Assembly: GCA_903882965.1 (NCBI GenBank) | Contig: CAIRZD010000130.1 | Location: 23,305 to 87,304, forward strand | DNA from: an uncultured Bacteroidota bacterium | Lineage (GTDB): Bacteria > Bacteroidota > Bacteroidia > Chitinophagales > Chitinophagaceae | Direction: 5' to 3' | DNA length: 64,000 nucleotides | Shown here: positions 1 to 64,000 of the stretch, in pieces | How positions within the stretch are numbered: the first letter of the stretch is position 1 | How the letters are laid out: each line of letters begins with the position of its first letter | Notes under the pieces: generated by a model | Database searches by the model: none | Seen by the model: the letters and a program-made list of their open reading frames with translations, nothing else | Told to the model about the DNA's origin: nothing | Position numbers and translations under genes: made by a program

Positions 1-851
1 TCAGTGCCTATTTCCTTCATTTCATCGGGAAGGTAATAGTGCATATCGCCTGAGATCTTTCCTTTTTTAAAGTCGAAACCGGAAGTAAAGGCTGCATCTT
101 TCCATAGGGCACCGGATAGTGAAACGCCACTGCCGGAAACATTACTGCCATACTGGTCCATAAGTTGTCCGTAGTTAAGCCAGAAGGTGATATCGTGGCC
201 TTCTGATTCGAGGACAGAAAAGTGGGGGTTAGTAATTATTGAATTATCTTTTGCTACGTTGAAAGCATTATCCATTTCGGCTGAGAGGCCGGCAACATCC
301 TCCATAGGTTTATCAATAATCCCCGAGCTACTTCTATCCAATTGGCTATAATCTGTAGGTATTGACAGGACGTTAATGATCACTAACAGCTTATTGTTCC
401 AACCTACAAACATATCCCTGCCAAGGCTTGTTTCTTTATGGTCACCGTGTTGTTTTATTATTGCCTGTGGAAACACTTGTTTGACGTATGTTTCCCATAG
501 GCCGGCATCAGAAAGGGGCACCAAGCCTGTGATGATGTTGCCTCCTTTGAATCGAGTGTCTGGTTTTACATAAACATAAAGGGTATTTGAAAGGTCGATG
601 CCGGCCTTTTCGATACCATTCATAGCATCCTTAGTACTTTTTTCGGGAATGCGTTTTTGCATTTCCTGAAATAGCTTGCTGCCTGTTATCATATTCCAGG
701 CAATTTTTTTGCCTAGTGATTTAAGGTTAATGCCTGCTACCGCTACAGCATCTTTAGGTATATAGCGCGCATGATCCGGTATTTTGCTGCAAGCACTAAA
801 CAGTGCTGCAGCAAGCAAAGCAAATAAGGTAATGCGCGGGAAATGCTGCAT
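1..851 (-). CDS. DUF4836-family lipoprotein, C-terminus cut by window edge
   Basis: This frame opens at an ATG ending at 851 and runs without a stop to the left edge, so it is partial (about 283 codons visible) and missing from the ORF track. The N-terminus is a lipoprotein signal: a hydrophobic stretch ending in the lipobox-like LFSAC, giving a mature protein starting at Cys. The next part, with IPKDAVAVAGINLKSLGKK, resembles the start of DUF4836 proteins, which are Bacteroidota lipoproteins of about 500 residues with no proven function. The protein should be membrane anchored and face the periplasm or outer-membrane side. It lies 17 bases downstream of the DUF3127 gene on the same strand, so co-transcription is possible. 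Family assignment rests on N-terminal sequence recognition only. Confidence 0.75.
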   Translation of the reverse strand, partial: MQHFPRITLFALLAAALFSACSKIPDHARYIPKDAVAVAGINLKSLGKKIAWNMITGSKLFQEMQKRIPEKSTKDAMNGIEKAGIDLSNTLYVYVKPDTRFKGGNIITGLVPLSDAGLWETYVKQVFPQAIIKQHGDHKETSLGRDMFVGWNNKLLVIINVLSIPTDYSQLDRSSSGIIDKPMEDVAGLSAEMDNAFNVAKDNSIITNPHFSVLESEGHDITFWLNYGQLMDQYGSNVSGSGVSLSGALWKDAAFTSGFDFKKGKISGDMHYYLPDEMKEIGT

Positions 852-868
852 ATGACTACTCTAATTTA

Positions 869-1306
869 TTAAAACGGTAAGTCGTCAATTGTTTCGGGTG
901 ATGGATTGAAATTTGGTGCAGCATTATAATTGTTCCCACCGGCCTGATTGCCACTGTTATTGTTATATGCAGGAGCTGCCTGATTACTGTTGCTGGTATT
1001 TGTAGCCCCGGTAGCACTTTCTACTCTCCATGCATCGAGGTTGGTGATATACTTGGTTAGCCCGTCTTTCTTATCAACGTAAGAATTGCCTTTTATGTTG
1101 AAGCTTACTTTTACGATGTCTCCTTCTTTAAAGCGGTCTATGATATCTGTTTTGGTTTGCACCAATTGCAGTTTTGCGAAGTTGGTGTAAATGTTACCAT
1201 TGATCTCTTCAGCTAATTCAATCACAAATTCGCGCTTCTTAAATTTTTCGCTTACTTGCTGTGCATCATACTTTACAAGTAGTTTTCCGGTTACTTCTAA
1301 ACTCAT
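869..1306 (-). CDS. DUF3127 OB-fold-like protein with SSB-type acidic tail
   Basis: The 145-residue product has an N-terminal domain of about 100 residues (starting MSLEVTGKLLVKYDAQQ) typical of DUF3127, a Bacteroidota family with a predicted OB fold. A low-complexity Asn/Gln/Gly/Ala linker follows, ending in DDLPF. That layout of OB domain, disordered linker and acidic tip ending in Pro-Phe is the layout of single-stranded DNA-binding protein, whose tip recruits repair and replication proteins. A role in DNA binding or repair is therefore inferred rather than shown. It is not canonical SSB, as the core sequence differs. The tRNA-His and its terminator lie just upstream on the same strand, and the DUF4836 gene follows after 17 bases. 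Confidence 0.8.
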   Translation of the reverse strand: MSLEVTGKLLVKYDAQQVSEKFKKREFVIELAEEINGNIYTNFAKLQLVQTKTDIIDRFKEGDIVKVSFNIKGNSYVDKKDGLTKYITNLDAWRVESATGATNTSNSNQAAPAYNNNSGNQAGGNNYNAAPNFNPSPETIDDLPF

Positions 1307-1371
1307 TTTAGTAAAATTTAATTATAAAACAATAAAAACAAAGATAAGGATACTTGCGATGAAGATAATAA

Positions 1372-1406
1372 AAAAAGTGTCCCGAATATTCGGGACACTT
1401 TTTTTT
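1372..1406 (-). terminator. Intrinsic terminator after tRNA-His
   Basis: A perfect hairpin (AGTGTCCCGAAT/ATTCGGGACACT) is flanked by an A-run on the left and a T-run on the right, so it can work on either strand. On the minus strand it follows the tRNA-His gene directly and separates it from the DUF3127 gene. Confidence 0.85.
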
Positions 1407-1415
1407 GATGAATTT

Positions 1416-1493
1416 TGGGGAGACTGATGGGGTTCGAACCCACGACCCTCAGAACCACAATCTGATGCTCTAACCAGCTGAGCTACAACCTCC
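1416..1493 (-). tRNA. tRNA-His (GTG)
   Basis: The minus strand folds into a complete cloverleaf. The D-stem is GCTC/GAGC. The anticodon stem TCAGA/TCTGA encloses loop TTGTGGT, giving anticodon GTG. The T-arm contains GGTTCGAACCC. The acceptor stem leaves an extra 5' G opposite C73, the G-1:C73 pair that identifies tRNA-His, and CCA is encoded at the 3' end. ORFs drawn across it on either strand are spurious. Confidence 0.97.
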
Positions 1494-1674
1494 GTGTTAA
1501 AAACGGACGGCAAAGGTAATATTTTTTTTGTTAACCTCACACTTCATTCCTGTTTTTAATATGGATACATTATAATCGGATGCAGGCAGGCTATATGTCA
1601 AATACATATCAGCCTGAAAGAAATAGCTGAATTATCATTTTTGGTGTAATGAAAAAAACCTATTATTGCCGTGT

Positions 1675-2568
1675 ATGAGGGCCTTATTTCTCACATTAGT
1701 CATTATCCATTGTACCCAATTCAATGTAATTGGGCAAACAAAGCCGATCACGCTCACAGGTAAGCTTGTTATGGCAACCGGGGAGGTATTTCCGTATAAA
1801 GTAGTGCTTACAGATTCAGGTGATGTGGTAAAAGGGTACTCTATTACATACAAAGAGCCCGATGACACCAAAGCTACAATACGCGGGATACTAGACCGGC
1901 ATATGCGCACGCTGAACTTTAAAGAAAAGGAGATCGTTTATTCGCATAATGTAAGTACAAAAGCATTTATGTGCCTGGTAAATGCCAGCCTGGAAAACGT
2001 GCATGAGGCGGGAGGTAGTGTGCTGAAAGGCTCTATTACGAGCCGGGAAAAAGACAATACTGCCTGCACTGAGGGTGAGATCATTTTTGATAATGACAAG
2101 GAGTTACAAAATTTGTTTGCCTATCATGAGCATTTCGATACGGTTATTTCCATGAAAAAAAGAGTACGGGAACCAGAGACAGTGAACGCAACACCAGAAC
2201 AGAGAGTACAAGAGCCATTAGTAACCGATAAGGTTACTGCCGGTATGGAAAAATTGTATGAATGGCATTCAGACACAATTATTATAGATATATGGGACGG
2301 GGGTAATGTAGATGGCGACCGGGTAACTTTGAATTTTAATGGTAAAACGTATCTTTCCAATTATACCTTGGTAAAAGAAAAAAAGCAGTTGCATATTCCG
2401 ATAACCGGGACTGATATTAAAACAATTACCATTTTTGCTGAAAATGAGGGATCTGAGCCACCCAACACTGCCAGCATTACCCTCACGGACGGAATTCTAA
2501 AATATAATATACTCGCATATAATAAAAAGGGTGATGCCGCATTAATCAGGGTAAAGAAAGTAGATTAG
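1675..2568 (+). CDS. Secreted protein of unknown function
   Basis: The track starts at a TTG (1666), but the ATG at 1675 fits better because it begins a clean signal peptide (MRALFLTLVIIHCTQFNVIG, cleavage near GQ-TK). The mature protein is about 275 residues. I do not recognise the family. The N-terminal half looks beta-rich (GKLVMATGEVFPYKVVLTD), the middle is charged, and the C-terminal part (EWHSDTIIIDIWDGGNVDGD) resembles a small beta-sandwich domain seen in Bacteroidota exported proteins. No sorting signal, lipobox or catalytic motif is visible. The gene appears monocistronic: a tRNA lies upstream on the other strand and a minus-strand gene follows. Confidence 0.7.
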   Translation: MRALFLTLVIIHCTQFNVIGQTKPITLTGKLVMATGEVFPYKVVLTDSGDVVKGYSITYKEPDDTKATIRGILDRHMRTLNFKEKEIVYSHNVSTKAFMCLVNASLENVHEAGGSVLKGSITSREKDNTACTEGEIIFDNDKELQNLFAYHEHFDTVISMKKRVREPETVNATPEQRVQEPLVTDKVTAGMEKLYEWHSDTIIIDIWDGGNVDGDRVTLNFNGKTYLSNYTLVKEKKQLHIPITGTDIKTITIFAENEGSEPPNTASITLTDGILKYNILAYNKKGDAALIRVKKVD

Positions 2569-2613
2569 GGAATAGCAGGTTAAATGGTTAAAATATTAAA
2601 AAAAAAGAGTGTA

Positions 2614-2805
2614 TCAACTTTTCTTCTTTTCAATAACATCGCTTACGGCCAGTACTAGTTGATATGGAAGAGTGCTATCTTCTTCATTTACAATGTCATA
2701 TCTCCCCAACGGCGACCAGGCCATGTAGAAGCGGGGATATCCTTTAATATTAACTTCATAGTACATACCGTCTTTACGTAATTGCGATATGATGACGGCA
2801 AGCAT
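2614..2805 (-). CDS. Small hypothetical protein (63 aa)
   Basis: The track extends this ORF to 2910, but the first 35 residues look like untranslated leader. The internal ATG at 2805, preceded by an AT-rich leader, gives a compact 63-residue protein (MLAVIISQLRKDGMYYEVNI onward) with balanced composition. It has no signal peptide or membrane segment and looks cytoplasmic. I recognise no functional domain. Coding potential is judged from the natural amino-acid composition and the absence of a competing frame. The gene converges with the secreted protein at 1675 and is divergent from the XRE regulator at 3031. Confidence 0.5.
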   Translation of the reverse strand: MLAVIISQLRKDGMYYEVNIKGYPRFYMAWSPLGRYDIVNEEDSTLPYQLVLAVSDVIEKKKS

Positions 2806-2958
2806 TGTTTTTTTATCAAAAACTATTTGCTTTGAGAAGCTGTTAGACACGCAGCAAAGTACGGTAAAATGTAGCATATCGGAGTAGAAATGACATTTTA
2901 TCAAAATCAAATTTTAAGAATTACCAACGTTTTTTAGTTTTAATCCGTCTTATTAGTT

Positions 2959-2970
2959 AGTATCGATACT
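2959..2970. promoter_or_regulatory. Palindrome upstream of XRE regulator (candidate operator)
   Basis: AGTATCGATACT is a perfect 12-base palindrome about 60 bases upstream of the XRE gene. With two mismatches it extends to 16 bases. Helix-turn-helix regulators often bind such sites in their own promoters, so it is a candidate autoregulatory operator. That function is inferred. Confidence 0.4.
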
Positions 2971-3030
2971 TATATTATTTAGTAATTCATCACCCAAAAT
3001 TGGTTTCATAAGTCACTAAAAAACTCTAAA

Positions 3031-3345
3031 ATGAACATCGGAATAGCTATTAAGTCAATACGGAAGAAACTTTCTATCACACAATATGAACTGGCGGAAA
3101 AGTGCGAGTTATCACAAACGTCATTATCACAAATAGAAACCGGCGTAAAACGCCCAAGCCAAAGGACCATTTCAAAAGTATGCGCAGTATTAGACATACC
3201 AGAATCTATTATATATATTGTGGCAATGCAGGAAGATGATGTACCACCAAGCAAAAAAGATGTATATGAATTGGTATACCCTTCCATAAAAAGCCTCGCC
3301 CTGCAAATGGTAAGTTCTGAGCATATGGCTTTAGTTGTGGCATAA
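3031..3345 (+). CDS. XRE-family helix-turn-helix regulator
   Basis: The 104-residue protein begins with a classic XRE/Cro-CI helix-turn-helix (about residues 4-62). SITQYELAEKCELSQTSLSQ contains both helices, and IETGVKRPSQRTISKVCAVL follows. The remaining 40 residues match no ligand-binding domain I know, so it may be a small DNA-binding regulator. It lies between a minus-strand gene and the unknown secreted protein at 3454. A perfect palindrome (2959-2970) upstream could be its own operator. Its targets cannot be told from sequence. Confidence 0.85.
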   Translation: MNIGIAIKSIRKKLSITQYELAEKCELSQTSLSQIETGVKRPSQRTISKVCAVLDIPESIIYIVAMQEDDVPPSKKDVYELVYPSIKSLALQMVSSEHMALVVA

Positions 3346-3453
3346 TGATAATGCGTACCTTGCATTATTAAGTACCTTAAAGCAATTCTTCTTTCATAGA
3401 TGCGTATTTAATTGTTTTGTATTACTATTGTAATGAATAGTAATACAAAACCT

Positions 3454-5106
3454 ATGAATAATATTCGCTACTATCCCGCTCTCTTATTATGCTTTTATTT
3501 TTCACTTGGGTATGCCCAGGGAAAAAAATATGATGTAAGTGCTCCAATAGATCTGCGTGAAACGGGAGTAAATAAAGTGCTTTGCATGAAAAATGGCAAT
3601 ACTATACTTTTTCATTTTGAACTTGAACCCGCAAAGTCTGTTATTGTAAAAATTTTTGATAGCACACACAAGGAAATAGCGAGCAAGAAGCAACTCTTCA
3701 GGTTATTTGATGTAAGAAAAATTAACGAGGCAGTATTCAAAGGGCTGTTTGAGATTAATGGAGAAGCCGTTTTATTTATCCAGCAGGAACATCTTAGTAA
3801 TACAGGCTTGATTAGGTTACGTTTCAATGCTACAGATGGAAGCGTAATTGAAGAAGAGCAGGCGGGGAAGTCGCCTAGTATGACGAAGCGCACAAGATTT
3901 GATGTAATGAAAAATAAGGATGAGGACAGTTATGCAATCCTTTTCTGTACAGATTCAAGAGAGTTTCTGGAGTGCAAAGTTTATGTAGCGTATTATAATA
4001 ACAGGCACGAGGGAATAAGAGAAGTGCCGATAGAAGTGGACCGGAAAAAGTATGATTATCTTGATGTTGTAGGTGCTGAGTGGCAATCCAGTGGCATCAA
4101 TATTACTCTCAGTCTTTTTAAACTTATAGAAAATGGTACAGCTGGCGATTTATCTTCGGCGCCAATTTATGACCATCATTTAGCTATGTATTATATTCCT
4201 AAGGGAAGCTCAACGGCCTACTCTGCTGCAGCCCATTTATCAACCGAAACCTATCCTTTGTATACCAATTACACGTATAATCCATTTGCGAAATCACTGA
4301 ACATATTGCTTTTAAGCTATAGGGCTGTTAATTACAAATATGGGTATACATGGCTTCCGGCAGCGATAATACAGCATCTTTTGTTTAAAATAGATGAAAG
4401 TAGCATGACCGCCGATTCTAAATGGATAAAGAACAAGTCGGCAAATGACTTCTTAAAGCAAGAGCGGGATTCAGGTGCATATTATGAAGGGTTGCCCATA
4501 AATATGTTTACGATGGAAACAGGGCTTTCTACAGTCATTTCCGAATCCTATTCGAGGTATCCGGAAATTGAAACAAGGGTGAGGATTAACAGATTTACTT
4601 ACTTTGGCGATATTGGGATCACACAGTATGATGATGATGGTAACGAAATATGGGGCACTGTATTGCCCATGCGGCAAACGCTGAAAAGCTACAATCATTA
4701 TTATGATCCGTATGAATTATCAAAAAAAGGGCAATCGCAGGAATTCTTCGGGGACTTGCCGGATGCGGTAAATGAACGACAACTCGTCTCCATAAATTCT
4801 TATTATCACGATAAAAATTTCTACATCATATTTAACGACAATAAAAAGAACTTCAATAACAGTCTGGCGCGTCCCGGGGATACTGTATGCAATTTCAACT
4901 TTACAAATACCTGCTATTATAAAATGGACAGGAAAAAGGAAGTCACAAAGCATTACCTGTTTGGTGAACCGGAAGCTAATGAATATAAATGCAGTTTTAT
5001 AGAAGGCGCTGATTTTGACGAAAAGAGAGGAACATATGCATCATTGGTGCAGTATAAAAAGGGAGATGAAACTTCGCTATGCATGGCGTGGGGCAAATTA
5101 GATTAA
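3454..5106 (+). CDS. Large exported protein of unknown function
   Basis: The track begins at a TTG (3412). The ATG at 3454 is preferred because it starts directly at a signal peptide (MNNIRYYPALLLCFYFSLGYAQ); an ATG at 3433 is the alternative. The mature protein is about 530 residues, rich in Tyr, Asn and Lys, with repeated beta-strand-like segments (NGNTILFHFELEP, GEAVLFIQQEHL, SYAILFCTDSREF). That pattern would fit a beta-propeller-like fold, but no named repeat is clear. There is no T9SS tail, lipobox or catalytic motif. The family looks Bacteroidota-specific and its function is unknown. The gene appears to stand alone, about 110 bases after the XRE regulator. Confidence 0.7.
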   Translation: MNNIRYYPALLLCFYFSLGYAQGKKYDVSAPIDLRETGVNKVLCMKNGNTILFHFELEPAKSVIVKIFDSTHKEIASKKQLFRLFDVRKINEAVFKGLFEINGEAVLFIQQEHLSNTGLIRLRFNATDGSVIEEEQAGKSPSMTKRTRFDVMKNKDEDSYAILFCTDSREFLECKVYVAYYNNRHEGIREVPIEVDRKKYDYLDVVGAEWQSSGINITLSLFKLIENGTAGDLSSAPIYDHHLAMYYIPKGSSTAYSAAAHLSTETYPLYTNYTYNPFAKSLNILLLSYRAVNYKYGYTWLPAAIIQHLLFKIDESSMTADSKWIKNKSANDFLKQERDSGAYYEGLPINMFTMETGLSTVISESYSRYPEIETRVRINRFTYFGDIGITQYDDDGNEIWGTVLPMRQTLKSYNHYYDPYELSKKGQSQEFFGDLPDAVNERQLVSINSYYHDKNFYIIFNDNKKNFNNSLARPGDTVCNFNFTNTCYYKMDRKKEVTKHYLFGEPEANEYKCSFIEGADFDEKRGTYASLVQYKKGDETSLCMAWGKLD

Positions 5107-5134
5107 CCTAATTCCCTGATATGGTTTCCTTCCT

Positions 5135-5422
5135 CTATTTGATGGCGATACCAATTATGCCGCTTATGTTGCGGGCAAGTGTTATTATTTTCTCTGCAAA
5201 ACCCATGTTATGAGCAATGCTTGGAGGTATAGCCGCAGGGTTATTTGCTTCCGGTGTTTGAGGTGAAGTAATATTGCTCATGACCGTTATAGGGTTGCTG
5301 CTTTTTACTTTGTTGTTTACATCATCCCAATTAAAAGCGAGCATCAATACTACATAAAGAAGCATTGACCACAACATAGATTTTGCAATAAATACAAACC
5401 GCTTTTTGAATACGGGTTTCAT
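5135..5422 (-). CDS. Small single-pass membrane protein
   Basis: The 95-residue product starts with a positively charged N-terminus (MKPVFKKRFVFIAK) followed by one hydrophobic segment (SMLWSMLLYVVLMLAF), suggesting an N-in membrane anchor. A Pro/Asn/Ser-rich stretch and a short hydrophobic C-terminus follow. I recognise no family. It converges with the gene ending at 5106, with a 28-base gap. The composition looks like real protein, and no longer frame competes on either strand. Confidence 0.5.
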   Translation of the reverse strand: MKPVFKKRFVFIAKSMLWSMLLYVVLMLAFNWDDVNNKVKSSNPITVMSNITSPQTPEANNPAAIPPSIAHNMGFAEKIITLARNISGIIGIAIK

Positions 5423-5545
5423 ATGCAGTGTTTTTATAAGTATGTAAAGTTAAGGGAGGATCAGCATACATTCAAAAAAATATTTAGATGGGGTTGTTGA
5501 TTGGTCAGGCGTAGTTTTAACATTATACACAAACGATTAATCCCG

Positions 5546-5553
5546 TAAATTTG
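5546..5553 (+). promoter_or_regulatory. -7 box TAAATTTG before the secreted Ig-repeat gene
   Basis: TAAATTTG matches the Bacteroidota -7 consensus TAnnTTTG exactly and ends seven bases before the preferred ATG at 5560. Transcription would start at or next to the start codon, giving a nearly leaderless mRNA. The upstream -33 region (TTTTAAC) is weak. Confidence 0.5.
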
Positions 5554-5559
5554 CTTTAT

Positions 5560-7698
5560 ATGAGAGGTTTCACGAAACAGTATTGCAATATTATCTTATG
5601 CGCTTTGTTTCTACTTGGTTGTTGGGATAATGTAAATGCAGCTATCCCCCCATGTTCCGGACCACCTGTGGTTGCTGCTATTAATGGAACAGACAGTTTG
5701 TGTATTGGGTATTCAGTTACATTATCAGATAATACTTCGGGTGGCATATGGTCAAGCAGCAATACAGGTATTGCGGTAGTAAACACTAGTGGCGTTGTGA
5801 CAGGGATGGCAACAGGTGTTGATACTGTGAAATATTCAGTAACTAATAGTTGCGGCACTACCACCGTAACGAAAATTATCCAGGTTGTATCCTTATCCCT
5901 TGCAGGTATATCCGGTCCTGACACGGTATGTGAAGCTTCGTCAATAACTTTAAATAATACTACTTCAGGTGGCAACTGGAGCAGTAGTAACAGTATCGTG
6001 GCCGTTGTGGATTCAACGAGCGGAATTATTACCGGGGTATCCGGCGGCGTTGTTATCATAAGCTACACACTACCATCCGGCTGTTTTGTTACCAAATGGA
6101 TTGTTGTAAACCCCATATCGCAGATCACAGGGAGTGCAGCAATTTGTGTTGGTGTCACGGGCCTTTTCAGTGACCTTTCAACAGGTGGCACCTGGAACAG
6201 CAGCAATACTACTGTAGCGACTATTAATGAAAGTACAGGCTCATCGCAGGCCATTGCACCCGGTGAAACAATGATAACCTACACTATCCCTAATGGTTGC
6301 AGCAGAAGGGTATTGCTTACCGTTAATCCCCTGCCTCCAAATTATTATGTATTTGGTGGTGGTGATTATTGTGCAGGTACATCAGGGGCGACAATAGGGC
6401 TTAATGGCTCTGATACAGGTATCAATTATTCATTGTATGACGGCACGGCGTTTGTTGATTCTCTTCATGGTACCGGCAGTTCACTTTTCTACGGCCCGTA
6501 TACGGCAGCGGGAACGTACCAGATATATGGTGTAAATATTGCTACAGGATGTAGTAACCGTATGTCGGGTATTGCAACTATTGGTGTAATACCGGATAAT
6601 GTACCTTCTGTAAGTATTACCACCGGTGTTGGCGACACTGTATGTGTGTTGGCAAACACTACTTTTACAGCATTACCTGTAGACGCGGGCGCATCTCCTT
6701 ATTACCAGTGGTACGTGAACAGTGCCAGCATGGGCACCGGTGTTACATACAGCTACGTACCTGCTAACGGAGATGTGGTTTCGGTTGTTATTTTCAGTGA
6801 TGCAGTTTGCGCGATTCCCAGTACTGCAACCAGTGCCATGACCATGACGACGATACCGAGAGTTTCGCCATCGATAAGCCTTTCTGTAACCCCCGCAGAT
6901 ACTGTGTGTGAATATGTACCGGCAACTATCATTCCTGCACCGGTTTATGGTGGGCCCACGCCTACATACAGGTGGATAAAGAATGGCTACACTGCAGCTA
7001 TTGGACCCGTATATACTTATGTGCCTGCCAATGGGGATAATATACTGTGCTCTATGTATAGCAGTTATGAATGCCTCATTACAGATTCGGTTTACAGCAC
7101 CAATAATATTAACATGACCGTTGTACCGTTGCTGATACCCACTGTAACTGTTACTGCACATCCGGGCGATACCATAACACAAGGTAATAGTGATACACTT
7201 GTGGCAAAGGTCGTGAATGGCGGAACGTCGCTGGCTTATCAGTGGGAAATAAACGGTATAGCTGTTCCCGGTGCCACAAACGATACATTTACCAGTAGTA
7301 ATTTTTCCGGCATTGATACCGTGGCCTGCGTAGTGACTAGCACCAGTTTTTGCGGAGGAGAACCGGCAATTGCTTATATAGTGATCAGGGATACAGATAC
7401 TGTGAGCCATTTGGGAATTGAAATGTTTTCGTCTTCCGGGGAAGAAGTTAGAATAGTGCCTAATCCTAACAAAGGAGTATTTACCATTAACGATACATTT
7501 ATTTCTGTTGCCAACGAAGCTACTGTGGAGATAGCAGATGTATTAGGGCAAATGGTTTATAGGCGAGTTATTCCACTGCAAAAAGGAAAATTGAATGCGC
7601 AGATAGATATGGATGAGCAGTTGGTAAATGGGGTTTATCTGATTCGTATCACAGCTAATGGAGCTGGTGTGTTTAGCAGGGTTACATTGACCAGGTAA
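5560..7698 (+). CDS. T9SS-secreted Ig-like repeat protein
   Basis: The ATG at 5560 starts a signal peptide (MRGFTKQYCNIILCALFLLG...NA); the track's TTG at 5551 overlaps a -7 promoter box. Residues about 30-260 hold three BIG2/Ig-like repeats, each with an opening Cys (DSLCIG, DTVCEA, AAICVG), a GGxWSSSN-like core and a closing Cys (NSCG, SGCF, NGCS). The middle contains PKD/Ig-like segments (YYQWYVNS, YRWIKNG, YQWEING). The last 85 residues form a T9SS type A sorting domain with VPNPNKGVFTI and a terminal beta-strand. The protein should therefore cross the outer membrane by type IX secretion and be released or anchored at the surface. Binding target is unknown; adhesion or matrix function is inferred from architecture. 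Confidence 0.88.
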   Translation: MRGFTKQYCNIILCALFLLGCWDNVNAAIPPCSGPPVVAAINGTDSLCIGYSVTLSDNTSGGIWSSSNTGIAVVNTSGVVTGMATGVDTVKYSVTNSCGTTTVTKIIQVVSLSLAGISGPDTVCEASSITLNNTTSGGNWSSSNSIVAVVDSTSGIITGVSGGVVIISYTLPSGCFVTKWIVVNPISQITGSAAICVGVTGLFSDLSTGGTWNSSNTTVATINESTGSSQAIAPGETMITYTIPNGCSRRVLLTVNPLPPNYYVFGGGDYCAGTSGATIGLNGSDTGINYSLYDGTAFVDSLHGTGSSLFYGPYTAAGTYQIYGVNIATGCSNRMSGIATIGVIPDNVPSVSITTGVGDTVCVLANTTFTALPVDAGASPYYQWYVNSASMGTGVTYSYVPANGDVVSVVIFSDAVCAIPSTATSAMTMTTIPRVSPSISLSVTPADTVCEYVPATIIPAPVYGGPTPTYRWIKNGYTAAIGPVYTYVPANGDNILCSMYSSYECLITDSVYSTNNINMTVVPLLIPTVTVTAHPGDTITQGNSDTLVAKVVNGGTSLAYQWEINGIAVPGATNDTFTSSNFSGIDTVACVVTSTSFCGGEPAIAYIVIRDTDTVSHLGIEMFSSSGEEVRIVPNPNKGVFTINDTFISVANEATVEIADVLGQMVYRRVIPLQKGKLNAQIDMDEQLVNGVYLIRITANGAGVFSRVTLTR

Positions 7699-7716
7699 AG
7701 GCAATTGCTATTAGAA

Positions 7717-7750
7717 TAAAAAAGCCCCGACTATTACATCGGGGCTTTTT
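7717..7750. terminator. Bidirectional terminator between Ig-repeat gene and groL
   Basis: The hairpin AAAAAGCCCCGA/TCGGGGCTTTTT has A-runs on the left and T-runs on the right and lies between two convergent genes. It can therefore end transcription from both. Confidence 0.9.
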
Positions 7751-7771
7751 GTATCTATTGAACTTTTTATT

Positions 7772-9777
<2,006 letters not shown>

Positions 9778-9814
9778 AGTTATTAATTTTTAATTTTTAC
9801 TAATTAGTGTTTGG

Positions 9815-9842
9815 TTTTCACTCGTAACTGAGGAGTGCATTT
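9815..9842. promoter_or_regulatory. CIRCE-like inverted repeat upstream of groS
   Basis: The core CACTC-N9-GAGTG(C) (9819-9838) has exactly the spacing and inner half-sites of the CIRCE element TTAGCACTC-N9-GAGTGCTAA bound by the heat-shock repressor HrcA. The outer bases diverge (TTTT and ATT), so it is degenerate or coincidental. Its place about 40 bases upstream of the groS start codon fits a repressor site. Confidence 0.4.
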
Positions 9843-9877
9843 TCTATGCCATTTGCAGGCGGGTTGCAAATCTCGCT

Positions 9878-9974
9878 ATTTTGGCAGAAAAATTGCTATT
9901 TTTTCTATTATTAGGTGTATATTTTGGCAGAAAGTCTTTATTGTCTAAAATAATTATATATCCCATTTTGACAG
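9878..9974. repeat. Three phased ATTTTGRCAG boxes between groS and peroxiredoxin
   Basis: ATTTTGGCAG occurs at 9878 and 9921, each within the longer match TATTTTGGCAGAAA, and ATTTTGACAG occurs at 9965. Start-to-start spacings are 43 and 44 bases, close to four helical turns. The third copy overlaps the likely -33 element of the peroxiredoxin promoter. They may be regulator binding sites. Confidence 0.45.
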
Positions 9975-9997
9975 TAGCATTGCTTACTTTACTTTTA
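9967..9997 (+). promoter_or_regulatory. Peroxiredoxin promoter (TTTG-N19-TACTTTTA)
   Basis: TTTG at 9967-9970 and TACTTTTA at 9990-9997 with a 19-base spacer fit the Bacteroidota -33/-7 promoter. The predicted start is about 35 bases before the ATG at 10039. Confidence 0.5.
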
Positions 9998-10038
9998 CCA
10001 GAACAATCTTCAATTATAATAATAAAATCAATAATATT

Positions 10039-10512
10039 ATGCCAATACAAGTAGGGCAAAAAGCTCCGGATTTCACACTCCGTGATAATGAGAAAAATAA
10101 GGTAACTCTGAGTGAGCAAAAAGGTAAGAATGTATTACTACTATTCTACCCCTTAGCTTTTACAAGCACCTGCACCAAAGAATTATGTGCTATGCGTGAT
10201 AATATAGCAACATATAATAATCTTAATGCACAGGTCTACGGGATATCAGTTGACTCTCTTTTTACGCAGGATAAATTTAAAAAAGAGCAGAACCTGAATT
10301 TCCCTTTACTCAGTGATTTTAATAAAGTAGCTTCACGGGCTTATGACAGCATTTATGAGCATTGGTTCAATGACATGGAAGGTGTATCAAAGCGCTCGGC
10401 TTTTGTGATAGATAAGGAAGGCATAGTGCGTTATGCGGAAGTTTTAGAGAATGCGTCAGAAATACCCAATTTCGATGCGATACAGCAATGTTTAAAGGAA
10501 ATAAATCATTAA
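10039..10512 (+). CDS. Peroxiredoxin (AhpE/PrxQ-like)
   Basis: The 157-residue cytosolic protein is a thioredoxin-fold peroxidase of the AhpC/TSA superfamily that reduces hydroperoxides with a cysteine thiol. The active-site loop FYPLAFTSTCTKELC carries the conserved Pro, Thr and peroxidatic Cys45. Cys50 sits five residues later, the position of the resolving Cys in PrxQ/BCP enzymes, while the FPLAFT-type loop resembles AhpE. The N-terminal GQKAPDFTLRD segment is typical. It is divergent from groS, across a spacer with phased boxes, which suggests shared stress control. Subclass assignment is less certain than the family. Confidence 0.9.
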   Translation: MPIQVGQKAPDFTLRDNEKNKVTLSEQKGKNVLLLFYPLAFTSTCTKELCAMRDNIATYNNLNAQVYGISVDSLFTQDKFKKEQNLNFPLLSDFNKVASRAYDSIYEHWFNDMEGVSKRSAFVIDKEGIVRYAEVLENASEIPNFDAIQQCLKEINH

Positions 10513-10545
10513 TTTGCATTTAAATAAATCATAAAAAACAAACTC

Positions 10546-11544
10546 ATGAAGAAAATCTACTTACTGTTATTTGCCCTGGTAGCAGGGTGCACTGCTTTTG
10601 CACAGTCTAATGCAGGTATGGAAACATGGCGTAGCGGCAATTCTGGTACCGGTCCGATTGTTGCGATACATGCTCCCGACCAATGGTTTGGTTTTGATTC
10701 CCTTGTGATTGCCGAAGAAGAGGGGCTTTTACCATTATTTTTTGCAGGTTATATGCCTACTAATTTACATGCCCAGCTTTTTCAGGAAACCAGTATTGTA
10801 CATTCCGGTACTTCTTCAGCTAAGATAGTTACACTTAAGCAGGATACAATTGGCATGTTTGCCGGAATACTTTCAAACGCAAAGGCAAACTTAAATACAA
10901 CTGAGTTAATAGCTACCATGAACCTGGGGCAGTCATTAACATTAACCGGAGGCACACCCGTAACCGGAAGGATAGCTTCTGTAAGTGCCTGGGTTAGGTA
11001 TACTCCAGGTAAAGATAGTACAGGTGCCACCGGAATAGATAGCGGCACATTTGTGGTAACGGTGTATAGCCAGGTATCGGGGGTAGATTCTGCTGTAGGC
11101 ACTGTTACTATGAAAATAGGACCTACTGCAACATGGAGGCAGGTTACTGCACCTGTTGTTTATGCAGACTCAGTTGATGGTGCTGATACGGTACGCATCC
11201 AATTTGCAAGTAGTGGACAGATCGGCGCGTTGGATAGCAGCACACTTTATGTAGATGATGTTAGTATGACCTACCTGCCAAACGCTGTTAAAAATGTGAA
11301 TTTGCAAAATGATGTAAAAGTATACCCTAACCCAGCATCAGGAATATTGTACGTAGAAGGTGCTGATAATGCAGGAGCAAACTTCCGTTTATATGCAATG
11401 AATGGCCAGCTTGTCGCTAACAAAACATTGACCAGCAAGGATGCAATAGATATTTCAAACCTGTCTGATGGCGTGTATTTCTACACTATCTCTGATGTAA
11501 ATGGTAACACCACGCAGAGAGGAAAAGTAAGTGTGTTGAAATAA
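10546..11544 (+). CDS. T9SS-secreted protein with possible PCMD-type carbohydrate domain
   Basis: A signal peptide (MKKIYLLLFALVAGCTAFAQ) starts this 332-residue protein. Residues about 22-245 resemble the putative carbohydrate-metabolism (PCMD) beta-sandwich: an opening NAGMETW segment, SIVHSGTSSAKIVTL in the middle, and LDSSTLYVDDVSMTY at the end, the calcium-site-like signature of that fold. The final 75 residues are a T9SS type A sorting domain (VYPNPASGILYVEG ... DGVYFYTISD). The protein is predicted to be secreted by type IX secretion and may bind glycans, though ligand and catalysis are unknown. It is 33 bases downstream of the peroxiredoxin gene on the same strand and is followed by a strong terminator. 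Confidence 0.8.
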   Translation: MKKIYLLLFALVAGCTAFAQSNAGMETWRSGNSGTGPIVAIHAPDQWFGFDSLVIAEEEGLLPLFFAGYMPTNLHAQLFQETSIVHSGTSSAKIVTLKQDTIGMFAGILSNAKANLNTTELIATMNLGQSLTLTGGTPVTGRIASVSAWVRYTPGKDSTGATGIDSGTFVVTVYSQVSGVDSAVGTVTMKIGPTATWRQVTAPVVYADSVDGADTVRIQFASSGQIGALDSSTLYVDDVSMTYLPNAVKNVNLQNDVKVYPNPASGILYVEGADNAGANFRLYAMNGQLVANKTLTSKDAIDISNLSDGVYFYTISDVNGNTTQRGKVSVLK

Positions 11545-11568
11545 GTAACTAATTCAGTATTTTATAAT

Positions 11569-11604
11569 AAAGAAATAGGGCACCTTTTGGTGCCCTATTT
11601 CTTT
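11569..11604. terminator. Bidirectional terminator
   Basis: A near-perfect hairpin AAAGAAATAGGGCACC/GGTGCCCTATTTCTTT lies between the convergent T9SS cargo gene and the TylF-like methyltransferase gene. It can serve both directions. Confidence 0.88.
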
Positions 11605-11625
11605 TAGTATCGCAAGCAAGAGAGA

Positions 11626-12369
11626 TTATACAACTTCGAACGCTGCATGATAGAAATTATTTTGTGCGGAGATAAGTTTCAGGTTTACATAAAAACATTC
11701 TGTAAAATACCTGAACGCCATGAATTCATGGCCGTATACATTGAACTCATCAAACATTATGATGTCCCCTTTCTCGAGGTAAGGATATAACTGGCTAAGT
11801 GCAAAAAGTGTAGCACTGAATAGGTCGGCATCCATGTGTATCAATTTTTGTTTGCCCTTTAAAGAAGATCCATATTCCTGCAAAAAATCATTGAGTGTAT
11901 CCTGAAAAATACCTTTAATAAACATTCCCCGGTTATCATTTATTTCCGGTATGGCGGCACTCATATCACCCTTTGTAAAAACCCCCCAGCTTTCCGGCAG
12001 GCCTTCAAAAGTATCAAAGCCATAAAAACGGGATTCAGGGTTACGGCAGGTATTCATCCACCACTTAAACGAACCGCCGGATGCAACTCCGAATTCAAGA
12101 TAGGAAACAGGTATTTCATTTAATTTATAATGTGCTGCAATGGCATCGAAGCTCTTAAGTCGGTCGTCATAGTTCCTTACCGGCCGGTAAAAATCATTTG
12201 TGAGCAGCTTTTCACTTTTGTGTTTATGCACCCATGAAGTAAGCAGGTTGAAATTATAAATGAAGCCAAACACCCTGTTGAAAGGCTGCAATAACTGCAA
12301 TAAGCGTGATGCAAGCAGGAAGTCTTTTACAAACTTTAGTAGTTTTAATTTATCGGCTTTATTGGACAT
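11626..12369 (-). CDS. TylF/MycF-like SAM-dependent methyltransferase
   Basis: The 247-residue product is a class I methyltransferase of the TylF/macrocin O-methyltransferase type. The SAM-binding motif is VSYLEFGVASGGSFKWWM (about residues 92-109). FYGFDTFEGLPESWG follows, the typical acidic loop after strand 2, and then KQKLIHMDADLFSAT and DIIMFDEFNVYG, which match the metal- and substrate-proximal motifs of the family. Members methylate sugar hydroxyls in natural products or glycans, and the substrate here is unknown. No glycan cluster surrounds it. The LOG gene lies 65 bases upstream on the same strand. Confidence 0.85.
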   Translation of the reverse strand: MSNKADKLKLLKFVKDFLLASRLLQLLQPFNRVFGFIYNFNLLTSWVHKHKSEKLLTNDFYRPVRNYDDRLKSFDAIAAHYKLNEIPVSYLEFGVASGGSFKWWMNTCRNPESRFYGFDTFEGLPESWGVFTKGDMSAAIPEINDNRGMFIKGIFQDTLNDFLQEYGSSLKGKQKLIHMDADLFSATLFALSQLYPYLEKGDIIMFDEFNVYGHEFMAFRYFTECFYVNLKLISAQNNFYHAAFEVV

Positions 12370-12434
12370 TGTGATCCCGGAACGTTAATAAAAGGTAGCA
12401 ATATAAAGAGGATTATCGTAAAAATGCAAAAACC

Positions 12435-13016
12435 TTATGTAGTTTGCTTAGTGACTACCTGTGGTGCGGCTGTGGGGTCGTAGGCTTCCATTTGTGTAAG
12501 CAGGTCATCTATAGATCCATTTATAAGCAATGTAGCGTTTACAAATTCATTCAGGAAGCCTTCTGTGACCATATTGTCAGTTAAAGCTTTAAGGGCATCG
12601 TAATATCCATTTACGTTGAGCAGGCCAACGGGCTTACTGTGTAGGCCAAGTTGGCTCCAGGTAAGCATTTCAAATAACTCTTCCATAGTACCCCATCCGC
12701 CGGGTAGAGTAATGATGCCATCGCTAAGCTCATGCATTTTTAGTTTGCGCTCATGCATGGTATCTACTATTATGAGCCTGGTCAACTGTTCGTGGGCTAC
12801 TTCTGTCGTTTTCAAAAACTCAGGTATAACACCCACTATTTCCCCGTTATTTTCCAGAGCGCCATCGGCAAGAGCACCCATCAGCCCTACTTTAGCCCCG
12901 CCGTATATAATGCGGATGCCACGCGCTGCAAGCAAGGCGCCAAGATTATATGCAGCCTCGCGGTAGCATTCATTATACCCCTCTGATGATCCGCAAAAAA
13001 CAACAATACTTTTCAT
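12435..13016 (-). CDS. LOG-family nucleotide 5'-monophosphate phosphoribohydrolase
   Basis: The 193-residue protein belongs to the TIGR00730/LOG family, which hydrolyses the N-glycosidic bond of nucleoside 5'-monophosphates (in plants, cytokinin ribotides). The N-terminal VVFCGSSEG and the PGGWGTMEELFEMLTW motif (PGGxGTxxE catalytic signature) are both present, with GGAKVGLMGALADGAL between them. Length is normal. In bacteria the physiological substrate is often unclear, with nucleotide turnover likely. It is cytosolic. It is transcribed toward the methyltransferase gene and separated from the DUF2795 gene by a terminator. Confidence 0.93.
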   Translation of the reverse strand: MKSIVVFCGSSEGYNECYREAAYNLGALLAARGIRIIYGGAKVGLMGALADGALENNGEIVGVIPEFLKTTEVAHEQLTRLIIVDTMHERKLKMHELSDGIITLPGGWGTMEELFEMLTWSQLGLHSKPVGLLNVNGYYDALKALTDNMVTEGFLNEFVNATLLINGSIDDLLTQMEAYDPTAAPQVVTKQTT

Positions 13017-13083
13017 TACGGGTTAAATTTATTGTTCCCAAATGTAAATGGATAAAAGGACATAGTATCAGGGAACAGGATTA

Positions 13084-13116
13084 AATAATAAAAAAATCCC
13101 GCCATAAAGCGGGATG
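13084..13116 (-). terminator. Terminator of DUF2795 gene
   Basis: On the minus strand the hairpin ATCCCGC-TTTATG-GCGGGAT is followed by a run of T residues. It lies just downstream of the DUF2795 stop codon and upstream of the LOG gene. Confidence 0.85.
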
Positions 13117-13135
13117 TAATTATTTTCGAAACAGG

Positions 13136-13357
13136 TCAATACTCATCTTCATTAAAGAAGAAATCTTCCTGAGTGGGATAATCGGGCCAGATGTCTTCTA
13201 TGCCTTCGTATATCTCACCTTCGTCATCAAGTTCCTGCAGGTTCTCCACTACTTCTAGCGGTGCTCCGGAGCGGATGGCATAATCTATAAGCTCATCTTT
13301 TGTTGCAGGCCAGGGGGCGTCTTCGAGATGTGATGCTAATTCAAGTGTCCAAAACAT
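13136..13357 (-). CDS. DUF2795 protein
   Basis: This is a 73-residue, very acidic cytosolic protein (MFWTLELASHLEDAPWPATK ... ending FFFNEDEY). The WPATKDELIDYAIRSGAP segment is the core of DUF2795, a short helical domain common in Bacteroidota and sometimes compared with DNA-binding folds. The acidic tail makes direct nucleic-acid binding by the whole protein doubtful, and function is unknown. It is a stand-alone gene with its own terminator. Confidence 0.85.
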   Translation of the reverse strand: MFWTLELASHLEDAPWPATKDELIDYAIRSGAPLEVVENLQELDDEGEIYEGIEDIWPDYPTQEDFFFNEDEY

Positions 13358-13397
13358 ATTATAAATAGATTATTTTTATTCTGATTCCCGCAAATGT

Positions 13398-13526
13398 AAG
13401 GGAAAATTCAAAATTTAAAAGCCAAATTCTAAAACTTCCAAAACTTAATTAAAAATTGATATTCCATAGTTGTTAATTATATCATACTTCGATTATTCAA
13501 AAGTCAAATTCAAAAGTTAAATAACT
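13398..13526. repeat. AT-rich spacer with CAAAATT/CAAAAGT-type repeats
   Basis: The spacer between the divergent DUF2795 and lolD genes is low-complexity and carries repeated AAATTCAAAA and CAAAAGTYAAA elements. A -7-like box (TACCTTTA) at 13526-13533 lies seven bases before the lolD ATG. No gene is visible. Confidence 0.4.
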
Positions 13527-13539
13527 ACCTTTATCCACT

Positions 13540-14208
13540 ATGCTTTCCGTTAAGAACCTATTCAAAAAGTATACCAATTTTATGGTAGTTAACGATGTGT
13601 CATTGCATGTAGATAAAGGTGAAATTATATCTATAATAGGCTCTTCAGGAGCAGGCAAAAGCACTTTGCTGCATCTTATAGGTGCATTAGACAAGCCTGA
13701 TAGTGGCAGTGTGCTCATAGCAGGTACTGATATTTTACAACTGCCTTCTAAAAAACAGGCTAAATTTCGTAATAGCCATATTGGTTTTGTATTCCAGTTC
13801 CATCATTTGTTGCCGGAATTCAGTGCAGTAGAGAATGTTTCGGTGCCGTTATGGATAAAAGGGAGCAGTAAAAAAGAAGCGATGCAGCAAGCTGAAGAAA
13901 TGCTGAATATAGTAGGCCTTGGCAACAGGCTGGAAAATAAGCCTTCAGAATTATCAGGCGGTGAGCAGCAGCGGGTAGCTATTGCCCGGGCATTGATAAC
14001 AAGACCATCAATAATAATGGCAGATGAGCCAACCGGTAACCTCGACACAGCAAATGCGCAATCAGTACATAAATTATTCCTGCAATTACGTGATCAGTTT
14101 GGGCAAACATTTATCATGATCACCCATAATGATGCACTGGCAAAAATGACAGACAGGACGCTGACTATGCAGGATGGCAAAATAGTTAGCGAGAAAAAGA
14201 ATTATTGA
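13540..14208 (+). CDS. lolD: ABC transporter ATPase, LolD-like
   Basis: The 222-residue ATPase carries Walker A GSSGAGKST (residues 34-42), the ABC signature LSGGEQQRVAIARAL and Walker B IIMADEPTGNLD. Length and sequence match the LolD/MacB/FtsE branch, whose members power lipoprotein release from the inner membrane or related exporters. The LolD assignment follows closest resemblance, and no LolC/E permease gene is adjacent. It sits alone in front of purL. A TACCTTTA box just before the ATG suggests a very short leader. Confidence 0.85.
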   Translation: MLSVKNLFKKYTNFMVVNDVSLHVDKGEIISIIGSSGAGKSTLLHLIGALDKPDSGSVLIAGTDILQLPSKKQAKFRNSHIGFVFQFHHLLPEFSAVENVSVPLWIKGSSKKEAMQQAEEMLNIVGLGNRLENKPSELSGGEQQRVAIARALITRPSIIMADEPTGNLDTANAQSVHKLFLQLRDQFGQTFIMITHNDALAKMTDRTLTMQDGKIVSEKKNY

Positions 14209-14300
14209 TATTTTATCCTGAGCAATAATTATATATCATTTCCAGATATTTTTTTCAACGCACGAATGTGTATGATTATGGACATCCACCCAAAAATTTG

Positions 14301-14308
14301 TACGTTTG
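14301..14308 (+). promoter_or_regulatory. -7 box TACGTTTG directly before purL
   Basis: TACGTTTG matches TAnnTTTG and ends five bases before the ATG at 14313. The purL mRNA may be leaderless. It also argues against the upstream start at 14268 shown in the track. Confidence 0.5.
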
Positions 14309-14312
14309 CACC

Positions 14313-16514
14313 ATGATTGCCACACTCGAACAAGCTACCAAACTCGGCCTTCGCGAAGAAGAATTTGAAAAAATAAAAGAAATACTGGGACGCACCCCCA
14401 ATTTTACTGAAGTAGCCATGTACTCCGTAATGTGGAGTGAGCACTGCAGCTACAAAAACTCCATAACATGGCTGAAAACCCTGCCACGTGATGGCGCAAG
14501 GTTACTCGTAAAAGCAGGTGAAGAAAATGCAGGGCTTGTAGATATTGGCGATGGCTGGGGTTGTGTGTTCAAGATAGAGAGCCATAACCATCCGTCAGCA
14601 ATAGAACCCTTTCAGGGTGCAGCTACCGGTGTGGGTGGTATTCACCGTGATATTTTTACAATGGGTGCACGCCCTATTGCATCACTTAACTCTTTGCGTT
14701 TCGGTAAAGTAGATAACCCTAAAACAAAGTGGCTGATAAAGGGAGTAGTGAAGGGAATAGGTCACTACGGTAATTGCTTTGGTGTACCTACTGTGGCAGG
14801 AGAAGTATATTATGAAAGTTGCTACCAGACCAATCCGTTGGTAAATGCGATGAGTGTGGGTGTAGTTAGAGTGGGGCAAACAGTGTCTGCAACTTCGCAC
14901 GGCGCGGGTAATCCGGTCTTTATAGTTGGTGCATCTACAGGTAAGGATGGCATAGGTGGTGCATCATTTGCATCTGCCGATATCAGCGAGAACAGTGCAG
15001 AGTCTTTGCCCTCTGTACAGGTAGGGGATCCGTTTGAAGAAAAAAAATTACTCGAAGCTTGTCTGGAGATGATACCTACCGGTGCGCTGATAGGCATGCA
15101 GGATATGGGTGCAGCAGGTATCACCTGCAGCACCAGTGAAATGAGTGCAAAGGGTGAACACGGAATGATCATTCACCTGGATAAAGTACCCACGCGCCAG
15201 AAGGAAATGAAACCATGGGAAATGCTGCTGAGCGAAAGCCAGGAACGCATGCTCATTGTAGTGAAAAAAGGCAGGGAAGCTGAAGTGCAAAAAATATTTG
15301 ATAAATGGGATATACACTGCGTGCAAATAGGAGAGGTAACAAAAGACCTCAATCTTAAATATTACATGAATGGTGAACTAGTTGCAGATGTACCGGCTGA
15401 AAGCCTGGTGCTTGGCGGTGGCGCACCTATTTATGAGCGTGAATATTCAGAGCCACGTTATTTTGCAGAGATCAGGAAATTTAATGCAGACAGCATTGCA
15501 ATACCGGGAGATCTTAAAGAAGCGGCTTACCAGCTAATACAACTACCTAATATAGCATCTAAGCGCTGGATATATGAGCAATATGACAGCATGGTAATGA
15601 CCGGCAACACACATACAAATGAAGCAAGTGATGCTGCGGTAATACGAGTGCACGGAACAGAAAAAGCACTGGCGGTAACTACCGACTGTAACAGCCGTTA
15701 TGTATTTGCTGATCCTTACAAGGGTGCAATGATAGCCGTGAGCGAGGCGGCACGTAACATAGTATGTAGTGGCGGCCTGCCCGTAGCGATCACCAATTGC
15801 CTGAACTTTGGTAACCCATATAATCCGGAAGTATATTACCAGTTTGTGAATGCCATCAAGGGAATGGGCGAGGCTTGCCTTAAATTTGATACACCGGTTA
15901 CCGGGGGGAATGTTAGTTTTTACAATCAAAGTGAAGACGGGCCGGTATATCCTACCCCCACAATTGGTATGGTGGGGGTGCTGGATAGTATACACCAAAA
16001 AATGTCCTTAGGATTTAAACATCCGGGAGATACTATATACCTGCTTGGGGTAAATAGAAACGACATCAATTGTTCTGAATATCTGCATCATATATGTGGT
16101 GTAACGCACAGCCCTGCACCACACTTCGACCTGGAAGAAGAATACCAGTTGCAGCAAACTGTGATGCGGTTGATAAGTGAAAAGCTTATTAAATCTGCAC
16201 ATGATATTTCTGAGGGAGGGCTCTTTGCTTGCCTGCTGGAAAGCGGTATGGCGAATGGACTTGGGTTCAGTATACATACAGACAAAGAAATACGTAAGGA
16301 TGCAACACTTTTTGGTGAAGCACAAAGCAGGGTGGTGGTAAGCGTAAATCCAGACGTCCATGCTCTTTTTGAAGCGGAACTGAAAGGCCTTCCGTTTACA
16401 AAAATCGGGGTAGTAAATGCGAATAAAGAAATCTGCATAGATGACGATAGCTGGGGCTACATAAGTGACTGGAAAGAGGCTTATGATATGGCGCTGGAGA
16501 AGCTTTTGCAATAA
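14313..16514 (+). CDS. purL: Phosphoribosylformylglycinamidine synthase PurL (small type)
   Basis: The protein catalyses the fourth step of purine synthesis, converting FGAR, ATP and glutamine-derived ammonia to FGAM. From the ATG at 14313 it has 733 residues, the size of the small PurL that works with separate PurQ and PurS subunits; neither is in this window. The track's 14268 start adds 15 residues that overlap a promoter box. Recognisable segments are MWSEHCSYKNS near the N-terminus, FKIESHNHPSAIEPFQGAAT (ATP/FGAR site), MQDMGAAGITCSTSEM, and the repeated half with TDCNSRYVFADPYKGA and VTGGNVSFYNQS. folB converges from the other strand after 15 bases with no obvious terminator. Confidence 0.97.
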   Translation: MIATLEQATKLGLREEEFEKIKEILGRTPNFTEVAMYSVMWSEHCSYKNSITWLKTLPRDGARLLVKAGEENAGLVDIGDGWGCVFKIESHNHPSAIEPFQGAATGVGGIHRDIFTMGARPIASLNSLRFGKVDNPKTKWLIKGVVKGIGHYGNCFGVPTVAGEVYYESCYQTNPLVNAMSVGVVRVGQTVSATSHGAGNPVFIVGASTGKDGIGGASFASADISENSAESLPSVQVGDPFEEKKLLEACLEMIPTGALIGMQDMGAAGITCSTSEMSAKGEHGMIIHLDKVPTRQKEMKPWEMLLSESQERMLIVVKKGREAEVQKIFDKWDIHCVQIGEVTKDLNLKYYMNGELVADVPAESLVLGGGAPIYEREYSEPRYFAEIRKFNADSIAIPGDLKEAAYQLIQLPNIASKRWIYEQYDSMVMTGNTHTNEASDAAVIRVHGTEKALAVTTDCNSRYVFADPYKGAMIAVSEAARNIVCSGGLPVAITNCLNFGNPYNPEVYYQFVNAIKGMGEACLKFDTPVTGGNVSFYNQSEDGPVYPTPTIGMVGVLDSIHQKMSLGFKHPGDTIYLLGVNRNDINCSEYLHHICGVTHSPAPHFDLEEEYQLQQTVMRLISEKLIKSAHDISEGGLFACLLESGMANGLGFSIHTDKEIRKDATLFGEAQSRVVVSVNPDVHALFEAELKGLPFTKIGVVNANKEICIDDDSWGYISDWKEAYDMALEKLLQ

Positions 16515-16529
16515 ACTGTTTGCTGCGAG

Positions 16530-16862
16530 TTATTGTTCATAACAAACTTGTGCATAAGCTACGTCGCCCGGCATTGGGGGGTGTAATTTTCTGACAGCTA
16601 CTTTTATTTTTTGGGCTATTGGGAAATTACCTTTTAGTGCGGTGTGTATATTATACGCGAAGGTTTCGAGAAGCTGGCCGGGTTGCTGAAAAATATCTGA
16701 TACAGTTTGGCGGATAAGAGTATAATCCGCGAAGGGCCAGGGCAGGGTATCAGGGAGCCAAATATCAATATCAATTTCGAATGTATTACCAAGAATATGC
16801 TCTTCCGGGTAAAGACCGTGAGGAGCATTTATTTTTATTCCATGTAGAGAAACTGTGAGCAT
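16530..16862 (-). CDS. folB: Dihydroneopterin aldolase
   Basis: The 110-residue protein resembles FolB, the cytosolic enzyme that splits dihydroneopterin to 6-hydroxymethyl-dihydropterin and glycolaldehyde in folate synthesis. Family features are an N-terminal beta strand with HGIKINAPHGLYPEE, where the conserved Glu-containing loop follows HG, then FEIDIDIWLP, the LLETFAYNI segment and the C-terminal KIKVAVRKLHPPMPG, which is highly typical. It is a little shorter than the usual 120 residues but complete. It converges with purL, and the propeller lipoprotein gene lies upstream across the spacer. Confidence 0.93.
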   Translation of the reverse strand: MLTVSLHGIKINAPHGLYPEEHILGNTFEIDIDIWLPDTLPWPFADYTLIRQTVSDIFQQPGQLLETFAYNIHTALKGNFPIAQKIKVAVRKLHPPMPGDVAYAQVCYEQ

Positions 16863-16911
16863 TTTATAAATTCAAAAGTAAATATTTAAAAGCAGGGGAT
16901 GTAGATACTTA

Positions 16912-18438
16912 TTAAAACCTGTTGGAAATAGCGTAGGGAAATACGGGTACTCCATAACGGTTATTATACATCACCAGGGTATTCAGGTTATATACGGTAT
17001 ACCATCCATCGCGGCCGGAACAATTGCCCAGTACGTGGTGAGGTGGAGGGCCACTGGGGTTTGAGTTGGTACTGCATATGTATATAAGGCCATCCTGCTC
17101 ATCGACACAAACATCATGCGGCTGGTAGAAATCGCCATATAAAGTGGTAACAACGTGCAGTGTATTATAATCAATAATAGTAACGCAGCCCTTAGCACCG
17201 GAGGGAGTGTGTGCATTAGAATCCTGCATACACACTACAAAGAGGTAGCCTTTAGATCTTGATATTGCCATTTCCTGTGGGAATGCGCCGACAGGTATTG
17301 CTTTGATCAGGGTATCCTTATAGGCGTCCATTACACGGACCTCATTAGAGTTTTGACAGGAAACAAAATATTTTGAGTAGTCGGGGGACATCTGTATCTG
17401 GTGTGGATCCGGTGAGGTAGCGCTTTTAGCGGCTATAGGCGGATTGCCATCAAGGCTTATGTATTTGTATGTAAACTCCGGGGCGAAGGAAAACTTATTA
17501 ATTACATTACCATATTCGAGGGTTGCAAAAAAAGTATCAAAAGTTGCATTGCTTGCTATGCCATGCGGATAAGCAAATTCTGATGTACCTGCGGTATGCG
17601 CATCTGCAGATAAATTATTGTTTATGAGCAATGAATTAGTATTGATGGTAACTTCATAACCAGTAGCTAAGAAGCCGCTTACCATCAAGGCTGTATCTTG
17701 CGGAGACAGGTTAATGATGCTCCATCCGCCGGTACCATATACACCTGCTACGGCACTGGTGAGGTTTGCGGCACCAATTACGGTATCTGCACGTGTATCT
17801 ATTTTTTGCAACAAATTGTTGTCGAGAAAAGAAACGTAGGCATACATACCATCGCCGGAAACCGTAACATCATGAAGGTATTCGTTTCCCGGGTAAGTGC
17901 CGACTTTTATATACCGCATGATGACGTGGCTCTGGGCATCGATAACGGCAATGAGGTTGCAGCCAGATATGGTAAGGTAAATTTTTTGCCTGGTATCTGG
18001 GTTAGTGGCAAAGGGGATGTTGCCGTTCCTATCGGGGGCGCCGGCTGCTACCCAGCGCTTTAGCGTCATGTATTGACTGAGTGTGAGTGGGGTGGTGAGA
18101 TGCCCTGCGTCGTTTGCCAGAATATCTGAAGAATCATATGCATTGCAGTAATAAAGGAGTGGGCTCAGCTGTGTGTTATAAGCAACGACAACAGCACCAC
18201 TGACACTACCCTGGAGCATATGCTGCCATGTATCAAGCAGGAGGCCGCCGGCATTGGTATAGCTGGCCTGGTTATGACAGCCGGAATTGGTGCACTTAGC
18301 GAGAAATATATTACCAATGGAATCAGGGAAACCGCCATTTGGAGCTACTACTAATGACTGGGGTTTATGCACGCAGGATGTGGTGCATACCACAGCTGTG
18401 AATATAGCGAATACAGTAAGTATAAGAAGCCTGCGCAT
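16912..18438 (-). CDS. Lipoprotein with CxxxxCH motif and YncE-like beta-propeller
   Basis: The 508-residue product has a lipoprotein signal (MRRLLILTVFAIFTAVVCTTSC, lipobox TTSC). At about residues 40-140 it carries CTNSGCH, a C-x4-C-H motif, followed by TNAGGLLLDTW and LKRWVAAGAPDRNG. This is the arrangement of the atypical cytochrome c-like domains first described in planctomycetes (PSCyt1-like). The rest is a beta-propeller with repeated strands such as LHDVTVSGDGMYAYV, YPHGIASN, HQIQMSPDYSKYFVSC, PQEMAISRSKGYLFVV and PHDVCVDEQDGLIYIC, close to YncE/lactonase-type propellers. Haem binding and electron transfer at the envelope are inferred; only one CxxxxCH is present. The gene stands alone. 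Confidence 0.8.
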   Translation of the reverse strand: MRRLLILTVFAIFTAVVCTTSCVHKPQSLVVAPNGGFPDSIGNIFLAKCTNSGCHNQASYTNAGGLLLDTWQHMLQGSVSGAVVVAYNTQLSPLLYYCNAYDSSDILANDAGHLTTPLTLSQYMTLKRWVAAGAPDRNGNIPFATNPDTRQKIYLTISGCNLIAVIDAQSHVIMRYIKVGTYPGNEYLHDVTVSGDGMYAYVSFLDNNLLQKIDTRADTVIGAANLTSAVAGVYGTGGWSIINLSPQDTALMVSGFLATGYEVTINTNSLLINNNLSADAHTAGTSEFAYPHGIASNATFDTFFATLEYGNVINKFSFAPEFTYKYISLDGNPPIAAKSATSPDPHQIQMSPDYSKYFVSCQNSNEVRVMDAYKDTLIKAIPVGAFPQEMAISRSKGYLFVVCMQDSNAHTPSGAKGCVTIIDYNTLHVVTTLYGDFYQPHDVCVDEQDGLIYICSTNSNPSGPPPHHVLGNCSGRDGWYTVYNLNTLVMYNNRYGVPVFPYAISNRF

Positions 18439-18572
18439 AAGTTTATAGACGTATTAAAGAATAAAGTTAAGATAAATACTCGTAAGCGGTAATTGCAGCG
18501 GTATCATTTCCGGTGTTTTTAAATGTCTCAAAATGCCCCGTTTTTATCACATTTTATCACGGGTGGGGGATG

Positions 18573-18810
18573 GACCTCTCCCAGACTCTCCCCTTCGGCA
18601 TGCTCAGGGCAGGCTGAAGGAGAGGTGGTGTAATGATCGCTATTATAGTGTGGATAATTTTTCATGTGTTTCTTTTTTAAAAATCTGGTGTCGATTTATT
18701 TAGGATATTAAAATGTTTATTTGATAATTTGTAGTTGTGTAAATGTATAAACCTCTCCCCAGCCCTCTCCCCCTTCGACAGGCTCAGGGCAGGCTGGAGA
18801 GGGTGAGGTC
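18573..18810. repeat. Pair of imperfect palindromic repeats in a 573-base spacer
   Basis: The spacer 18439-19011 has no convincing gene. It holds two diverged copies (about 18573-18630 and 18751-18810) of an element that starts CCTCTCC, contains CTTCGRCAKGCTCAGGGCAG and ends GGAGAGG-like, so each can fold into a hairpin. They are separated by about 120 AT-rich bases. The form suggests a REP-like intergenic palindrome family, but genome-wide copy number cannot be seen here. Confidence 0.55.
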
Positions 18811-19011
18811 GAATGAGCGTTTTGGATATGCAATTGTTTGCTTTGCATTTTTACTGTTTTATGAATAAAGTTAGTTAGTTAGAATGTATGCGGCGGGAAA
18901 GTGTATACACCTTTCTTTCTGCGTGTTAATGGCAGGCGATAAATGCCAAACTGTTTGATCCGCGTTGCATGGCGTCAGTTGGGAATCAAGGGTTGGGTAG
19001 TCTCTTTGATT

Positions 19012-19548
19012 TTAATTCACTCTTGTAAGAATAAATGTAGTAGAGTCTGTTTCATAACCGGAGCAATATGCCGGGCAATCAGTTTCTATAACATACCCTG
19101 TAATGACATCGGTGGTGAAGCTGAATATACCGATCCTAACATTTCCCAACCCTAGTGCTGCACCAGAATTGCTGTATAGCATTTGCTGCTCATCGAGGGC
19201 AAACCTGCTTCCGCCAATCACGCCTACAAATTGCATGGGGAAAGTAAGAGGAGGATCGCCCAATCCACAGTTACTGCCTATTATCGTTTGCGCGGAAGAA
19301 GACACCATTGTTTCTGTTATGTTTACAGAACTGTCGCCCAGTTCGCTTATCACCCAATTCACTTTCATATTAAATGAACTGTAACGACTATAAGCGCCAC
19401 ATCCGTCGCTGCAATAATAAAATGTTACAGCATTTGGGGTTGTCCAGTTTCCTGCCAGTTTCCTGGCGGGAGTAAGTGCGGGAGAAGAACTTTTAGCGCA
19501 ACCGAAAAATAGAAAAACAATAAAAAGATATAAAATGAATGGTTTCAT
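19012..19548 (-). CDS. Small lipoprotein of unknown function
   Basis: The 178-residue protein starts with a short lipoprotein signal ending in the lipobox FFGC, so the mature protein starts CAKSSS. The body looks like a beta-barrel or lipocalin-like fold: GNWTTPNAVTFYYC, then SFNMKVNWVISELGDSSVNI, FALDEQQMLYS and a final TTFILTRV. It also has several cysteines (YYCSDGC, NCGLG, DCPAYC) that may pair in the periplasm. The opening GNW motif resembles lipocalin-like domains of Bacteroidota lipoproteins, but this is not firm. No operon partner is visible. Confidence 0.65.
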   Translation of the reverse strand: MKPFILYLFIVFLFFGCAKSSSPALTPARKLAGNWTTPNAVTFYYCSDGCGAYSRYSSFNMKVNWVISELGDSSVNITETMVSSSAQTIIGSNCGLGDPPLTFPMQFVGVIGGSRFALDEQQMLYSNSGAALGLGNVRIGIFSFTTDVITGYVIETDCPAYCSGYETDSTTFILTRVN

Positions 19549-19890
19549 TACAGATGTTATAAGTGAAAATAACTATAATATATAAAGGTAGTATTTATTA
19601 ATTGTTTGTATGCATGTTATCCACTAATTCTGGTTTTCAACTTGCTTTGTTGTCAGGATGAGAGGTTTTGCCTGAGTATATAAAGATCGTATTTATTATA
19701 CCGGATATCAAGCATCGGCTGTTTATGAGTAAAATAAATATTTATCTTGAGCCCTAACATTTTGAGACGAGGGGACGCCTACTATATATGGCAAGATCCC
19801 CGGAAGGGGAAATACCTTATATTTTGATAGTTATATTTAAGAAATTTTATTAATTTACATGCCTTGCGGCTGTAATAAAATATACCCCTA
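19549..19890. other. Gene-free spacer before the giant secreted protein
   Basis: This AT-rich region holds no convincing ORF. A small hairpin CCCCGGAAGGGG lies near 19798-19809. A weak -7-like box TAATTTAC (about 19851-19858) lies about 30 bases before the ATG at 19891 and may start that transcript. Confidence 0.3.
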
Positions 19891-22800
19891 ATGAAACATT
19901 TTAACTATTCCCGTTGTAATTCAGCGACTATGAAAAATTCCGGCAGTACACGCAGGGATTTAATTGTAAGCGCTTTATTTTTTTGTACGCTGCTGCTATG
20001 TGGTAATGCTATAGCACAGCCTGTTATTGGCTCATTAAGTACAAATATTGGTGTGCCGGGTAGTAGTATTAACATTAGTGGTTCGAATTTTAATACGAAC
20101 CCCGTAAATAATATTGTTTACTTCGGAGCAACGAAAGCTACTGTAAATACTGCAAGCGCTACATCGCTAGGTGTAACGGTGCCTGTGGGAGCGACTTATG
20201 CGCCGGTTACTGTAAATAATACGGCAACGCACCTGATGGGGTATTCGGATTATTCGTTTTTGCCGAGATATAATAATAGCGGGTATTTGCCGGGGGCAAT
20301 AAATTTCGATTCGAATGTAAGTTTTACAGACGCAGGTTCTAATACTCCTGTACAAGTAGTGATCGCAGATATAGATGGGGATGGTACACCCGACCTTGTA
20401 GTAATGAATAATATTGGTTTTTCGGTATACCGGAATACGAGCACAAGTGGCTCCATTACAAGTGGTTCCTTTGCTACTGCGGTTGACTTTACCGTGACCG
20501 GGAACGTAGCACAATATGGAGAACCGCAATTAGCTGTGGGCGATATAGACGGGGATGGGAAACAGGATGTATGCATTTGCAATGGCAGTGATACTATTTA
20601 TGTAATGCGCAATACTTCCTCGATCGGAACTGTTAATTTTACATCTCCGGTATTCTTTTTGGGAAATTCATATTATTGGGGCACTGATTATTTTGCCAGT
20701 ATAGCAATCATAGATATTGACGGGGATGGGAAAGCAGATATAGTTTGCGGAGATGGTATGGGCATAGCTGTATTCCGGAATATGGGTACTGCTGGAACAA
20801 TAACTTCAAGTTCGCTGGCAACGTCGATAGTTTTTGAGGGAGCCGGTTACTCGGGAATAGCTATCGGGGATTTGGATGGGGATGGTAAGCCGGATGTGGT
20901 AGGCACTATAGGCTCGACAGCGGGAGATAATCTTACAGTATACAAAAATACCAGTTCTCCAGGGGTTATTAACTTTGCAACTTCGGTGGGCTTTGCTACA
21001 GGTAATTATCCGGCAAATGTGCTTATCAGTGATATTGACGGAGATGGCAAGCCTGACCTTGCGTTCCTTAACCAGGGAGATGGCACTCTTGGTCTTATGC
21101 GTAACACTGCTACGACAGGTACTATTGATGCAAGCTCTTTTGCGGCACAAGTCGTTTTTGCAGCAGGCTATAGCCCGTGGGGTTTAGCTTCAGGAGATTT
21201 TGATGGTGATGGTAAACCAGACATCGCTGTGTCTAGCCCTTATACTTTGCTCGCCACCTTTGGCCAGACCGTACAGATATTTCATAACATAGCCAGTGCA
21301 GGAACAATAGACACTAATTCGCTTAATGGCAATGAAAATGTTGTAGCAGGGAACCCGATAGTGAGTATAGCAGTGGGTGATATAGACGGGGACAGTAAGG
21401 CTGACATTGTTACGGTGAACCAGGCTGATAATAGTATTTCGGTATTAAGGAATGCTCCTTTATATCCTTCACCTACTATTACGTCAGTAAGTCCGGACAT
21501 TAATTCACCGGGAACCTCTGTAACCATAACGGGCACTAACTTTAATACTACTGCGGCGAATGATATTGTTTATTTCGGGGCTACGAGGGCTACTGTGAAC
21601 ACGGCAAGCGCTACATCGCTGACTGTGACAGTGCCGATTGGGGCTACTTATGCACCGGTGACTGTAAATAATACGGCAACGAACCTGATGGGGTATTCGG
21701 AACATGCATTTTTGCCGGATTATAATAACAGTGCATATGTACCGGGTACGGTAAATTTTGATCCTGAAGTGGGTTTTACAGACGCAGCCAATTCTAATAT
21801 AAGCCAGGTAGTAATTGCAGATATAGACGGAGATGGGAAGCCTGATCTTATAGTAGCAGGCGCGACTATTTCTATTTACCGGAATATCAGTACAAGCGGC
21901 TCTATAACTGCCGGTTCTTTTGCAGCTCCAATAGATATCAGTGTAACCGGTAATAACTTGTTTGTAGCTACAGGGGATATAGATGGTGATGGGAAACCGG
22001 ACATGGTTGTCAGTGGTCTGTATAGTGATTCTATTTACGTATTCCGCAATACCTCTACCAGCGGTTCTGTAAATTTTGCACCGTATGTGGCATTTACAGA
22101 GAATACATCTTATACGCCTCAGGGCCCTATTAATATAGCCATTGGTGATATAGATGGGGATGGTAAAGCGGATATAATTACCGGTACCTATGGGGCCCAA
22201 TATTTTGCAGTATTCAGGAATACTGCTACAGCCGGGACAATAGATGCCAGCTCGCTGGCCACTGCCGTAGATTTTCCAGCAGCCATTACAGGTAGTGGAG
22301 GTAATAGTTTTGTAGCTATAGGGGACCTGGATGGAGACGGGAAGCCAGATGTGGTAATCACGAACGACTATATAGATGTGTGGGTAATGCATAATACCAG
22401 CACAGCTGGCTCACCCAGCTTTGCAGCAGGTGTGGACTTTACAGCGGGCAATGGTACAACATTTATAGCCATCAGCGATATAGATGGGGATGGAAAAGCA
22501 GACCTTGCAATTTCTAATACAAATGATGGTACCGTTTCTATTTTGCGTAATACAGCCACTGCGGGTACTATTAATGCCAGTTCTTTCGCTGCACAGGTAG
22601 TTTTTGCTGTCGGCTATGATCCATACAGTATTGTTTGGGGTGATTTTGACGGTGATGGAAAACCAGACCTAGCTGTGAGCAGCGGCTTATACACTGCGAC
22701 CCCCCTATTTACCTATGTATTCCGGAATACATCTACACCAGGTGTCATAAACAGCAGTTCACTCACCGGCAAGATGTATGCCGGAGCAGCAAGCACTATT

Positions 22801-25800
22801 TCCAGTGTAGTTGCGGGCGATATAGATGGAGATGGCAAGACAGATATAATTACAGCAAACTTCAGTAGTAATACTATTTCGGTATTAAGGAATGATCCTT
22901 TATTACCAGTGATCACATCTGTGAACCCGACGATAGCTGCTGCGGGCGCTACAGTGACCATAAGCGGTGCGAATTTTAATACTACAAGTGCAAATGATAT
23001 TGTTTATTTCGGGGCTACTCGGGCATCGGTAACTTCAGCGAGCGCTACATCACTGAGTGTAACAGTGCCTGTGGGCGCAACGTATGCACCAGTATCAGTT
23101 ACTAATACCTTGAACGGGCTGGCCGCATTTTCAACAAATGCGTTTTTGCCCAATTATAATAACAGTGCGTACCTGCCTGGATTGGTAAATTTTGATCCAC
23201 ATGTGGACTTCACAGATCCGGGGGGCGTTTACCCGGGGAAGACAGTAATTGCAGATATAGACGGAGATGGGAAACCTGATATGATAACAGTAGGGGGCTT
23301 CGGTATTTCGGTGTACCTAAATACAAGCACAAGCGGCACTATCACGAGCGGTTCTTTCGGAACTGCTGCTGATTTTACGGTACCCGGTGGTTGGGGCTCT
23401 ACACTAGGAGCAGGAGATATAGATGGAGATGGCAAGCCGGATTTAGTGGTTGCAGGTAATGGTAACATTGTGTTATTCCGCAATACTTCTACGACCGGGT
23501 CTGTGAGCCTTGCATCTCCTGTAACCATCGCCGCAGATTTTATGGATAATAATCCTTATGCTATCGCTATCGCGGACCTTAATGGAGACGGGAAACCTGA
23601 TGTGATTGTTTCGGATGCATATTACGGTAATATTGCGGTATACCTGAATACGGCAACAGTAGGCACGATAGACGTCAACTCGCTGACAACAGGGGCTGGG
23701 GTGGAGTCTGCAGGTTTAGATTTCCCAATTCCGGGAGGGGGAGGGTATTTGCATGGTCTCGCTGTCGGCGACCTAGATGGAGACGGTATACCTGATGTTG
23801 CAGTGGCAGATATCAATAATAATGTGGTTTGGGTATTCCGTAATACTTTTTTGAGCGGAGCTGTGGGTTTTGCGGCGCCTGTGAGCTTTGCTACAGGCAA
23901 TGGGGTTAATGATGTACTTATCGCTGATATAGATGGTGACGGGAAACCAGACCTGGCTGCCGTGAACTTATCTGATAATAGTATTTCTCTCTTACGCAAT
24001 ACATCAACGGTTGGGGCGCCTTCATTTGCAAGCCAGGTAGTTTTTGCTACCGGGAATCAACCATACACAATAGCTTCAGGTGATTTTGACGGAGATGGAA
24101 AACCAGACCTTGCTGTGGAGAACTATAGTGATAATACCATTTCTGTATTCCGCAATACAGCTACGGCAGGAAATATTAATACAGGGTCGTTAGCGACAAG
24201 CAGTGTGTTTGCAACAGGTAATGGCCCCCAGTATATAGCAGCGGGTGATATGGACGGGGATGGCAAGACGGATATAGTAGTTGCCAATACCAATGACGGA
24301 AGTATTTCAGTATTGAGGAATTATCCTTTATATCCGCACCCGACTATAACGTCAGTAAGTCCATTGATTGACTCGCCGGGAACTTCTGTAACCATAACCG
24401 GTACTAATTTTAATACAACTGCGACGAATGATATTGTTTATTTCGGGGCTACGAGGGCTACTGTGAACACGGCAAGCGCTACATCGCTGACTGTGACAGT
24501 GCCGATTGGGGCTACTTATGCACCGGTGATGGTGGATAATACACTGCATGGGCTGATGGCATTATCGCCGAAAGCGTTTTTGCCGAATTATGATAACAAT
24601 GCTTATGCGCAAGGAGTAATAAATTTTGATCCGAAGGTGACTTTTACAGATCCGGGAGGTGTAGGCGGCGGGCAAATGCTTATCGCAGATATAGATGGAG
24701 ATGGCAAGCCTGATATGATAACAAGCACTGGGGCATCTATTTCCGTTTACCGGAATATAAGTGCAAGTGGCTCTATTACGAGCGGGTCTTTTGCAACGGC
24801 GGTAGATTTTGTTGTTCCGAGTGCAATTGGGGGAGCGCTGACATTTGGCTATGGCGCAATCGCAGCAGGTGATATTGATGGGGATGGTAAACCTGATTTA
24901 GTCTTTGCCGGAAATGATGCTTCAAATAATTTTTACATTTTTGCATTCCGGAATACATCCACCAGCGGATCCATCAGCTTTGCATCACCAGGAGTGATCC
25001 CTTATATCAGCTCTGATGAAGAGCCTACAAGTATTGCTATCGCAGACATAGATGGGGATGGGAAAGCGGATGTTGTTACCGCAAATTTTTATGGAAATGT
25101 TTCTGTATTTTTAAATTCTGCCACGGTTGGAATTATTAATTCCAGTTCGTTTGCAGCCCCTATAGATTTTGGAAATTGGGGGACAGCAAGCGGGCAAAAA
25201 CTTGCGGTAGGCGATCTTGACGGAGATGGGAAACCAGACCTAGCATATACAGATTATTTTAATAATGTGTCTGTGCAGCTTAATACATCCACTATAGGGG
25301 TGGCCGGCTTTGCAGCCCCGGTAAGTTTTGCCGCGGGAAATGCACCTTACGGTATAGTGATCGCGGATATAGATGGGGATGGCAAACCAGACCTTGCAGT
25401 AACGAATGTGACTGATAATACGATTTCGCTTTTTCGGAATACGGCTACTGTAGGTAGTATAGATGGCAGTTCGTTTGCGAGCCAGGTAGTTTTTACTACC
25501 GGTATGGGACCATTCGATGTAGCCTCAGGCGATTTTGACGGCGATGGGAAACCAGACCTGGCAGTGGTGAACATTAACGGGTATGATAATTCAGTTTCTA
25601 TATTCCGCAATACAGCAACTACAGGTTCTATTAATACCGGATCTCTGGCGGCAGGTGTGACTTTTGCCACCGGTAGCGCGCCAGCGTATATGGCTGTAGG
25701 TGATATAGATGGAGATCGTAAGGCGGATGTGGTAATTGCAAATATCGGGGATGGTAATATATCGGTATTAAGGAATGATCCTTTTTATGCGAGTCCTACT

Positions 25801-28800
25801 ATAACATCAGTGAGTCCGTTGATTGACTCACCGGGAACTTCTGTAACGATAACGGGTACTAATTTTAATACTGTAGCGGCGAGTGATATTGTTTATTTCG
25901 GAGCTACGAGGGCAACGGTAAATGCGGCAAGCGCAACATCGCTGAGTGTAACTGTGCCTGTAGGAGCGACTTATGCACCGGTGACTGTGGATAATATGCT
26001 GCATGGGCTGATGGCATTTTCACCGAAAGCATTTTTACCTGATTATAATAACAGTGCATATCTGCCCGGGATTGTAAATTTTGACCCACAAGTGGTTTTT
26101 ACTGATCTCTCCAGTTATAATGCAAGCCAGGTGGTTATCGCAGATATAGACGGTGATGGTAAACCAGACATGGTAGTTGCAGGCAGTACATCTATTTCTA
26201 TTTATCTAAATACAAGTACAAGTGGATCCATTACCAGTGGATCTTTTGCATCACCGGTGGATTTTGCCATACCATCAGCCGGTGGTAGTAATTATTTTTC
26301 TATAATTGGGATAGGCGATATTGATGGTGATGGTAAGCCAGACCTGGTTGTGGCAGGGGCGAGGGGGTATAGTTTTGATGGATCAGGAGTGCAGAGCGAT
26401 AGTATTTCAGTATTTCGCAACACTTCGACCGGCGGGTCTGTAAGTTTCGGATCGCCTGTGTCATTTGCACAAGGGCCAAATGATTTCCCGACAGCTATAA
26501 CTGTTATGGATATAGATGGAGATGGGAAAGCAGATGTAATAACAACAAATAATGACGGCAACGTTGTAGTATTCCGGAATACAGCTGCCATTGGTAGCAT
26601 CACTATATACTCGCTGAATTTGCCGGTGGATCTTTCTACTGCGGGCGGTGCCCTGGCAGGTTTGGCTGTGGGCGACCTTGATGGGGATGGTAAGCCAGAT
26701 ATAGCAGCTGACGATAACAATAATAATGTTGTCTGGGTATTACGCAATACCAGTATTTTGGGCAGTATAGGATTTGCAACACCAGTGAGTTTTCCTACCG
26801 GCATAGAGCCGTATGGTATTGTGATCGGAGATATAGACGGGGATGGTAAGCCAGACTTGGCGATCGCTAACTCGAATGACAATACGATTTCACTTTTGCG
26901 TAATACATCTGTAGTTGGTACTATTGATGGAAGTTCTTTTGCGGGGCAGGTGGTTTTTGTTGCAGGCATTAATCCGTGGAGTATAGCTTCAGGTGATTTT
27001 GACGGTGATGGAAAACCGGATCTGGCTGTTATCAATCTTGTTTCATCAACTGTTTCCGTTTTCCGTAATACAGCTACGGCCGGCAACATTAATTCAAGTT
27101 CACTTGCAGCAAAGGTGGATTATGCAACAGGTAGCGAGGGACAGGGTGTAGCCGCAGGTGATATAGATGGGGACGGTAAAGCCGATATAATAACAGCCAA
27201 TACGAGCGCTGGCACTGTATCGGTATTGCGGAATGATCCATTAATGGCAACCAGCATTACCATTACAGGTAATACTCCATTATGCGTTAGCTCAACAATA
27301 ACACTGAATGGAACACCGGCTGGTGGAACATGGAGCAGTGGTAATGCGGCTGTGGCCACTGTGGGTGGCTCTACAGGAGTTGTGACAAGCGTAAGCGCAG
27401 GGACAAGTCTAATATCTTATACAACTTCAGGTGGAGCGACAACGACAATAGTGACCGTTAATGCTATACCAACGGCCGCACCCGCCAGTAATGGACCTAT
27501 TTGTAGCGGAGGGAATGTGATGATTGTCGCAAATGCTACAGGCGCTACTAATTTCTCCTGGAGCGGGCCGAATTTATCATCAACCACAATTGCGAATCCT
27601 ATTGCTACACCTACTGCTACGGCCACTTACTCTTTGACGGTGAGCAATGCAGGTTGCAGTTTATCAACGACAACGTTAGTTATTGTAAACCCTGCCCCAA
27701 CAGCAGCCCCAACAAATAACTCACCGATATGCAGCGGAGGGACAGTGATGCTTGCCGCACATCCTTCGGGAGGCGTTACAAATTATTCGTGGAGTGGGCC
27801 TAATTTGTCTTCAGGAAGCGTACAAAATCCTACAGCAACTCCTACCGTCACTGTTGCAACATATTCTTTGACAGTAAGCAGCAGCCTTGCCTCAGGCTGC
27901 AGCCCATCGACGGTATATACAACTACAGTTGTTGTTAATCCATTACCTAGTGCGGGAAGTATAAGTGGGCCGTCATCTGTGTCAACAAGGCACAGCATTA
28001 CTTTGACTGATGCTGTTGCAGGAGGTATATGGACATCATCGAATGCAGGAGTTGCTGCTGTGAATAGTGCAGGTATTGTAACAGGAGTTGCTGCAGGTAG
28101 CGCCGTTATTACTTATGCAGTAACTAATAGTTGTGGTACTGCTTATGCGACAACTACAATTACTGTGACTACAGGTGTAATCAGTTGTACTACGGCAAGT
28201 AACATATCGACCTTTGCCGGTGACCATGTGAATGGTTATAATGGTGATGGCGGTATGGCGACTGCTGCTGAAACAGGGAGCTCTTATGGCGTGGCTGCAG
28301 ACGGTGTGGGCAATGTTTATATAACAGACTATTTTAACAATGTAGTACGCAAAGTAGACCCATCAGGTGTGATCTCTACTATCGCGGGTACAGGTGCTGC
28401 AGGGTACAACGGCGATGGTATTGCGGCAACTTCGGCGCAACTGAACGGGCCGATGGGTATAACGCTGGATGGTGCAGGAAATATTTACATCGCTGATAAA
28501 TACAATGAGCGTATCCGTATGATCAATACAGCAGGTGTGATCACAACTATAGCGGGAAATGGTTTTCATGGTGGCTGGGCCGGGCATGGATATGGTAGTG
28601 GCGGACCAGCCGATTCGGCGAGCCTGGATTATCCTGTATCTGTTGCAGTGGATTGCAGCGGCAACATGTATATAGCAGACCAGGGCAGTGAAACGGTGCG
28701 TAGAATAAATGCATCCGGTATAATCAATTTCTTTGCAGGAACAGGTGCAGGTGGGTATAATGGTGATGGGATAGCTGCTGCTACAGCACAACTCAATAAC

Positions 28801-30057
28801 CCAAGTGGTGTGGCGGCAGATTGTGCCGGTAATGTATACATAGCAGACGCATGGAATAACCGAGTGCGTAAAGTTGATGCATCAGGGATCATTACTACTA
28901 TTGCCGGTAATGGCGTTGCAGGATATGGTGGCGACGGCAGCCCGGGCGGCTCTGCGGAATTATGGATACCAACCGGTGTGACGCTTGATGCATGTGGTGA
29001 CCTTTATATCTGCGACTGGCAAAATAATGTGGTAAGATTCTTGAGTACAGATGGTTATATTTCCACTTTTGCAGGTAATAATATTAGCGGCTATGATGGT
29101 GATGGTGGTGCTGCAAATGCTGCCGAGCTATATCTGCCAAGCAGCCTTGCAATAGACGGACTTGGAAATGTATATATAGCTGATTATGGGAATTATGTGA
29201 TACGAGCTATAGGTAATGCGCTGCCTGCCGAAAGGAAATTTATAAATGGTACTACGCAGGATATGACGGTTTGTGAAAATGAAACAGCCATCCCGATAAA
29301 TAGCCTGATGGCGATACCTGATGCCGCGAGCGGTAATACAGAAACCTGGGTAGTAAGTATAAACCCGGCACATGGTACGCTTAGCGGATTTAATGCGACC
29401 GCTACATCAACGATAGGTATAACTACCCCAATGGGATTGATCTATACTCCTGAAGCCGGGTATGCGGGTATGGATGCATTTACCATTATGGTGAAGGATG
29501 GGACAACTGCGGCATCTACGACTGTGAATGTGAAAGTGGATTCTATGCCAAACCCGGGTATCATAATCGGAAGTTCAAATATTATTATTGGCAAGAACAT
29601 CGCCCTTGTTAATGCCAGCGGCGACAAAAACGGGGTATGGAGCAGCAGTGATAACTTGATAGCTACGGTAGATGCATCGGGTAATGTAACCGGAGTGGGT
29701 AGTGGGATTGCAACTATCTCATATACAGTGGCCAACAATTGCGGATCAAAGAGCGCTACAACAGGGATAGAGATAAACGATGTATCGGCGCACCAAGGGA
29801 ATGTATTATTAGTGCCAAATCCGAATAACGGAACGTTTACTATCAGGGGCCCCATAGGGGCAACCGTAAATGAAGTGGTGACGCTTGAAGTAACGGATAT
29901 GCTTGGCCAGACTATTTATAAAGCCGAGGTTGTGGCAAAGAACGGCAGCATTAATGAGACTATATCGATGAGCAATACCCTGGCTAATGGCATGTATATG
30001 GTGAATATGCACAGCGAAACAGTTAGCAAGGTGTTCCACTTTGTGATTGAGAGATAG
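19891..30057 (+). CDS. Giant T9SS-secreted modular protein (TIG, FG-GAP, NHL, Ig-like)
   Basis: The 3388-residue protein starts with a signal peptide (an ATG at 19930 is an alternative start, MKNSGSTRRDLIVSALFFC...AQ). Residues about 45-2450 form five modules of about 480 residues. Each has an IPT/TIG domain (TSVTITGTNFNTT) followed by seven FG-GAP/VCBS blades with the calcium-loop motif DxDGDGKxD, as expected of a seven-bladed integrin-like propeller. Then come a BIG2-like domain, two PKD-like segments, another BIG2-like domain, six NHL repeats (VYIADxxNxxVRKV) at about 2765-3110, a cadherin-like domain, a BIG2 domain and a T9SS type A tail (VPNPNNGTFTI). It should be exported to the surface. 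Ca-dependent adhesion or glycan binding is inferred. Confidence 0.93.
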   Translation: MKHFNYSRCNSATMKNSGSTRRDLIVSALFFCTLLLCGNAIAQPVIGSLSTNIGVPGSSINISGSNFNTNPVNNIVYFGATKATVNTASATSLGVTVPVGATYAPVTVNNTATHLMGYSDYSFLPRYNNSGYLPGAINFDSNVSFTDAGSNTPVQVVIADIDGDGTPDLVVMNNIGFSVYRNTSTSGSITSGSFATAVDFTVTGNVAQYGEPQLAVGDIDGDGKQDVCICNGSDTIYVMRNTSSIGTVNFTSPVFFLGNSYYWGTDYFASIAIIDIDGDGKADIVCGDGMGIAVFRNMGTAGTITSSSLATSIVFEGAGYSGIAIGDLDGDGKPDVVGTIGSTAGDNLTVYKNTSSPGVINFATSVGFATGNYPANVLISDIDGDGKPDLAFLNQGDGTLGLMRNTATTGTIDASSFAAQVVFAAGYSPWGLASGDFDGDGKPDIAVSSPYTLLATFGQTVQIFHNIASAGTIDTNSLNGNENVVAGNPIVSIAVGDIDGDSKADIVTVNQADNSISVLRNAPLYPSPTITSVSPDINSPGTSVTITGTNFNTTAANDIVYFGATRATVNTASATSLTVTVPIGATYAPVTVNNTATNLMGYSEHAFLPDYNNSAYVPGTVNFDPEVGFTDAANSNISQVVIADIDGDGKPDLIVAGATISIYRNISTSGSITAGSFAAPIDISVTGNNLFVATGDIDGDGKPDMVVSGLYSDSIYVFRNTSTSGSVNFAPYVAFTENTSYTPQGPINIAIGDIDGDGKADIITGTYGAQYFAVFRNTATAGTIDASSLATAVDFPAAITGSGGNSFVAIGDLDGDGKPDVVITNDYIDVWVMHNTSTAGSPSFAAGVDFTAGNGTTFIAISDIDGDGKADLAISNTNDGTVSILRNTATAGTINASSFAAQVVFAVGYDPYSIVWGDFDGDGKPDLAVSSGLYTATPLFTYVFRNTSTPGVINSSSLTGKMYAGAASTISSVVAGDIDGDGKTDIITANFSSNTISVLRNDPLLPVITSVNPTIAAAGATVTISGANFNTTSANDIVYFGATRASVTSASATSLSVTVPVGATYAPVSVTNTLNGLAAFSTNAFLPNYNNSAYLPGLVNFDPHVDFTDPGGVYPGKTVIADIDGDGKPDMITVGGFGISVYLNTSTSGTITSGSFGTAADFTVPGGWGSTLGAGDIDGDGKPDLVVAGNGNIVLFRNTSTTGSVSLASPVTIAADFMDNNPYAIAIADLNGDGKPDVIVSDAYYGNIAVYLNTATVGTIDVNSLTTGAGVESAGLDFPIPGGGGYLHGLAVGDLDGDGIPDVAVADINNNVVWVFRNTFLSGAVGFAAPVSFATGNGVNDVLIADIDGDGKPDLAAVNLSDNSISLLRNTSTVGAPSFASQVVFATGNQPYTIASGDFDGDGKPDLAVENYSDNTISVFRNTATAGNINTGSLATSSVFATGNGPQYIAAGDMDGDGKTDIVVANTNDGSISVLRNYPLYPHPTITSVSPLIDSPGTSVTITGTNFNTTATNDIVYFGATRATVNTASATSLTVTVPIGATYAPVMVDNTLHGLMALSPKAFLPNYDNNAYAQGVINFDPKVTFTDPGGVGGGQMLIADIDGDGKPDMITSTGASISVYRNISASGSITSGSFATAVDFVVPSAIGGALTFGYGAIAAGDIDGDGKPDLVFAGNDASNNFYIFAFRNTSTSGSISFASPGVIPYISSDEEPTSIAIADIDGDGKADVVTANFYGNVSVFLNSATVGIINSSSFAAPIDFGNWGTASGQKLAVGDLDGDGKPDLAYTDYFNNVSVQLNTSTIGVAGFAAPVSFAAGNAPYGIVIADIDGDGKPDLAVTNVTDNTISLFRNTATVGSIDGSSFASQVVFTTGMGPFDVASGDFDGDGKPDLAVVNINGYDNSVSIFRNTATTGSINTGSLAAGVTFATGSAPAYMAVGDIDGDRKADVVIANIGDGNISVLRNDPFYASPTITSVSPLIDSPGTSVTITGTNFNTVAASDIVYFGATRATVNAASATSLSVTVPVGATYAPVTVDNMLHGLMAFSPKAFLPDYNNSAYLPGIVNFDPQVVFTDLSSYNASQVVIADIDGDGKPDMVVAGSTSISIYLNTSTSGSITSGSFASPVDFAIPSAGGSNYFSIIGIGDIDGDGKPDLVVAGARGYSFDGSGVQSDSISVFRNTSTGGSVSFGSPVSFAQGPNDFPTAITVMDIDGDGKADVITTNNDGNVVVFRNTAAIGSITIYSLNLPVDLSTAGGALAGLAVGDLDGDGKPDIAADDNNNNVVWVLRNTSILGSIGFATPVSFPTGIEPYGIVIGDIDGDGKPDLAIANSNDNTISLLRNTSVVGTIDGSSFAGQVVFVAGINPWSIASGDFDGDGKPDLAVINLVSSTVSVFRNTATAGNINSSSLAAKVDYATGSEGQGVAAGDIDGDGKADIITANTSAGTVSVLRNDPLMATSITITGNTPLCVSSTITLNGTPAGGTWSSGNAAVATVGGSTGVVTSVSAGTSLISYTTSGGATTTIVTVNAIPTAAPASNGPICSGGNVMIVANATGATNFSWSGPNLSSTTIANPIATPTATATYSLTVSNAGCSLSTTTLVIVNPAPTAAPTNNSPICSGGTVMLAAHPSGGVTNYSWSGPNLSSGSVQNPTATPTVTVATYSLTVSSSLASGCSPSTVYTTTVVVNPLPSAGSISGPSSVSTRHSITLTDAVAGGIWTSSNAGVAAVNSAGIVTGVAAGSAVITYAVTNSCGTAYATTTITVTTGVISCTTASNISTFAGDHVNGYNGDGGMATAAETGSSYGVAADGVGNVYITDYFNNVVRKVDPSGVISTIAGTGAAGYNGDGIAATSAQLNGPMGITLDGAGNIYIADKYNERIRMINTAGVITTIAGNGFHGGWAGHGYGSGGPADSASLDYPVSVAVDCSGNMYIADQGSETVRRINASGIINFFAGTGAGGYNGDGIAAATAQLNNPSGVAADCAGNVYIADAWNNRVRKVDASGIITTIAGNGVAGYGGDGSPGGSAELWIPTGVTLDACGDLYICDWQNNVVRFLSTDGYISTFAGNNISGYDGDGGAANAAELYLPSSLAIDGLGNVYIADYGNYVIRAIGNALPAERKFINGTTQDMTVCENETAIPINSLMAIPDAASGNTETWVVSINPAHGTLSGFNATATSTIGITTPMGLIYTPEAGYAGMDAFTIMVKDGTTAASTTVNVKVDSMPNPGIIIGSSNIIIGKNIALVNASGDKNGVWSSSDNLIATVDASGNVTGVGSGIATISYTVANNCGSKSATTGIEINDVSAHQGNVLLVPNPNNGTFTIRGPIGATVNEVVTLEVTDMLGQTIYKAEVVAKNGSINETISMSNTLANGMYMVNMHSETVSKVFHFVIER
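20023..27240 (+). repeat. Five tandem ~1.44-kb coding repeats (TIG + seven-blade FG-GAP)
   Basis: Repeat starts lie near 20023, 21471, 22907, 24341 and 25795, and the array ends near 27240. Each unit encodes one TIG domain and exactly seven DxDGDG loops (35 in all, one degenerate as DLNGDG, two as DGDS or DGDR). The fourth loop is always DLDGDG in units 1, 2, 4 and 5 (and in unit 3, after DLNGDG at loop three), and the sixth is always DFDGDG. Equivalent blades thus match across units better than neighbours do, so whole modules were duplicated. Confidence 0.9.
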
Positions 30058-30071
30058 ATTAAAAATTAATA

Positions 30072-30121
30072 ACTGCCCGCTTATCTGATCGTGAAAGATC
30101 AGACGAGCGGGTAGTTTTTTT
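30072..30121 (+). terminator. Terminator after the giant gene
   Basis: A long hairpin (CTGCCCGCTTATCTGATC / GATCAGACGAGCGGGTAG) is followed by seven T residues. It separates the giant gene from the barrel gene. Confidence 0.88.
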
Positions 30122-30166
30122 ATTGTTGAACCAGCGAGGAAACTATATTATCTTGCAGGTTTGACC

Positions 30167-31555
30167 ATGAGGTATTTTATTTCAATACTTTTTTTGTTGT
30201 TGGTTTATTCCGGGGCTTATGGCCAGGATAGCGGCAGCAATATTGATACCTCACAAAGCAGGATAAGTAAAATAATCATTACGGGCAATGCGGTGACGCG
30301 GGGGGCTGTGATACTGAGAGAGATAAGTATACATGAGGGGGACGTGATAGCGGGGGATTCGATAGCTTTCATCACGGAGCAGAACAGGTTGCGGCTTTTT
30401 AACCTGCAATTATTTAATGAGGTGGACCAGCATACGGAACGGATTGGAGATGAGATCACCTGGTATATACATGTAAAGGAGCGCTGGCCCGTGATACCAA
30501 CGCTTATAGTACAGTTTGCCGACCGTAATTTTAATACATGGTGGGTAACAGAAAATCATGATGTGCGCAGAATATCGGCGGGGCTGACACTTACGGATAA
30601 AAACTTCAGGGGTAATCTTGAAACGCTTGCGGTGACTGCAGAGGATGGGTATACACAGAAACTAGGCATTGGTTATATGCGGCCATATGTTAATAATGGC
30701 CAGACCAGGGGATTGGGTTTTAACCTGAGCTATGCACAGAGCAGGCAAACGTATTATGCAACTGACTCTGATAAACTGGTATATGCGGGTACTTATGGAG
30801 GGCCGGTGATGTTGCGGCAATTTGAAGGCGGGCTGAGCTATGTATATCGCCCTGCATATGCATCGAAGCATATATTCCAGGTGAGTTATAAGAATTATTG
30901 GGTGAGTGATACGATACTGAAACTTAATGCGGATTATTTTGCGAATGGCAAAAAGGAAGCAAAGTTTGTGGAGTTTTATTATCGTTACGAATATAATGGA
31001 GTGGACAACTGGAACTACTCACTCAAAGGGCTAAAGTTAGTGATGCAAGGCGTGGTGCGGAGTGGACTGGAGGGGTTGAATTTCCAGAGCTATGCAAATG
31101 TGGAGGCCGGGATATTCAGGAATCCTTTTCGCGGGTGGTATGTGTCTGCGATCTTTCGCGGGCGGTTGATATACCCGGAAGATCAGCCATACTATTTCAG
31201 AGGAGGGCTTGGGACGCAGACGGATTATGTAAGGGGCTATGAGTATTATGTGACCGATGGCTATAATTATGGCGTGTTAAGACTGGACCTGAAGCGGGAA
31301 ATTTTTAACAAGACCTATTCTTTACCAGTGAAATATTTTACGGCGCTACCGCTGCGTATTTATCCTAAGATATTTGCTGATGCAGGTTATATTGATAACC
31401 CAATGCCGGGAAACAGCTTTTTGAGTAACCGGCTGGAATATAGTATAGGCGCAGGGATTGATGTGGTAACGTTTTATGATATGAAGATCAGGTTTGAGTT
31501 TGCTTATAATCGTTTGGGACAAAATGGGTTATATTTACATTTTAATAGTGAATAG
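30167..31555 (+). CDS. Omp85-type outer-membrane barrel with one POTRA domain
   Basis: The ATG at 30167 starts a signal peptide (MRYFISILFLLLVYSGAYGQ); the track's TTG at 30161 is less likely. Residues about 35-110 form a POTRA-like domain (ISKIIITGNAVTRGAVILRE ... LFNEVDQH ... ITWYIHVKERW). The remaining 350 residues are a beta-barrel rich in aromatic, amphipathic strands (GIGYMRPYVNNGQTRGLGFN) ending in a C-terminal barrel strand. This is the BamA/TamA/D15 superfamily, which inserts or exports outer-membrane proteins, but with a single POTRA rather than five. It follows the giant secreted gene behind a terminator, so a functional link is not shown. Confidence 0.85.
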   Translation: MRYFISILFLLLVYSGAYGQDSGSNIDTSQSRISKIIITGNAVTRGAVILREISIHEGDVIAGDSIAFITEQNRLRLFNLQLFNEVDQHTERIGDEITWYIHVKERWPVIPTLIVQFADRNFNTWWVTENHDVRRISAGLTLTDKNFRGNLETLAVTAEDGYTQKLGIGYMRPYVNNGQTRGLGFNLSYAQSRQTYYATDSDKLVYAGTYGGPVMLRQFEGGLSYVYRPAYASKHIFQVSYKNYWVSDTILKLNADYFANGKKEAKFVEFYYRYEYNGVDNWNYSLKGLKLVMQGVVRSGLEGLNFQSYANVEAGIFRNPFRGWYVSAIFRGRLIYPEDQPYYFRGGLGTQTDYVRGYEYYVTDGYNYGVLRLDLKREIFNKTYSLPVKYFTALPLRIYPKIFADAGYIDNPMPGNSFLSNRLEYSIGAGIDVVTFYDMKIRFEFAYNRLGQNGLYLHFNSE

Positions 31556-31563
31556 GTAGAGGG

Positions 31564-31672
31564 TCTAAAGCCTAAAGTAGATAGTCTAAAGTTTAAAATC
31601 AAGACATTCGCTTTATTTTTTGATCTGTGTTATAACGGCTTTCTACTTTAGACTATGTACTTTAGACTTAGA
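31564..31672. repeat. Interrupted inverted repeat of CTAAAG/CTTTAG elements
   Basis: The left arm (TCTAAAGCCTAAAGTAGATAG...) at 31564-31592 is complementary to the right arm (CTACTTTAGACTATGTACTT...) at 31643-31672, with about 50 bases between. It fills the spacer before nadK and could form a long stem. Similar AAAGT-type spacer repeats occur at 13398 and 44883. Confidence 0.55.
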
Positions 31673-31680
31673 ACTCTTTT

Positions 31681-32559
31681 ATGTTAGTAGCGTTATATAA
31701 CAGAACATTTGGAGAGCAGGATGTACCCCTGTTGCTCAATATATTGAAAATGCTGGAGCAGCATAAGTTGCAACTGGTATTTTACAAAGGATTTTATGAG
31801 CGGTTGCAGCCACATGTTTCATTTGAAGTTGCGCCACGTTTATTTACGAGTAAGAAAGACCTGCCGCCGCATACAGATATGCTGTTTAGCCTTGGGGGAG
31901 ATGGGACTATGCTTGATGCTGTGTGCTTTGTGGGCAATTCCAATATTCCTTTAATTGGTGTGAACCTGGGCAGGTTAGGTTTCCTGGCGGCTATACCGGA
32001 AGAAGAAGTAGGAGAAGCTATCTTGTCGCTGGTGAGGGGGTCATATACTTTGGAGAAAAGAACATTACTGCATCTTGATTCGAGTGTGCCTTTATTTAAC
32101 GGAGCTCCGTTTGCGCTGAATGAGTTTACGATACACCGGCAGGATACATCGTCGATGATAAAGATACATACTTACCTTAACGGCGAGTTTCTGAACACTT
32201 ACTGGGCAGACGGGTTGATCGTGGCTACACCAACGGGTTCGACGGGTTATTCATTAAGTTGCGGCGGCCCTGTAGTTTTTCCGCAAACATCAAGTTTTGT
32301 AATAACACCGGTGGCACCGCACAATCTGAATACGAGGCCGATCGTGGTGCCGGATGATAATGTGATATCGTTTGAAATAGAGGGACGTACCGAACAGTTT
32401 TTATGCACACTCGACGCACGCACTGAAACGATAAAAAGTAATGTGCAGCTGGCGGTGAAGCGGGAAAGCTTTATGGTATCACTTGTGCGGCCGGATGAGC
32501 ATAATTTTTTGAACACGATCCGGCAGAAATTGTATTGGGGGATCGATAAGCGAAACTAA
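31681..32559 (+). CDS. nadK: NAD kinase
   Basis: The 292-residue cytosolic enzyme phosphorylates NAD to NADP. It has the ATP-binding signature GGDGTMLDAV (from residue 72), the NLGRLGFLAAIP segment, FALNEFTI with the NE pair, and the TPTGSTGYSLSCGGPVV motif, all diagnostic of the NadK family. Length is normal. The gene follows the barrel gene across a spacer filled by an inverted repeat and is probably transcribed alone. Confidence 0.97.
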   Translation: MLVALYNRTFGEQDVPLLLNILKMLEQHKLQLVFYKGFYERLQPHVSFEVAPRLFTSKKDLPPHTDMLFSLGGDGTMLDAVCFVGNSNIPLIGVNLGRLGFLAAIPEEEVGEAILSLVRGSYTLEKRTLLHLDSSVPLFNGAPFALNEFTIHRQDTSSMIKIHTYLNGEFLNTYWADGLIVATPTGSTGYSLSCGGPVVFPQTSSFVITPVAPHNLNTRPIVVPDDNVISFEIEGRTEQFLCTLDARTETIKSNVQLAVKRESFMVSLVRPDEHNFLNTIRQKLYWGIDKRN

Positions 32560-32897
32560 TATCGGGTAGAGAGTTAAAAGTAAACCCCCAAAAGACTTTT
32601 GACAAGTATTATCCTTGATTTGAGACGATGGCAGGGCTTTTTCGGATAAAGTAGGGATTATTTTATATTTGCCTAACATATAAAAGTAGTTTGTTTGAAT
32701 GTGTATCCTTTTTAATAAAAAAAGGGTACGAATTTTGTTATTCAGCAAAGTATTCTTATTTTTCCGATGAATAAATATTGTTTTTCATAAACCGGGCAGC
32801 GCAATTTTATTGATTGTGCCAACGGGTTGTATTAACTGGAAAAATATTTTTCGCAATTTATTGAAGAATTGTTCACCCTTTTTATTATAAGAATGCG
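32560..32897. other. Gene-free spacer before a T9SS cargo gene
   Basis: No supported ORF lies here. A -7-like box TATATTTG near 32664-32671 could start a transcript with a leader of about 225 bases. The rest is AT-rich without clear hairpins. Confidence 0.3.
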
Positions 32898-34658
32898 ATG
32901 AAGAAATTTTATTTTTTATCCCTATTGTGCTGCTTGAGTTTTGTAACATTTGCACAAAGTACAGTAACGATATATGCTACCGGCCTTACAGGGTCATACA
33001 CAACCGGAACTGCAAGTAGTTTTGGGACACGGACAGACGGTAACATTGTAACATCTGGAACTACCTTCAGAGGGTATGCTGTTTTTGACCTCAGCTCTAT
33101 TCCTGTGGGAGCAACGATAACGGGTGTTGTTATTGGCTTCAATGTAAGCGGTTATGGTGGTGGTGGTGCGCCATCGGGTTGGAATACTTATGGCTATGCA
33201 AGCGATCTTTCTACGGTGACCACTGCGGCTACGCTTTTTGCAGATATGGTAGCAGGGACTTCACTTACCACAGCTACTTACGGAACGGCTACCGGTAACC
33301 AGACACTTGCGTCGACAGGGGCATCAACTACTTTTATACAGACCAACTCAGGCAGTAAAGTTTCTATTTGCTGGACCGGCGGGGGAAGTAAAAATTATAC
33401 TATAACCGGGGAAACAGGCACAGCTACAACAACCGGTACCAATGCCCCTTATTTGCAAATCAGTTATACCTGCGCCGGGGTAAGCGGAGTAAGCGCGTCG
33501 GCAACACCAAACCCGATATGTGTTGGTTCGTTATTATCGCTAACCGGTGTTGCGACGGGTGCAACAAGTTATTCATGGTCGGGCCCGGGCCCATATACAT
33601 CTGCAACACAGAGTCCAACATTTGCTACTACTGCTTCTTCGGGAGGGGTATACACTTTTACTGCGTATAACTCGACCGGTTGCGGTACGCAGGCTACGAC
33701 AGCGGCAGTGACATTAAATGCAACGCCAGTAGCTACGGTTACGACAACCTCTTCTGTGGTGTTTTGTGCGGGACAAAATGTAGTACTTACCGGCACCACA
33801 GGAGCCGGGTATACTTACCAATGGGATCAATCAGGTGGAATAATCGGGGGGGCAACAAACCAGACATATACGGCATCAAATAGCGGTGGTTATACCGTTG
33901 ATATAACAGATCCTTCAACCGGTTGTTCAAGCACATCTACTCCAGTTGTTGTGAATGCTATCCCTGATGCACCACCGCTAACACCTGCGGGTAGTGCAGG
34001 GCTATGTACCGGAAGTGATTTGACGCTGGCAATAAATTTGAGCGGAGTAACTACCGGTATGACTTATCAATGGGCCAGAGGCGGTATACCGATTGCAGGG
34101 GCTAACAGCAGTAATTATACAACAGCTACCGGAGGGAATTATTATTGTATACTTACGCTTCCAACTTGTGTCGATACTACACAAACGACTATAGTAAATG
34201 TCTTATCGTTGCCTACACCAACAGTTAGTTTTAACGGGGCGATATTATCAACATCTTCTGTGTATTCAGGTTACCAGTGGTTTTTGAATTTAGTAGCAAT
34301 ACCCGGTGCTACTACTTCTACTTATTTCCCCACATCAATAGGCAGTTATCGTGTGAGGGTAACGGATACAAATGGATGTACTAACTACTCGGCTCCGGAC
34401 GGGGTAAATTTTTTAGGTGTGGCACAGATAAATGCTGCGGCCATAAAAATATATCCTAACCCGGCTACCCAAATGGTGCATATAACATCTGCTGAACCAG
34501 TAAGTGCAGTAATATCAAGTGTTGAAGGGAAACAATTGATCAACAGGTCAGCAGCTATTGATATTGATGTGAATGAATTGCCGAGCGGATTATATATCAT
34601 TATGCTATACAATGAAGCAGGTGACCGTGTGTATATTGATAAATTAATTAAAGAATAA
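32898..34658 (+). CDS. T9SS-secreted protein with DNRLRE/CBM-like and PKD-like domains
   Basis: A signal peptide (MKKFYFLSLLCCLSFVTFAQ) starts this 586-residue protein. Residues about 21-195 resemble the DNRLRE/CBM96-type beta-sandwich (TFRGYAVFDLSSIPVGATIT). Three or four Ig/PKD-like repeats follow, each with a Cys pair and an aromatic core (SYSWSGPGPYTS, YTYQWDQSGG, MTYQWARGG, GYQWFLNLV). The end is a T9SS type A sorting domain (IYPNPATQMVHIT) finishing in DKLIKE. The protein is predicted to be exported by type IX secretion; carbohydrate binding is possible but unproven. Its tail is closely related to those of the two larger genes downstream, suggesting paralogy of the C-terminal regions. 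Confidence 0.85.
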   Translation: MKKFYFLSLLCCLSFVTFAQSTVTIYATGLTGSYTTGTASSFGTRTDGNIVTSGTTFRGYAVFDLSSIPVGATITGVVIGFNVSGYGGGGAPSGWNTYGYASDLSTVTTAATLFADMVAGTSLTTATYGTATGNQTLASTGASTTFIQTNSGSKVSICWTGGGSKNYTITGETGTATTTGTNAPYLQISYTCAGVSGVSASATPNPICVGSLLSLTGVATGATSYSWSGPGPYTSATQSPTFATTASSGGVYTFTAYNSTGCGTQATTAAVTLNATPVATVTTTSSVVFCAGQNVVLTGTTGAGYTYQWDQSGGIIGGATNQTYTASNSGGYTVDITDPSTGCSSTSTPVVVNAIPDAPPLTPAGSAGLCTGSDLTLAINLSGVTTGMTYQWARGGIPIAGANSSNYTTATGGNYYCILTLPTCVDTTQTTIVNVLSLPTPTVSFNGAILSTSSVYSGYQWFLNLVAIPGATTSTYFPTSIGSYRVRVTDTNGCTNYSAPDGVNFLGVAQINAAAIKIYPNPATQMVHITSAEPVSAVISSVEGKQLINRSAAIDIDVNELPSGLYIIMLYNEAGDRVYIDKLIKE

Positions 34659-34663
34659 ATGGC

Positions 34664-34700
34664 CTTCAATAAGCAACTACAATGTAGTTGCCTATTGAAG
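34664..34700 (+). terminator. Hairpin after T9SS cargo gene
   Basis: A long inverted repeat CTTCAATAaGCAACTA / TAGTTGCcTATTGAAG starts six bases after the stop codon. The following sequence has no strong T-run, so termination is likely but not certain. Confidence 0.6.
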
Positions 34701-34899
34701 ATAAAAATTACTTCTGCCGCCATTTTTCAGTCATGGTTTGGGCTGTATCATTCATTAATTGCCACACTTTTTTTACATAGCGAGGGTATTATTCAAATCC
34801 GCTAATAATAGTAACTGAGTCATTTTCATAATGCTTGTTATTGGATATAAAGGTTTGCTAAACCTTTATACATCCTAATGTAATTAGTATGCTTTTTAT

Positions 34900-34907
34900 T
34901 ATTTTTG
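34900..34907 (+). promoter_or_regulatory. -7 box TATTTTTG before DUF4105 gene
   Basis: TATTTTTG matches TAnnTTTG and ends five bases before the ATG at 34912, suggesting a nearly leaderless mRNA. The -33 element is not clear. Confidence 0.4.
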
Positions 34908-34911
34908 AATT

Positions 34912-36114
34912 ATGCTAAAGCGTTTATTGATCATTTTGCTTGCGATTGGGGGCTATATGTCTGTTTGTGCGCAGGTTAGTGATACAACAGCAGTACAAAA
35001 TAAAAGCCATTTACGTATAAGCTTACTTACCTGTAGCCTCGGAGAAGAGGTATGGGAAACATTCGGGCATAGCTGCATCCGAATTATAGACAGTACTAAA
35101 AGCGGACGGGAAAGAGATGTAGTATATAATTATGGATTTTTAGAATCTTCTGAAGATAATACTGTGATGCATCAATTCCTGACCAGCCGTGTACTGGTTT
35201 TTTTGGCGACTAATACCTACGCTGAATTTAATTATCAGTATGGGAATGAGGGAAGAGAAGTAGATGAGCAAGTTTTTTTATTGGATGACACGGAAAAGCA
35301 GGCTATAGTTTCTTTTTTGAAAAATAATGCTCGCAAAGAAAACAGGTATTATGAATATGATGCCGGTTATGACAATTGTTCTACCCGTATCCTGGGCATA
35401 TTTGTAAAAACATTTGGTAATCGTTTTGTGCCCGGGCAAGTGATACCAAAAGGTTCCCGCCTGACATACCGGGATCTGACAAGCCGGTATGGCCCACAGA
35501 AAATACAAGGAAAATATTGGTTTGCACTTGGGATGAAAATTTTTTTCGGTATCAGTTCTGACCGGAAACCGAGTAACACAGAGGCTATGTACCTTTCTGA
35601 ATTTTTAAGTGATGGTATGGCAGGGGCAACTCTTGATGGCAAAAAGCTATGCGATAATAAAGCAACTATATTAGAAAACAAGATAACCTGGCCCGAAACA
35701 ACTGATGAACCTTTTATTGTTTTCTTAATTATCGCCATTATTACTATCGTAGGTTTTTTTGTAAAGAGATTGCGTATTTTGAGCAATGTAGTGAGTGTTT
35801 TGGTTTTATTTTCATCCGGCATATTAGGCTGTTACCTGCTGTATATCGGGGTTATGGATTGTGAGCCGGGATGGAAAAATAATTTCAATATTTTATGGGC
35901 TTTACCCACTAATCTTATTATTCCTTTTTTGGGGCCCAGAGTCAAGGCAAAGTATGCTATCGTAGGTATGTCTTTTATAGGTGTATCGCTTATACTGGAT
36001 GTATTTAGAGTGCAGGAACTTCCTTTGCTTGAAATAGCACCATTGCTGCTGACATTGCTATTTATCTTTGGTCAAATGTATCAAAAAAGTACCTTGAAAA
36101 TCAAATCTTCCTAA
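34912..36114 (+). CDS. DUF4105 protein with C-terminal membrane domain
   Basis: The 400-residue product has a signal peptide (MLKRLLIILLAIGGYMSVCAQ) and a DUF4105 domain at about residues 30-260. That domain, with ISLLTCSLGEEVWETFGHSC, then DVVYNYGFLE and YYEYDAGYDNCSTRI, is found in Bacteroidota and resembles the N-terminal periplasmic domain of Lnb-type proteins; its conserved His and Cys suggest a thiol-peptidase-like active site. From about residue 265 four or five hydrophobic segments form a membrane domain. The protein is thus a periplasmic domain tethered to the inner membrane. Enzymatic function is unproven. Confidence 0.85.
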   Translation: MLKRLLIILLAIGGYMSVCAQVSDTTAVQNKSHLRISLLTCSLGEEVWETFGHSCIRIIDSTKSGRERDVVYNYGFLESSEDNTVMHQFLTSRVLVFLATNTYAEFNYQYGNEGREVDEQVFLLDDTEKQAIVSFLKNNARKENRYYEYDAGYDNCSTRILGIFVKTFGNRFVPGQVIPKGSRLTYRDLTSRYGPQKIQGKYWFALGMKIFFGISSDRKPSNTEAMYLSEFLSDGMAGATLDGKKLCDNKATILENKITWPETTDEPFIVFLIIAIITIVGFFVKRLRILSNVVSVLVLFSSGILGCYLLYIGVMDCEPGWKNNFNILWALPTNLIIPFLGPRVKAKYAIVGMSFIGVSLILDVFRVQELPLLEIAPLLLTLLFIFGQMYQKSTLKIKSS

Positions 36115-36231
36115 TAATTACAAAACAGTTCCAATGTCGGTGTATTTATAACTTTCAGTTAATCTTTTTATTATTCTGAAAACCGGTCAATTGCAATACC
36201 TACAAGGGGTTAAAATATTTTGATAAATAAG

Positions 36232-36262
36232 TTGTGTATTTCCTCATTTTTTTATATCTTTA
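36232..36262 (+). promoter_or_regulatory. Promoter TTG-N20-TATCTTTA
   Basis: TTG at 36232-36234 and TATCTTTA at 36255-36262 with a 20-base spacer fit the Bacteroidota promoter. The predicted leader before the ATG at 36317 is about 50 bases. Confidence 0.5.
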
Positions 36263-36316
36263 GCATTACTTGTAACAATATTTTTTATTAATATAATTAA
36301 TCCTAAAACGAGACAA

Positions 36317-38863
36317 ATGAGCAATTTTACTTCATCCAGCTCTGTACCCTCTAAATATGCATATGCAAGAGTATGTAGGGTAGTAAGCCTAATTTATTCG
36401 GCTCTTGCAGGCAAAAAACAAATACGGTTTGTAATGGCCGGCTTGTTGTTTTTATTGGTAAGCAGTATGGGCAATAAAGCATTTGCATTTGGAACAACAT
36501 ATTATTACCCAACCTCTGTTACTGCAGGCGGCGGCGGTACTTATTGCGTAGGTAGCACCGCAACAGGATTGACTGGTACAATTAACGATGGAAGTTCCAC
36601 TGCTACAGGGGGGACAAGTTCTACCGTTACATGGACATGGTATTACAACACTACGGGAGCTACCGGCACCACTGCGGGTGCGACATCCGTTTTAACCGGG
36701 GGGCCTTATACCGCAGGTAGTGGAAGTACATCCGCTCCGCTTCCATCGGCAAATATTTCTACTGCTACTCCAGGTACTTATTATTACTTCCTTTGTGTGA
36801 ACTATGCGGGGGGTACTTATGGTAGTGGATCTTTGTTTTCGAACTTAATTACTGTAACCGTTAATTCCACGCTGCCAATTACGGGCACTACAACGATTTG
36901 CCAGGGTTCTACTACTACGTTAGGTGACGCTACTCCGGGAGGGACGTGGAGCAGCACCGTACCCGGCGTGGCGACGGTTACTAGCGGTGGTGGTTTAGTC
37001 ACGGGTATTTCCGGTGGGTTGACGAGTATCGTTTACAGTGCCGGTTGTGGCGCTCCGGCAACTATCACTGTATCAGTAACTGCAATTCCATCGGCTATTA
37101 CCGGTCCAGGTGCTGTCTGTATAGGAAACACGATCACGTTGTCAGATAGCCCATTCGGTGCGTGGGGGAGTTCAAATACCTCAGTTGCTACTGTTGCTCC
37201 TACCACAGGTGTAGTATCGGGGTTAACAAGTGGTACAACCAATATAACCTACAGCAATGGCTGTGGCACACCCGCGTCAACGATAATTACTGTTAATCCA
37301 CTACCACCAAGTATTACCGGACCAGATAGTTTGTGCCCAGGTGGTGCTACTATCACGTTAAATGATGCAACGACAGGTGGTACATGGTCTAGTTCGATGC
37401 CTACTGTTGCTGCCGCAGGCCTTGTTACCGGAGTAATAACCAGTGGCCTATCAGGTACTACAACGATCACTTATACATCGCCGTTAACCTGCATTACGAC
37501 TAAAGTGGTAACAGTAGAACCATTACCCGCACCAATAGGAGGGATACTCCATGAGTGTGCAGGTACGCAGGTTACTTTGACAAATACTACTATTGGTGGG
37601 ACATGGGTAAGCAGTACCCCTCCGGTAGCCAGCATTGATACTAATAGCGGGCTTGTGACCGGCGTATCGGGTGGAACAACTGTGATCACTTATATTACTG
37701 CCTGTGGTTCTATCACAGCCATAGATACATCAATTGCCGCTCCTGATCCGATAGTAGGGAATGGCAGCGTATGTCTTGGCAGCGCTACTACTTTTGCAGA
37801 TATACCAACAGGCGGTACCTGGACTAGCAGTACACCAGGAACAGCATCAGTACTTTCGGGATCAGGTGTGATAACTGGAGTAACTGTGGGAACGGCAACT
37901 ATTACTTATACTATTCCTCCGGGATGCTCTGCGATAAAATCGGTAAATGTAGTGGCATTACCCCCGGCAATAAGTGGTGTTAAACACACTTGCATTGGTA
38001 TGACAACCACTTTAAATGATGCATTTACAGGCGGGACATGGAGTAGTTTACAAACTTACGTAGCCAGCGTAAATGATGCAAGCGGTATTGTAACCGGAGT
38101 AACGGCAGATACTGCTAATATTGTTTATACTGATGCCGCAGGCTGTAAGACCAGCACAACTGTGACCGTAAACCCATCACCGGATTCAATAGTCACCGGG
38201 TTTATTGCTAACTGCAGCTCAACGATGGATACTATGTATGATGCTACTCCAGGAGGCGCATGGAGTAGCGGTGCCACTGCGGTTGCGACGATAAGTGCTG
38301 CAGGTGTTGTTACAACACTTACAGGGGGAACAGCAATTATCACTTATAAATTACCTACCGGCTGTTTGGTAAGTAAATCATTTAGTGTGCATCCGCTTCC
38401 TTCACCAATTGTAACCTGGGATTGGGCTACGAATACATTTTTCACGAATAATATTTATGTAACCTACCAATGGTATGATTCTATCCAAGGACAAATTAAC
38501 GGAGCAAATGCTTTCCAGACAGCGGCTTTATATAATGGATATTACTGGGTAGTAGTAACAGATACCAATGGATGCACGGCTGCGTCAGGGCATGTTCATT
38601 ACAATACAAATATGACCGGAGTGCCGACAGTCAATAGTGGTACAGTTTTGCGTATTTATCCTAATCCGGCGAATGGGGTTGTTTATATAGAATCGGGGAT
38701 ACGGGTACGTGCTGTGATTAGGGGAATAGATGGGAAAACGGAGCTGGAGGAAGTAGATGCCAAGCAGCTTGATATAAGCAGGTTGGCAAACGGGATATAT
38801 TTCATTTCGCTGTATGCAGATAGCGGGCAGCGATTGATTGTGGAGAAGCTTATAAAACAATAG
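36317..38863 (+). CDS. T9SS-secreted protein with seven Ig-like repeats
   Basis: The 848-residue protein has a long N-terminal leader with a hydrophobic signal core (MAGLLFLLVSSMGNKAFAFG); an internal ATG at 36434 would give a standard signal peptide. After an N-terminal Ig/PKD-like region come about seven BIG2-like repeats of about 75 residues. Each opens with ITGxxxxCxG, has a core such as GGTWSSSTPGVATV and TGVVSGLTSG, and closes near a second Cys (NGCG, PPGCSA). The C-terminal region has a PKD-like segment (YVTYQWYDSIQG) and a T9SS type A domain (RIYPNPANGVVYI) ending EKLIKQ. The architecture suggests a stalk- or filament-like surface protein stabilised by one disulfide per repeat. A paralogue follows 95 bases downstream. 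Confidence 0.87.
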   Translation: MSNFTSSSSVPSKYAYARVCRVVSLIYSALAGKKQIRFVMAGLLFLLVSSMGNKAFAFGTTYYYPTSVTAGGGGTYCVGSTATGLTGTINDGSSTATGGTSSTVTWTWYYNTTGATGTTAGATSVLTGGPYTAGSGSTSAPLPSANISTATPGTYYYFLCVNYAGGTYGSGSLFSNLITVTVNSTLPITGTTTICQGSTTTLGDATPGGTWSSTVPGVATVTSGGGLVTGISGGLTSIVYSAGCGAPATITVSVTAIPSAITGPGAVCIGNTITLSDSPFGAWGSSNTSVATVAPTTGVVSGLTSGTTNITYSNGCGTPASTIITVNPLPPSITGPDSLCPGGATITLNDATTGGTWSSSMPTVAAAGLVTGVITSGLSGTTTITYTSPLTCITTKVVTVEPLPAPIGGILHECAGTQVTLTNTTIGGTWVSSTPPVASIDTNSGLVTGVSGGTTVITYITACGSITAIDTSIAAPDPIVGNGSVCLGSATTFADIPTGGTWTSSTPGTASVLSGSGVITGVTVGTATITYTIPPGCSAIKSVNVVALPPAISGVKHTCIGMTTTLNDAFTGGTWSSLQTYVASVNDASGIVTGVTADTANIVYTDAAGCKTSTTVTVNPSPDSIVTGFIANCSSTMDTMYDATPGGAWSSGATAVATISAAGVVTTLTGGTAIITYKLPTGCLVSKSFSVHPLPSPIVTWDWATNTFFTNNIYVTYQWYDSIQGQINGANAFQTAALYNGYYWVVVTDTNGCTAASGHVHYNTNMTGVPTVNSGTVLRIYPNPANGVVYIESGIRVRAVIRGIDGKTELEEVDAKQLDISRLANGIYFISLYADSGQRLIVEKLIKQ

Positions 38864-38871
38864 TATATAAA

Positions 38872-38912
38872 AGCACTAGCTTGAATTCTGAGATCAGAAT
38901 TCAAGCTAGTGT
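38872..38912 (+). terminator. Strong hairpin between two paralogous cargo genes
   Basis: A nearly perfect 18-base-pair hairpin CACTAGCTTGAATTCTGA/TCAGAATTCAAGCTAGTG lies just after the stop codon at 38863. Only a mixed GTTGGATTTTGTT tract follows, so it may be a terminator or a partial attenuator before the next gene. Confidence 0.65.
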
Positions 38913-38958
38913 TGGATTTTGTTAAAAGGGTACAAATTAATTTAGTTATTTAGCATTT

Positions 38959-41484
38959 ATGAAGAAAATATATTTACTGATTATTTTTTGTTGTTTGAGT
39001 ATTTCCGGTTTCTCAGTTTGTGTTACCCCTCCTACGGCTATCACCGGGCCTACTTCTGTATGTGCCGGTAATTCAATAAACTTAACAGATGGTGTCGCGG
39101 GTGGTGTATGGTCCAGTACTAATGGTAGCGGCACCGGCACTGTAGGATCTACATCAGGTATTGTGAATGGTATTTCTGCAGGTACTATTACTATTTCGTA
39201 TACAACCGCCGGATGCACTCCTGCAACTTATGTTGTTACGGTTAATGCTTATCCGAGCGCAATCACCGGGCCCGCCACAACAGTATGTGTTGGCGGCACA
39301 TTATCATTAACTGATGTTACGACAGGAGGAATTTGGGGTAGTACTTTTACCACAACTGCGACGGTTGACCCGACCGGAGTTGTTACCGGGAATGGTGCCG
39401 GACCAGTAACAATATCATATAATGTGGCGGGATGTGCGGTGACTTATCCAGTGACAGTTAACCCCATACCCATGGCCGTTACGGGGCCTAGTTCGGTATG
39501 CATCGGTCATACTATTTTGTTATCCGATATTTCGCCCGGTGGTACATGGAGTAGCAGTACCCCTGCCGTAGCAAGCGTAGGATCAAACACAGGCATTGTG
39601 ACCGGAGTAGCCTCCGGTGCAACTTATATTACTTACACGTATACTGCTACCGGTTGTTATGCAGCAGCAGTTTTGGAAAATGTAAATACTAATCCGGCAG
39701 CGATATCGGGAGCAACATCTGTGTGCCAGGGTGATTCAACAATATTAAGCGATATTAGTGGCGGCGGCACGTGGAGTTCTTCAAATCCACCAATTGCATC
39801 CATTGGTTCATCAACCGGTGTTGTGACGGGGGGGAGCTTGCTAGGGACTACGACTATTACATATACGTACATTACAACCGGCTGTTTTGTAACCCAGACG
39901 ATGAGCGTAAATGCAAACCCTGCTGTTATTACCGGGTCGGGTTTAGTATGTGTTGGGGGTACTATTACATTGTCAGATCTAACGCCTGGAGGTACCTGGA
40001 GCAGTGCTGAATTCTGGGTAGCGTCTGTTGGGTCCACAGGTGTTGTTACCGGCCTTACCGGCGGTGCGACCAGCACGATATCTTATACCATAGCAAATGG
40101 CTGCTTCACTACTTATATCGATAGTGTAATAACACCACCATCAATGATAACAGGCGATACCACTTTATGTGTAGGTTACGCCACCACATTCTTAGATTCT
40201 ATAAGTGGTGGGACATGGAGCAGCAGTGCGCCGGGAAGTGCGTATTTTGCCTCCCCTTCATCGGGTGTTATTACTGCAACAGCTCCCGGGGTTGTTACTG
40301 TAACTTATAGTGTGACGATGTGTCCATCTGTTTCGCATAACGTAACAGTAAATCCTGTACCTGCAACTATTACCGGTGCAAGCAGTTTGTGTGATAGTGT
40401 GCATTCTTATTTATATGATCTTACTCCCGGTGGTTTATGGACCAGTAGTGATTCAACGCATGCCAGAGTAGTTTCGTATCCCGATACAGGTGTTGCCGTA
40501 GGGGTATCACTTGGCACAGCAGTTATCAGCTATACCCTGCCAACCGGATGTTTTGTTGTATTACCGGTAACGGTTAATCCGCTGGCGCCGCCAATTGCCG
40601 GTACGGATACTATTTGTTCTACCGGCTCTACGTGGCTTACTGATATAGTAGGTGGTGGTACATGGACCAGTAGTAATATGGCCGTGGCAACGATAACAGT
40701 GGACAGTGGGAAAATGACCGGAATAGTACCCGGCCTCACTTACATTGTATATACCTTGCCCACAGGCTGTACAGCATCTTTATTAGTGGACGCAATACCT
40801 GCTATACCTGCAATATCAAGCCCTTCGCATGTTTGTACAGGGGCTGTCATTAATATGACCGATCCGGATACGACCGGTGTGTGGAGCAGTGCGAATAATT
40901 ATATTGCGAGTGTTGGTACTAATGGAGTTCTGTCAGGCCATTTTCCTGATACTGTAAATATTACGTACATGGTATCTGCTTTCAAGGGCTGTTATGCTAC
41001 CAAAATGATAGTGGTAAATCCATTGCCAGTACCTGTGATAACACGTACTCCGGGCACACGCAATCTTGTTACTTTTAACTACTACACAAGCTACCAATGG
41101 TTCAATGACCGGACAGGGCTTATAGCGGGCGCTACTACGCCAACGTATATATTGCCTTTTGCAAGCGATTCGTTTTACGTTGTAGTAACTGATACTAACG
41201 GATGCACATCGAGGGGTAGCTGGTATCCATATGATTTTACCGGCGTGAACAATGTTAGTGCGGAAAACATAAGTGTGTATCCAAACCCTGCAAACGCTAC
41301 TATATATATAGATGGCAGTGTTCAGGTTCGTGCGGTTTTGAGCACAATTGATGGTAAAATGATAATGGAAGAAGATCATGCAAAAGAGTTGAATATCAGT
41401 TCACTTGCTCCGGGTTTGTATCTTCTGGCCTTGTATAATGATAACGGGGAAATGATAAAGATGGAAAAAGTGATCAAAGAATAA
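38959..41484 (+). CDS. T9SS-secreted protein with nine Ig-like repeats
   Basis: The 841-residue protein starts with a signal peptide (MKKIYLLIIFCCLSISGFS). Nine BIG2-like repeats follow from about residue 25 to 720, each opening with an ITGPxSVCxG-type segment and ending with a Cys near NGCF or TTGC, with GGTWSSSTPAVASVGSNTG-like cores. A PKD-like segment (YYTSYQWFNDRTGLI) precedes the T9SS type A sorting domain (VYPNPANATIYID), which ends EKVIKE. It differs from the upstream paralogue mainly in repeat number. Surface adhesion or a structural role is inferred. A strong terminator closes the gene. Confidence 0.87.
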   Translation: MKKIYLLIIFCCLSISGFSVCVTPPTAITGPTSVCAGNSINLTDGVAGGVWSSTNGSGTGTVGSTSGIVNGISAGTITISYTTAGCTPATYVVTVNAYPSAITGPATTVCVGGTLSLTDVTTGGIWGSTFTTTATVDPTGVVTGNGAGPVTISYNVAGCAVTYPVTVNPIPMAVTGPSSVCIGHTILLSDISPGGTWSSSTPAVASVGSNTGIVTGVASGATYITYTYTATGCYAAAVLENVNTNPAAISGATSVCQGDSTILSDISGGGTWSSSNPPIASIGSSTGVVTGGSLLGTTTITYTYITTGCFVTQTMSVNANPAVITGSGLVCVGGTITLSDLTPGGTWSSAEFWVASVGSTGVVTGLTGGATSTISYTIANGCFTTYIDSVITPPSMITGDTTLCVGYATTFLDSISGGTWSSSAPGSAYFASPSSGVITATAPGVVTVTYSVTMCPSVSHNVTVNPVPATITGASSLCDSVHSYLYDLTPGGLWTSSDSTHARVVSYPDTGVAVGVSLGTAVISYTLPTGCFVVLPVTVNPLAPPIAGTDTICSTGSTWLTDIVGGGTWTSSNMAVATITVDSGKMTGIVPGLTYIVYTLPTGCTASLLVDAIPAIPAISSPSHVCTGAVINMTDPDTTGVWSSANNYIASVGTNGVLSGHFPDTVNITYMVSAFKGCYATKMIVVNPLPVPVITRTPGTRNLVTFNYYTSYQWFNDRTGLIAGATTPTYILPFASDSFYVVVTDTNGCTSRGSWYPYDFTGVNNVSAENISVYPNPANATIYIDGSVQVRAVLSTIDGKMIMEEDHAKELNISSLAPGLYLLALYNDNGEMIKMEKVIKE

Positions 41485-41507
41485 ATTATTAACGAATTGT
41501 TTTTATA

Positions 41508-41539
41508 AGAGCCCCGCTATTCCGGGGCTCTTTTTTTTG
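41508..41539 (+). terminator. Terminator after nine-repeat cargo gene
   Basis: The hairpin AGAGCCCCG/CGGGGCTCT is followed by eight T residues: a classical intrinsic terminator. Confidence 0.93.
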
Positions 41540-41565
41540 TTACTTGGGAAGATGAAGTATATTTA
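41536..41565 (+). promoter_or_regulatory. Promoter TTTG-N18-TATATTTA before TPR glycosyltransferase-like gene
   Basis: TTTG at 41536-41539 (in the terminator T-run) and TATATTTA at 41558-41565 lie 18 bases apart. The -7 box ends seven bases before the ATG at 41572, so the mRNA would be nearly leaderless. Confidence 0.5.
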
Positions 41566-41571
41566 TGGTGC

Positions 41572-43611
41572 ATGGCAAAGAAAAAAAGCAAACAAAGTAA
41601 TGTGACTAATGCATCTGTCAGCAAGTCTACTGTGCCACAGCAACAGAAGGTAAAACAGGCAGGGGTAGATGGAGGGAATATTTTTCAACGCCCATATGTG
41701 CAGTTATTAATTGTTGCAGGGCTAGGAATAGTTACATGGTTGTTTTTTAAAGTATGCCTTAATAACCAGCTTACTAACTGGGACGATCCGGGTTATATAA
41801 GGGATAATGCTTTCATTAAAGATATTTCGGCTGAAGGGATAAAAAATATTTTTTCTTTTTCGAACCCAATAATGGGTAACTATCATCCGCTTACTATACT
41901 TACTTATGCTATAGAGTATAGCTACGCGCAGTTGAGGCCGGAGTATTTTTACATTTATCACAGGGATAGCCTGTTGTTTCATATTGCAGTTACTTTATTG
42001 GTTTATTGGTTTGTGAAGGTGCTTACGCGCAGGGATATAGCTGCAATTGTGGCTGCATTGTTATTTGGGCTTCACCCGATGCATGTGGAGTCGGTGGCAT
42101 GGCTGGCAGGACGAAAGGATGTGGTTTATGGCATGTTCTTCATGGCATCACTCGTTGCATATGTGTATTATATGCGGGCAACCGATACTAAAAAATGGGT
42201 GTTCTATTCTTTAGTTATTATATTGTTCATTTGCTCATTACTGGCAAAACCGGTAGCAGTAATACTGCCGGTGGTGCTATTACTTATTGACTATTTTGAG
42301 CAACGGAAACCGGATGCCGCACTATTTGCAGATAAGATACTTCCTTTTATTATTTCCCTGGTATTTGGTATCAAATCGGTTATGGACCAACATGCATTCG
42401 GGGCGTTAGGAACTCAAAATGTAAGTTATGGTCCTTTTGAAAGAATAGCGTTAGGTGGTTATGCATTCATTACCTATTTATGGAAGGCTATTTTGCCAAT
42501 TAATTTAAGTTGTTTCTATCCATATCCTACGAAGGTAGATGGCGCAATACCTGCCGGCTATTATCTCTACCCGGTGGGGGCGATCGTATTGTTACTATTA
42601 CTTGTATGGGCATTTTTGCGTAAAAAGAAAGTGATCGTTTTCGGGGCAATGTTCTTCCTTGCCAATATTGCTTTGTTGTTACAATTCATACCTGTGGGTG
42701 GCGCGATACTTGCAGACAGGTATACTTATATTCCTTACCTGGGTTTATTTTTTATGGCAGGGTGGTTTGTATCTGAATATTTTGAGCAAGGCGCGAACAA
42801 AAAGATCGGTTATGGTGCGCTGATGATAGTGGGTATATATTCGCTTTATCTTGGGTACCTTAGTAATGAAAGATGCCAGGTGTGGTATGACACTGCGAGC
42901 CTGTGGCGGGATGAAATAGAGCAACAACCGGCAGCACCGAATGCATATAATAACCTGGGGTTTGAATACTTTAATAAATTCAACGAAAGTGTGAATCAAA
43001 ACGAGCGGAAAATATATTATGACTCGGCGTTTAATTTACTGAACAAGGCGGTATCCTTACAAAAAGATTTTGCTAATCCTTACATTTCACTTGGTGAGCT
43101 GGAGCGGACAACACAGCAATACCCGGAAGCTAAAAAGAACTACTATAAAGCGATCTCGCTGGGAGATAAGAGCGAAACTCCGAATGCATACCTTGGGTTG
43201 GCAATCATTTATGCGATCACTAATAAATGGGATTCGTCGGATATATGCTTTAGGCTTGCGTTAAAGAACAAGCCCTATTTTCCGGAGGCTGTGGGTAATT
43301 ACGGTAACTTCCTTGATATGACCGGACGAACCGATGAAGCAATAAAGGAATATGGGGTAGCAATATCCCAGAACCCTGATATGTATGCACCCCACCTGAA
43401 CCGTGGCAGAGCATTGATGCGGCAGAAAAAACTGGATGAAGCCCTTAGTGACTTTAACCGTGCTATAGAGCTTAGCCCACAGATGGGCGAGATCTATTAC
43501 TTTAGGGGGCTGTGCTATGCCGGGAAGGGGAATAATGCACAGGCACAGCAAGATATGCAGAAGGCAAAGGCTTTAGGATATAATCCGCCGGCTAATGCAC
43601 CGCAACCATAA
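41572..43611 (+). CDS. TMTC-like GT-C membrane protein with C-terminal TPRs
   Basis: The 679-residue protein has a Lys/Ser/Gln-rich cytoplasmic N-terminus, then about ten hydrophobic segments (residues about 45-440), then four or five TPR repeats (NAYNNLGFEYFNKF, YISLGELERTTQQYPEAKKN, APHLNRGRALMRQKKLDEAL). The first large loop holds NWDDPGYIRD, with the paired acidic residues expected at a GT-C active site, and LFGLHPMHVESVAWLAGRKD is a hallmark of TMTC/DUF1736-type proteins. In animals TMTC proteins transfer mannose to cadherins; bacterial relatives are uncharacterised. Glycosylation of exported proteins is a reasonable guess. It converges with aspartate kinase, leaving only seven bases between. 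Confidence 0.82.
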   Translation: MAKKKSKQSNVTNASVSKSTVPQQQKVKQAGVDGGNIFQRPYVQLLIVAGLGIVTWLFFKVCLNNQLTNWDDPGYIRDNAFIKDISAEGIKNIFSFSNPIMGNYHPLTILTYAIEYSYAQLRPEYFYIYHRDSLLFHIAVTLLVYWFVKVLTRRDIAAIVAALLFGLHPMHVESVAWLAGRKDVVYGMFFMASLVAYVYYMRATDTKKWVFYSLVIILFICSLLAKPVAVILPVVLLLIDYFEQRKPDAALFADKILPFIISLVFGIKSVMDQHAFGALGTQNVSYGPFERIALGGYAFITYLWKAILPINLSCFYPYPTKVDGAIPAGYYLYPVGAIVLLLLLVWAFLRKKKVIVFGAMFFLANIALLLQFIPVGGAILADRYTYIPYLGLFFMAGWFVSEYFEQGANKKIGYGALMIVGIYSLYLGYLSNERCQVWYDTASLWRDEIEQQPAAPNAYNNLGFEYFNKFNESVNQNERKIYYDSAFNLLNKAVSLQKDFANPYISLGELERTTQQYPEAKKNYYKAISLGDKSETPNAYLGLAIIYAITNKWDSSDICFRLALKNKPYFPEAVGNYGNFLDMTGRTDEAIKEYGVAISQNPDMYAPHLNRGRALMRQKKLDEALSDFNRAIELSPQMGEIYYFRGLCYAGKGNNAQAQQDMQKAKALGYNPPANAPQP

Positions 43612-43618
43612 GCATTGT

Positions 43619-44881
43619 TTACTTCATGATCACCTGGACCGTTTTCCGTGTTTCCTGGCGCAGCAGTATTTGCGTATCTTTTATTAGGTTGCCAATTATC
43701 TCTGGAGTATAATGGCGTATTGTGAGCAGGCTCACATGGTCATTGATAGACACTTTATAATCTTTCCCTAGTGCTTCTATAAGTGATTTTACTTTATCTT
43801 CCCGATTATCAATACACGCTACGAAGCTGATGGCTGCGTTTTGGATCAGGTTGATCTTTACATTGAGATCATGGAATATGCTGTATAGTTTGCTGAGGTT
43901 ATCTTCTGTGATAAAAGAGAAATCCTTTGTGGTTACCTGTATCAATACCTGATTTTCTTTAAGCACTATGAGCGGTGGGTATGCTGCATGTACTTTTGCC
44001 TGTATTACACTGCCATCTAATTTTGGATCGAGGAAGCATTTTACATAGAGTGGTATATTATTGTTTTGTAAGGGCTTAATGGTTTTTGGGTGAATGATCT
44101 GTGCGCCGTAGAATGCCATTTCTATTACCTCGTTATAGGAGATCGCATCAATTTTTACGGTATTGGGGAATTGTTTTGGGTCGGCATTTTGCAGGCCTTC
44201 CACATCTTTCCATATAGTAACAGAAGATGCATGGAGCATGGCTGCAAGTATAGCTGCTGTATAATCGGAGCCTTCGCGGCCGAGGGTGACAGACTTGCCA
44301 GCAGAGGTGGCGCCTATGAAACCCTGGGTAATGACTATTTTGCCCTTGTGCAATTCTGAGCCAATAATGTCTTGTGCCTGTTGCTTCGAGTATTCCCAAT
44401 CAACGGCGGCATCGCGGTAGGTGGCATCTGTGCGGATAACGGTGCGGATGTCTATCCACTCGATGGGCAAATTATGCTGGCGTAGGAAAAAATAAAAAAG
44501 GATTGTAGAAAATATCTCGCCAAGGCATACTACCTGGTCGTATGAATAATCATAGTTGCCAGGTGCTATATTTTTTACGGCATTCTCCAGTTCATTAAAA
44601 TATACTTTTAAAACTTCCGCAGCATTTATATAGTTACCGGCGGATAATAATTTTTCGGCAAAGTAGAGGTGCTGCTGTTCAAGTTTGTGCGCGTGAGCAA
44701 GTGCTTCTGCGGCATCACCATGAAAGGCTTTATTAACAATGTTTTCAAGTGCATTGGTAGTTTTGCCTAATGCAGATACTACCAGCAACAGAGGCTTTTG
44801 CCCATCAGCGATGATGGGTAATAAATTTGACATTCTTTCTGCATCGGCTATGGATGCGCCGCCGAATTTGTAAACGAACAT
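43619..44881 (-). CDS. Aspartate kinase (monofunctional, ACT domain)
   Basis: The 420-residue enzyme phosphorylates aspartate, the first step toward lysine, threonine and methionine. Motifs are the N-terminal VYKFGGASI, LLLVVSALGKTTNAL, ITQGFIGATSAGKSVTLGRE with the substrate-binding GREGSDYTAA, and TIWKDVEGLQNADPK. The last 130 residues form ACT regulatory domains (QVTTKDFSFI, KINLIQNAAISF), implying feedback control by amino acids. No homoserine dehydrogenase domain is fused. The gene appears monocistronic, with an AT-rich leader containing AAAAGT repeats. The specific symbol (lysC or thrA-like) is not decided from sequence alone. Confidence 0.95.
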   Translation of the reverse strand: MFVYKFGGASIADAERMSNLLPIIADGQKPLLLVVSALGKTTNALENIVNKAFHGDAAEALAHAHKLEQQHLYFAEKLLSAGNYINAAEVLKVYFNELENAVKNIAPGNYDYSYDQVVCLGEIFSTILFYFFLRQHNLPIEWIDIRTVIRTDATYRDAAVDWEYSKQQAQDIIGSELHKGKIVITQGFIGATSAGKSVTLGREGSDYTAAILAAMLHASSVTIWKDVEGLQNADPKQFPNTVKIDAISYNEVIEMAFYGAQIIHPKTIKPLQNNNIPLYVKCFLDPKLDGSVIQAKVHAAYPPLIVLKENQVLIQVTTKDFSFITEDNLSKLYSIFHDLNVKINLIQNAAISFVACIDNREDKVKSLIEALGKDYKVSINDHVSLLTIRHYTPEIIGNLIKDTQILLRQETRKTVQVIMK

Positions 44882-44882
44882 T

Positions 44883-44916
44883 TAAAAAGTAAAAAATTAA
44901 AAGTTAAAAAGTAAAA
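44883..44916. repeat. AAAAGT-type direct repeats upstream of aspartate kinase
   Basis: The stretch contains consecutive AAAAAGTAAAA, ATTAAAAGTTAAA and AAAGTAAAAT elements, similar to AT-rich spacer repeats at 13398 and 31564. It may be a low-complexity leader rather than a functional element. Confidence 0.4.
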
Positions 44917-44972
44917 TTGCCCATAATTGAACTTGCAGATATTGCGAGCTTATTTATTTAATTGTCAGTTTT

Positions 44973-45590
44973 TTATTCTGGATTACTTTTGATTCCATCA
45001 TACCATTTACCACTTAAAAGATATTCTATATTTTGTTTTAAATTGCCTGATAGGAGTTTGTCATTTTTAATTAAAGTTAATAAATCGCGTACTTTTTTAT
45101 TTTCATAATTTTTTACAAGACAAGGGTAAATTAGAATACCTTCTTCTGTTCCGATTATTTGACCTAAAAGGTCCTCCTCGATTTTGCCATTTTTAAAAAG
45201 GTGATATCCTTCATTGGCGAATTCAACATATTTATTTACATCAAGTTCGGCCATGCTATAAATAGCAATACATTTTTCTTGCTTAGAATATTTTGAATCG
45301 GCAATAAAACCTGTAACATCCGGAATATATGGCTCGGGGTTTGTAAAAACAGTAATAAACAATTTAACGTTCAATAAATCAGACGCAGCTGTAAGATCAA
45401 CAACAGTATTTTCAGTCTTAAGAATTCTATCATTAAATAAGACGCTGTTGTCTTTCGGAACAAAGATTTTTGTTACTCCAGAGCTATTAAGTATTAACCC
45501 TCCTTTTTTCGTTAAGTAGGAAAACGAAAGTATTGTGGAAAGAGAAAGCACCAATAAAATAGCAATAGTGATTAATATCTTTTTCTTCAT
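44973..45590 (-). CDS. Membrane-anchored protein of unknown function
   Basis: The 205-residue product has a charged N-terminus and one hydrophobic segment (KKKILITIAILLVLSLSTILSF) that is either an anchor or an uncleaved signal. The rest is soluble and probably periplasmic, with mixed alpha/beta composition and two Cys (QEKCIAIYS, YPCLVKNY). I recognise no family. It starts nine bases downstream of hscA on the same strand and is almost certainly co-transcribed with it, but that gives no clear functional hint. Confidence 0.7.
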   Translation of the reverse strand: MKKKILITIAILLVLSLSTILSFSYLTKKGGLILNSSGVTKIFVPKDNSVLFNDRILKTENTVVDLTAASDLLNVKLFITVFTNPEPYIPDVTGFIADSKYSKQEKCIAIYSMAELDVNKYVEFANEGYHLFKNGKIEEDLLGQIIGTEEGILIYPCLVKNYENKKVRDLLTLIKNDKLLSGNLKQNIEYLLSGKWYDGIKSNPE

Positions 45591-45599
45591 AGGCGCTGT

Positions 45600-47471
45600 T
45601 TACATTATCTTCTTTCCTTTCATCGCATCCTTCAGTGCCCCTTCCATTACACGTTCTGCATATGGGCGGGAAACATCATTGAGTATTTCTGTTTCGTGCT
45701 GTATGCGGTCTTTGTCTTTTGCGGTCATTGCTTCGCGCAATATCTGCATGCGGGTGTGAGTGGTTTCCACTTCTTCCTGCGTGAGCTGGTCGCGATACTT
45801 GGAGAGAAAATTTTCTGTGGTATCGAGCATTTGCTGGGCCTCTGTTGTGGCTTCTACCAATGCGCGGATTTTAATATCGTCTTTGGCATGGGTCAATGAA
45901 TCGAGGAGCATTTTTTCTACCTCTTCATCGGTGAGGCCATACTGGGGTTTTACATCTATGCTTTGTGCTACACCGCTGCGTAGCTCTGTGGCGCTTACCT
46001 TAAGAATACCATCGGCATCAATGAGGAAAGATACTTCCACTTTTGGCAGGCCTGCGGGCATACCGGGGATACCGGTAAGCTCAAACTCGGCCAGCTTGCG
46101 GTTGTCGGCAACAAGGTCGCGCTCACCCTGGAATACGGATATGCGCATACTGCCTTGTCCGTCTTTTTGCGTGGTGTATTGACGGCCTGCCTTGTTGGGT
46201 ATTTTAGAATTGCGGGGCATGAGTACATCCATAAGGCCCCCCATGGTTTCTATGCCGAGCGATAATGGCGTAACATCGAGCAGGAGCATTTCGGTATTGT
46301 TACCGGCGAGAATATCTGCCTGTACTGCTGCGCCTAGGGCTACCACTTCATCAGGGTTTAGCTTGTCATACAGATCCCTGCCAAAGAATTTGCTTACACT
46401 TTCTTTTACCAATGGTACGCGGGTAGAGCCACCTACCATTACTACGGCGTCTATTTGTTCTTTTTTTATACCCGCATCACGGAGTGCATTGGCACAGGCA
46501 GTGATGGTGCGGTCTACGAGCGGTTGTATAAGGTCGTTGAACTCCTGCCTTGTTATGCGCACCGGTGTGCCGTTTATTTCGCTTTCAAACACATCGTTAT
46601 TACTGAGGTGTATCTTGGCTTTTTCGGCGGTGACCCTGAGTTGCTGCATGAGTGTTTTATCAATAGAACTACCAAAACCTAAATCGGAATTTCCTTCGCC
46701 CGGATCTTCCTGCCAGTAACGGGCAACGAGGTTGTCCATATCATCACCACCCAGGTAGGTGTCGCCATTGGTAGAGAGTACTTCGAAAATACCATCATTA
46801 ATTGTAAGTACGGATATATCGAATGTGCCGCCGCCGAGGTCGTAAACGGCTATTGTTTTTTCTTCTCCTTTTTTTGCACCCAGCCCGTAAGCGAGGCTTG
46901 CGGCTGTGGGCTCATTGATGATACGCAACACATCGAGCCCGGCAAGACGGCCGGCATCACGGGTAGCCTGCCGCTGTGCATCATTGAAATAGGCGGGTAC
47001 TGTAATAACCGCTTTGCTGATCGTTGTCTTTAAAATATGCTCGGCCCGTTTTTTTAATTCCTTTAGTATATACGAAGACAATTCTATTGGTGAATAAAAT
47101 TTTTGGCCAACCTGTATTTTTACGAGTGCATCGGTATTGTCATCTATAATATGATAGGCAAAGAAACCGGCATCTGTACTCACATCTTTATAGGATTTAC
47201 CCATAAGTCGTTTTACGGAATAAATGGTGCGCTCAGGTTGGGCGATGAGTAACTCCTTAGCAGGGTTGCCGACAGTGGTATTGCCATATTCATCAAAATG
47301 AACAATGGATGGCACGAGTGTCAGGCCATCTATCTCTTTTAATGCAATTGGCTCGTGAGTATCTCCCCGCACAATAGCAATGAGGCTATTGGTAGTGCCG
47401 AGGTCTATACCTACAATTATTTCTTCTTTTTGAATGCTGCCTGTGGCTATATTGATGGCTATTTTGCCCAT
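45600..47471 (-). CDS. hscA: Hsp70-family chaperone HscA
   Basis: The 623-residue Hsp70 has the ATPase phosphate-1 motif [10 protein letters not shown] (from about residue 20) preceded by a short HscA-like extension ([12 protein letters not shown]), the SVKRLMGKS segment typical of HscA, the [14 protein letters not shown] phosphate-2 motif and [13 protein letters not shown]. It also has a substrate domain ([17 protein letters not shown]) and a helical lid. HscA helps transfer iron-sulfur clusters from the IscU scaffold; no iscU, hscB or ferredoxin gene is next to it here. Its own -7-like box (TACCTTTG, minus strand) sits about 18 bases upstream. The next gene downstream encodes a small membrane-anchored protein. 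Confidence 0.9.
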
Positions 47472-47488
47472 AAATTAATTTTGGATGA

Positions 47489-47530
47489 CAAAGGTAGGGC
47501 ATTCAGTTGTATGGATTTTTAGTAAATTTA
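47489..47530. promoter_or_regulatory. Overlapping divergent promoters for hscA and the 369-aa gene
   Basis: On the minus strand TACCTTTG (47489-47496) precedes hscA by 17 bases. On the plus strand TAAATTTA (47523-47530) precedes the ATG at 47536 by five bases. Both match TAnnTTTG/A; neither has a strong -33 element. Confidence 0.45.
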
Positions 47531-47535
47531 TATTC

Positions 47536-48645
47536 ATGGTAAGACTTATCCGGGCTTTCATTTTATTGATCTTAATATGCATAGTTGTCAATGCATATGC
47601 CCAGGACGATTACCGTATTTATCACAGGTGGATCAATAATGCGGAAAGATGTTTCTTTTTAGATGGCAAAACAGATTCTGCTTACAGGTATTATGACATG
47701 GCATTTTCAAAATTTGATTTTGTTTTTGCCAAGGACTGTTTTATGGCAGCACAAATAGCTTGCTATAACAAAAGCGATAAATATATATCTTATTTAAGGA
47801 AGGGCTTTAAAAATGGTTTGCGTCCTGATCATTTGAAATATTCCCGGGTATTGGCTCCATTGATCAAGGATAGCACTGTATTTAAGAAGAAATTCAATGA
47901 TTACAGAGAATTGCGAAAAATTTACCTCAAAAGAATAAATGCTGTTGTATTGAAACAGGTCATTAAGCATGTTAGTCAGGATCAGTCGGAGAAAAATTTC
48001 ATATATTCAGACAAGGATTGGGAAGGAGAAAACGCTTATGCGAAGAAACTTGGAAGGCATATCAGTTTTATCGAGGCTTTATTAAAGCAGGTTGGCTTTC
48101 CGGGAGACAAGTTGTTAGGCATTGACCAGGCCGATATAATGAAAGAGTTGGGCTATGATAGTTCTGATTACATTGATTTGTACAACCTCATCTATAAAGA
48201 CCCGAAATACCATACCGGCAGAGGACAATTTGAAATATGTGATGATTGTATATCGCATGAGCATGTATTTGCATTATTATTTCATCAAGTATGCGCATAT
48301 TGGTTGTTTTCTAAAGATTGGGAAAAATTAATTATATCTGGAGAGGTCCATCCCCGGGAGGTAGCGATGCTATATGATGAGTTTGCTGAACTTTATTACG
48401 CGAATGCAGACCAGGTAAGGAATAAAAAAATAGCCAATATATTTGGATGCGGAAGTATTTGCCTTCCGGGCTGCTATAAAACAGATCAATTTACAGATTA
48501 TAAAAGCCCAAACTGTAGTGCTCATATTACAGACTCTCTCAGAATGGCTTTATATATTAATACATTGGCTGTGGACTCAGCGAAATATATTTTTGGAGAT
48601 ATACACGGATTCAAGACTAAGTTTGGTTTTAGAAATTGCAGGTAA
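47536..48645 (+). CDS. Exported protein of unknown function
   Basis: The track starts at 47485, but the ATG at 47536 begins a clear signal peptide (MVRLIRAFILLILICIVVNAYAQ) just after a -7 box. The mature protein is about 345 residues, rich in Lys, Tyr and Asp, mostly helical in appearance (YRYYDMAFSKFDFVFAKDCF, RELRKIYLKR), with scattered Cys and a GCGSICLPGC segment near the end. The N-terminal half looks like degenerate TPR-type helices. I recognise no family or catalytic motif. It is divergent from hscA. Confidence 0.7.
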   Translation: MVRLIRAFILLILICIVVNAYAQDDYRIYHRWINNAERCFFLDGKTDSAYRYYDMAFSKFDFVFAKDCFMAAQIACYNKSDKYISYLRKGFKNGLRPDHLKYSRVLAPLIKDSTVFKKKFNDYRELRKIYLKRINAVVLKQVIKHVSQDQSEKNFIYSDKDWEGENAYAKKLGRHISFIEALLKQVGFPGDKLLGIDQADIMKELGYDSSDYIDLYNLIYKDPKYHTGRGQFEICDDCISHEHVFALLFHQVCAYWLFSKDWEKLIISGEVHPREVAMLYDEFAELYYANADQVRNKKIANIFGCGSICLPGCYKTDQFTDYKSPNCSAHITDSLRMALYINTLAVDSAKYIFGDIHGFKTKFGFRNCR

Positions 48646-48777
48646 TACGATAAAGTATATATTATTAAATACTACTAGATTACTTGCAACATTATTATAT
48701 ATCCGGTTACCATAAATAATGCCTGTGTTTTTTTGAGTTTTAGTTTATTTTTGTTTCCCTCCTAAATTTTTTGTGCT

Positions 48778-51700
48778 TTGAGATTAAAGTCGTTGGAAAT
48801 AAAAGGGTTTAAGTCTTTCGCGGACAAAACCCATATAATACTGGACAACCCGATAACCGGCATTGTCGGTCCGAATGGTTGTGGCAAGTCGAATATAGTA
48901 GATGCTATCCGCTGGGTAATAGGTGAGCATAAGATCAAATCTTTGAGGTCTGATAACCTTGAAGACCTGATATTCAATGGTTCGCGTACACGCACTGCTT
49001 CCGGCATGGCCGAGGTGTCGCTTACTTTTGAGAATACACGTAACCTGCTGCCTACAGAATTTACCACAGTAACTATAACGAGAAAGTTTTATAAAAGCGG
49101 TGAAAGTGAATACCGTCTGAATGATGTGACCTGCCGCCTGAAGGATATTCATAACCTGTTTCTGGATACCGGGGTGAGCAATGACTCGTATGCGATCATA
49201 GAGCTGGGAATGGTGGATGATATCATTAAGGACAAAGACGGATCGCGACGCAGGATGCTGGAGCAGGCTGCAGGGATATCTATTTACAAAACCCGTAAAA
49301 AAGAAGCCAAGCAAAAACTGGAAGCTACCGAGCTGGATATAGCACGAATAGAAGACCTGCTTTTTGAAATAGGTAATAACCTGCGCACACTGGAAAGCCA
49401 GGCTAAAAAAGCCGAACGTTACTTTGCTATAAAAGCGGAATATAAAGAGGTGAGCGTAGAGCTTGCCAAGGCATCGCTGGAGCATTTTAACGAGCAATAT
49501 AAAACACTCAACGAGCAGCACGATACCGAAACCGACAGAAGGACACAGCTTGAGGCCATAGTGGCCACTGAGGAGGCATCGGTAGAGCAGCAAAAAGTAC
49601 AACTGATAGGTAAGGAGCAGGAGCTGAGTGTGCTGCAAAAACAATTCAATGAATTGGTGAACAGGATACGCCAACTGGAAAGTGATAAAAAACTTGCAGC
49701 ACAACGCCTGGAGCATCTGAAAGAGCGTGAGAAAAATCTTAGCGATTTCCTGTCGGGTGCAGATGGGCAATCGCAAAAACTGGAAGAGTCTATAGCATTT
49801 GCTGAAAAGCAGATAGCTGAAGAGACTGCTATGCTTGAAACCATAAAGGCTGAAGTAGAAACACTCCGTACCACAGTAGAAGAGAAACGTAAAGCATTTG
49901 ACGAAAAGAAACTGGTACTGGAGCAAATGCGCAATGAATACCAGCAAAGACAGCGCAGCCAGTTTGATGCAGAAAAGAAGGTGGCTATTGCTGATACATC
50001 TGTAATGAACCTGCAACGTAGTATGCAGCAAGTGCAAGACGAAAAAGCACAGCGCACAGGGCAAATAACACAGCTAAGTACAGAAAGAACGGAAACAGAA
50101 GAAAAGCTGGGTACCAAACAACAAGAACTGCAAGACCTGGTAGCTAAGCACGAAGAAGTAAAATCTAAAATATTACAGAGCCAGGAGCAAATGGAAACCC
50201 TGCGCGCAAAACTTGTGGAGGAAAACCGCAAACTGGACAGCCGCAGAAATGAACATGACCTGCTGAAATCGCTGGTGGATAGCCTTGAGGGATACCCTGA
50301 CAGTATCAAATTTCTTAAAAAGAATAAAGAGTGGGATAACAATGCACCACTGTTGTCTGACGTATTTGTGGTGAAAAACGAATACAGGACTGCCCTTGAG
50401 AATGTACTGGATAATTACCTCAACTATTATATAGTAGCTAATACCAAAGAAGCAGCAAAGGCAGTATCGCTGCTGGATTCAAATAAAAAAGGCAAGGCAA
50501 ATTTCTTTATCATAGACCACCTTGGCGAATATAAAGCAACTGCATCAGAAGCGCCGGAAGGAGCGGTATCTGCACTGGATGTGGTGACTGTAGACGACCA
50601 GTATGCAGATCTTGCAAAACATTTACTTGGGCATGTATATATAACCAATGAAGACGCAGATATAAGCGGGGTAACGCTGAAGAATGGCAGCCTGCTGGTA
50701 AGTAAAAGCGGTAAAATGATACGCGGCAAGTATACTCTTGGAGGCGGATCAATTGGCTTGTTTGAAGGTAATAAGATAGGCCGTGCCAAAAACCTGGAAC
50801 GCCTTGCTATAGAAATACAGGATCTTACTGCAAAGACAGCTGAACTGAAGCAGTTTATAGCTGATACACAAACCCAGATAACAGGGTTTAACAGTGAGCT
50901 TAATGATAGGGCAATAGAACAAACCCGGCAGGAAATAAACAGATTGCAAAATCATAGTGTGAACCTTGCAAACAGGGTTGAAAACTTTGAGTCACTGAAC
51001 CAGAACGGAGAAAAACGGCTACAGGAAATACAGGCCCAACTGGATAGTACACACGATAGTATACAGGATACCCGCACTGAGCTCGGAAAGATAACTGAAG
51101 AACTACAGACTTTACAGCAAAATATACAGAGTGCAGAAACTGACTTCCGTACGGTGGAACAAGCATTCAATGAGGTAACGGCGCAGTATAACCAGCAAAA
51201 CATTGCCTTTACCCGCCAGCAAAGTAAACTGGATAACCTGACACAGGAATTACTGTTCCGTAACAACCAGCTTACAGACCTGAAAAACCAGATAGCAAGC
51301 AATAGTGAGCAATTGCAGCAAATAACAGTGCAGCTGGAAGAGACAGAAAAACTACTCCATAGCGGGGACAATGAGCTGTATGAATTGCTAAGCCGGAAGG
51401 AAAGCGATGAGCGGATATTAAATGAAAAGGACCGCGCTTATTATGAGATGCGTAATAATATTACTGCCCTGGAAGGCAACCTCAATCAGAAACGCCGTGA
51501 GAAAGAACATGCAGAGGCATTACTGAATGGGATAAAAGAGAAACTGAGCACAATGAAAGTGCAAGTGGCCGGGATGAGTGAAAGGCTGGCGATAGAATTT
51601 AAGGTAGTACTTGATGAAATACTGGATGAGCCACGTACCGGAACGCAAAGTATAGAAGAGCTGACAGCAGATTCAGACAAGATGAAGAAGCGCCTCGAAA

Positions 51701-52308
51701 ATATGGGCGAGGTAAACCCGACAGCGATAGAGGCTTATACTGAAATGAAGGTGCGAAATGATTTTATCGTAGAACAACGTGATGACCTTGTGAATGCAAA
51801 GGAATCATTGCTATCTACAATTGAAGAAGTAGAAAATACCGCCAATTCAAAATTCCGTGAGACATTTGATATGGTGCGTGCAAACTTTGTGCAGGTATTT
51901 AAAGCATTGTTTACAGAAGATGATAGCTGTGATCTGCGCCTTACGGATCCGGATAATATTGCAGACAGCAATATAGAAATATATGCACAACCCAAGGGTA
52001 AAAAGCCAAGTACGCTTACACAGCTGTCGGGAGGGGAAAAGACCCTTACCTCTACAGCGTTCCTTTTTGCGATATACTTAATTAAACCAGCACCGTTCTG
52101 TATACTTGATGAGGTGGATGCGCCGCTGGATGATGCCAACGTCGGTAAGTTCACACAGATGATCCGCAAGTTCTCAGACAACTCGCAGTTCATCATCGTA
52201 ACGCACAACAAGCAGACGATGGCTGCAGTAGATGTGATATATGGAGTGACGATGCAGGAGGCCGGTGTAAGTAAGCTTGTGCCAGTGGATTTCAGGAGTT
52301 TGAATTAA
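48778..52308 (+). CDS. smc: Chromosome segregation ATPase SMC
   Basis: The 1176-residue protein starts at TTG (48778): MRLKSLEIKGFKSFADKTHI is the conserved SMC N-terminus, and no nearby ATG fits. Walker A GPNGCGKS (residues 31-38), two long coiled coils (about 165-500 and 670-1010), a hinge domain at about 501-665 containing AGTALENVL-like and YTLGGGSIGLF segments, the LSGGEKTLTSTAFLF signature (about 1083) and Walker B FCILDEVDAPLDD (about 1108) are all present. SMC dimers with ScpA and ScpB (not here) organise and segregate the chromosome. The cysteine-cluster gene follows after nine bases. Confidence 0.97.
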   Translation: MRLKSLEIKGFKSFADKTHIILDNPITGIVGPNGCGKSNIVDAIRWVIGEHKIKSLRSDNLEDLIFNGSRTRTASGMAEVSLTFENTRNLLPTEFTTVTITRKFYKSGESEYRLNDVTCRLKDIHNLFLDTGVSNDSYAIIELGMVDDIIKDKDGSRRRMLEQAAGISIYKTRKKEAKQKLEATELDIARIEDLLFEIGNNLRTLESQAKKAERYFAIKAEYKEVSVELAKASLEHFNEQYKTLNEQHDTETDRRTQLEAIVATEEASVEQQKVQLIGKEQELSVLQKQFNELVNRIRQLESDKKLAAQRLEHLKEREKNLSDFLSGADGQSQKLEESIAFAEKQIAEETAMLETIKAEVETLRTTVEEKRKAFDEKKLVLEQMRNEYQQRQRSQFDAEKKVAIADTSVMNLQRSMQQVQDEKAQRTGQITQLSTERTETEEKLGTKQQELQDLVAKHEEVKSKILQSQEQMETLRAKLVEENRKLDSRRNEHDLLKSLVDSLEGYPDSIKFLKKNKEWDNNAPLLSDVFVVKNEYRTALENVLDNYLNYYIVANTKEAAKAVSLLDSNKKGKANFFIIDHLGEYKATASEAPEGAVSALDVVTVDDQYADLAKHLLGHVYITNEDADISGVTLKNGSLLVSKSGKMIRGKYTLGGGSIGLFEGNKIGRAKNLERLAIEIQDLTAKTAELKQFIADTQTQITGFNSELNDRAIEQTRQEINRLQNHSVNLANRVENFESLNQNGEKRLQEIQAQLDSTHDSIQDTRTELGKITEELQTLQQNIQSAETDFRTVEQAFNEVTAQYNQQNIAFTRQQSKLDNLTQELLFRNNQLTDLKNQIASNSEQLQQITVQLEETEKLLHSGDNELYELLSRKESDERILNEKDRAYYEMRNNITALEGNLNQKRREKEHAEALLNGIKEKLSTMKVQVAGMSERLAIEFKVVLDEILDEPRTGTQSIEELTADSDKMKKRLENMGEVNPTAIEAYTEMKVRNDFIVEQRDDLVNAKESLLSTIEEVENTANSKFRETFDMVRANFVQVFKALFTEDDSCDLRLTDPDNIADSNIEIYAQPKGKKPSTLTQLSGGEKTLTSTAFLFAIYLIKPAPFCILDEVDAPLDDANVGKFTQMIRKFSDNSQFIIVTHNKQTMAAVDVIYGVTMQEAGVSKLVPVDFRSLN

Positions 52309-52317
52309 AACATAGCA

Positions 52318-52839
52318 TTGTATCAGACTGATCTTGTTGTTATAGCTGCGGCTTCTCTTGAAAAAGAGGAAGAGAACGATTATTTTTTGCGCTCGCTCAA
52401 AAACAGGGATACAGAAGAACTCGATGTTATTGTTCATAGTATTTATGATAAAATAAGTGGTGGTATAGATTGTACTTCATGCGGCAATTGCTGTAAATCG
52501 CTTGTGATAAATGTGAAGCAGGAAGAGATAGCCCCGCTTGCTGCACATCTTAATTTATCAGTCGATGAGACTAAAGAAAAATATATTGAAGAAAGTCAGC
52601 AGGGCAATTGTTTTATTAATACTATTCCCTGTCATTTTCTGGCTGATAATAAGTGCACAATTTATGAGCAGCGCTTTACCGAGTGCAGGGATTTCCCACA
52701 TTTGCATAAACCGGGATTCAAAGCCAGGTTATCCGGAACGCTTATGCATTATGGCAGATGCCCAATCATTTATAATGTAATTGAAGAGGTGAAAGTAAGG
52801 CTTTGGTTTTCTGGAAACGATCAGCCAAGTTTACCATAG
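52318..52839 (+). CDS. YkgJ-type cysteine-cluster protein
   Basis: The 173-residue product starts at TTG (52318), nine bases after smc. It carries the YkgJ/UPF0153-type cysteine cluster: [14 protein letters not shown] (CxxCxxCC) and further Cys in [27 protein letters not shown] and RCPII. This pattern suggests a metal site, probably zinc or Fe-S, but the family's reaction is unknown. It is cytosolic. It converges with and overlaps the J-domain gene by 19 bases. A downstream start cannot be excluded because there is no ATG near the N-terminus. Confidence 0.85.
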
Positions 52840-53471
52840 TAATACATGAGCACGCATAGTGCAAGTGTGATGAGAATAATAAAATAGGGCAATAATTTTT
52901 CCTGCCGGGATTTTCTCATTCTTTCATCAACATGTTCTTCAATAGCTTGCAGCATTCCGGCATCTCCTGCAGCAAGGATTACCAGGCGTTTTTCTATTTC
53001 ATCGAGGTATATTGCTTTTAGTTTGTGGGTAGCTTTCAGTATTTGTGTGATAATACTGTTATTTATTTCTTTGTCATTATAATGTTGTAATATACCAAGA
53101 TGTGCATCTGTGAGTATGAGCAGAATATATGCCTGTAAGGCTCCCTGGCTCATACGGTGTGTATCGATTGCTGCCAGGCTGGTATTTAATTGGGAGCAGA
53201 TATTCAGTAGCCATTTAGGTGTTATTTCTTCCTGTTGTTTTGTTTTACTACTCATTCCGGAAAGCCAGCGCTCATCATCATAAGCATCCCGTTTATAGGA
53301 ATCAGAGAGTGTTGCATATGCTTCCTGTATCTCTTTAAAGTGGGCTTCTGAAAACGAGTTATCAGGGTTTTTATCGGGGTGGTATTTGAAAGCCAGGGCA
53401 CGGTATGCTTTTTTAATCTCCGCTATGGTGGCAGAGGGTTTTATACCCAATATTTTGTAATAGTCTTTCAT
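52821..53471 (-). CDS. J-domain protein with C-terminal membrane anchor
   Basis: The 216-residue protein begins with a canonical J-domain (residues about 2-68) containing HPD in [13 protein letters not shown] and the helix IKKAYRAL, so it can stimulate an Hsp70 ATPase. The middle is helical without a zinc-finger or Gly/Phe region. The last 25 residues are a hydrophobic tail anchor ([20 protein letters not shown]). It is therefore a type III J-protein probably fixed to the inner membrane facing the cytosol, recruiting DnaK. Substrates are unknown. Confidence 0.88.
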
Positions 53472-53522
53472 ACTTCCGCCACTTAAAGAGCAGTCCTTAT
53501 GTAATATGGATTGATCAGCAAT

Positions 53523-54140
53523 TTACTTTGTATCCTTGTATTTCCAAAGGTAAAAACAAGCGTAGGTGCGGTAAGGTGCCCATTTAGCAGATATTTTCAG
53601 CATTTTTTCACGAAGCCCTTTTTTATCTGCTATATCCAGTTTATAAACTTTTGCCATTGCTTGTTGGATGCCAAGGTCATCAGCGGCAAAAACATCTTCA
53701 CGCCCCAGCGTGAACATAAGCAACATTTCTACCGTCCATCTGCCAACGCCTTTTATTGGGGTGAGAAAAGCAATTACCTCTTCATCGCTCATTTTGTTTA
53801 GCTTTTTATCATCAGCATTATGCTCCAGCAGGTACTTTGCTACATTTTGTACATAATTGACTTTGGCATTAGACAGGCCTATTGCACGCAGTTTGTCAAA
53901 TGGGGTATCAATGATTTGCTGTGGTGTGGGCTCTTCGCTGCCATATAATTCGAGGAAGCGTTTGAAAATTACTTCTGCTACACGGGTAGATAATTGCTGG
54001 CTCATGATAGATGCACAAAGACGCAGGCATATGTTTTTTCTTTTCTTTAGTTTATAGGGCTCTACGGTTTCCAGTAAACGGAGTAGTTTCTTATCTTTAG
54101 ATAAGTGCTCAATATGTGCAGTGGATGATCTTGCGGCCAT
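53523..54140 (-). CDS. DNA-3-methyladenine glycosylase, AlkA-type
   Basis: The 205-residue enzyme belongs to the HhH-GPD base-excision repair superfamily. [19 protein letters not shown], the helix-hairpin-helix [18 protein letters not shown] and [14 protein letters not shown] (with the catalytic Asp following the HhH) are all present. These enzymes remove alkylated bases such as 3-methyladenine. It lacks the N-terminal domain of E. coli AlkA and the C-terminal Fe-S cluster of EndoIII, consistent with the short AlkA type. It lies 51 bases upstream of the J-domain gene on the same strand. Confidence 0.9.
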
Positions 54141-54232
54141 GACTTAAATTTATGCATTTAACGAATACTGCATCCGGAATTTATTGAGTCGCTACGTTAT
54201 AAATACCTTCTATCAATCTATAGTAATAAGAA

Positions 54233-54264
54233 TTTGCAAATAGATGTATATACATGTAACTTTG
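54233..54264 (+). promoter_or_regulatory. Promoter TTTG-N20-TAACTTTG for ygiD-like gene
   Basis: TTTG at 54233-54236 and an exact TAnnTTTG box (TAACTTTG) at 54257-54264 with a 20-base spacer form the cleanest promoter in the window. The predicted leader is about 20 bases. Confidence 0.65.
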
Positions 54265-54291
54265 TAAAAGGAAGTTTTTTTAAATAGTAAT

Positions 54292-55173
54292 ATGCACAGG
54301 CGTACATTATTAAAAGCAGGTGGCCTATTTGCCATCACACAAGTTATGGGATCTACATTATCAGCTTTAGAAGCGCTGGGGGGTAATTTATCCCCGTCAG
54401 TAAGAATGCCGGTTATGTTTGTAGGGCATGGAAGTCCTATGAATGCTATAGAAGACAATAAATATCATAAAAGCTGGCAGGCAATGGGTAAAACATTGCC
54501 AAGACCGCAGGCAATATTATCGGTATCAGCACACTGGATAACAAAAGGCACGAAAGTGACAGTGATGAGCAAGCCGAAAACGATACATGATTTTGGGGGT
54601 TTTCCAAAGCAACTATTCGACCAGGAATATCCTGCACCTGGTTCACCTGAATTTGCAAAGCTTACAAAAGAATTAGTTACATACAGCCATATACAGACCG
54701 ATGAAAGCTGGGGGCTTGATCATGGCACATGGAGTGTATTATTGCCAATGTACCCCGCTGCAGATATACCGGTATACCAGCTTAGCCTTGATTACGACCA
54801 GCCACCAACATATCATTACGAGATAGGAAAGCAGTTAAGTAAATTAAGGGAGAAAGGGGTGCTGATAATAGGCAGTGGAAACCTTGTGCATAATCTGCGC
54901 GAGATTGACTGGAGTGGAGGAAACAAGGTGTATGACTGGGCAAGGGAATTCGACAGTAAATTTACAGAGTGGATGAATAAAGGCGACCATGCTTCTATTC
55001 TCAATTATCAAAAAATACTAGGCAATACTGCTACTATGGCTCACCCGAGTTATGATCATTTATTGCCGCTGTTCTATATACTTGGCCTTCAGCAAAAAAA
55101 TGAACACATCACTTACTTCAATGACCAGTTTGATATGGCGTCAATATCTATGCGATCTATGGTGATACAGTAG
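54292..55173 (+). CDS. YgiD/LigB-type extradiol dioxygenase
   Basis: The 293-residue protein matches the class III extradiol dioxygenase family of E. coli YgiD (4,5-DOPA dioxygenase). Expected metal-ligand regions are seen: FVGHGSPMNAI, LSVSAHWITKG, LDHGTWSVLLPMYP and GSGNLVHNLREIDW. These enzymes use a non-haem metal to cleave catechols next to a hydroxyl; the natural substrate here is unknown. Unlike cytosolic YgiD it carries an N-terminal extension (MHRRTLLKAGGLFAITQVMG) that looks like a twin-arginine signal, suggesting folded export. The 3' end overlaps the convergent permease gene by 17 bases. Confidence 0.88.
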   Translation: MHRRTLLKAGGLFAITQVMGSTLSALEALGGNLSPSVRMPVMFVGHGSPMNAIEDNKYHKSWQAMGKTLPRPQAILSVSAHWITKGTKVTVMSKPKTIHDFGGFPKQLFDQEYPAPGSPEFAKLTKELVTYSHIQTDESWGLDHGTWSVLLPMYPAADIPVYQLSLDYDQPPTYHYEIGKQLSKLREKGVLIIGSGNLVHNLREIDWSGGNKVYDWAREFDSKFTEWMNKGDHASILNYQKILGNTATMAHPSYDHLLPLFYILGLQQKNEHITYFNDQFDMASISMRSMVIQ

Positions 55174-56500
55174 TTGTGTGTTGTTTACGCATAAAAATGA
55201 AGTAAGCCATTACACCCAGCGCTACAATGCCAAGGGATGATAATATGTAATGATAATCTATGGTTGAGTAAATGAACAGCCAGATAATGATGCATAAGAT
55301 GGCAGGTAATGGAAACAAAGGCATTTTGTTCGGACGCTCTTCATCAGGTTTCTTATAATGCCACGCTATAACACCAATGGCCTGTGATACGAATTGTACC
55401 AATATGCGCATCGTGAGAATAGCGGTGATGACATCGCCAAGTTTGAATAACAGGCTGAAAACAAAACCTACTCCACCAACAGCCAGTAGGGAGATATGTG
55501 GGAACTTATATTTAGGATGGACCTTTGCGAATACACTGAAGAAATTTCCATCTAATGCAGCGGCATATGGTATGCGTGAATAACCAAGGATTGCGGAGAA
55601 TAAAGAAGCAAGTGCAATGACCAGAATGAGCAGGGTAGCGACCTGTGCAATAGTGTGATTGTATATCTGCCCGAAATAAATACTGGCTACAAAATCCGAT
55701 TTTGCTACTGTTTCCCACGGAAGTACACCCAGGATTACTGTTTGCATAGCAAGGTAGAAAACAGCTATGCCCGTAATGGAAATGAAGATACTTCTTGGTA
55801 TATTTTTAGCAGGATCTTTTATCTCTGCTCCCAGGTGACATACATTGTAATAACCAAGGTAGGAATAAACTGATTTAAGCGATGCCTGCCCAATAGCTAC
55901 ATAGATCAGTGAGGTGCTGTTAAAACCATCAAAGTGAATGTTGAATGCTTGTGCAGCATTAAAATGCGGAATGCCCGATGCAACCAGCCAGATTATGGTG
56001 CTAACGGTAATACACCAGAGCACCACCGATATTTTCCCTACGTTTTTTATGTTGCGATAAAGTAATGTGATCAATAAAATGACCAGTGCGCCGCTTACCA
56101 TTTTCTTTTGAATAGCGGTGATTGGAATGAGGTATGAAAAATAGTTAGCGAAACCAATTGCCCCGCTGGCAATAACAAGCGGAGCCTGCAGTGTAGTTTG
56201 CCAGATGAACAGGAAAGACATAAGCCTGCCACCCTTACGCTCGCCAAAAAGTTTTTGCAGGAATACATAGCTGCCACCGGCTTCCGGCCATTTAGCACCC
56301 AGTTCTGCCCATACCATACCATCCATATAAGCAAGAAGGGCGCCTATGAGCCACGGGATAATACTCGCAGGGCCATGCATTAGGCTCACGATCATGGGTA
56401 TAGTCACAAACGGCCCTATGCCCACCATATCTATCATATTGATAGCGGTGGCCTGGCTTAATGATAACCCCCTCTCTAATTTATAACCGGTAGCAGACAA
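55157..56500 (-). CDS. APC-family amino-acid permease
   Basis: The 447-residue integral membrane protein has about 12 hydrophobic segments and the N-terminal signature of the amino acid-polyamine-organocation superfamily: LSLSQATAINMIDMVGIGPF (helix 1 with the broken GIG element) and YMDGMVWAELGAKWPEAGGS. It should transport an amino acid or related compound across the inner membrane by proton symport or exchange. Substrate cannot be told. It is convergent with the dioxygenase gene and divergent from arsR. Confidence 0.9.
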   Translation of the reverse strand: MSATGYKLERGLSLSQATAINMIDMVGIGPFVTIPMIVSLMHGPASIIPWLIGALLAYMDGMVWAELGAKWPEAGGSYVFLQKLFGERKGGRLMSFLFIWQTTLQAPLVIASGAIGFANYFSYLIPITAIQKKMVSGALVILLITLLYRNIKNVGKISVVLWCITVSTIIWLVASGIPHFNAAQAFNIHFDGFNSTSLIYVAIGQASLKSVYSYLGYYNVCHLGAEIKDPAKNIPRSIFISITGIAVFYLAMQTVILGVLPWETVAKSDFVASIYFGQIYNHTIAQVATLLILVIALASLFSAILGYSRIPYAAALDGNFFSVFAKVHPKYKFPHISLLAVGGVGFVFSLLFKLGDVITAILTMRILVQFVSQAIGVIAWHYKKPDEERPNKMPLFPLPAILCIIIWLFIYSTIDYHYILSSLGIVALGVMAYFIFMRKQHTTTVSP

Positions 56501-56562
56501 GCAAATGAATTATTACACAAAATATGAAATGCATGGGGCAATTCATAAATTTTTACAATTGG

Positions 56563-56593
56563 TTTGCTATTTTCATTATTTATCGTAATATTG
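56563..56593 (+). promoter_or_regulatory. arsR promoter with overlapping candidate operator
   Basis: TTTG (56563-56566) and TAATATTG (56586-56593) are 19 bases apart. The -7 box lies in a partly palindromic stretch (ATCGTAATATTGCA with a nearby AAACGAT), a plausible ArsR-binding site where the repressor would block transcription. The operator role is inferred. Confidence 0.5.
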
Positions 56594-56609
56594 CAATGAA
56601 ACGATTGAT

Positions 56610-56957
56610 ATGGGAATCAGTAAAACGGAATTATTCACAAAAAAGCAAAACGAACTTGCCAATATAGCAAAAGCTTTAGGGCATCCTGCGCGTATAGCAA
56701 TATTGCAGCACCTTGTAAAAATAAATGGTTGTATTTGTAATGACCTTGTTGAAGAGCTTGGCCTGGCTCAGCCTACAATATCACAGCACCTTAAAGAGCT
56801 TAAACAAATTGGATTGATACAAGGATCGATAGAAGGTACAAGTATTTGTTATTGTGTGGACCCAAAAGTATGGGATAAGTATAAAAAGCTGTTCTCAGAG
56901 TTTTTTGTGGAAATAAAATCTGTTGATAAAAAGGGCTGCAGCCCTGAGTGTTGTTAA
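56610..56957 (+). CDS. arsR: ArsR-family metalloregulatory repressor
   Basis: The 115-residue winged-helix protein contains ALGHPARIAILQHLVKINGC, the ELGLAQPTISQHLKELKQIG recognition helix region and a wing, as in ArsR/SmtB. Candidate As(III)-binding cysteines lie at NGCICND and in the C-terminal GCSPECC. It should repress the operon and be released when arsenite binds. It is the first gene of arsR-arsM-aqpS-arsC, 31 bases before arsM, and its own promoter sits just upstream. Confidence 0.93.
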   Translation: MGISKTELFTKKQNELANIAKALGHPARIAILQHLVKINGCICNDLVEELGLAQPTISQHLKELKQIGLIQGSIEGTSICYCVDPKVWDKYKKLFSEFFVEIKSVDKKGCSPECC

Positions 56958-56988
56958 TAATATTTTATAACTAGCTAAAAAACATTCT

Positions 56989-57825
56989 ATGCAAACCGAA
57001 CAAGAATTAAAAGAACTGGTAAAGCAGAAATACAGCGAGATCGCTTTACAGGATAAAGAAACAAACATGAGTTCCTGCTGCGGATCGGGATGTTGCAGTA
57101 CAGAGGTATATAACATCATGAGCGATGACTATACCCAACTCGAAGGCTATAATGCAGATGCAGACCTCGGGCTCGGCTGCGGATTACCCACCGAATTTGC
57201 GCAAATAAAGAAAGGTGATGTAGTGATAGATCTTGGTAGCGGTGCCGGCAATGACTGTTTTATAGCAAGAGCTGTGACCGGAGAAACCGGCAAGATCGTT
57301 GGTATTGACTTTACAGAAGCAATGATCAGCAAGGCCAGAACAAACGCAGAAAAACTGGGTTTCAATAATGTAGAGTTTAGATATGGAGATATTGAGAAGA
57401 TGCCTGTTACAGCTAATGTAGCTGATGTGGTGGTGAGCAATTGCGTATTAAATCTTGTGCCCAATAAAAACAATGTATTCAAAGAGATATTCCGGGTGTT
57501 AAAACCGGGCGGCCATTTCAGTATATCGGATGTGGTACTGGTTGGAAATTTGCCTGATAAATTAAAGAGCGCAGCTGAAATGTATGCAGGTTGTATATCT
57601 GGCGCCATACAAAAAGACGAATATATGAGCTTGGTAAAAAGCAATGGCTTTAAGGATATTGTTATTCAGAAAGAAAAAGCGATAGTAATACCTGATGATA
57701 TTCTTACCACATATTTATCAACCGAAGAAATTAATTTATTTAAAAACAGTGCATTAGGTATATACAGCATCACTGCATTTGCAAAAAAGCCGGAAGCTTG
57801 TTGTGAGCCGGGCTGTTGTAATTAA
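56989..57825 (+). CDS. arsM: Arsenite S-adenosylmethionine methyltransferase
   Basis: The 278-residue enzyme methylates trivalent arsenic using SAM, giving methylated and volatile species. The Cys-rich N-terminus (MSSCCGSGCCSTEVYN), the SAM motif VIDLGSGAGNDCFIARAV, the arsenic-binding Cys regions SNCVLNLVPNK and YAGCISGAIQ, and a C-terminal CCEPGCC tail are all present. FRVLKPGGHFSISDVVLVG is typical of ArsM. It lies second in the operon. The operon has no arsB or acr3, so methylation plus channel-mediated loss may be the main detoxification route. Confidence 0.95.
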   Translation: MQTEQELKELVKQKYSEIALQDKETNMSSCCGSGCCSTEVYNIMSDDYTQLEGYNADADLGLGCGLPTEFAQIKKGDVVIDLGSGAGNDCFIARAVTGETGKIVGIDFTEAMISKARTNAEKLGFNNVEFRYGDIEKMPVTANVADVVVSNCVLNLVPNKNNVFKEIFRVLKPGGHFSISDVVLVGNLPDKLKSAAEMYAGCISGAIQKDEYMSLVKSNGFKDIVIQKEKAIVIPDDILTTYLSTEEINLFKNSALGIYSITAFAKKPEACCEPGCCN

Positions 57826-57833
57826 CCACTTTT

Positions 57834-58475
57834 ATGATGAAGAAACTCTTAGCCGAATTCTTAGGTACATACGCGGTTGTTTTTGCCTGCACTGGGGCAG
57901 CTACCATCAACCAGCAGTTCAATGGGGTTATTACACTCGTTGGGATGGCCATTGTGTGCGGGCTTATCGTCATGAGCATGATTTATGCTTTTGGCGAAAT
58001 ATCCGGTGCCCATTTTAATCCCGCTGTGAGCATTGGATTTACCATTGCGGGTCGTTTCCCTGTAAAGCAACTTGTCCCGTATATAGCCAGCCAGTTTGCC
58101 GGTGGCTTGCTCGCAAGCCTCACACTGAGGCTGATGTTTCCCGCAAGCGAAATGCTCGGGGCTAATATGCCCTCCGGAAGCGATATGCAATCGCTTGTTA
58201 TGGAGTTCATTCTCACTTTCTTCCTTATGCTGGTCATACTCAATGTGGCTTTGGGTAGCAAGGAGCAAGGCATGTTTGCAGGCATTGCAATTGGTGCTGT
58301 AGTGGCACTGGAGGTGATGTTTGCCGGCCCTGTTAGCGGCGGTTCTATGAACCCTGTACGTTCTTTCAGCCCGTCATTAGTAAGCGGCCACCTGGAGCAT
58401 GTATGGATATACCTTACGGCACCCGTCATTGGAGCTGCAGCAGCAATACCAGTTTTTAAAATTCTAAAACGATAG
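57834..58475 (+). CDS. aqpS: Aquaporin/aquaglyceroporin in ars operon (AqpS-like)
   Basis: The 213-residue membrane protein has six hydrophobic segments and the two half-helix loops of the MIP family: HFNPAVSIGF (first NPA) and SMNPVRSFSPS (second box as NPV). The altered second motif and position in an ars operon match the AqpS concept, in which a MIP channel lets arsenite made by ArsC flow out down its gradient. arsM ends eight bases upstream and arsC starts two bases downstream, so co-expression is near certain. Arsenite permeability itself is inferred; water or glycerol transport is the alternative. Confidence 0.88.
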   Translation: MMKKLLAEFLGTYAVVFACTGAATINQQFNGVITLVGMAIVCGLIVMSMIYAFGEISGAHFNPAVSIGFTIAGRFPVKQLVPYIASQFAGGLLASLTLRLMFPASEMLGANMPSGSDMQSLVMEFILTFFLMLVILNVALGSKEQGMFAGIAIGAVVALEVMFAGPVSGGSMNPVRSFSPSLVSGHLEHVWIYLTAPVIGAAAAIPVFKILKR

Positions 58476-58477
58476 CA

Positions 58478-58885
58478 ATGAAGAACATACTCTTTGTGTG
58501 TATAGAGAACAGTAACCGCAGCCAGATGGCCCAGGCATTTGCTAAAATATATGGCGGGGAAAAAATAGCGGCCTTCAGTGCTGGTTCACGGCCTTCAGGA
58601 GTAGTTAATCCTAAAGCAATTGCTGCGATGAAAGAACTGGGATATGACCTTTCTGTACACGAATCAAAGTCGCTGGATGATTTGCCGGATGTACTGTTTG
58701 ACTATGCGATAACAATGGGCTGCGGGGATGCCTGCCCATTGGTACGCGCAAGACACCGGGATGACTGGAATATACCTGACCCAAGGAATATGGATGATGT
58801 TGAATTCAGAGAAGTGAGGGATATGATAAGAGATAAAGTGAAGGATGTGGTCTTGAAATTAAATATTGGCGCAAATTCACAATAA
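58478..58885 (+). CDS. arsC: Arsenate reductase, LMW-phosphatase type
   Basis: The 135-residue cytosolic enzyme reduces As(V) to As(III). It carries the phosphatase loop CIENSNR (C8-x5-R) within FVCIENSNRSQMAQAF, and MGCGDACPLVR with C82 and C86 supplies the relay thiols. WNIPDPRN holds the general-acid Asp. The Cys spacing (C82-x3-C86) resembles thiol-transferase- or mycoredoxin-linked relatives more than S. aureus ArsC (C82/C89), so the reductant (thioredoxin or other) is uncertain. It is the last gene of the ars operon. Confidence 0.95.
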   Translation: MKNILFVCIENSNRSQMAQAFAKIYGGEKIAAFSAGSRPSGVVNPKAIAAMKELGYDLSVHESKSLDDLPDVLFDYAITMGCGDACPLVRARHRDDWNIPDPRNMDDVEFREVRDMIRDKVKDVVLKLNIGANSQ

Positions 58886-58910
58886 AAAACACAGAGTTTA
58901 ACTTTATAGG

Positions 58911-58938
58911 CATGCTTTTTTTGTAGGTATTTACAAAA
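58911..58938 (+). promoter_or_regulatory. Hairpin between ars operon and ku, with -7-like box
   Basis: TAACTTTA (58899-58906) resembles a -7 box, and the following imperfect inverted repeat (TGCTTTTTTTGTA / TTACAAAAAGCA) could form in the ku leader or act as a weak ars terminator. The function is uncertain. Confidence 0.3.
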
Positions 58939-58947
58939 AGCACTTTT

Positions 58948-59730
58948 ATGCATGCAATATGGAGTGGGGCGATAGGTTTTGGGCTGGTAAACATTCCTGT
59001 GAAGTTATATAGCGCAACACAGGAAAGCTCGCTAGATCTGGATATGCTGGATAAGAATGGTCATGCAAACATTCATTATGCCCGTATTAATGCAAAAACA
59101 GGAAAAGAAGTTCCCTGGGCAAATATTGTAAAAGGCTATAAATATAATGATGGGTATGTAGTACTAACTGATGCAGATTTTGAAAAAGTTAGTCCACAGA
59201 AAAGCAAGATGATTGATATTAATGATTTTGTAAAAGCAGAAGAAATTAATACTACTTTTTATGACACACCATATTATCTTTCTCCTACAAAAGGTGGTGA
59301 GAGAGCCTATGTACTATTACGGGAAGCACTAAAGCAAAGTGGTAAAATTGCTATAGGCCAGTTTGTGCTGCGCAATAAAGAAAGCCTATGTATACTTAAG
59401 CCCCAGGATGATGTGATACTATTGCAGAAGATCAGGTTTGCAGAAGAAATACGTAGTTACGAAGACTTGGGAATACCCAAAAATATAACTGTAAAACCCG
59501 CCGAGCTAAAAATGGCTCATTCGCTCATTAACCAATTGACGCCTAAGAAATTTTCGATATCGAAGTATAAGGATACATACGACGAAGATCTTATGAAGAT
59601 CATTAAAGCTAAGGCAAAAGGGAAAAAGATAACAGCACCTAAATTCAAAATTATACACAATAAGAGTAAGGACCTGATGGAGCAGTTAAAAGCAAGTCTT
59701 GATACTGGAACCAGGAAAAAAGCATCATAA
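58948..59730 (+). CDS. ku: Ku DNA end-binding protein (bacterial NHEJ)
   Basis: The 260-residue protein is a bacterial Ku that encircles double-strand ends and recruits LigD. MHAIWSGAIGFGLVNIPVKL is the canonical start, followed by IHYARINAKTGKEVPW, GYKYNDGYVVLTDADFE and an IAIGQFVLRNKESL segment. The C-terminus is basic (KAKGKKITAPKFK), typical of DNA-binding tails. Length is normal. Its stop overlaps the next start (TAATG), so the phosphoesterase ORF is translationally coupled. The gene heads the ku-ligD operon. Confidence 0.97.
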   Translation: MHAIWSGAIGFGLVNIPVKLYSATQESSLDLDMLDKNGHANIHYARINAKTGKEVPWANIVKGYKYNDGYVVLTDADFEKVSPQKSKMIDINDFVKAEEINTTFYDTPYYLSPTKGGERAYVLLREALKQSGKIAIGQFVLRNKESLCILKPQDDVILLQKIRFAEEIRSYEDLGIPKNITVKPAELKMAHSLINQLTPKKFSISKYKDTYDEDLMKIIKAKAKGKKITAPKFKIIHNKSKDLMEQLKASLDTGTRKKAS

Positions 59731-60320
59731 TGAGCCTTGTAAAGTATAACAGCAAAAGAAGCTTCAATGATACGCCGGAGCCTTCCGGGAAGCAGGGCAG
59801 CAAACCCGGCAAGCTGATATTTGTGGTACAACGGCATCATGCCAGTCATTTACATTATGACTTCAGGCTTGAGTTAGAAGGCGCTTTGAAAAGTTGGGCC
59901 GTGCCTAAAGGGCCATCACTAAATCCGAAGGATAAACGATTGGCTATGATGGTAGAAGACCACCCCATAAGCTATGCTACATTTGAAGGGGATATACCTG
60001 CAGGCAATTACGGAGCAGGGCATGTTGATATATGGGATCATGGTACTTACGAACCTGTAGATGATAATGGTGCGGTGATAACAGCCCGTAAATTTGCTCA
60101 AAACCTGGATGCAGGAAGTATAAAATTCAGGATGCATGGCAAACATTTGAAAGGAGAGTTTGCACTGGTGCACATGAAAAAGGATGCGAAGACATGGTTG
60201 CTCATAAAGCATAAAGACAAATACGCTACCGAAGAAGATTATAGTAGTGAAGACTATGCCAAGAAGAGCTCTCTTGCGTATACTGCCAAACGTAATGAGG
60301 TAAGCGTAAAAAAAAAGTAA
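59730..60320 (+). CDS. ligD: LigD 3'-phosphoesterase domain (zero frame of split ligD)
   Basis: The 196-residue ORF encodes the LigD phosphoesterase (PE) domain, which trims 3'-phosphates and ribonucleotides at broken ends. The active-site signature RHHASHLHYDFRLELEG and the FEGDIPAGNYGAGHVDIWD loop are intact. The ORF ends in a Lys-rich tail with codons AAA AAA AAG then TAA. The same sequence in the -1 frame continues without a stop through a Lys/Pro linker into the ligase ORF. So the end looks like a linker cut by a frame change rather than a natural terminus. It overlaps ku by one base. Confidence 0.93.
   Translation: MSLVKYNSKRSFNDTPEPSGKQGSKPGKLIFVVQRHHASHLHYDFRLELEGALKSWAVPKGPSLNPKDKRLAMMVEDHPISYATFEGDIPAGNYGAGHVDIWDHGTYEPVDDNGAVITARKFAQNLDAGSIKFRMHGKHLKGEFALVHMKKDAKTWLLIKHKDKYATEEDYSSEDYAKKSSLAYTAKRNEVSVKKK
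60297..60320 (+). other. Candidate -1 slippage site A_AAA_AAG (PE to LIG junction)
   Basis: An A9 run ending in G gives the heptamer A_AAA_AAG (60311-60317) in the PE frame, the same heptamer used in E. coli dnaX. The next zero-frame codon is TAA, and GAGG lies ten bases upstream. In the -1 frame the linker VKPVLLKKPAEP and then the ligase start follow. Confidence 0.55.
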
Positions 60321-61342
60321 AACCGGTACTGCTTAAGAAACCTGCGGAACCTGTTGAGCCAAAATCGAATTCTAAAATACTACGTAACAGCAATAACCCT
60401 AAATTTAAAGATTATATAAAGCCTATGCTGGCCAGGCTGCACGATGCTCCTTTTAACGACCCTGATTGGATATATGAGATCAAGTGGGATGGATACCGGG
60501 CGATTGCAGAAATAGGGAAAAATGCAACGAGGCTTTATTCGCGGAATGGATTATCATTTGAAGCCGACTACCCTTTAATATATGAGGAGCTAAGTAAAAT
60601 AAAAAAAGAAGCAATAATTGATGGAGAGATCGTAGCGCTTGACGCCAGAGGAAAGCCTGCATTTCAATTGATACAGCAGTATGAACAAAATGGAGATGTA
60701 CCTATTTGCTACTATGTGTTTGACTGTCTTTCAGTTAATGGCAAATCTATAGAAGATAAGCCACTGACAGAAAGGAAAAAAATATTAAGATCTATATTAC
60801 CCAAAAGCGATGTGATAAAGTATAGTGATCATGTGGAGGAGCGTGGTAAAGATTTTTTCAAGGCAGTGAAAAAGAAAGGGCTGGAAGGGATGATCGCAAA
60901 ACGCGCTGAAGGTTCATACAAAGAAGGTTATCGCTCTGCCGACTGGCTGAAAGTAAAGAATATAGTGATTGAAGAAGCGGTGATAGCAGGCTATACTGCA
61001 CCTTCAGGGAGCCGGAAATATTTTGGCGCACTTGTACTGGGATTGTATAAAAAGGGCAAGCTCATCTATATAGGGCATACCGGAACGGGATTTAATCACA
61101 ACACACTCAAGGAAGTTTATCAAAAATTACAACCGTTAAAAACTACAAATACCCCATTTGATACTGAAGTGCAAGTCAATGCACCGGTAACATGGGTAAA
61201 GCCAAAACTGGTATGTAATCTGAAGTATTCTGAGATCACCCAGGATGGACACAGAAGGCATCCTGTATTTATGGGCCTACGCATAGACAAAGAAGCGCAG
61301 GAAGTACATGAAGAAGTGCGGAATAGCAAAAAAAGGCACTAA
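60320..61342 (+). CDS. ligD: LigD ATP-dependent ligase domain (-1 frame)
   Basis: The track ORF starts at ATG 60425 (305 residues), but the frame is open back to the A9 run, with no ATG, GTG or TTG start before 60425. That ATG is the Met of PMLARLHDAPF, which is conserved within the LigD ligase domain, so translation probably enters from upstream by frameshift. The adenylation motif EIKWDGYRA holds the catalytic Lys, and IIDGEIVALD and EGMIAKRAEGSYKEGYRSADWLKVK are motifs III-V. The domain seals nicks in bacterial end joining. The ORF ends NSKKRH at the second A-run, where the -1 frame continues into the polymerase. Confidence 0.93.
   Translation, partial: KPVLLKKPAEPVEPKSNSKILRNSNNPKFKDYIKPMLARLHDAPFNDPDWIYEIKWDGYRAIAEIGKNATRLYSRNGLSFEADYPLIYEELSKIKKEAIIDGEIVALDARGKPAFQLIQQYEQNGDVPICYYVFDCLSVNGKSIEDKPLTERKKILRSILPKSDVIKYSDHVEERGKDFFKAVKKKGLEGMIAKRAEGSYKEGYRSADWLKVKNIVIEEAVIAGYTAPSGSRKYFGALVLGLYKKGKLIYIGHTGTGFNHNTLKEVYQKLQPLKTTNTPFDTEVQVNAPVTWVKPKLVCNLKYSEITQDGHRRHPVFMGLRIDKEAQEVHEEVRNSKKRH
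61325..61342 (+). other. Candidate -1 slippage site A7 (LIG to POL junction)
   Basis: The ligase frame reads AGC AAA AAA AGG CAC TAA over a seven-A run. A one-base backward slip on AAA would give KKKALIKKALKSKARSMETT, a Lys/Ala linker leading directly into the polymerase domain. No -1-frame stop intervenes. The heptamer is weaker than the first site. Confidence 0.4.
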
Positions 61343-61344
61343 TA

Positions 61345-62286
61345 AAAAAAGCCTTAAAAAGTAAAGCCAGAAGCATGGAAACTACAAAAAGTATAAACGG
61401 CATTAAAATGGCATTCTCTCATCTTGATAAGATATTCTGGCCTGATGAGGGTTATACTAAAGGGGATGTGATAGACTACTATAATAAAGTATATCCTCAC
61501 ATCATTAAGTATATGAAAGAGCGGCCGGAGTCATTATTGCGAATGCCTAATGGGCTTGCAGACAAAGGATTTTTTCAAAAGGACGCAGGATTAAACGCAC
61601 CGGAATGGGTGAAGCATGTGCCACTACATTCGGAAAGTGCGGAGAAGGATATCAATTACATAATATGCAATGATAAACCTACGCTGCTATATCTTGCCAA
61701 CCTTGGATGTATAGAAATGAACCCATGGAATTCGAGACTTGATACGCTTGATAAGCCTGACTATTTTGTGATGGATATAGACCCGTCTGAGCAGAATACT
61801 TTTGAGCAGGTAATTGAGACCGCAAATGTTATAAAAGAACTTCTTGACAAAGCCGGTGCTGCATCATTTCCTAAAACATCAGGCGCTACAGGTATTCATA
61901 TCTATGTGCCGCTCGGAGCTAAATATACTTATGAGCAAGCCAAAAACTTTGCAAATACAATCGCCATTATGACACAGGAGCAGTTACCTGATTTCACCAG
62001 CCTGGAACGTACATTAAGTAAGCGGGGTAAAAAGCACATTTATATAGACTATCTGCAAAACCGGAAGGGGCAGACATTGGCTTGTGCATATAGTTTGAGG
62101 CCAAAAGCGGGAGCTACGGTAAGTACCCCGCTTGATTGGAAGGAGGTAAAGAAGGGTCTTCATCCCTCTGATTTTACGATGAACAATATTATAAAGCGGA
62201 TAGAAAAGAAAGGTGATCTTTTCAGTGGTGTGTTGCTGAAGGGTATAGATATGATGAAGTGTATAAAGCAACTCGAGAGTAAATAA
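61345..62286 (+). CDS. ligD: LigD polymerase (primase-like) domain (-1 frame again)
   Basis: The track ORF starts at ATG 61375 (303 residues), but the frame is open back to the A7 run with a Lys/Ala-rich linker. The domain is the LigD archaeo-eukaryotic primase-like polymerase that fills gaps with NTPs or dNTPs during end joining. LDKIFWPDEGYTKGDVIDYY opens the domain; FVMDIDPSEQN carries the DxD metal ligands, and KTSGATGIHIYVPLG and FTSLERTLSKRGKKHIYIDY follow. It closes the operon and is followed by a bidirectional terminator. A separate polymerase protein from ATG 61375 is possible. Confidence 0.93.
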   Translation, partial: KKALKSKARSMETTKSINGIKMAFSHLDKIFWPDEGYTKGDVIDYYNKVYPHIIKYMKERPESLLRMPNGLADKGFFQKDAGLNAPEWVKHVPLHSESAEKDINYIICNDKPTLLYLANLGCIEMNPWNSRLDTLDKPDYFVMDIDPSEQNTFEQVIETANVIKELLDKAGAASFPKTSGATGIHIYVPLGAKYTYEQAKNFANTIAIMTQEQLPDFTSLERTLSKRGKKHIYIDYLQNRKGQTLACAYSLRPKAGATVSTPLDWKEVKKGLHPSDFTMNNIIKRIEKKGDLFSGVLLKGIDMMKCIKQLESK

Positions 62287-62288
62287 AA

Positions 62289-62318
62289 AAACGGCTGGTA
62301 TTTACCAGCCGTTTTTTT
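62289..62318. terminator. Bidirectional terminator between ligD and dnaK
   Basis: A perfect hairpin ACGGCTGGT-ATTT-ACCAGCCGT flanked by an A-run and a T-run lies between the convergent ligD and dnaK genes. Confidence 0.93.
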
Positions 62319-62336
62319 ATTTATGTTTTAAAATGA

Positions 62337-64000
62337 TTACTTCACTTCTTCATATTCAGCATCAGCTACATTGCCTTCGTTGCCGGCGGTTTGGTGTTGC
62401 TGGCCATCGTGTGGTGCTCCGTCTGTAGGAGGCTGCTGGCCTGCCTTGTACATTTCTTCGCTGGCTGCCATCCATGCTTTGTTCAGTTCTTCTTCAGCTG
62501 TATCAATACCTGCGAGATCTTCTGCCTTATGGGCAGTCTTCAACTTAGCCATAGCCTCGTCTATTGCTGCTCTTTTTTCAGCAGGGATCTTGTCGCCGTA
62601 TTCTTTCAGTTGTTTTTCTGTATTGAAAAGAAGACCATCAGCTTTATTGAGTTTTTCTACACGCTCACGCACTTTCTTATCTTCTTCTTCATTGGCTTTA
62701 GCCTCATTCTTCATGCGTTCTACTTCTTCTTTATTGAGGCCGCTACCAGCTTCTATGCGTATGTTCTGTGACTTGCCGGTTCCTTTATCTTTGGCAGTTA
62801 CATGCAACATACCGTTTGCATCAATATCAAAGATAACTTCTACCTGCGGTACTCCACGCGGAGCTGGAGGTATACCATCGAGTATGAAACGGCCAAGGTT
62901 CTTATTGTCTTTAGCCATAGGGCGCTCACCTTGCAATACGTTTATTTCTACGCTAGGCTGGCTGTCGCTGGCAGTAGAGAATGTTTCGCTTTTCTTGGTA
63001 GGTATAGTAGTGTTTGATTCGATAAGGCGTGTCATAACACCACCCATAGTTTCTATACCGAGTGATAGCGGGGTAACGTCAAGGAGCAATACATCTTTTA
63101 CATCGCCGGTGAGTACACCGCCCTGTATAGCTGCGCCAATAGCTACCACTTCATCAGGGTTAACACCCTTGTGCGGTTTTTTGCCAAAGAATTTTTCTAC
63201 TACTTCCTGTACTTTGGGTATACGGGTAGAACCACCTACTAATATCACTTCATCAATTTCGGCAGCGGTAATGCCTGCATCTTTCAATGCTTTGCGGCAT
63301 GGCTCCAATGTACGCTCAACGAGCTTATCTGAAAGCTGTTCGAACTTAGCGCGGCTTAGCTTGCGTACCAGGTGTTTTGGTGCGCCATCGATAGCGGTGA
63401 TATAAGGCAGGTTAATTTCTGTTTCCTGCGAAGATGACAGCTCTATTTTAGCTTTTTCTGCTGCTTCCTTCAAGCGCTGCCAAGCCATAGGATCCTTGCG
63501 GAGCTCCATGTTCTCGTCTTTCTTGAACTCTTCGGCGAGCCAGTCCATGACAACTTTATCAAAGTCGTCACCACCAAGATGCGTATCACCGTTGGTAGAT
63601 TTTACTTCGAATACACCATCTCCCAACTCGAGTACTGATACATCGAATGTACCACCACCAAGGTCGAATACGGCTATTTTGCTGTCTTTGTGCTGCTTGT
63701 CGAGACCATAAGCGAGTGCTGCGGCTGTAGGCTCGTTGATGATACGGCGAACATTAAGGCCAGCGATCTCACCGGCTTCTTTGGTAGCCTGACGTTGTGC
63801 ATCATTAAAGTAAGCAGGTACGGTGATAACCGCTTCCTTTACTTCATAGCCCAGAAAATCTTCTGCAGTCTTCTTCATTTTCTGAAGGATCATTGCTGAA
63901 ATTTCCTGAGGGGTATAGTTCTTATCGTTGATCTGTACGCGTGCAGTATCATTAGGTCCGGCCATTACTTTGTAGGAAACCAGCTTGGTTTCGCTGCTGA
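62337..64000 (-). CDS. dnaK: Molecular chaperone DnaK (Hsp70), N-terminus cut by window edge
   Basis: The frame runs from the right edge to 62337; the track's Met (63965) is internal. About 554 residues are visible out of a usual 630-640. Present are the [19 protein letters not shown] and [16 protein letters not shown] motifs of the ATPase, [13 protein letters not shown], the substrate-binding domain ([17 protein letters not shown]) and the DnaK-type acidic C-terminus ending in DAEYEEVK. It folds nascent and stressed proteins in the cytosol with DnaJ and GrpE. It is a second Hsp70 besides hscA and has the full DnaK tail that HscA lacks. It converges with ligD. Confidence 0.97.

Follow-up and report, generated by a model that had tools for sequence, protein, structure and literature searches.

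The giant repeat protein reported in a preliminary description of this DNA was confirmed here: a single uninterrupted frame at 19891..30057 on the forward strand of the window (the whole stretch of 64,000 nucleotides that was analysed) encodes 3388 aa and carries five TIG domains, 35 D-x-[D/N]-G-D loops, Ig-like domains, a six-unit NHL propeller and a T9SS tail. We propose, at a probability of about one-half, that the gene is accessory and that its product is a giant surface protein exported by the T9SS, in which a rod of five modules serves as a multivalent adhesin or glycan-binding stalk. This role is proposed because of the propeller class and the T9SS export; VCBS-like propellers are typically tied to carbohydrate recognition (PMC9218822). 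The features of the gene and its surroundings are as follows.

18439..30160, no strand: accessory block of ~11.7 kb that contains the giant gene plus an orphan lipoprotein gene; absent at the same junction in 11 same-genus genomes
19012-19548, minus: orphan lipoprotein-like ORF, 178 aa; no Pfam match
19891..20016, plus: signal peptide region, read directly from the sequence and judged by eye
20020..21471 (residues 44-527), plus: module 1, TIG and seven-blade VCBS/FG-GAP propeller (Pfam, loop count, module alignment)
21472..22905 (residues 528-1005), plus: module 2 (Pfam, loop count, module alignment)
22906..24339 (residues 1006-1483), plus: module 3 (Pfam, loop count, module alignment)
24340..25794 (residues 1484-1968), plus: module 4 (loop count, alignment, model together with the module 5 TIG)
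25795..27258 (residues 1969 to about 2456), plus: module 5 (loop count, module alignment)
27259..28194 (residues about 2457-2768), plus: Ig-like/Big_2-like linker domains (sequence and Pfam Ig-like matches; low model confidence)
28195..29223 (residues 2769-3111), plus: six-bladed NHL propeller (TEN_NHL, PDB matches, model)
29260..29745, plus: Big_9-like (just under cut-off) and Big_2 Ig-like domains (Pfam)
29815..30057, plus: T9SS type A sorting domain (Por_Secre_tail/TIGR04183), ending at the stop codon (Pfam, NCBIfam)
30072..30122, plus: strong hairpin followed by a T run, probable terminator of the giant gene (MFE -32.4 kcal/mol, z = -8.1)

The seven-blade module

Pfam recognised 5 TIG, 31 FG-GAP_3 and 30 FG-GAP stretches, TEN_NHL with 6 stretches, two Big_2 domains and Por_Secre_tail above its cut-off; Big_9 fell just below its own. 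The five stretches of TIG (PF01833; 129.6 bits against a curated cut-off of 20.9) start at residues 44, 528, 1006, 1484 and 1969, and each precedes a set of exactly seven D-x-[D/N]-G-D loops; the 35 loops compare with a mean of 0.4 in residue shuffles. The five TIG-plus-propeller copies described earlier were therefore recovered; however, the statement that every module has exactly seven DxDGDG loops holds only for the looser motif, since strict DxDGDG is found in 32 of the 35 (the exceptions being DIDGDS at 497, DLNGDG at 1229 and DIDGDR at 1938). The final G of the DxDxDG loop is kept in 33 of 35 loops, and across an alignment of 64 modules the loop aspartates are invariant or nearly so. The loops would probably hold calcium.

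The same 64-module alignment was the input for an AlphaFold2 model of a TIG-propeller-TIG unit (module 4 with the TIG domain of module 5), which reached a pLDDT of 93.3 and a pTM of 0.91. The modelled module has seven four-strand blades, and strand E100-103, lying before loop 1, replaces the missing outer strand of blade 7 (1+3 closure); closure was deduced from strand order and fold matches, not measured on coordinates. When the module was compared with solved structures using Foldseek, the best PDB matches were mostly propellers, including CRTAC1, KICSTOR propeller chains, PLL lectins, aldos-2-ulose dehydratase, integrin alpha and the Bacteroides "auxiliary nutrient binding" entries 3tc9, 4hw6 and 3hrp (TMt about 0.4).

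Blades were also counted in related proteins by running a profile made from the giant protein's own blades on the ORFs of fetched loci. Exactly seven blades were present in 203 of 205 counted runs after a TIG domain, a count that is biased towards seven because a seven-blade module served as the query for the loci, although the other modules of each array were not so selected. Some loci represent the same contig twice; after removal of duplicates, 177 seven-blade modules remained, the five of the giant protein included. Under a stricter motif, most runs scored 4-7 loops, since loops that have degenerated escape it. Taken with the model, these counts bear out the earlier proposal of one complete propeller per module: that the modules form closed seven-bladed propellers is a well supported prediction.

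On the blades, FG-GAP_3 scores above the integrin FG-GAP model, while the Pfam FG-GAP matches are still over their cut-off, and blades of this kind have been grouped in the VCBS superfamily (PMC8023676). On these grounds, the blades would be better called VCBS-type than integrin-type; the earlier label "integrin-like" was a loose one. The modules share with VCBS-superfamily propellers such as PVL lectin, TcB and aldos-2-ulose dehydratase (Pereira & Lupas 2021, PMC8023676) seven blades and a DxDxDG loop between strands A and B, and the likeness extends to the top-scoring FG-GAP_3 and the structural match to aldos-2-ulose dehydratase; they differ in that five TIG-linked modules lie in one chain. 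A GW motif in loop DA', which contributes to the sugar pocket of PVL and tachylectin (PMC8023676), is a mark of that lectin subgroup and not of the whole superfamily; in the module alignments, checked by eye without structural superposition, the loop reads mostly GxxPxx and the GW motif is not evident. An aromatic residue after the P of this loop was considered as a ligand-site signature and rejected, as its fractions of 0.20-0.36 at all blades carried no signal. Bacterial integrin-type propellers likewise have seven blades with calcium motifs, and Chouhan et al. (2011; PMC3192720) described two copies in tandem in some proteins of bacteria; in contrast, the giant protein has five copies, TIG spacers and a T9SS sorting tail.

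Duplication and distribution of the modules

The five modules, of 477-485 aa, are 54-65% identical in protein, and the repeat families found at the DNA level are 60-79% identical. The nearest relative of 34 of the 35 blades is the blade at the same position in another module, with a mean blade identity of 57% at the same position versus 41% otherwise. These comparisons support duplication by whole modules of ~480 residues rather than by single blades, as had been read from the positions of the loop residues. All five modules have DLDGD as loop 4 and DFDGD as loop 6, and the positional regularity of the second loop residue was reached by 0 of 20,000 permutations. As a family-wide signature, the pattern was rejected, the second residue being mostly I or L at every blade of 172 other modules. 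Because the loop residues are not position-specific in the wider family, L at loop 4 with F at loop 6 would mark duplication within the giant protein's own lineage.

Two related MAG proteins provide a further case. The modules of L078 (8 modules, from 4229) and L075 (5 modules, from 3950) are 79-88% identical and pair as m1 with m1, m2 and m5 with m2, m3 and m6 with m3, m4 and m7 with m4, and m8 with m5, a pattern that points to a duplicated block of three modules. Among the 132 modules of other proteins, only 32 have their nearest module in the same protein, and it is often found in another protein, which indicates that the arrays also contain old or exchanged members. The giant protein's five modules formed one clade in a FastTree phylogeny, but its local support was 0.0 and monophyly is not claimed.

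With one module as the query, matches were obtained in 52 of 61 related genomes and in 32 of 35 genomes of the genus, the source genome counted. Matches in the genome collection included records named Pedobacter, Emticicia, Flavobacterium, Mucilaginibacter, Taibaiella, Spirosoma, Runella and Ignavibacteria, and the same TIG, seven-blade and TIG stretch is present in a Hymenobacter canadensis plasmid protein annotated as "FG-GAP-like repeat-containing protein" (WP_269562411.1), with 42% identity across 96% of the query; phage records gave no match. Bacteroidota proteins with this annotation may differ from the giant protein in the length of the array and in their C-terminal domains. Arrays in relatives range from 1 to 9 modules, the largest in a frame of 6940 aa, and many relatives have a single module. 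Five modules recur in L075, L104 and L129, and arrays accompanied by about six NHL units were found in L140 (Mucilaginibacter kameinonensis), L117, L067 and L039, so that the order of array then NHL is also recurrent. Another arrangement was seen in L046/L094, where a 4376-aa frame has three groups of about six NHL units and one seven-blade FG-GAP run. The architecture had been described as unusual, a claim that these findings do not support: the giant protein is a large example of an architecture that is common and recurring in Bacteroidota. Long TIG-linked propeller arrays were not found described in the open-licence literature, including under the topics TIG with FG-GAP and FG-GAP with T9SS.

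A broader reading, which we hold tentatively and at somewhat less than even odds, is that the TIG and seven-blade unit is a widespread exchangeable Bacteroidota surface module, in which the blade number would be fixed while modules or blocks are duplicated, lost and moved to new loci.

The C-terminal region, export and genomic setting

The six NHL units proposed earlier, which start near residues 2783, 2839, 2900, 2956, 3012 and 3068, are matched by a model of residues 2769-3111 that has a pLDDT mostly above 90 and six blades, the last completed by an N-terminal strand. The flanking Ig-like regions were modelled at low confidence because few homologues aligned. Against the PDB, the NHL region matched teneurin and Pizza NHL propellers, most strongly the bacterial (Bacillus) teneurin-like entries 9pt5/9ifo (E about 1e-114; PMC13018210), with which it shares units of the GDGGxAxxAxL type; unlike the teneurin-like protein, it is accompanied by neither a YD shell nor a toxin domain, and the Pfam matches of the giant protein included no RHS/YD family.

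The sorting tail scored above the cut-off in both Pfam and NCBIfam. The genome encodes the T9SS translocon protein SprA (2094 bits against a cut-off of 200) and has at least 150 scored Por_Secre_tail matches, and T9SS export is to be expected from these two observations. The residue after the likely cleavage site of the predicted signal peptide is a glutamine (..GNAIA|QPV), in line with the Bacteroidota Q-rule described in PMC10653852; an alternative start at Met14 (19930) is equally plausible. By its signal peptide, its tail and the genomic translocon, the giant protein is expected to be a T9SS type A substrate, in agreement with the preliminary description. An NCBIfam match to the fusidic acid esterase FusH, at 195.7 of 999 bits, was far under its cut-off and most simply reflects shared FG-GAP blades. 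Three more T9SS-tail proteins, two with clear Big_2 domains, are encoded downstream at 32898-41484.

The giant gene occupies an accessory position. Eleven same-genus genomes carry the gene of a 508-aa NHL-match protein (16912-18438 here) right beside the POTRA gene (30161-31552), a few to about 180 bp apart, whereas in the source genome the giant gene and the orphan lipoprotein gene lie between them; in three further genomes, the junction differs or was not recognised. The 178-aa lipoprotein-like ORF had no match in the other same-genus genomes searched. Repeats flanking the block did not exceed 10 nt (direct) or 11 nt (inverted) and gave no pointer to a mechanism. A dispersed repeat of ~22 nt, CTTCGACAGGCTCAGGGCAGGC and variants, has two copies at 18593-18614 and 18773-18794 and is matched 26 times in the genome when up to 2 mismatches are allowed, versus 0 in a reversed control. 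The hairpin at 30072..30122, missed by a simple terminator scan, suggests that the transcript of the giant gene ends there.

Proposed role and alternatives

In the proposed mechanism, the five modules of the N-terminal ~2400 residues, each pairing a TIG domain with a seven-blade calcium-binding VCBS-type propeller, would make up a rod in which calcium would fix the blades, the TIG domains would act as stiff spacers and the propeller faces would offer the binding surfaces. Behind the rod come the Ig-like domains and the six-bladed NHL propeller, and the C-terminal sorting domain would direct export and probably anchoring; rod length would change through whole-module duplication and loss. The bead-on-string arrangement described earlier stands as regards five modules followed by NHL; however, given the high overall pTM of the TIG-propeller-TIG model, the chain may be closer to a stiff rod than to loose beads.

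The repeats of SprB, a giant T9SS surface adhesin of Flavobacterium johnsoniae, are of another kind than these modules. The likeness between the two proteins, which implies no homology, lies in their very large size and their nature as T9SS-linked surface proteins, and SprB is an adhesin (PMC7918930).

The main rival to this proposal is a passive scaffold: the protein would be a polymer of the matrix or surface coat, its propellers stable spacers that lack a specific ligand, with binding confined to the NHL propeller or some other domain. The variability of the blade surfaces across the 64-module alignment, set against the conserved calcium loops and TIG core residues, is consistent with such a scaffold, as is a module number that ranges from 1 to 9; moreover, the structural matches that favour an adhesin concern fold, not function, and a glycan-binding stalk is weakened by the GW sugar-pocket motif not being evident by eye and by the finding of no recognised glycan-metabolism gene among the tested neighbours. 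The many single-module relatives, however, would make poor spacers, and VCBS-type propellers of known function mostly bind ligands (PMC9218822), so that we regard a passive scaffold as unlikely, though a serious competitor.

Improbable, in our view, is the capture of nutrients or metals, in which the arrays would bind soluble ligands at the surface in the manner of the Bacteroides "auxiliary nutrient binding" proteins; the Foldseek matches to 3tc9, 4hw6 and 3hrp are what recommends it, but their TM-scores are modest and no SusC/SusD-like gene was recognised among the flanking genes tested. The strong match of the NHL region to teneurin-like proteins, the occurrence of VCBS propellers in TcB and a TcdB_toxin_midN match in Pfam might together indicate a toxin carrier; however, the last match overlaps the FG-GAP blades, the same type of NHL unit occurs in relatives of the array family, the C-terminus is a T9SS sorting domain, and, with neither a YD shell nor a toxin domain present, this explanation is largely excluded. 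An assembly artefact is the least credible account of all: the genome is a 508-contig MAG, but the modules are too divergent in protein and DNA, the 10-kb frame is open throughout, and arrays recur in independent genomes, isolates among them.

In conclusion, a reading of blade count and module duplication made from sequence alone proved right, and the arrays of 1 to 9 modules form a natural series of propellers that evolve by duplicating whole modules while the blade number stays at seven. If the unit is indeed an exchangeable surface module, it would provide a fast-evolving rod or adhesin repertoire, unlike the single-blade amplification usually described for propellers. If the proteins are adhesins, then surface adaptation in Bacteroidota would be readable from array length, together with the gain or loss of the gene.
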